Assembly: GCA_030044455.1 (NCBI GenBank)
Contig: JASHVU010000294.1
Location: forward strand, 1-22,578
DNA: 22,578 nucleotides
Direction: 5' to 3'
Source: Acidobacteriaceae bacterium
GTDB lineage: Bacteria; Acidobacteriota; Terriglobia; Terriglobales; Acidobacteriaceae
Part shown: one piece after another, positions 1-22,578 of the stretch
Layout: every line of letters begins with the position of its first letter
How positions within the stretch are numbered: the stretch's first letter is position 1
Program-made: the position numbers and the translations under genes
The notes under the pieces: model-generated
What the model was told of the DNA's origin: nothing
Databases searched by the model: none
What the model saw: only the letters and a program-made list of their open reading frames with translations

Positions 1-2168
1 CCGCTCGCGCCGCCGGGATCGCTCGTATTCACGCTCGGTGAGGCCGTGTTGCTTGAGAATGCAACGTTAGTGGCCGAGAATCCCGCGGGCGCCGTAGCCT
101 GGTAGATGGCGCCACCAACTTCCGATGTCTCATTGCCTGTAAACTCGCCGCCATTCACCGTCAATGTTCCGGTGCCGCCGCCGTTTGAGTTAAAAAACCA
201 GATGCCGCCGCCATCGCCCCAGGGGCTGTCGTTGGTTTTCAGCGTGCAATCGGTCAGCGTCAGGTTTCCATCCCCAAATGCATCCCAGTTGATGCCGCCC
301 CCCACGTTGTTGGGCGCAGCCGCAGTTGGCGAACCGGGGTTATTGTTATTCTGCCCGTTCTGGATCAACAGGTTTTCAAGGGTCGCGTCGAAGGTGACGG
401 AGCCTGCCCCTGAGTTGTAGAACCCATAAGTTCCTGGATCGATGAGGAAGACCATGTCGTTGCTTTGCCCATCGATAATCACGCTCCCGGCGGTCTGGCC
501 CATCAGCGTCATCGGCCCAAAGATTTCCAGGTGAGTTTCGGCATTTCCGTTCGAATCAAATGTGCCAGCCAGATAGGTCAGCTTGTAGGTCCCGTTGGGT
601 ATCATGATCGTGTCAGAGGTCCCGCCGGCAATATTCACGCTCGCGTCGGCATCGGCATAGATGATCGCGTCGCGCAGGCTGCAGGTCTCGCTGCTGCCAT
701 TGGTGCACCGCGCGGCATCGTTGGCATCCAGCGAGTCCACCGTGGTATTCACATACATTGTGTTCGATTGCGCGGGGGTCGAGATCTCTGGATGTATCGA
801 TCCTTCTTTGAGGGTGATGATTCCCTCCGCGCCCTGCGGGCTCACACGCTGCGCGATCGCGGCAACCACGCCGCCGGAACTCAACGGGCTGCGCGTTACA
901 ACTCCTGAGGTTGCCGGCAAGGCGCTGTTTGCGCTGGCAGGATGCCTGACGACCGCAATCTCCTGCTGCGTTCCGTTCACCGCCAGCACATCGTCCTGGC
1001 CGCCACCGGCAGCCCGTGCACGCAGCAACAACGGCGCCGCTCCCGCCAAACCCTCAGGCGCAACTCCGCCCAGCGTTTCCACTTCAGTCCACGGCGCATT
1101 CACCGTGTTACCGGCGATCTGCGCCAACGTCGGGCCGTTCTCATGACGCATCGCGCTGCGTCGCGCAGCGCCAATCTCCTGGGGTGTAAACGGCCGCGGA
1201 TCGAACCCTTCGTGGGCCAGGAAATGCACCGTGCCGTCGGAGGTGAGCACGGCAAGCTGCAGACCCGCGTGGCGGTCAAACAGGAACGAGCCCACCGTCA
1301 GCGAAACCGCGTCATTTACGGGCAAATTCTCAAGTCGCCCCTTGCCCGCAAGCGCGCCCGCGCCGTGCAACACCACAAGCTGGCCTCCGGCAATCAGAGC
1401 GGCATCGGGCGTCCGATCGCTGTCAAGATTCGCCGTCGCAATGGCCGTCACCGCGCCCGGCATTGCGTATGCGGCCTTCAGCGCAAAGCCGCCGCGCTCC
1501 ATGCGATACAACTCGGCCGCGAAACCCTTGCCGGTCTTCACTCCCACTACCAGCGCATCTGCGGCGTTATTGTCGCCCGGCCGGTAAGATGCCAGAGCCG
1601 TAATCGTTCCCTGCACTTCGACCGGCTGCTGGAGCGCGAATTGCCCTTTCCCGTTGCCGGCAAGAACGTAAAGCGCATTGCCGTTCTTAGCCGCGAATAC
1701 CAGGTCGATATACCCATCGCCGTTCACATCCGTGGCGATCAGCAGACCAGGTTCCACCGGAACCCGGATCATGTTGGCCTGGGGAAGAAATGCGTCGGCG
1801 TACCGGCCGAGCCCCGCGTTCATCCAACTCTCTTTGCTCTGCGGCGCAATCGCATCCAGGTTGCCGCGGAATATGGCGATCTCGCCGCCCTTGTTCAATC
1901 CATAACCAACTGCGAGGTCCTTTACCCCGTCTGCGTCAAAATCGGCTGACACTATCGCCGCGGGCCGCGCTTGTTGCGCATTGAATGCCGCTTGGCCGGC
2001 GCCCACAGGCTCCATGTTCAGCGCCTTTTCCTGCTGGAACTGCATTGCACGGGGCGCAGGCCGGCGGGCCGGCTGCGCAAAACTGCCGATAGCCAGCAGA
2101 ACCGTCATTGCAATCGAAGTTGTAAGTTGGGGGTGGCTAAACTTCGGCAAGACCTGCTTTAAGGTCAT
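1..2168 (-). CDS. Secreted FG-GAP / CSLREA / beta-helix surface protein (3' end off window)
   Basis: This frame is open from ATG 2168 to the left edge (722 codons), so the C-terminus is missing. A strong Shine-Dalgarno (GGAGG, about 7 nt upstream) fixes the start. Residues 1-31 form a signal peptide (hydrophobic core AMTVLLAIGSFA). Calcium-loop repeats of the FG-GAP/VCBS type follow: DFDADGVKDL at 76-85, DVNGDGYIDL at 147-156 and a degenerate NLDSDRTPD near 248, suggesting an N-terminal beta-propeller. CSLRDAI at 496-502, preceded by a spaced Cys, is the hallmark of the CSLREA domain that opens many extracellular right-handed beta-helix proteins. The remaining sequence is Gly/Asn/Thr-rich with recurring GGGI/GGAI turns and N-x-T/F-x-x-N patterns, as in polymorphic outer-membrane-protein repeats. 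The role is probably surface adhesion or polysaccharide binding; no enzyme active site is visible. The three domain signatures are seen directly, the function is inferred. It is divergent from the Tat gene at 2565. Confidence 0.88.
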   Translation of the reverse strand, partial: MTLKQVLPKFSHPQLTTSIAMTVLLAIGSFAQPARRPAPRAMQFQQEKALNMEPVGAGQAAFNAQQARPAAIVSADFDADGVKDLAVGYGLNKGGEIAIFRGNLDAIAPQSKESWMNAGLGRYADAFLPQANMIRVPVEPGLLIATDVNGDGYIDLVFAAKNGNALYVLAGNGKGQFALQQPVEVQGTITALASYRPGDNNAADALVVGVKTGKGFAAELYRMERGGFALKAAYAMPGAVTAIATANLDSDRTPDAALIAGGQLVVLHGAGALAGKGRLENLPVNDAVSLTVGSFLFDRHAGLQLAVLTSDGTVHFLAHEGFDPRPFTPQEIGAARRSAMRHENGPTLAQIAGNTVNAPWTEVETLGGVAPEGLAGAAPLLLRARAAGGGQDDVLAVNGTQQEIAVVRHPASANSALPATSGVVTRSPLSSGGVVAAIAQRVSPQGAEGIITLKEGSIHPEISTPAQSNTMYVNTTVDSLDANDAARCTNGSSETCSLRDAIIYADADASVNIAGGTSDTIMIPNGTYKLTYLAGTFDSNGNAETHLEIFGPMTLMGQTAGSVIIDGQSNDMVFLIDPGTYGFYNSGAGSVTFDATLENLLIQNGQNNNNPGSPTAAAPNNVGGGINWDAFGDGNLTLTDCTLKTNDSPWGDGGGIWFFNSNGGGTGTLTVNGGEFTGNETSEVGGAIYQATAPAGFSATNVAFSSNTASPSVNTSDPGGAS

Positions 2169-2529
2169 TTTTCGGCCTCCGGTGGGCGCTTATGTTCAAA
2201 GGCACGAGCGTCATCAACCGCATTCAGGATAGTAAGAACTCTCTATGTGTAATGCCTGGGGGACTTTGGATTCGTGGGACCGGTTCAGAATGCTTTCTCA
2301 AGCAAATTGGGGAATGAAACAGTAAGAAACGATGAAATCACCGTTGTTCCAGCTTGGTTTGAATTGGGGTATGGCTGGCCCTTGAATCTTCGCTTACGCA
2401 TTCGGGGCTGTCAAGAAAAACTTGTCCGGGAAAGAATTTTGCTGCTTACAAACTCCGGTGCGTAGTATGATCAGCCGCACGGTATTCCCTTTTTCTGAGT
2501 TCAGCTCCATGACTGCGCTGCAATAACTC
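2169..2529. other. Divergent intergenic region
   Basis: About 360 nt separate the divergent giant surface protein and the Tat/DUF6916-type gene, so both promoters should lie here. The stretch is richer in A+T than its flanks. No convincing -35/-10 pair, RNA gene or conserved small reading frame was found by eye. A short open frame at 2274-2465 has no ribosome-binding site and no recognisable protein character. Confidence 0.5.
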
Positions 2530-2547
2530 CCCTTTCAATTGAAAGGG
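2530..2547. promoter_or_regulatory. Perfect 18-bp palindrome before the Tat/DUF6916 gene
   Basis: CCCTTTCAATTGAAAGGG is perfectly self-complementary and ends 5 nt before the Shine-Dalgarno of the gene starting at 2565. With no loop it is better suited to a dimeric repressor operator than to an RNA hairpin, although the RNA could also fold and mask the ribosome-binding site. The palindrome is seen directly; the operator role is inferred. Confidence 0.5.
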
Positions 2548-2564
2548 TGCCCGAGGTCAAGAAC

Positions 2565-3038
2565 ATGTCCGTCACTCGACGCAGCTTTCTCGAACGTGCT
2601 ACGGTCGCAATGCTTGCCGGAGCCGCGCTCCCCAGAATATTTGCCCAGTCCAGCACGGGCAGCAAATCAAACTCTTCCAGTTCTGACTCGTCCTCATTCT
2701 TCGACAACATCTCAGCCGAAACTTTCAAGCCGTTTATCGGCGACAAATTCAGCATCATTCTCAACGGCCACTCGCAGGGCTCGCTCACTCTGATCGCTGT
2801 CACCCAGTCTCCATCTGCACCGCCGGCAAGCGCGACAGCAAGATCTGGAAGCAAGTCCTCCACGCAGGCCCTCGATACATTCACCTTGAGGTTTCAAGGT
2901 TCCGGCGCCCTGCTGCCCCAGGAGACCTACACGCTATCCCAATTGTCTTTGGGGAGCTTTCCGCTCCTCCTGGTTCCAGGATCGCCCAGCGGCTCCTCAC
3001 CCACTTACACCGCGGTCTTCAATCTACTAAAACCGTAG
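2565..3038 (+). CDS. Tat-exported DUF6916-type protein
   Basis: This 157-residue protein starts at ATG 2565, chosen over an in-frame GTG at 2547 because GAGGT lies 7 nt upstream and the Tat motif then sits right at the N-terminus. Residues 1-28 are a twin-arginine signal (SVTRRSFLER, then a weakly hydrophobic stretch ending before Gln-Ser). A Ser-rich linker follows. The remainder (F-x-x-x-I-G-D-x-F-x-I, then L-x-F-x-G at the middle, Y-x-L near PQETYTLSQL, F-x-L-L-L-V-P-G and a final Y-T-A-V-F) matches position by position the small DUF6916 protein encoded at 3110-3400 on the other strand. It is therefore a periplasmic or secreted paralogue of that cassette protein. Function is unknown. An insertion of Ser/Ala/Pro-rich sequence in the middle distinguishes it from the cytoplasmic form. 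Its 3' end is 71 nt from that of its convergent paralogue. Confidence 0.8.
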   Translation: MSVTRRSFLERATVAMLAGAALPRIFAQSSTGSKSNSSSSDSSSFFDNISAETFKPFIGDKFSIILNGHSQGSLTLIAVTQSPSAPPASATARSGSKSSTQALDTFTLRFQGSGALLPQETYTLSQLSLGSFPLLLVPGSPSGSSPTYTAVFNLLKP

Positions 3039-3109
3039 GTCAAACTTCAGCCGGTACGGTGCTCATCGCACTGCGCGGACTTGTTCAGGAGCTTCAAATT
3101 GGTGGTGCT

Positions 3110-3400
3110 TCAGCGAATCAGGCGCGAGAAGACTGCCTGGTACCGCATCTTCCCTTCCCACGGACCCAGGGGAACCAGAAAGATTTCCGGCTCGCCCATT
3201 TCTGCGTGATGCAGCTTGTAGGTTCCCTGCCTCAGCCAAGGCGTCTCTGGCCCGGTGAAAAGAAGCGAGAATTGTTCAATCTGCGGATTGGAACGGTCGT
3301 CAATTTCTGCCAACTCCAGTTCCAGCGCAATTGGGGTCTCAACTCGAAATATACTGTGCAAGCGAGGCGCAAAATCAGTAACGTGCAAAAGTTCGGTCAT
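3110..3400 (-). CDS. DUF6916-type small cassette protein
   Basis: This 96-residue protein has no signal peptide or membrane segment. It has the features of the DUF6916 family commonly found beside tail-collar proteins: N-terminal L-x-x-x-D-F-x-P-x-L-x-S-x-F-R-V, central Q-F-S-L-L-F-x-G-P, P-W-L-x-Q-G-T-Y, then F-L-V-P-L-G-P and M-R-Y-Q-A-V-F at the C-terminus. It is the last gene of the minus-strand operon; its ATG lies only 6 nt after the stop of the preceding tail-collar gene and has no clear Shine-Dalgarno, which points to translational coupling. Its biochemical role is unknown; by association it is likely a small structural or chaperone-like partner of the collar proteins. The family assignment is from recall of the motif pattern, not from a search. 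Confidence 0.8.
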   Translation of the reverse strand: MTELLHVTDFAPRLHSIFRVETPIALELELAEIDDRSNPQIEQFSLLFTGPETPWLRQGTYKLHHAEMGEPEIFLVPLGPWEGKMRYQAVFSRLIR

Positions 3401-3406
3401 AAAGGG

Positions 3407-3934
3407 CTACGACCGCGCCGGAAAAACTCCAGCCAGCGCGATACAGTAGTTCAAGGTTAAGTATGGCTGCATGTTGTTATGCGGCTGTCCCCCGCCTGCA
3501 TTGGCCACCGCCGACGTGCTCATGTTGACTTTCGTGCCGGTGGTAGCCGCGTAGCCCGGCGGCTTGCCACGCTGTGCGGAGCCAAATGAATTCCCCGAGG
3601 GGCTGGCGGCATTTCCAGCTCCCGTCGCGCACAACAGGCTGTGTGCGTGAGCGGGGATTTCGGTGGTAAGAAGCGTCACCGTCGCGCTGCCGCCTATCTC
3701 GCCTATGTCGCGTAGCGTCAACCCGTCCCCTTGCCCCATGTCCAGTGCCACTGAGCCTTGCAGGTTCGGCAAACCGAAGTTCGATGTCCCGTTTCCGCCG
3801 TAAAATGTACCGAGCAGAGAGAAAAGCGCCGTGTTTTGCGATATCGGCAAAAGCTGGCCGTTGCACATCGCCCACCCAACGGGCGCAAAGTTGAAGGGAA
3901 ACAATCTGATCTCTGCCACGAAATTATCTGCCAT
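3407..3934 (-). CDS. Tail-collar domain protein 3 (microcystin-dependent type)
   Basis: This 175-residue protein starts at ATG 3934 (MADNFVAEIRLFPF); an upstream in-frame start at 3997 would add 21 residues unlike its two paralogues and overlap the preceding gene. AAGGA lies about 9 nt upstream. The N-terminus has the phage tail-collar fold signature: FNFAPVGWAMCNGQLLPI, then QN-x-ALF-x-LLGT-x-YGGNG and F-x-LPNLQG. TEIPAHAHS in the middle and GGGQPHNNMQPYLTLNYCIA-type ending are typical of the microcystin-dependent/MdpB-like family (COG4675). It lacks a signal peptide. It is the third member of a tandem triplet, with a 28-nt gap from the previous gene. Such proteins resemble trimeric tail-fibre collars but occur outside phages; the role here is unknown. 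Confidence 0.85.
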   Translation of the reverse strand: MADNFVAEIRLFPFNFAPVGWAMCNGQLLPISQNTALFSLLGTFYGGNGTSNFGLPNLQGSVALDMGQGDGLTLRDIGEIGGSATVTLLTTEIPAHAHSLLCATGAGNAASPSGNSFGSAQRGKPPGYAATTGTKVNMSTSAVANAGGGQPHNNMQPYLTLNYCIALAGVFPARS

Positions 3935-3962
3935 GATTCCGATTCCTTTCTCTCGCCGGGTA

Positions 3963-4475
3963 TTAGTTCTGCGTTGGAAAAATTCCCTGGAGCGCAATGC
4001 AAAAGTTGAGCGTAAGGCAAGGCGCGATGTTAGTGTGCGCCTGCCCGCCGCCCGTTGAAGACACGCTGGCTGCGTTCATCGCCACGCCGGGGCTGGGGCC
4101 ATAGGGCTCATCTACGGATGCCGCCCAGCTATTGTTTGCCGGGGCAGCCAGGTTGGCTGTGTTCGATACCGCTGACGCCTGATGCGTGTGCGCTGGAATT
4201 TCCGCGGTCGTAAGCGTCACGCTGTCCACGCCGCCTGTCTGGCCGATGTCGTAAGAGTTGCCCGCCGAATCAGTTCCCTTGTGGACTGCCATGCGCCCCT
4301 GGAGGTTCGGCAGCTGAAAGTTCGTTGTTCCGTTTCCGCCGTAATAGGTTCCAATCAGCGCAAACAGGGCCTGATTCTGATTGATCGGCAGCAACTGTCC
4401 GTTGCAGAGCGCCCACCCTTTGGGCGCAAAATTGAAACTGAAAATCCGGACTTCGGATAAATATGGTGTACCCAT
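3963..4475 (-). CDS. Tail-collar domain protein 2 (microcystin-dependent type)
   Basis: This 170-residue paralogue of its neighbours has a strong Shine-Dalgarno (AAGGAGAGG, about 5 nt upstream of ATG 4475). The collar signature is complete: SEVRIFSFNFAPKGWALCNG near residues 7-26, NQNQALFALIGTYYGGNG, and FQLPNLQGR. TAEIPAHTHQ is followed by an Ala/Asn-rich variable part, then GGGQAHTNIAPCLTLNFCIA and IFPTQN at the end. The three collar proteins share both ends closely and differ in the middle between EIPAHTH and the last third, which is where tail-tip proteins usually vary in ligand contact. There is no export signal, so secretion, if any, would need a dedicated machine. It is the second gene of the operon, 32 nt after the first. 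Confidence 0.86.
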   Translation of the reverse strand: MGTPYLSEVRIFSFNFAPKGWALCNGQLLPINQNQALFALIGTYYGGNGTTNFQLPNLQGRMAVHKGTDSAGNSYDIGQTGGVDSVTLTTAEIPAHTHQASAVSNTANLAAPANNSWAASVDEPYGPSPGVAMNAASVSSTGGGQAHTNIAPCLTLNFCIALQGIFPTQN

Positions 4476-4507
4476 TTGTCCTCTCCTTTCGGACTCCTGC
4501 CTGCTCG

Positions 4508-5020
4508 CTAGTTCTGGGTCGGAAATATGCCAAACAGCGAAATGATGTAGTTGATAGCGAGGAACGGCGACATGTTGTTATGCGGCTGACTTCCGCCGGT
4601 CTGGCCCAGCGTGGCGCCCATCGACCCCGTTGGGGTTAAAGTCGAAAACTGCTCCAGCGCCGATTCAGCCCACACCGCGCCCGACGGACTCGTCTCGGTG
4701 CCGGCAGACGCTGCGGCCTCCAAAGAATGGGTATGCAACGGAATTTGGCTGGTCGTCAGCGTCTCGGACTCTGTCCCCGTCGCGAATCCGAGTCGGTACG
4801 AATTCCCATCCGGATCCGTCCCCTGGTGGACGGGAAAGCGGCTTTGCAGGTTGGGGAGGCCAAACGTGTTAACGCCATCGCCTCCATAGGTTGTGCCAAT
4901 CAACTGGAATAGCGTCGAGTTCTGTGAGATCGAAAGCAATTGCCCGTCGCAAAACGCCCAGCCGACCGGCGTAAAGTTGAACCCCACCATCCGAATCTCG
5001 CCCACGTACGGTTCCGCCAT
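4508..5020 (-). CDS. Tail-collar domain protein 1 (microcystin-dependent type)
   Basis: This 170-residue first gene of the minus-strand operon has AAAGGAG about 8 nt before ATG 5020. The N-terminal collar motif reads GEIRMVGFNFTPVGWAFCDG, followed by LLSISQNSTLFQLIGTTYGGDG and FGLPNLQSR. The centre has TSQIPLHTHSLEA, and the C-terminus has GGSQPHNNMSPFLAINYIIS and IFPTQN. It differs from the other two by Asp for Asn in CDGQLL and in YGGDG. Three such genes in a row plus a DUF6916 gene is a cassette I recognise from many environmental bacteria; its function has not been settled to my knowledge. The promoter is expected in the region just to the right. Confidence 0.86.
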   Translation of the reverse strand: MAEPYVGEIRMVGFNFTPVGWAFCDGQLLSISQNSTLFQLIGTTYGGDGVNTFGLPNLQSRFPVHQGTDPDGNSYRLGFATGTESETLTTSQIPLHTHSLEAAASAGTETSPSGAVWAESALEQFSTLTPTGSMGATLGQTGGSQPHNNMSPFLAINYIISLFGIFPTQN

Positions 5021-5458
5021 TTCATCGCTCCTTTACTGCCTGGGAATTCAAAGACAACTGAAGTTCGGCTGCTACGGAAATGCAAACTGCACTTGATTCT
5101 CGGGCCCCTGAGTATCTCTGCACTGACAATCCCTTTAATTCTGGCGCGTCTCGCGCGTCGTCGCCCTCACGCCTGTCGCCGTGCATCGTTCCCGCGCACG
5201 CAACAGCTCGACCACCTCTCTTCGCGCGATCAGGACCGAGAATGGCCATCCGGTCAGATGGTGAGAAATCGGGGAATCCAGAATGGCTCCGTGGGCGCAT
5301 ACTAACCAGCCAGGAACGTAAAAGTCAAGCAACACGTTAAGAGTATCGACTCGTCCATTTGGGCGCCGAATTTTGAGTCCAACCACCTCCACCCGTAGTG
5401 CGTGGCCTGGTCTCATTAGATCGATTGATTAAGATGATCTGCAGTCTCAACTCCACTC
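5021..5458. other. Divergent intergenic region upstream of the collar operon and glycosidase
   Basis: About 440 nt lie between two divergent transcription units. No clear sigma-70 promoter could be picked out by eye. It holds one low-confidence minus-strand open frame (listed separately) and an imperfect A+T-rich element near 5418-5440 with GATC/GAT repeats. I see no RNA gene or repeat array. Confidence 0.4.
5135..5416 (-). CDS. Possible small hypothetical protein
   Basis: A 93-codon frame runs from ATG 5416, in the same direction as the collar operon and 114 nt before its first gene. The middle (LNVLLDFYVPGWLVC, then HHLTGWPFSVLIARREVVELL) looks like real protein, with mixed hydrophobic and charged residues, but the last 20 residues are Arg/Thr-rich and typical of an untranslated G+C-rich frame. 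There is no Shine-Dalgarno. I do not recognise a family. It may be a real small gene, a relic, or chance. Confidence 0.22.
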   Translation of the reverse strand: MRPGHALRVEVVGLKIRRPNGRVDTLNVLLDFYVPGWLVCAHGAILDSPISHHLTGWPFSVLIARREVVELLRARERCTATGVRATTRETRQN

Positions 5459-5494
5459 ATGGTGAACGCTGAGCAGAGAATGTTGGTGCCATGA
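5459..5494 (+). promoter_or_regulatory. Possible 11-residue leader frame overlapping the glycosidase start
   Basis: An ATG at 5459 opens an 11-codon frame (MVNAEQRMLVP) whose TGA overlaps the glycosidase ATG at 5491 as ATGA, the usual geometry for translational coupling. The glycosidase itself has no good Shine-Dalgarno, which makes coupling attractive, but the leader lacks one too. The decamer TGAACGCTGA occurs at 5463 and again at 5492, so part of this arrangement may come from a small duplication. Confidence 0.25.
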
Positions 5495-8064
5495 ACGCTG
5501 ATCGAAGATCTCTTTTGAAGGTACTTCCTGTGGCCGCAAGCGCGGGAATCGCAATCGCGCGCGGCCAATCCGCTACCGCAGCCGATCGAACCGCGCAGCT
5601 CACCCTTGATCCTCTCGAAGAGGGAGTGAAACGACCGCTCGAGACCGTCACGCTGCATTTAACCGCCGGCGATGCAACCGGCAAGGTTCTCGTGGTTCAG
5701 GATGGGGCGGGACGGGAATACCTGCGCATGACGGCTAAGGCGGAGATGTCGTTCGTGGTCGGTGGAGCATTGGGCCGTCACACGGCCAGGCTCTTGGAGC
5801 CGGATGGCAGAACCGCCGCCGAAGTAGTCCTCAGCGTAGACTGCGCCACCGAAGTTCGCGACCAGGGCGGGGTCTTTCAGGGTCTGGTTGAGGCCGTTCT
5901 GTGCACCATGATGAGCTGGAGTCAGAATTGCCCCGTGTCTGCGATTGCTTACAACCACCGCGACTATCAGTTCTTCGCCAACTGGATCTTCGACCACACC
6001 CTGATTCTTAAAGGAATGAAGTACTACTGGCCAACGGTAAAAGATGCCATTGACTTTTTTGCGGCCACGCAGCGCGAAGACGGAATGATCTGGGAGAATT
6101 GCTACCCTGCCACACCCGAACCAAATTACTTTGACTGGAAGTTTCACTACGGCGGCTTCACCAGGAGAATCGGCGACGGCTTCTGGCAACTCCGCCGTGC
6201 ACCGGTTGAGAGCCATGTTGAGCAGTATTTCGTCGAGGGCCTGTACAGCACCTGGAAAGCCACCGGAGACCTCGACTGGATGAAGGCAAAGCTGGACAAT
6301 GCTGTGCGCGCGCTGCGACAGGTCACGCACAGCCCCTACCGATGGTCGCAAAAATACCAGCTCATGCATCGCGGCTTCACCATCGACACCTGGGACTACA
6401 CCAGTGACGATCAGCAACGTTTCGACCAGTGTGTATTTACGGTGTTTTTGGGAAAGAGCGAATTCGGCGTCTTCCACGGCGATAACACGAATCTTGTTGC
6501 GCAATGCCGCCATCTGGCTGAAATGCTGCGCCAGGCCGATCGCGCAGCCGAAGCTCCCGAGTTCGAGCAACTGGCCTTGGGAGTCGAGTCGCGACTGAAC
6601 GCGCTCAGCTGGAATGGTGAGTTCTATACTCACTGGATTGCCGAAAACCCTGACTACAAACCCGACATGGGTGTCGACATGTCGCGCCAGGTTTCGCTCT
6701 CCAACGCCTATGCGCTCAACCGCGGCATCGCGCACCAGAAGTGCGTGAACATTCTCAAGACGTACCAGCGCATTCGCTCTGAAATGCCCACGTCTTCGCC
6801 CGGTGAGTTCTATGGCATCTATCCGCCTTTTGAGAAAAACTTCACCCGTAACGACCCCGGCATGGTGTGGGAGTACTGCAACGGCGGCGTTTTGACCGTA
6901 GTTGGCGGAGAGCTTGCGCACGGCGCATTTGAGCATGGTTTCGAGGAGTACGGCGCCGATATTCTTCGCCGTCTCGGCAGCATCGCCGACCGTTATCGCG
7001 GTTATCTCCCAGTCACGCTTCGAGGCAAAGCCGTCCAGCCGCCGGCCCGCACCTTTCAGCCCGTGAATATTGGGGCCGCCTTCAACGCCACGCTTGGTCC
7101 CGGCTCTCAAAAGGCGCCGTCCTGGTCAGGCGATCCGCAGATTAACCTCGAAGGTATCCCAGCCGGCGAACAAACACTTCATGGAGTGCGCTTCACTTTG
7201 CCCGATACCGCGCCGAACGGCACTCCCAACTGCATTGTTATCTCGCGCCAGTCGCCCTTCAAGGACCGCGCCACGGTGCCGATCAACGCAAAAGCCGTCT
7301 CAATCTACCTGTTCAACACCAGCAACACTTCGAGCACTGCCGGCCAGTCGCTCACCTTTCATTACTCCGACGGCTCTGCGCAGACATTGGACGTAGAGGG
7401 ACACACGTGGTTCGAGCCCGCGGATACGCGCTACAGCAAAGACGGCCCGCGCACCCGCGACAAGTATCGCCTGGCCTGGACAAAGACTACCGAGGATCAG
7501 GTGGTGCTGGGGGCCTACGCCACCGGAGTCGCCAATCCGCATCCCGAGCGGCAGATCGCTTCACTCGAATTCGCTGCCGGCTCCGAACAATGCAAGTGGA
7601 TGATCGCCGCCGTCAGCCTGTGCGATGCGCCGGTCTTCTTTGCTCCTTATGACGATCTGTCGACGGGCATCCCCGACGGCTGGGCCGGCTCGGTTACACA
7701 GGCAGTGATTGAAGGCCTGGCCGGCATTAACGACGAAGGCGCGGCTTTCAGCAACACCGCCATCCGGCCGCGCTGGCCTGCGGCGCAAGTGGACAGGGCC
7801 GAGATCACCGCGCGCTACCCGGCTTCACAAGGCTATTGCAGCTATCGCTACAATGCAGCCGATAACGTGCTCAATCTCGAATTCACCGGAAGCGCACAGA
7901 ATTTTCGCGTGGAGATGCTCGTGCCTCGCGGCAAACAAGTGAAGAGCGCGCAACTGGACGGGATGACGGTTCGAGTTGAACTCAAAACCATTGAGGGGTC
8001 TCGATACGCGGTGGTGTCCCCGATCTCCAAGGGTGTTCACCGGCTCGAAATCGCGCTGGCATGA
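5491..8064 (+). CDS. Tat-exported six-hairpin glycoside hydrolase (unassigned specificity)
   Basis: This 857-residue protein begins with a twin-arginine signal (NADRRSLLKV, hydrophobic stretch to about residue 30). A beta-sandwich N-domain (to about 120) is followed by an alpha-helical region (about 130-510) rich in Trp, Tyr and acidic residues, as in the (alpha/alpha)6 barrel of GH78/GH63/GH65-like enzymes. Candidate active-site loops with carboxylates are DGMIWENC (197-204), DTWDYTSDD (299-307) and GMVWEYCNGG (457-466). A galactose-binding-like beta domain (about 560-700) and a small C-terminal beta domain (about 770-857), the cap usually seen after such barrels, complete it. The likely substrate is a plant or microbial polysaccharide side chain, perhaps rhamnose- or fucose-containing, given the adjacent fucosidase; the exact GH family cannot be given from the sequence alone. 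It probably works in the periplasm or outside. It is 172 nt upstream of, and codirectional with, the GH29 gene. Confidence 0.75.
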   Translation: MNADRRSLLKVLPVAASAGIAIARGQSATAADRTAQLTLDPLEEGVKRPLETVTLHLTAGDATGKVLVVQDGAGREYLRMTAKAEMSFVVGGALGRHTARLLEPDGRTAAEVVLSVDCATEVRDQGGVFQGLVEAVLCTMMSWSQNCPVSAIAYNHRDYQFFANWIFDHTLILKGMKYYWPTVKDAIDFFAATQREDGMIWENCYPATPEPNYFDWKFHYGGFTRRIGDGFWQLRRAPVESHVEQYFVEGLYSTWKATGDLDWMKAKLDNAVRALRQVTHSPYRWSQKYQLMHRGFTIDTWDYTSDDQQRFDQCVFTVFLGKSEFGVFHGDNTNLVAQCRHLAEMLRQADRAAEAPEFEQLALGVESRLNALSWNGEFYTHWIAENPDYKPDMGVDMSRQVSLSNAYALNRGIAHQKCVNILKTYQRIRSEMPTSSPGEFYGIYPPFEKNFTRNDPGMVWEYCNGGVLTVVGGELAHGAFEHGFEEYGADILRRLGSIADRYRGYLPVTLRGKAVQPPARTFQPVNIGAAFNATLGPGSQKAPSWSGDPQINLEGIPAGEQTLHGVRFTLPDTAPNGTPNCIVISRQSPFKDRATVPINAKAVSIYLFNTSNTSSTAGQSLTFHYSDGSAQTLDVEGHTWFEPADTRYSKDGPRTRDKYRLAWTKTTEDQVVLGAYATGVANPHPERQIASLEFAAGSEQCKWMIAAVSLCDAPVFFAPYDDLSTGIPDGWAGSVTQAVIEGLAGINDEGAAFSNTAIRPRWPAAQVDRAEITARYPASQGYCSYRYNAADNVLNLEFTGSAQNFRVEMLVPRGKQVKSAQLDGMTVRVELKTIEGSRYAVVSPISKGVHRLEIALA

Positions 8065-8236
8065 GCGGGATTCGGAATACCCAAGTAGCTGCGCCGGCCG
8101 CATCGGTCGCCTCAATACTAACGCGAACGTGCTTAATCAGCAGGGTGCGATCGGGATGATGGAGATTCTGAGCGCGGTGATGTGAAAGAATAGCTCCGCA
8201 TTTTAACCTCAACCAGTTTTTGACAGGAGTTTTCGC

Positions 8237-9781
8237 ATGAATGTTTCCCGGCGCACTGCCTTGGGATGGATCGGCGCCGGATCAGCGGCAGCTTTGACGC
8301 AGGTGGCAAGCCTCTGCCAGCCGGCATCCCCGCGCGCGACCGGGCCGTATGAGCCGCAATGGGATTCGCTGCAGCAACATGAATGCCCCGATTGGTTTCG
8401 GGATGCCAAGTTCGGAATCTACTTTCATTGGGGGCTCTATTCAGTTCCCGCATTTGGAAGTGAATGGTATCCGCACTGGATGTATCTGCCCGGGCGGCCG
8501 GAATACGATCACCACATTGCAACCTACGGTCCACTGGATAAGTTCGGATACAAGGACTTTGCGCGCCAGTTCACCGCGGAGCATTTCGATGCAGATGCCT
8601 GGGTGACTCTGTTCAGAGAGTCAGGCGCTCGCTACGTCGGCCCAGTAGCCGAGCATGCCGATGGTTTCTCAATGTGGGCAAGTGAAATCAACCGCTGGAA
8701 CGCGAACCGAATGGGCCCACGTCGCGACATTGTGGGTGAAATGGAGCAAGCGGTTCGGAAGCAGGGGCTCAAGTTCTATGCCAGCTTCCATCACCAATGG
8801 CTGTGGGGCTGGTATTCGAGTCCGCTGGCTGCCGCTGACATCTACAACCCCCGGTTTGCCGACCTCTACTGGCCACAGGAATACGCGTGGGGCAGTCGGC
8901 CGCCCAGGGATTATTCACAGGACGTACCCGGCGCTTTCAACTACGCGCATCCCGATCCGCCGCCGTCGGAAAAATTCTGTGAGATGTGGTGCAACAAGGT
9001 CATTGAAGTGATTGACCGTTACCATCCCGACGTTCTTTACTTCGACAGTCGCACCTTCATCATTCCTGAAAAATACAGGATGAAGATGCTGGCGCATTAC
9101 TACAACACCAGCCATCTTGCCGGGCGCGAAGTCGCGATGACGTACAAGGCGAATGATTTTGCCCGGGGCTCGGGGCTTCTCGACTTTGAGGCCGGACAGT
9201 TGGCCGAAAAAGCAAGCTTTGTTTGGCAGACCGACGATAAGATGGACTGGGATTCGTGGGCCTACCTGAAAACGCCAAACTACAAGTCCGCCGGCCGTAT
9301 CCTGCACCAATTGATTGACATCGTTTCAAAGAACGGAAACCTGCTGCTTGATGTGGGACCTCGACCGGACGGAACCATTCCGGAACAGGTGGTCAGCCGG
9401 CTTCGGGCAATCGGCGCGTGGCTCAATATAAACGGAGAGGCAATATATGCAACCAGGTCCTGGGAACGCTTTGGCGAGGGGCCAACGCGCGTGAAAGAAG
9501 GCATGAATGTGGCCGATCACAACACCGACTTCACTGCGCAGGACTTGCGTTTCACAACCACTGGCAATTCGTTGTATGTTCAAGTGCTGGGTGACCCCGG
9601 AACTCAGCTGCTGGTTAAGTCCATCAGGCGTGACACGCCTTTGCCATTCGGCTTGTTGAAAAAAGCGCAGATGCTGGGCCGTGCGGAATCACTCGAATGG
9701 GATTGGTCGACAGACGGTCTGGTCATACAACTGCCCGATCAAAAGCCATCGGAAGACGCGATTGTGATCCGTCTAAGTTAG
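8237..9781 (+). CDS. Tat-exported GH29 alpha-L-fucosidase
   Basis: This 514-residue enzyme has AGGAG about 8 nt before ATG 8237. Residues 1-28 resemble a Tat signal (NVSRRTALGWIGAG). The catalytic (beta/alpha)8 domain shows GH29 landmarks: WFRDAKFGIYFHWGLYSVPA (53-72), EHADGFSMW (139-147), where many members have HHDGF, FYASFHHQW (180-188), and HPDVLYFDSRTF (263-274), where Asp270 is the expected nucleophile, in place of the usual W-F-D-G. GNLLLDVGPRPDGTIP (367-382) is the family's C-terminal barrel motif. A beta-sandwich occupies about 405-514. It releases terminal L-fucose from glycans with retention of configuration. The acid/base residue cannot be assigned by eye. It likely acts with the upstream six-hairpin enzyme on the same exported substrate. 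Its end is 42 nt from the convergent MMPL gene. Confidence 0.9.
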   Translation: MNVSRRTALGWIGAGSAAALTQVASLCQPASPRATGPYEPQWDSLQQHECPDWFRDAKFGIYFHWGLYSVPAFGSEWYPHWMYLPGRPEYDHHIATYGPLDKFGYKDFARQFTAEHFDADAWVTLFRESGARYVGPVAEHADGFSMWASEINRWNANRMGPRRDIVGEMEQAVRKQGLKFYASFHHQWLWGWYSSPLAAADIYNPRFADLYWPQEYAWGSRPPRDYSQDVPGAFNYAHPDPPPSEKFCEMWCNKVIEVIDRYHPDVLYFDSRTFIIPEKYRMKMLAHYYNTSHLAGREVAMTYKANDFARGSGLLDFEAGQLAEKASFVWQTDDKMDWDSWAYLKTPNYKSAGRILHQLIDIVSKNGNLLLDVGPRPDGTIPEQVVSRLRAIGAWLNINGEAIYATRSWERFGEGPTRVKEGMNVADHNTDFTAQDLRFTTTGNSLYVQVLGDPGTQLLVKSIRRDTPLPFGLLKKAQMLGRAESLEWDWSTDGLVIQLPDQKPSEDAIVIRLS

Positions 9782-9823
9782 CAAGAACCGGCGATGCCCA
9801 TTGCACCGTGCGAACCGCATGAC

Positions 9824-12061
9824 TCAATTGTGGTTGGCCATCACTGACGAGTTACGTGCCGTGGCAAGCCCTCCAGGCCACCAGTTCCAATCACCGGCAA
9901 TGCGAAGCAGAGCTGGACCGATCACAATTCGAACCAGTGTCGCGTCAATTAAAACTGCGATCGCCAGAGTAAATCCGATCATCTTGACCACCAGGAAATC
10001 TCCAAAGGTGAATGCCGCGAACACCACGATCATGATTGCGGCAGCGCTGGTAATCAGGCCCGCAGTCCGAGCCAGTCCCTCGGGGATTGCGTCCACTTCA
10101 CTCAATCCGCTTCTACGCGCTTCAAGAACGCGCGCCACCAGAAACACTTCGTAATCCATGCTCAGCCCGAAGACGATGGCAAAGGCGACAATTGGCACTA
10201 AAGGAAACACACTCCCCGTTCCTCCGGGAACTCCCAGCAATGCGCTTCCGTGTCCGTCCTGGAATACCAGAACCAATGCTCCGAATGAGGCGGCAACGGA
10301 GAGTAGGTTCAGTGCGATGGCCTTCACGGCTGCGAAGAGTGATCGAAATCCGCCCAATAGCGCCACCAGCGTCCCCACCACCACGAGTGACATCGCGGGC
10401 ACAAAGCGATCAGCGACAATCGTCTGATAATCGGCATTCAGCGCCGGAATGCCGCCAATCAGTAGCGTAGCGCCGGGCACTCCGGTAAGCGCTGTCGCAC
10501 CGGTCTTCCTGAGTTCCCTCACCCAATTAACTTGTCCGCGCAGCGACACTGAAGTCGCCGGTAACACCTCAATCAGCGCGGCCCGTCCGTCGCTGCTCAA
10601 AAACGTTCGGCGAGTCTCACGCGTAAGGTCGCCCAGTGCAGACCGGTTGCCCGCTGCAATCGTCGTAATTGAAATTACGCGGTCGCAACGCGGGTCGCTC
10701 GTGAGCCGCTTTGAGAGACGATCGATTGCATCCCACCCCGTGTCGCTTTGCGAGATCGAATCCACCGGCAGTTCGACAAGGACGCGCAGCGATTCAACAA
10801 CACCGTTCCGGCCCATTTTTCCCAGGGCGTTCAGTGCATGCACCGATTCCGCCGCCTGGGGAAGCCAATTCCCGCGCGGGAGACTGGTATCGAGCCGGGC
10901 GGCCTGCCAGGCGAGCAGAAGCAAGGGGGCACTTGCCAGAAACAGGGCCAGCCAGGGGTGGGCAACAATGACCGTTCCCCATCGTCTCCATCGAATCCCC
11001 GTGCGTTCTGCCCAGTGCGCATCCAGTCGCGGCTTAAATGGCAGCCGGCCCGCATCGATTCTGTGACCGATCAGCGCCAGCACCGCCGGAACGAGTGTAT
11101 TTGCCAGCAGCACGCACATGCCCGCAACCAGAATTCCAGCCACACCGATGGAACGAATCTCGCTGATGGGAACCGTCAGGAGCGCGAGAAATCCGATGGC
11201 CACCGTGGAGGCCGAAATCAGCAGCGTGTGTCCTGCGTGGCGCGCCGCGACCAGCGAGGCCACACGCCCGTCGCATCCGGTGCAGAGCGCCTCCCTGAAA
11301 CGGCTTACCATCAGCAGCGCGTAGTCGATCCCCAGGCCCAACCCCAGCATGGTCGCCAGATTCTGCACCAGAATGGACAAATGAAAGCGCGATGCCAGGA
11401 CGCCGGTGATGGCCAAGGTGGCTGCGATGGCGAGTTCGCCGACCGCCAAAGGAATCAGTGCTGCGATCACGCTCCCGAACGCAAGCAGCAACAGCGCGAG
11501 GGTTGCGGGAATTGCCAGACTCTCACTGTGTTGCACCTGGTCGGCGCTTGCCTTGCGAATGTCGAAATTCAGCGGAATCTCGCCCGTCAGTTCGAGCTTT
11601 ACACCGGGATAACGGCTCCGCAATTGAGTTTCAAGAGAGTTTGCCCGCTCGTGAAGCTCAGGAACAAGCGATTCCACCGGCCCGTCGGTCGACGCCAGCC
11701 CGATCAGAACAAACGTTCCGCCGCCTTTGCCCAGGAAAACCGGATCGCGCAAGTCGAGGTAGGAAACGATTCCCGAAACGCCCGGCGAGTCTTTTAGTCC
11801 CGCCTCGATGGTGGCTAACGCCTGCTCGCCCTGGTCGGAATCTGCTGCCGGCAATCCCTCGACTACCAGCGCCACCCGGTTGACAAATGGCGAATGAAAA
11901 CGGCTGCTCAGCTCCTGGCTGACTGCTTCCGCTTCACTCCCTTCCACGTGGGTTGCCGTCTCCAGATGGCGCTCGGCGTGGAAAGAGAATGGCAGAAGCG
12001 CCAACACGGCGATAAGGACCAACCCGGCCACCCAGAAACGGCGCACACGCATGAGATTCAT
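9824..12061 (-). CDS. MMPL-family RND lipid exporter
   Basis: Starting at ATG 12061 this protein has 745 residues; a TTG at 12118 would add 19, and neither has a strong Shine-Dalgarno. The MNLMRVRRFWVAGLVLIAVLA N-terminus is a typical basic-then-hydrophobic first helix. Topology is the MMPL one: helix, periplasmic domain (about 30-180), five helices, a second helix plus periplasmic domain (about 365-545), then five helices. The two paired Asp-Tyr motifs that carry protons in MmpL3-type pumps are present: GLGIDYALLM (Asp245/Tyr246) and GLSMDYEVFL (Asp636/Tyr637). MMPL proteins export lipids, lipid-linked metabolites or hopanoids. It lies on the same strand as the FAAL gene, with one opposite-strand gene between them, so export of the lipid made by that locus is a reasonable guess. 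No membrane-fusion or outer-membrane partner is nearby. Confidence 0.87.
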   Translation of the reverse strand: MNLMRVRRFWVAGLVLIAVLALLPFSFHAERHLETATHVEGSEAEAVSQELSSRFHSPFVNRVALVVEGLPAADSDQGEQALATIEAGLKDSPGVSGIVSYLDLRDPVFLGKGGGTFVLIGLASTDGPVESLVPELHERANSLETQLRSRYPGVKLELTGEIPLNFDIRKASADQVQHSESLAIPATLALLLLAFGSVIAALIPLAVGELAIAATLAITGVLASRFHLSILVQNLATMLGLGLGIDYALLMVSRFREALCTGCDGRVASLVAARHAGHTLLISASTVAIGFLALLTVPISEIRSIGVAGILVAGMCVLLANTLVPAVLALIGHRIDAGRLPFKPRLDAHWAERTGIRWRRWGTVIVAHPWLALFLASAPLLLLAWQAARLDTSLPRGNWLPQAAESVHALNALGKMGRNGVVESLRVLVELPVDSISQSDTGWDAIDRLSKRLTSDPRCDRVISITTIAAGNRSALGDLTRETRRTFLSSDGRAALIEVLPATSVSLRGQVNWVRELRKTGATALTGVPGATLLIGGIPALNADYQTIVADRFVPAMSLVVVGTLVALLGGFRSLFAAVKAIALNLLSVAASFGALVLVFQDGHGSALLGVPGGTGSVFPLVPIVAFAIVFGLSMDYEVFLVARVLEARRSGLSEVDAIPEGLARTAGLITSAAAIMIVVFAAFTFGDFLVVKMIGFTLAIAVLIDATLVRIVIGPALLRIAGDWNWWPGGLATARNSSVMANHN

Positions 12062-12176
12062 GATTTCAGACGAGATCGCCAACCATTCAGTTATAGTCGA
12101 TTTCTTTGACGGGACCAAAGTGAATCACTCGCCCATATAGCCGTCAGGCACGCAAACAGTTCGTATAGTAGTAAGG

Positions 12177-13034
12177 ATGCACCTCCGGAGCTCCCAGCTA
12201 TTCGGCCAATGTGCTTTGCCGGGATTTGTGGCTCGCGCCGGTTCAGGAGGACTTATTCGTAGATTCGTCATGCTCACGTTGCTTTTCGCCGTTCCAGTGT
12301 GGGCGGCTGACCCCCGCATCGGCTCCTGGAAGCTGGTCTCGGCGCAGTGCACCCTTGACCCCGCAAACAAACTTTCCATCACCGATCTTCATGACACGGT
12401 GCACGTGGTCATGTCTGGAGATAAGCGTTTGGATTTCACGGCGGGCGGTAACGGGCACGAAACCTCTGTTCCCGGCAACCCGGCATTCGATCAGGTCGAG
12501 TTGCACAGAATCGACAAGAGACACGCCGAGGTGAAGGAGAAGAAGGACGGAGCTGTGGTCGCAACGGTTCGTGAACAACTTTCGGCTAATGGCGACCAGC
12601 TGACAATCACCACTGCCAGCGCCGGCCATGACGACCAAATCAATGTGTGGATACGAAGCGGCGGCGCAAAGATTGCCCGCGATCTCTTCGCCGGCGAATG
12701 GACTGAGGATCTAAGCAAGACTCGTATGCGGCAAGAGTTGCCGCTCAGGATCGAGGCGAACGGAAACGATGGGGTCCGTTTTTCAGGCGACTTCAGCTAC
12801 ACAGCCCGCTTCGACGGCAAACAATACGACCTGAGGAACTCCCGCAACGACACCGTGACGCTTCAACTTGTCGACCCGCACACGGTGGATTCGATTTACC
12901 GGCGTGACGACCAAGTGACGCAAAAGGACAGGTGGGTGGTTTCCCCTGATGGCCAGCAGATGACGCTGACCACCACCGGCACGTTCGAAACCGGCCAGCA
13001 TTTAACCGAGAAACTGGTCTTCAAAAAGCAGTAG
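12177..13034 (+). CDS. Exported hypothetical protein
   Basis: From ATG 12177 this reads 285 residues; the first 26 look like non-coding sequence. The real signal peptide is RRFVMLTLLFAVPVWA followed by Ala-Asp-Pro. ATG 12270 would cut off the basic residues of that signal. A strong AGGAGG at 12245-12250 points instead to an in-frame ATT at 12255, giving 259 residues, so the start is unsettled. The mature part has two beta-rich segments that resemble each other: each starts near a G-x-W motif (IGSWKLVSAQCTLDP and FAGEWTEDLSKT) and ends in long beta-strand runs closing with Thr/Gly-rich sequence (DQLTITTASAG and QQMTLTTTGTF). This suggests a duplicated lipocalin- or YceI-like barrel, perhaps binding a lipid. 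I do not recognise the family. It is convergent with the FAAL gene, stopping 17 nt from its end, and divergent from the MMPL gene, which fits a lipid-locus role but does not prove it. Confidence 0.65.
   Translation: MHLRSSQLFGQCALPGFVARAGSGGLIRRFVMLTLLFAVPVWAADPRIGSWKLVSAQCTLDPANKLSITDLHDTVHVVMSGDKRLDFTAGGNGHETSVPGNPAFDQVELHRIDKRHAEVKEKKDGAVVATVREQLSANGDQLTITTASAGHDDQINVWIRSGGAKIARDLFAGEWTEDLSKTRMRQELPLRIEANGNDGVRFSGDFSYTARFDGKQYDLRNSRNDTVTLQLVDPHTVDSIYRRDDQVTQKDRWVVSPDGQQMTLTTTGTFETGQHLTEKLVFKKQ
12245..12250 (+). promoter_or_regulatory. Strong Shine-Dalgarno without a canonical start at normal distance
   Basis: AGGAGG lies 4 nt before an in-frame ATT (12255) and 19 nt before the next ATG (12270). 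It suggests that the exported protein here starts at ATT, which would produce an ideal short signal peptide. The spacing is a little short, so the call stays tentative. Confidence 0.4.
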
Positions 13035-13051
13035 AGAATTGTGCATCCGCT

Positions 13052-16000
13052 TTACGCGTCCGACCAGGCCAATCGGCCGCTGGCCGCCGGGGCCGGCGTT
13101 ACCGCCTGCGTAACTTTGGCCTCCCGGGCCTCGACTGAAATGATGCCCTTGCGGTGCATGAATTTCAATATGCCGTTGACCGTATCTTCGAGCGATGGAT
13201 CGGCCTTGCCCCACTCTGAGGCATCTCGCGCTTTTTGATACGTGGAACTGTCGTAGCGTTTGAACTCCATCGCCGTGATGTTGTCCACTGAGCCCACCAG
13301 AAAATCCAGCAGCGGAAAGAGAAGATCTTCCTTCCGGCATCTGCGGATCAGTTCGGGAACAAAATCTGCGACGCTGAAAATCTCGAATTGCCGCCCCGTC
13401 GCCTTGGTGATGAGCCCGGTAATATCCATCATGTTCGCGTAGTCGTCGCGCACAACATGATAATTCTTATTCTCAGTTCCGGGAGTGGTAGAGATGGCGA
13501 CAATGTTATTTGCCGCAATGTCGGCGGGTACAAAACTCACCTGGTTTAATGCGTCCACCCCAATGCCGTGATTCACCATGAACGCAACCAGGCGAACTGC
13601 GATATCAAAGTTATTGCCTCCTCCCATAACCGAAGGGCTCACCAGTGCGGGCCGGAAGATCCTGACTGAAAGGCCCTTGTTGCGCGCGTCATCCACAACC
13701 TGTTCAGCCACCCACTTTGACTGGCTGTATCCGAAGTCGAGCAATTCCATGTCCTGGTTCTGGTCGGTCTCATAAAGAACACTCTTGACGGCCCAGCCAA
13801 AAACGAATGTCGTCGAAACATAATTCAGGCTCTTGGGCCGTCCTTCGAAGGCCAGTCTCAACACCTCGTTGGTTCCCAGCACGTTGGCTTCCCGCATGCG
13901 GTCGTAATTGAATAGATAGTTCACGGTCGCGCCGTTGTGGAAAACTGTGTCCATCTCATTGGCGAGGAAGCCCCAGACATCCTGCGTCAGGCCCAGATTT
14001 TGCTGCCCGAGATCACCGCAAATCGGAATGACGCGAGCCTCAAACATCTGCATCAGTCCGGCGGGGCAAGACCCCATCGATTCCATCGCCGCTCTCAATC
14101 TTTGCTTGCCCTGCGCTTCGTCCGATGCCCGCACCAGAACATAGATCTTCGCCCGCGTCTGTTCCAGAAGACTTTTTATCAGGAATGGCCCGATGAAACC
14201 CGTGCCGCCCGTCAGCAGCACATGATTCAGAACTGGTATCGCCGGCACGGGCGCAGGCGCCGTAGGCGCGAAGATGAGCTTCCTGTCGCTGTTCATCAAC
14301 TGCTTTTCCGCTTCGCGCTGCTCTTCACGGAATACCGCCAGAGAATGACGCAGTAATGTCAGCGCCTCTTCGGGAGCACGCTCCAAATGCTCGGCCAATT
14401 GGAACAGCTCGGCTACGCTCACCCGCTGAATCACGCCGATATCTACTTGCCTGGCCAGAATATCGGCGCCTTTATCCTTCAAAAGCTCCTTCAGCTCATG
14501 CATGAACACCACCAGGTCCAGCGAATCAAGGCCTGCTTCGACCAGGTTGTACGATTCCTGGCCGGTCAGGTTATACCTGGCCTTCAGCACGTCGAATGAA
14601 GTCCGAATTTCACAACAGGGCTCCGCGGTTCCGGCGTCTTTCTCTCGCGAAAACTCAGAGAGAACATTGAACTCGCCAGCCAGCCACATTTGCTTGGCCT
14701 TGTGACGCATGATCTTGCCCGAACTGGTTCTCGGAATCGCACGAGGCGCGATAAACGAAATCAAGGCGGTTTCGACGTTGAGATAATTCCGGACTGCGGA
14801 AGCAATCTTGCGCGCATCCGGAAGCACCTTTGGATTTTTCGCTTCGGCCACGATCGCCAGCGCCGGCTCGCTGTCTTCGTGAATCTGGAATGCGGCAACG
14901 CAATTGCCGCGGATCAGCCCCGACGCCCGCTCTACAACGTTCTCAATATCCTGCGGGTAATAGTTTTGTCCGCGCAGAATAATCATGTCCTTGATACGAC
15001 CGCAAACGTACAGCTCGCCGTCGTGGAAGAAGCCCATGTCGCCAGTGCGCAGGTAGCCATCGTCGTACGGGCTGTCGTCTACCAGCCGCGCGCGAAACTG
15101 CTTCTGCGTCATCTCCGGGTTCTTCCAGTAGCCCAGGCACTTGCCATATCCGGCCACCCAGATTTCGCCGATAAGACCGTCCTTGAGAGCGACGTGCCGC
15201 TCCGGGTCGGCGATCTTCACGTCGAGACCGGGGAGCGGAGTTCCGCAACTGACAATCTGCGTGGACGCGTCAATCTCCGAGACCTCGGTCGTCATGCGCG
15301 CCTTGCCCAGCGCCAGGGCACGCTTGTTCACGGAAACAATATTGCGGCCACCCAGCGAAACCGCCAGCGTGTTTTCAGCCAGCCCGTAGGCGGCATAAAA
15401 GCTCTCTGACCTGAGTCCGTAGGGCTGAAACGCCTCAAGAAACCGCGTATAGGTATCGGGTTTTACTGGCTCCGCCGCCACCATCAGTACCTCAAGCGAA
15501 CTCAGGTCGCAGTCCTCCAGGCTCTCCTTTGAAAGCCTTCCGGCGCGCAGGCAATAGTCAAAAGCGAAGTTGGGTGCAGCCGTCGCGGTAGCCCGGTAGG
15601 TCTTGATTGCGTCAAACCACAGCGCCGGCCGCTGAATGAAATCCATTGATGCGAATCCGTAGGTCGTTCCGCCTTTCAGCGCGGGATAAAGGTAGCACCC
15701 GATCAGCCCCATATCGTGATATTGCGGAAGCCAGGAAACCACGACCGGCTCGGGATGATCGATCACCAGCGGGTAGGTGTCCAGAATGTTTTCGTGCGTC
15801 ACAATCACACCCTTGGGCTCCATCGTCGACCCCGAGGTGTACTGGAGAAACAATATCTTCGAAGTTTCAAAAACGGGTTCGTCCGGGATCGTATCCACAA
15901 AGTCTTCCGTGACAATCCAGGGTAGATTCGAGATGTAATCAACATCTACGCCGGATGTCGAGATTCCACTTCGAGCAAGATTTGTTTTCAAAGATGCGCG

Positions 16001-16366
16001 GTAATCGCTGCTGGTTAAGATTCCAGCCGCCTGGCAATCTTTTGCGATGTGGACCATCTTGTACAGGGCGCTCTGGAAGCCCCGGGAACCTGGAGGATAA
16101 ACAGGCACCGGGATCAATCCGGCGCGGACGCATCCAAAAAACGCGCAGATCATCTCCAGGCCCGGCGGGTAGGCGAGCAATAGCCGATCTCCGGACGCGA
16201 ATCCATGTTCTATTCGCAACCGGCCTGCGATCGCCTTCGTCCTCTGGATAAACGACGCGTAGGAGTAGCACTCGATTGGATTTCCGTTCAGGTCAAGGTA
16301 CGCGTAGAGGAGTTTGTTTGGGTGCTCATCCTCGAGCCTATCCAGTTGGTCCAATATCGACGCCAT
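13052..16366 (-). CDS. Three-module FAAL - acyl carrier - thioester reductase
   Basis: This 1104-residue protein starts at the first in-frame ATG after a TGA; no clear Shine-Dalgarno is visible. Module 1 (1-570) is a fatty acyl-AMP ligase: YTSGSTMEPKG (176-186), SWLPQYHDMGLIG (211-223, a FAAL hallmark), YAAYGLAEN (325-333), GYLRTGDMGF (437-446), GRIKDMIILRGQNYYPQDIE (456-475) and PRTSSGKIMR with Lys551. Module 2 (about 585-665) is a carrier domain with the phosphopantetheine serine in AGLDSLD (Ser615). Module 3 (about 713-1075) is a thioester-reductase short-chain dehydrogenase: TGGTGFIG (719-726), NYVSTTF (848-854) and YSQSK (Tyr880, Lys884). It should activate a free fatty acid with ATP, load it on its own carrier and release it with NAD(P)H as an aldehyde, or an alcohol after a second reduction. 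The neighbours (divergent desaturase and P450) suggest the chain is modified while bound. It needs a phosphopantetheinyl transferase not present here. Confidence 0.93.
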   Translation of the reverse strand: MASILDQLDRLEDEHPNKLLYAYLDLNGNPIECYSYASFIQRTKAIAGRLRIEHGFASGDRLLLAYPPGLEMICAFFGCVRAGLIPVPVYPPGSRGFQSALYKMVHIAKDCQAAGILTSSDYRASLKTNLARSGISTSGVDVDYISNLPWIVTEDFVDTIPDEPVFETSKILFLQYTSGSTMEPKGVIVTHENILDTYPLVIDHPEPVVVSWLPQYHDMGLIGCYLYPALKGGTTYGFASMDFIQRPALWFDAIKTYRATATAAPNFAFDYCLRAGRLSKESLEDCDLSSLEVLMVAAEPVKPDTYTRFLEAFQPYGLRSESFYAAYGLAENTLAVSLGGRNIVSVNKRALALGKARMTTEVSEIDASTQIVSCGTPLPGLDVKIADPERHVALKDGLIGEIWVAGYGKCLGYWKNPEMTQKQFRARLVDDSPYDDGYLRTGDMGFFHDGELYVCGRIKDMIILRGQNYYPQDIENVVERASGLIRGNCVAAFQIHEDSEPALAIVAEAKNPKVLPDARKIASAVRNYLNVETALISFIAPRAIPRTSSGKIMRHKAKQMWLAGEFNVLSEFSREKDAGTAEPCCEIRTSFDVLKARYNLTGQESYNLVEAGLDSLDLVVFMHELKELLKDKGADILARQVDIGVIQRVSVAELFQLAEHLERAPEEALTLLRHSLAVFREEQREAEKQLMNSDRKLIFAPTAPAPVPAIPVLNHVLLTGGTGFIGPFLIKSLLEQTRAKIYVLVRASDEAQGKQRLRAAMESMGSCPAGLMQMFEARVIPICGDLGQQNLGLTQDVWGFLANEMDTVFHNGATVNYLFNYDRMREANVLGTNEVLRLAFEGRPKSLNYVSTTFVFGWAVKSVLYETDQNQDMELLDFGYSQSKWVAEQVVDDARNKGLSVRIFRPALVSPSVMGGGNNFDIAVRLVAFMVNHGIGVDALNQVSFVPADIAANNIVAISTTPGTENKNYHVVRDDYANMMDITGLITKATGRQFEIFSVADFVPELIRRCRKEDLLFPLLDFLVGSVDNITAMEFKRYDSSTYQKARDASEWGKADPSLEDTVNGILKFMHRKGIISVEAREAKVTQAVTPAPAASGRLAWSDA

Positions 16367-16802
16367 ATTCGATCAGGAATACCCTTCAAAGTGAATTGGG
16401 AGAACTCAGTGCGTGGGAAACACCTACACATTTGCTGCTGCGCGCGCAACCTTGCGGCGAAGTACCACTGGGTCTCGGCGCGCTGGATGCCAGTGTAGGA
16501 CGACATTGAGAACAAAGGTAATAACTTTACTTTGCTCAAGTGCCGCTCGGTCCGGTCCGGGCAAATCTCTTGTAACGGCCGGGCTCAGACGGCGGGGAAG
16601 TCTTCCAGAGACTGCCGGGCCCCAATTGCCCATTCAACGTATTGTCATACAGTCTGTCCGTTCATGGTAGCAGAGCCGGGAGGGATTGCGTCCCATCTTC
16701 TCGGCTAAAACGTCGCCCGGCGCGGTTTCATCCTACTCGAATTTCCTTGATTCTCCATGAACCTTCGCGCTAAGATTCAACCTTCGGAGCTGTCGGAGAC
16801 GT
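16367..16802. promoter_or_regulatory. Shared divergent regulatory region of the lipid locus
   Basis: This 436-nt gap lies between the divergent FAAL and desaturase starts, so it should hold both promoters and any common regulator site. I see an A+T-rich patch near 16513-16540 with AAAG...CTTT half-sites and a small perfect-arm hairpin GGAAG-T-CTTCC near 16597. A TTGTCA near 16643 lacks a good -10 at the right distance. No gene or RNA structure was identified. Confidence 0.4.
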
Positions 16803-18029
16803 GTGATTAAAAAGCCCTGCTCCCCTTGGGCAGCCCATCCCGCTGCCCGGGGCATGCCCGATCGGCGTAACATGATAGTGGAGGCGCTGGTGACATCCGG
16901 GACCGAAGCGGCTATCTCTTTAAGGCCGGATGTAGACGACCTCGTTCCCTGCGAGCCTTCGCCGGCACAGTCCATAGGCGACCCTGCTGGCGTAGCTTCC
17001 TTCCCCAAAGTCCTGCGCCGCCGCCTCGAATATTTCTTCACCGACCAGAAGATCTCCCCCAAAGCCGACGGATCGATGTGGCTCAAGGTTGCCGTGGGCC
17101 TTGCAGCGCTGCTGGGCAGCTGGATTGCTATCTACATCCTCAGGCCCGATTCCTGGAGGTTTGTCGCCCTCTACCTTCTCGGCGGCATCGCCCAAACATT
17201 CCTCTTGCTCAATATCGCCCATGACAGCAACCACAACGCCATCTCAACCGTGCCATCGGTCAACAAGCTCCTGAATTACGTCTTCGATGTTTGCGGAATC
17301 AGCTCATACATGTGGCGCATTCTCCATCATCGCGGCCACCATTCCTGCATCAATCTCCAGGGCGAAGACGATGCGCTTACTGGACGAGGAATCTTTCGCT
17401 TTACGCCCCATGAACCGCGCACCCGTATGCACCGCTTCCAGCACATCTATGCGCTGTTCTTCTACGCCCTCTTCTCTCTCGACTACGTTTTCCTCAGGGA
17501 CTTCGAAGCCTTCTTCTTTCCGACCCACGACTATTTGAAACGCACCACGCATCCGCCGCGGGAGTACGCCATCTTATTTGCGGGCAAGGGTCTATACCTC
17601 ACTTACATGCTCATTTTGCCGGTGGTCTGGCTGGGCAAACCGATTCTCCTGGTCCTCTTGTCGTTTGTGCTGGTGCATCTCATTATCGGATTGACCGTAT
17701 CGCTGGTTTTTCAGACAACGCACACTGTCGACAGCACTTACTTCCCTTCGGACCGCGGCGAGTTTGACAATGGCGTGTACCACATCTTCGCCACCACGGC
17801 CGATTATGCAACGGAAAAACCGCTCGTGGCCTGGCTCACCGGCGGGCTCAACCACCACATCGCTCATCATCTGTGCCCTTATGTGTGCCACACTCACTAC
17901 GCTCCGCTGACCCGGATTGTGAAGCAGACCGCCGAAGAGTTTGGGGTCCCCTATCGGCAACATCCCACGATGAGACGGGCAATCGTCCATCATCTGATAC
18001 TTTTGAAGCAACTGGGAAACGAAGACTGA
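16803..18029 (+). CDS. Membrane fatty-acid desaturase (diiron)
   Basis: This 408-residue protein is given from GTG 16803, which has GGAG 4 nt upstream; ATG 16854 or 16872 would shorten it by 17 or 23 residues of unremarkable sequence. All three histidine boxes of membrane desaturases/hydroxylases are present: HDSNH (140-144), HHRGHH (175-180) and HHIAHH (351-356), binding two irons. A supporting QTTHTVD lies at 304-310. Hydrophobic segments at about 94-112, 119-138, 214-232, 256-275 and 279-302 fit the usual four to six membrane spans. It inserts a double bond (or hydroxylates or acetylenates) into a fatty acyl chain using O2 and an electron donor not encoded here. Given the divergent FAAL-carrier protein, an acyl-carrier-bound substrate is plausible, as for the JamB and TamT desaturases; this is inference. 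The P450 gene follows 118 nt later. Confidence 0.9.
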   Translation: MIKKPCSPWAAHPAARGMPDRRNMIVEALVTSGTEAAISLRPDVDDLVPCEPSPAQSIGDPAGVASFPKVLRRRLEYFFTDQKISPKADGSMWLKVAVGLAALLGSWIAIYILRPDSWRFVALYLLGGIAQTFLLLNIAHDSNHNAISTVPSVNKLLNYVFDVCGISSYMWRILHHRGHHSCINLQGEDDALTGRGIFRFTPHEPRTRMHRFQHIYALFFYALFSLDYVFLRDFEAFFFPTHDYLKRTTHPPREYAILFAGKGLYLTYMLILPVVWLGKPILLVLLSFVLVHLIIGLTVSLVFQTTHTVDSTYFPSDRGEFDNGVYHIFATTADYATEKPLVAWLTGGLNHHIAHHLCPYVCHTHYAPLTRIVKQTAEEFGVPYRQHPTMRRAIVHHLILLKQLGNED

Positions 18030-18136
18030 CGCAGAGTGCTCGACACAATTCCCGGACTATTCATTTTTTGGGGACTATTTAACCGCTTCAGGCAGACCGC
18101 ATGAGATTCTCCACCGTTCAAAGTAAGTATCCGGGT

Positions 18137-18142
18137 GAGGTG
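18137..18142 (+). promoter_or_regulatory. Shine-Dalgarno that fixes the P450 TTG start
   Basis: GAGGTG lies 5 nt before TTG 18148. The protein from this codon begins with the Pro-rich leader and the Y-G-D-x-F-K-F block expected at the start of the P450 fold, so the TTG is probably the true start. Confidence 0.55.
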
Positions 18143-18147
18143 TAACT

Positions 18148-19524
18148 TTGCCCACGCCAATACCCGTTGTTTCCCGAATTCGTTCCTTTGCTGACTCGCC
18201 CGCAATGGTCAGTAATCCCGTCGAGGTTTTGACAAAGTACACCGAACTCTACGGCGACACATTCAAGTTCTATATAGGTGGACTTAAAGAAGCCATCGTT
18301 ACCACCAATCCCGACGTGATTCAGCACGTGCTAAAGACCAACTGGGAGAACTACCAGAAATCTGAAATCCAGGTAAAACGCATGGGCCACTTCCTGGGTA
18401 AAGGCCTTCTCACCACTCACGGTGAAGCCTGGCGCACACAGCGCCGCCTGATCCAGAAGGGTTTCGATCGCAAGCAGCTTGAGGCTCTGTCTTCCATCAT
18501 GCAGGACTCGCTCGCCGAGTCGCTGAAGGGTTTTGAAAGAGAAGTCCGCGCCGGCTCCGTCGACATTTACCCCCACCTGATGAAAATGACCTTCTCGATG
18601 GTCGCGCGATCGTTGTTTGGCGCCAAGTTGAAGGATGAAGACATCGACTTGGTAAGCCACACCATCTGCACCGTCCAGGAGTTCATCGTTCGGCAGACCC
18701 TTCAGCCATACATGAATCCCTGGTTCGGCGTTTCCGGCGACTTGCGCAAGCACGAGCAGATGCGCGAGCGGGCCGACAGTATCCTCATGTCCTACATCAA
18801 GCAGCGCCGCCACCAGGAGCCCGGCAACGACCTGCTGCAGACATTGATGGACGCCCGTTACAGCGACGGCCACGGAATGACCGATGAGCTGGTGCTGAGC
18901 GAGAGCATGCAACTGCTGGTCGCCGGTCATGAAACGTCGTCGAACGCTCTATCGTGGATGTTCTACCTCTTAAGCACACGTCCCGATTGTCTCGAAAGAG
19001 TGCGGCAGGAGTTCGACTCCGTCATTGGCGGTGCGCCATTGAGTTATACCGACGTTCCCCGGTTTGAATTCACCTCCCAGGTCATTCAGGAAGCGCTCCG
19101 CCTCTACCCGCCGTTCTGGATGATCGACCGCATGGCGGTTGCGGACGACGTTGCCGGCCACGTGGCCATACCCAGCGGATCGACGGTGATCGTGTTCGTC
19201 TACGGCGCGCACCATGCGCCAAAGTACTGGCCGAACCCTGAGCTCTTCGACCCCGAGCGTTTCACCAAAGAGAACGAAAAGCTGCAACCGCCCTTCACCT
19301 ATCTGCCCTTCGGCGGCGGACCGCGAGGCTGCATCGGCGGCAACTACGCGATGCTGCAAATCCTCATGATCCTCAGCATTCTGCTCCGAAAATACGATTT
19401 TCAACTCGCTCCCGGCCAGCAAATCGAAGCGCGCCCCATGGTCATCCTTCGCCCCAGACACGGAATCCGCATGACCTTCACCGAGGCAATCGCACGCGAC
19501 CATCACGCAGTCCTTCAAGAATAA
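18148..19524 (+). CDS. Cytochrome P450
   Basis: This 458-residue heme monooxygenase starts at TTG 18148, supported by GAGGTG 5 nt upstream; there is no ATG at a fitting position. Signatures are complete: WRTQRR in helix C (95-100), oxygen-binding AGHETSS in helix I (259-265), EALR (Glu315-Arg318), FDPERF (367-372) and the heme loop FGGGPRGCIGG (388-398) with thiolate Cys395. The overall shape is the CYP4/CYP102-like class that favours fatty-acid substrates; no fused reductase and no signal or anchor helix are seen, so it needs a separate ferredoxin system. Placed after the desaturase on the same strand, it most likely hydroxylates or epoxidises the lipid chain, or could act on the aldehyde; the site is unknown. 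It is followed by a long gap, so it probably ends the operon. Confidence 0.93.
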   Translation: MPTPIPVVSRIRSFADSPAMVSNPVEVLTKYTELYGDTFKFYIGGLKEAIVTTNPDVIQHVLKTNWENYQKSEIQVKRMGHFLGKGLLTTHGEAWRTQRRLIQKGFDRKQLEALSSIMQDSLAESLKGFEREVRAGSVDIYPHLMKMTFSMVARSLFGAKLKDEDIDLVSHTICTVQEFIVRQTLQPYMNPWFGVSGDLRKHEQMRERADSILMSYIKQRRHQEPGNDLLQTLMDARYSDGHGMTDELVLSESMQLLVAGHETSSNALSWMFYLLSTRPDCLERVRQEFDSVIGGAPLSYTDVPRFEFTSQVIQEALRLYPPFWMIDRMAVADDVAGHVAIPSGSTVIVFVYGAHHAPKYWPNPELFDPERFTKENEKLQPPFTYLPFGGGPRGCIGGNYAMLQILMILSILLRKYDFQLAPGQQIEARPMVILRPRHGIRMTFTEAIARDHHAVLQE

Positions 19525-19925
19525 AGAGAACCGTCTCCCCGTTCAACCACTGCCATCATGAGCGGAGGCCGTTGCGCGAGAGTCGAACTGTGCTCTGACT
19601 GTTTCGCTGGCCGATTCGCACAAGAAGTACGTCAGGATGCGAATCAAGAGTCAGATGCGGATCAAGTGTGTGATCTTTGAAAACCGAGACCGGGCCATCT
19701 TTGAGAAGCTCCCGGTGGTGCGATTACCCGCGCATGAAATAGTCAAAAAAAAGATGAAACCTATTGACACAAATACCTGGTTTGGAGTCAGTTGATACTG
19801 GCCCCATCTTCCGAATCGAAAACCAGACAAAAAGAAAAGACCCTTGCAGGTTGAGGCGCCCGCACATTTCCTCCCCGAAAACCCTCGCACACGAAAATCA
19901 GAGACCATTGTGAAAGGAAATAGCT
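19525..19925. other. Intergenic region before the sedolisin
   Basis: These 401 nt hold no convincing gene. Toward its right half the sequence becomes A-rich. A TTGACA occurs at 19764-19769 but no -10 lies 16-18 nt further; a GATACT lies 24 nt on, too far for sigma-70. A near-tandem repeat is listed separately. The sedolisin Shine-Dalgarno (AAAGGAAA) lies at the right end. Confidence 0.45.
19631..19666. repeat. Two tandem 17-18 nt direct repeats
   Basis: GTCAGGATGCGAATCAAG (19631-19648) is followed after 1 nt by GTCAGATGCGGATCAAG (19650-19666), differing by one deleted G and one substitution. Just downstream ATCTTTGA occurs twice (19673 and 19697). Head-to-tail repeats spaced about two helical turns apart upstream of a secreted protease could be a response-regulator binding site; this is inferred. 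Confidence 0.4.
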
Positions 19926-21206
19926 ATGAAACGTACAAGCGCATCCGTTCTGATGCTCGCTTCAATAGTTAGCGCCTGCGCAATCTCCGCGTACGGCCAA
20001 GCCACAGTCCCAACTCAGGTAACCATCCCGCCATCCAGCGTTGTCCATCCTGAAGACACCGGCCTGCGGGTTCACACCAATCTCAAAATCATGGGCCCTG
20101 GGCCGATGACCAGCGCGCCCCAGACCTCTGGACCGCCGTTCCCCGGGTATCTGTACGAAACTCCAGCGTCGCTCGCGTGCATCTACCATCTTGTATGGGC
20201 TTCGCAAGGTTGCAATCCGAACCTTGTCACCGCGAATCCAAACGGGGGTAGCCGGGCCATCGCCGTGGTGGATGCATATGACGACCCCAACGCCTTTGCC
20301 GACCTGCAGGCATTCTCCGCGCAGTTTGGAGTCCGGGCGCCCACCCCAACCAGTTTTCAAGTGGTGTACGCGCCCTCGGGCGGAGCCACGCCGGGTTCTT
20401 GCACCGGGCCCGCGACGCAACCCCCGAACGCTGCGATTTTCGGCTGGGACGTGGAAGAGTCGGTGGACGTTCAATATGCCCATGCTATGGCGCCCAGGGC
20501 TTCTCTTTACCTGGTTGAAGCGCAGTCCAATTACGACACTGATCTCGATTGCGCGGTGACCGTGGCCAGCAATCTGGTGGCAAGTGCGGGCGGTGGAGAA
20601 GTTTCCATGAGCTGGGGTGGTACCGAGTTCCCTGAAGAAACGGCCTCCGACCCCATTTTTACGACCCACGGCGTGGTCTATCTTGCCGCGACCGGCGACG
20701 ATCCGGGGGTCATCTATCCCAGCGCTTCGCCCAACGTAGTTGCCGTGGGAGGCACCTCCCTTAGCACCAACTTCAACACCGGAAACTTTGAGTTTGAAAA
20801 CTCCTGGCAGGATGCAGGGGGAGGCACCAGCGTCTTTGAGTCAAGGCCGAGTTACCAGGATCGTATCGCTCGCCTTGTGGGCACGCAACGTGGCGTTCCA
20901 GATATCGCGGCCGACGCCAATCCATACACAGGCGTTTGGGTTGCGGACTCTCTGGTGTTCGGCCCAGGAACGTGGTATATCGTCGGCGGCACCAGCTTAG
21001 CCGCGCCCACCGTGGCCGGGATCGTCAATGCAGCCGGCAGTTTTACTCCCTCCAGCGCAGCCGAACTCAACCTGGTCTATCGGACCGCGTTTGGGTTTAA
21101 TGACATTACAGTCGGAAACTGCGGTCCGTATATGGGGAGTTGGGCCACATCAGGTTGGGACTTCTGCACCGGGGTTGGCAGCCCCGACACCTACTTTGGT
21201 AAATAA
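19926..21206 (+). CDS. Secreted sedolisin (S53) peptidase with a short leader
   Basis: This 426-residue protein has AAAGGAAA about 7 nt upstream of its ATG. Residues 1-25 are a Sec signal (MKRTSASVLM start, cleavage near AYG-QA). The S53 catalytic set is visible: Glu177 and Asp181 in WDVEESVDVQYAHAMAP, Asp258 of the oxyanion site in ATGDDPG, and Ser357 in GGTSLAAP. The C-terminal calcium site is also present (FNDITVGNCG, then SGWDFCTGVGSP). AVVDAYDDPNAFADLQAFSAQFG (112-134) is the usual first strand and helix. Sedolisins are acid-active serine-carboxyl peptidases that normally carry a propeptide of about 150-200 residues. Here YETPASLACIYHL, the usual start of the mature enzyme, already comes at about residue 77, so only about 50 residues lie before it. 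It may fold without the standard propeptide. It likely digests protein outside the cell in acid soil. Confidence 0.87.
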   Translation: MKRTSASVLMLASIVSACAISAYGQATVPTQVTIPPSSVVHPEDTGLRVHTNLKIMGPGPMTSAPQTSGPPFPGYLYETPASLACIYHLVWASQGCNPNLVTANPNGGSRAIAVVDAYDDPNAFADLQAFSAQFGVRAPTPTSFQVVYAPSGGATPGSCTGPATQPPNAAIFGWDVEESVDVQYAHAMAPRASLYLVEAQSNYDTDLDCAVTVASNLVASAGGGEVSMSWGGTEFPEETASDPIFTTHGVVYLAATGDDPGVIYPSASPNVVAVGGTSLSTNFNTGNFEFENSWQDAGGGTSVFESRPSYQDRIARLVGTQRGVPDIAADANPYTGVWVADSLVFGPGTWYIVGGTSLAAPTVAGIVNAAGSFTPSSAAELNLVYRTAFGFNDITVGNCGPYMGSWATSGWDFCTGVGSPDTYFGK

Positions 21207-21220
21207 GGTCCGGTTGGCGG

Positions 21221-21252
21221 GCGGCAGATCTAAGAAGACCATGGTCTGCCGC
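21221..21252 (+). terminator. Hairpin after the sedolisin stop
   Basis: GCGGCAGATC (21221-21230) pairs with GGTCTGCCGC (21243-21252), a 10-bp stem with one G-T pair and a 12-nt loop, starting 14 nt after the stop codon. There is no T-run behind it, so it would be at best a weak or factor-dependent terminator, or an mRNA-stabilising hairpin. Confidence 0.4.
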
Positions 21253-21402
21253 GCCTCAACTTGGCGCGAACTCGTGGGCGAAATCCAGAGTCCGCCGCCA
21301 CGGACAAAGGACCGCCTGATTCCATGGAATTTCAAAGAGATTTTTCGCTCATGCTCGCTATTCAAGCGAGCGCCGCGCGAGCAGTGGCCGTATGCAATGA
21401 AA

Positions 21403-21422
21403 GAGGCGGCGGGAGTCGAACC
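21403..21422 (-). other. tmRNA-3'-end-like sequence (possible attachment-site remnant)
   Basis: On the minus strand this reads GGTTCGACTCCCGCCGCCTC, which is the T-loop, T-stem 3' strand and acceptor 3' strand of a bacterial tmRNA (a typical end is the same followed by CACCA). Here the match stops at CTC and continues TTTCAT. The 5' side cannot form a T-stem, and no tmRNA 5' domain or tag-peptide frame exists within 400 nt, so this is not a working gene. A bare tRNA/tmRNA 3' end is what integrases leave at the far end of an inserted island. Confidence 0.45.
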
Positions 21423-21732
21423 AGACAATACCGTTGAAACGGCTCAACTTATTGATTCTGAGATTGCCCGAATTGGCACGATTTTTATGATTTCCAAATC
21501 TACTGGACGGTCAGTGTACAGTCATTTCCAGGAATTCCAAGAACTCTCGAACTCCACGTTCAGACGGAAGCCTCTTCGCGAAAAGAACTTTCTGAAGTGC
21601 GATGATCGCATTTCACAGAGTCGGGCCAGAGGCCATACTCGGGTTCATTGCGGATCATTGTGGGCGCCCCCTCTCGCTGGTTTCATGGGATCGTCAGTAG
21701 GAAATTGGCAACGTCAGTTCCCCCCAACGGAT

Positions 21733-22147
21733 TTACTCGATCCCATTGACACGGAAGACCACGGCCTTTCCGGTGCCGTCGTCCACAAACTCAACGTCCA
21801 TTGGCTGCCAGCCGATATTCAGTGCGGCCCCAACGCCTTCTACAAGCAGGGTACGAGGCTCATTTAACCTGCGCTGTAGGCTTCGATCACAGTCTATATC
21901 TTCCGGATAATAGATCGCCGGGATCGCAAGCACCTTCGTAAAGCCCAGCAGCACGAGCCTGGTGTTCTCCTTCGGCAGCGATTGACAACTGCCGAGAACC
22001 GCCTCTTTCGAGGTGTTGGCGATGTCGCATTCGAATCGAAGTACCGTGACTGCGTGGCCAGCCGGGGAGGTTACCGTGAATTGGGTCTGCGTTGCTTCGC
22101 ACCGTCACGCAGCGTTTTGCAAATGGCTCCGGCGCCGGAATCAGCAC
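21733..22147 (-). pseudogene. Broken hypothetical gene with apparent frameshift
   Basis: The frame from 22104 down to the TAA at 21733 has clear protein character (FTVTSPAGHAVTVLRFECDI, then LVLLGFTKVLAIPAIYYPED and FVDDGTGKAVVFRVNGIE) but no start codon before an in-frame TGA at 22105-22107; the first canonical start, a GTG at 21954, would discard 50 good residues. A second frame immediately upstream (GTG 22147; VLIPAPEPFAKRC) joins it smoothly if 10 nt at 22102-22111 are removed: the residues then read PFAKRCEATQTQFTVTS. Those 10 nt begin with TGCG, as does the sequence after them, which suggests a small slip or duplication. The N-terminus is still missing. The protein is beta-rich, with several Cys, possibly exported. 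I do not recognise the family. A sequencing error or a real pseudogene are both possible. Confidence 0.5.
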
Positions 22148-22221
22148 CGGTTTTTTGCATGGGTCAGCGCCTTCGCCGCTCGATGGGTCAGGGAGTCTTG
22201 CCCTCACTGGGTGCAATCGGC

Positions 22222-22247
22222 AAAAAAGCGAAGTGCTTCCGCTTTTT
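22222..22247. terminator. Bidirectional terminator-like hairpin
   Basis: AAAAAGCG and CGCTTTTT flank a small AAGTGCTTC core, giving a stem with one bulge and A/T tracts on both sides, so it could stop transcription in either direction. No intact gene ends next to it today, which fits the view that this region has lost genes. Confidence 0.45.
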
Positions 22248-22316
22248 ACTGGCCAGAACTTCCTCCAGCGGCCGAGAATCAATTACCTCAAGTGCAGTCG
22301 ATTAGTGTGATTATCA

Positions 22317-22578
22317 ATGCAGCTCTCGCGCCCTGAAGTACGCGGAATCGATCTGGATGCACAAACTCGCTGCGCTCACTTTAGGACTGACCTGGACATC
22401 ATCGCCATCAGGATGAAGTGCTGCGGCGTCTACTACGCCTGCAAGAAATGCCATGAGGCTTTGGCCGGCCATCCGAACGAGTCCTGGCCCCAGGTTGAAT
22501 GGAATCAGTTCGCGGTACTCTGCGGCACTTGCGGATACGAAATGACCATCGAAGAGTACATGGCGAGCAGCTACAGAT
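22317..22578 (+). CDS. CHY zinc-finger protein (N-terminal part, open at right edge)
   Basis: The frame is open from ATG 22317 (in-frame TGA at 22308 just before) to the window end, 87 residues. It shows the CHY zinc-finger ligand pattern: Cys19-x-His21, Cys35-Cys36, Cys42-x-x-Cys45-His46, His52, and Cys69-x-x-Cys72, with the family phrases DLDIIAIRMKCCGVYYACKKC, ESWP and FAVLCGTCG. Bacterial CHY-finger proteins are usually about 100-110 residues, so perhaps 20 residues are missing. The fold binds two or three zinc ions; related eukaryotic proteins (Hot13, RING/CHY E3 ligases) act in protein quality control, while the bacterial role is unknown. No good Shine-Dalgarno is visible. Confidence 0.85.
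   Translation, partial: MQLSRPEVRGIDLDAQTRCAHFRTDLDIIAIRMKCCGVYYACKKCHEALAGHPNESWPQVEWNQFAVLCGTCGYEMTIEEYMASSYR

Follow-up and report, generated by a model that had tools for sequence, protein, structure and literature searches.

Mycobacterial FAAL/MmpL lipid loci combine a FAAL, an MmpL transporter and exported lipid-binding lipoprotein carriers, and they extend the chain with polyketide synthases. Carboxylic acid reductases (CARs) hold adenylation, phosphopantetheine and reductase domains in a single chain and make aldehydes from carboxylic acids, including fatty acids; the enzyme of Mycobacterium marinum accepts C2-C18 fatty acids, and the source account presents CARs as lone enzymes, without a cassette (PMC5396282). 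As outlined in PMC9594044, tambjamine biosynthesis relies on two proteins, TamA (ligase-ACP) and TamH (transaminase-reductase): a fatty acid is activated, attached to a carrier fused with the ligase and then freed as an aldehyde, which is transaminated, and the TamH reductase domain is likened to acyl-ACP reductases. The JamABC alkyne locus and the polyyne loci have a FAAL, a carrier and a membrane desaturase as separate proteins, some actinobacterial polyyne loci also having a P450; polyyne loci have three desaturases, a thioesterase and a rubredoxin, and the part of PMC8406139 that deals with these loci names no reductase. Finally, Myxococcus ElbD joins an N-terminal FAR-like domain with ligase, carrier and acyltransferase domains; this multidomain protein serves ether lipids, and the elb operon as described is without a desaturase-P450-MMPL set (PMC9131029).

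The locus analysed here lies in a stretch of 22,578 nucleotides from an Acidobacteriaceae bacterium (hereafter the window) and resembles each of these systems in part. Like CARs, it has activation, carrier and thioester reductase in one chain; as in the tambjamine system, the activated fatty acid would pass to a carrier in the same chain as its ligase and leave as an aldehyde; it shares FAAL, carrier and desaturase with the alkyne and polyyne loci, and ligase, carrier and reductase domains with ElbD. With the mycobacterial loci it has in common a FAAL, an MMPL transporter and an exported, putatively lipid-binding protein. Unlike the tambjamine system it has no transaminase among its five genes, and unlike the mycobacterial loci no polyketide synthase module was seen. 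The absence of PKS and NRPS modules had been predicted and holds among the window proteins scanned. The adenylation domain of CARs is not a FAAL, and identification of the window protein as a CAR was rejected with NCBIfam model NF041592 (137.1 bits against an equivalog cut-off of 1300). Nor do the five genes make up a polyyne biosynthetic locus as characterised in PMC8406139 (three desaturases, thioesterase, rubredoxin). The original prediction had assumed that known analogues use separate proteins; CARs are a single-chain precedent (PMC5396282), and as they share the activation-carrier-reductase plan, we consider its novelty to have been overstated. For the combination of the FAAL protein with desaturase, P450, MMPL and FABP-like genes, we found no description in the papers retrieved from an open-licence library.

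The FAAL-carrier-reductase protein

The protein has 1104 aa (13052-16366, minus strand). Its AMP-binding domain (residues 23-414) is followed by a DIP2-like C-terminal AMP domain (460-568), then by a carrier region in which the motif GLDSLD holds Ser615, and by an NAD_binding_4 domain (718-955). The match of the carrier region to PF00550 (PP-binding) is below the Pfam cut-off (E 0.019, 15.7 bits against 20.8), and the thioester reductase model TIGR01746 is passed with 245.2 bits (cut-off 213.35). Eight catalytic columns were checked in the 73 of 81 sequences that are full length. Glu331, Asp443 and Lys551 of the A-domain, Ser615 of the carrier, and Thr853, Tyr880 and Lys884 of the reductase are invariant in all 73; the remaining reductase column, Thr852, holds Thr in 70 and Ser in three. 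With seven of eight columns identical throughout, chance is, on the evidence of these alignments, ruled out as an explanation of the domain make-up. The predicted fusion of FAAL, probable carrier and reductase in one protein is confirmed by the open reading frame, the TIGR01746 match and the conserved catalytic residues.

Matches to solved structures place the adenylation domain nearer FAALs than CoA ligases: 7r7f and 3kxw score 337.7 and 330.5 bits and FadD23/FadD32 structures about 231-250 bits, while the first CoA synthetase, malonyl-CoA synthetase 4fuq, reaches 86 bits. FAAL models also lead among the NCBIfam matches, each below its own cut-off. In Terracidiphilus gabretensis the corresponding frame (L130:10001-13432) has 1154 residues, and the interruption of its matches near residue 166 suggests an in-frame insertion.

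A conserved unit of five genes

Divergently from the FAAL gene, as predicted, run the genes of a desaturase and a P450, both well above their Pfam cut-offs. The membrane diiron fatty acid desaturase (PF00487, 98.8 bits, cut-off 29.7) was called at 16803-18029 on the plus strand (408 aa), but homologues suggest a start at GTG 16890 or ATG 16872, the shorter form spanning 16890-18029. This would move the start downstream, so that the shared divergent region (16367-16889 for the shorter form) would measure about 505-523 nt rather than the 436 nt first proposed. A block within it, GCTCTGCTAnCAT, is identical in 9/9 aligned loci; a simple scan of the region found no sigma-70-like promoter. The desaturase histidines H140, H144, H175, H179, H180, H355 and H356 are unchanged in 28/28 chosen sequences, and in a wider set of 60 the first two histidine boxes are broken in one acidobacterial row. 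The cytochrome P450 (18148-19524, plus strand, 458 aa, TTG start; PF00067, 299.3 bits, cut-off 22.8) has its heme Cys, ExxR and I-helix Thr identical in 55/55 aligned sequences. Neither query had a second match in the window's own genome, which is 76.5% complete.

The unit was originally thought to comprise three genes. The conserved unit is larger, with five genes at 9824-19524. One of the two additional genes encodes an MMPL/RND-family transporter on the minus strand (9824-12061; PF03176, 225.9 bits in two stretches, cut-off 20.5); its frame opens at TTG 12118, and comparison with homologues favours ATG 12061 as the start. The other, at 12270-13034 on the plus strand (start according to public gene calls; the frame opens at 12177), codes for a secreted protein of 254 aa with a predicted FABP-like beta barrel fold and putative lipid binding.

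To assess linkage, we searched genome contigs with the FAAL protein alone as query and retained the best 80 of 163 relatives, 47 of which, at 76% FAAL identity or more, form the cassette group. According to record titles alone, these are Acidobacteria except for L092, titled Verrucomicrobia. The desaturase adjoins the FAAL gene divergently in 34/34 loci with at least 4 kb upstream. A scripted count found the P450 beside the desaturase in 33 of these 34; in the exception, L095, the neighbour comparison shows that the P450 is present and the desaturase hit is split in two. Among loci with at least 4.5 kb downstream, the MMPL gene is found in 34/34 and the FABP-like gene in 33/34 (absent from L052), both lying further from the FAAL gene in L061, L063, L081 and L083. 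Outside the five genes, no gene cluster occurs in more than 3 of the 54 compared loci. Comparing the distance matrices of the five proteins gave correlations of r 0.69-0.97, and in no comparison was the observed value reached by any of 999 permutations; part of this co-variation is owed to shared descent.

Distribution and horizontal transfer

Searching 200 genomes of the same family, the window's own included, gave 31 matches to the FAAL protein at 1e-40. Of these, 14 reach at least 77% identity, G002 and G036 being fragments, and the remaining 17 are FAAL domains at 28-42%. At 1e-150, 396 genomes of the phylum gave 18 matches, 13 within the family (own included) and five in other families at 44-51%. 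Seven stretches were compared from these five other-family genomes: six, from four genomes, are without other cassette genes, and the seventh (G461), by length and match the same contig as L105, has a P450. In the window's genus the protein was present in two of the eight genomes listed, the six without it being 99-100% complete. Records titled as isolates also carry the cassette, namely Terracidiphilus gabretensis S55, Bryocella elongata DSM 22489 and several Edaphobacter and Granulicella.

We compared cassette proteins with a 606-residue stretch of GyrB in 17 cassette genomes, leaving out the two fragments and G348. GyrB identity is 69-81% between genera and 84-100% within them; for the FAAL protein the corresponding values are 74-90% and 79-99.5%. 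Identity of the cassette proteins tracks that of FAAL (r 0.73-0.88) better than that of GyrB (r 0.47-0.65). The conflict is sharpest for genome G510: with G340, of the same genus, it shares 100% GyrB identity (rounded) but 79% FAAL identity, and with G031, of another genus, 79% and 90%. All five of its cassette genes match those of G031 better (82-90%) than those of G340 (68-80%). These identities show, for this one case, that the cassette moved between acidobacterial genera, and transfer of further cassettes appears likely.

Cassette flanks mostly differ between loci. The exceptions are copies of one genome, the close strains L040/L090 and L055/L149, and the pair L060/L087, which has genes in common on both flanks at about 70-74% DNA identity and hence the same insertion site; a few other pairs have single genes or short matches in common. 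In G510, the one genome traced, about 32 kb separate a tRNA-Leu(CAA) from backbone that is common to G150 (89%) and G340 (94%), and the cassette occupies the far end of this stretch; in G150, about 5.3 kb of other DNA follow the same tRNA. Short elements flank the G510 cassette (L152:4213-4288 on the left and L152:14211-14349). The left one ends like a tRNA 3' end and has matches in 17/17 genomes searched; perhaps these candidate elements are recombination sites. In two loci (L149 and L150, from G502 and G414), by position and unlike in the other cassette genomes compared, the cassette is about 3 kb from gyrB.

Distant relatives in other lineages

In the other 33 of the best 80 loci, the three-domain protein is 44-57% identical to that of the window. 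Most of these loci are titled Bacteroidota; the rest are Gemmatimonadota, Planctomycetota, Verrucomicrobiota, Calditrichia and a further two Acidobacteriota (L105, L129). A P450 was found in 20/33, a desaturase in 20/33 and either in 28/33; in the DNA examined, 13 loci are without a P450, 13 without a desaturase and five without both (L097, L101, L113, L129, L131), several of these outgroup contigs being short. Desaturases were seen in Bacteroidota only. In 17 of the 20 P450-bearing loci, the P450 alignment begins 20-86 nt past the end of the FAAL alignment. All P450 and desaturase hits share their strand with the FAAL gene. The expectation that the three genes are conserved together in related genomes was tested and upheld; their divergence characterises the acidobacterial loci, and in the outgroup loci the genes found run mostly in one direction. 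MMPL and FABP-like genes were not found in these 33 loci.

Other neighbours recur. With one member of each cluster scanned for identity, they include a phosphopantetheinyl transferase and a second desaturase-family gene, each in 10 loci, and a sulfotransferase in nine; a further sulfotransferase, apart from the nine-locus cluster, occurs in L097. The sulfotransferase neighbours suggest that related pathways may end in a sulfated hydroxyl. The Saprospiraceae desaturase (L104) is 49% identical to that of the window. The Flavobacteria-type enzyme (L119), with a QxxHH third box, shares 41% with a Spirosoma acyl-CoA desaturase and 31% with the window desaturase; as they are nearer the generic enzyme, the Flavobacteriales desaturases were probably recruited separately. 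L105 and L115 have an SDR and an FMO-like gene ahead of the FAAL gene, and ten outgroup loci (L125:7415-8173 and nine relatives) encode near it a membrane protein of a family that matches nothing in Pfam.

Proposed pathway and alternatives

We think it rather probable that the five genes form a cassette for lipid biosynthesis and export. Judging from its domains and invariant residues, the FAAL domain would adenylate a free fatty acid and load it onto the carrier of its own chain. The conserved linkage suggests that the diiron desaturase adds a double bond and the P450 an oxygen, acting on the chain either on the carrier or once released. The thioester-reductase domain would free an aldehyde, or an alcohol if two reductions take place, and export of the lipid from the cell might fall to the MMPL transporter together with the secreted FABP-like protein. 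A secreted oxylipin-like signal, an antimicrobial or a surface lipid would fit as product. As for carrier activation, the window's own incomplete genome gave no PF01648-type match to a phosphopantetheinyl transferase; among 15 cassette genomes, nine have two or three PF01648 matches and six have one (open frames of 135-186 aa). With one match in six of 15 genomes and none in the own genome, a dedicated phosphopantetheinyl transferase does not generally accompany the cassette.

FAAL, carrier and desaturase are also the alkyne set, and the desaturase could act as an acetylenase on the carrier-bound chain, with oxygen added by the P450 and the reductase in place of the thioesterase, giving an alkyne- or polyyne-type chain. 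A P450 stands in for thioesterase and rubredoxin in 10 actinobacterial polyyne loci reported in PMC8406139, and the second desaturase-family gene of ten Flavobacteriales-type loci points the same way. However, the acidobacterial cassette has one desaturase against three in the polyyne set of that source, and its five genes include neither thioesterase nor rubredoxin, which makes such a chain distinctly improbable. Somewhat less so, though still unlikely, is a building block of the envelope or membrane, such as a fatty alcohol that goes into an ether lipid or wax, put in the outer membrane by the MMPL and FABP-like proteins rather than secreted. MMPL transporters move envelope lipids. Moreover, ElbD, needed for ether lipids, has its ligase and carrier domains in one chain with a FAR-like domain (PMC9131029). 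Nevertheless, the cassette's patchy occurrence (14/200 same-family genomes at 77% or more, 2/8 in the genus) is unlike that of a core membrane lipid, and no acyltransferase or alkyl-transfer enzyme is found among its genes.

The short distance between reductase and P450 in most P450-bearing outgroup loci (17/20) would suit action on the released aldehyde. Insect CYP4G enzymes remove the aldehyde carbon to yield a hydrocarbon, and the P450 might likewise strip it, with an alkene as end product. The P450 Cys, ExxR and I-helix Thr are, however, those of ordinary hydroxylases, the sulfotransferase neighbours of nine outgroup loci suit a hydroxyl product, and an exporter would not be expected for an alkene; we regard this outcome as very improbable.

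Returning to the biosynthesis and export of a modified fatty aldehyde or alcohol, it is tempting to speculate more broadly, on a reading that we hold as possible but rather doubtful. The cassette and its relatives, which record titles place in Acidobacteriota, Bacteroidota, Gemmatimonadota, Planctomycetota and Verrucomicrobiota, might represent a horizontally travelling pathway whose products, oxidised and unsaturated fatty aldehydes or alcohols made by reductive release, would form a new class (bacterial oxylipins). Such products would be secreted in Acidobacteria, sulfated in some Bacteroidota, and would serve as signals or as weapons in soils and waters. If the proposed main pathway is right, acidobacteria pass among themselves the genes for making and secreting a fatty aldehyde or alcohol. 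The cassette is a compact testable unit, with five genes leading from an acid to a probably exported product in strains titled as isolates, and its presence or absence among close relatives makes metabolite comparison easy.

Neighbouring genes in the window

A secreted subtilase-family protein (19926-21206, plus strand; 22.9 bits, Pfam cut-off 21.8) adjoins the cassette and is not conserved with it. Three tandem open reading frames of 196, 170 and 170 aa (3407-5020, minus strand) resemble by eye phage-tail-collar or microcystin-dependent proteins. At 5491-9781 on the plus strand, a large secreted-looking protein of 857 aa without a Pfam family lies beside an alpha-L-fucosidase (514 aa), with which it perhaps forms a sugar-degradation pair.
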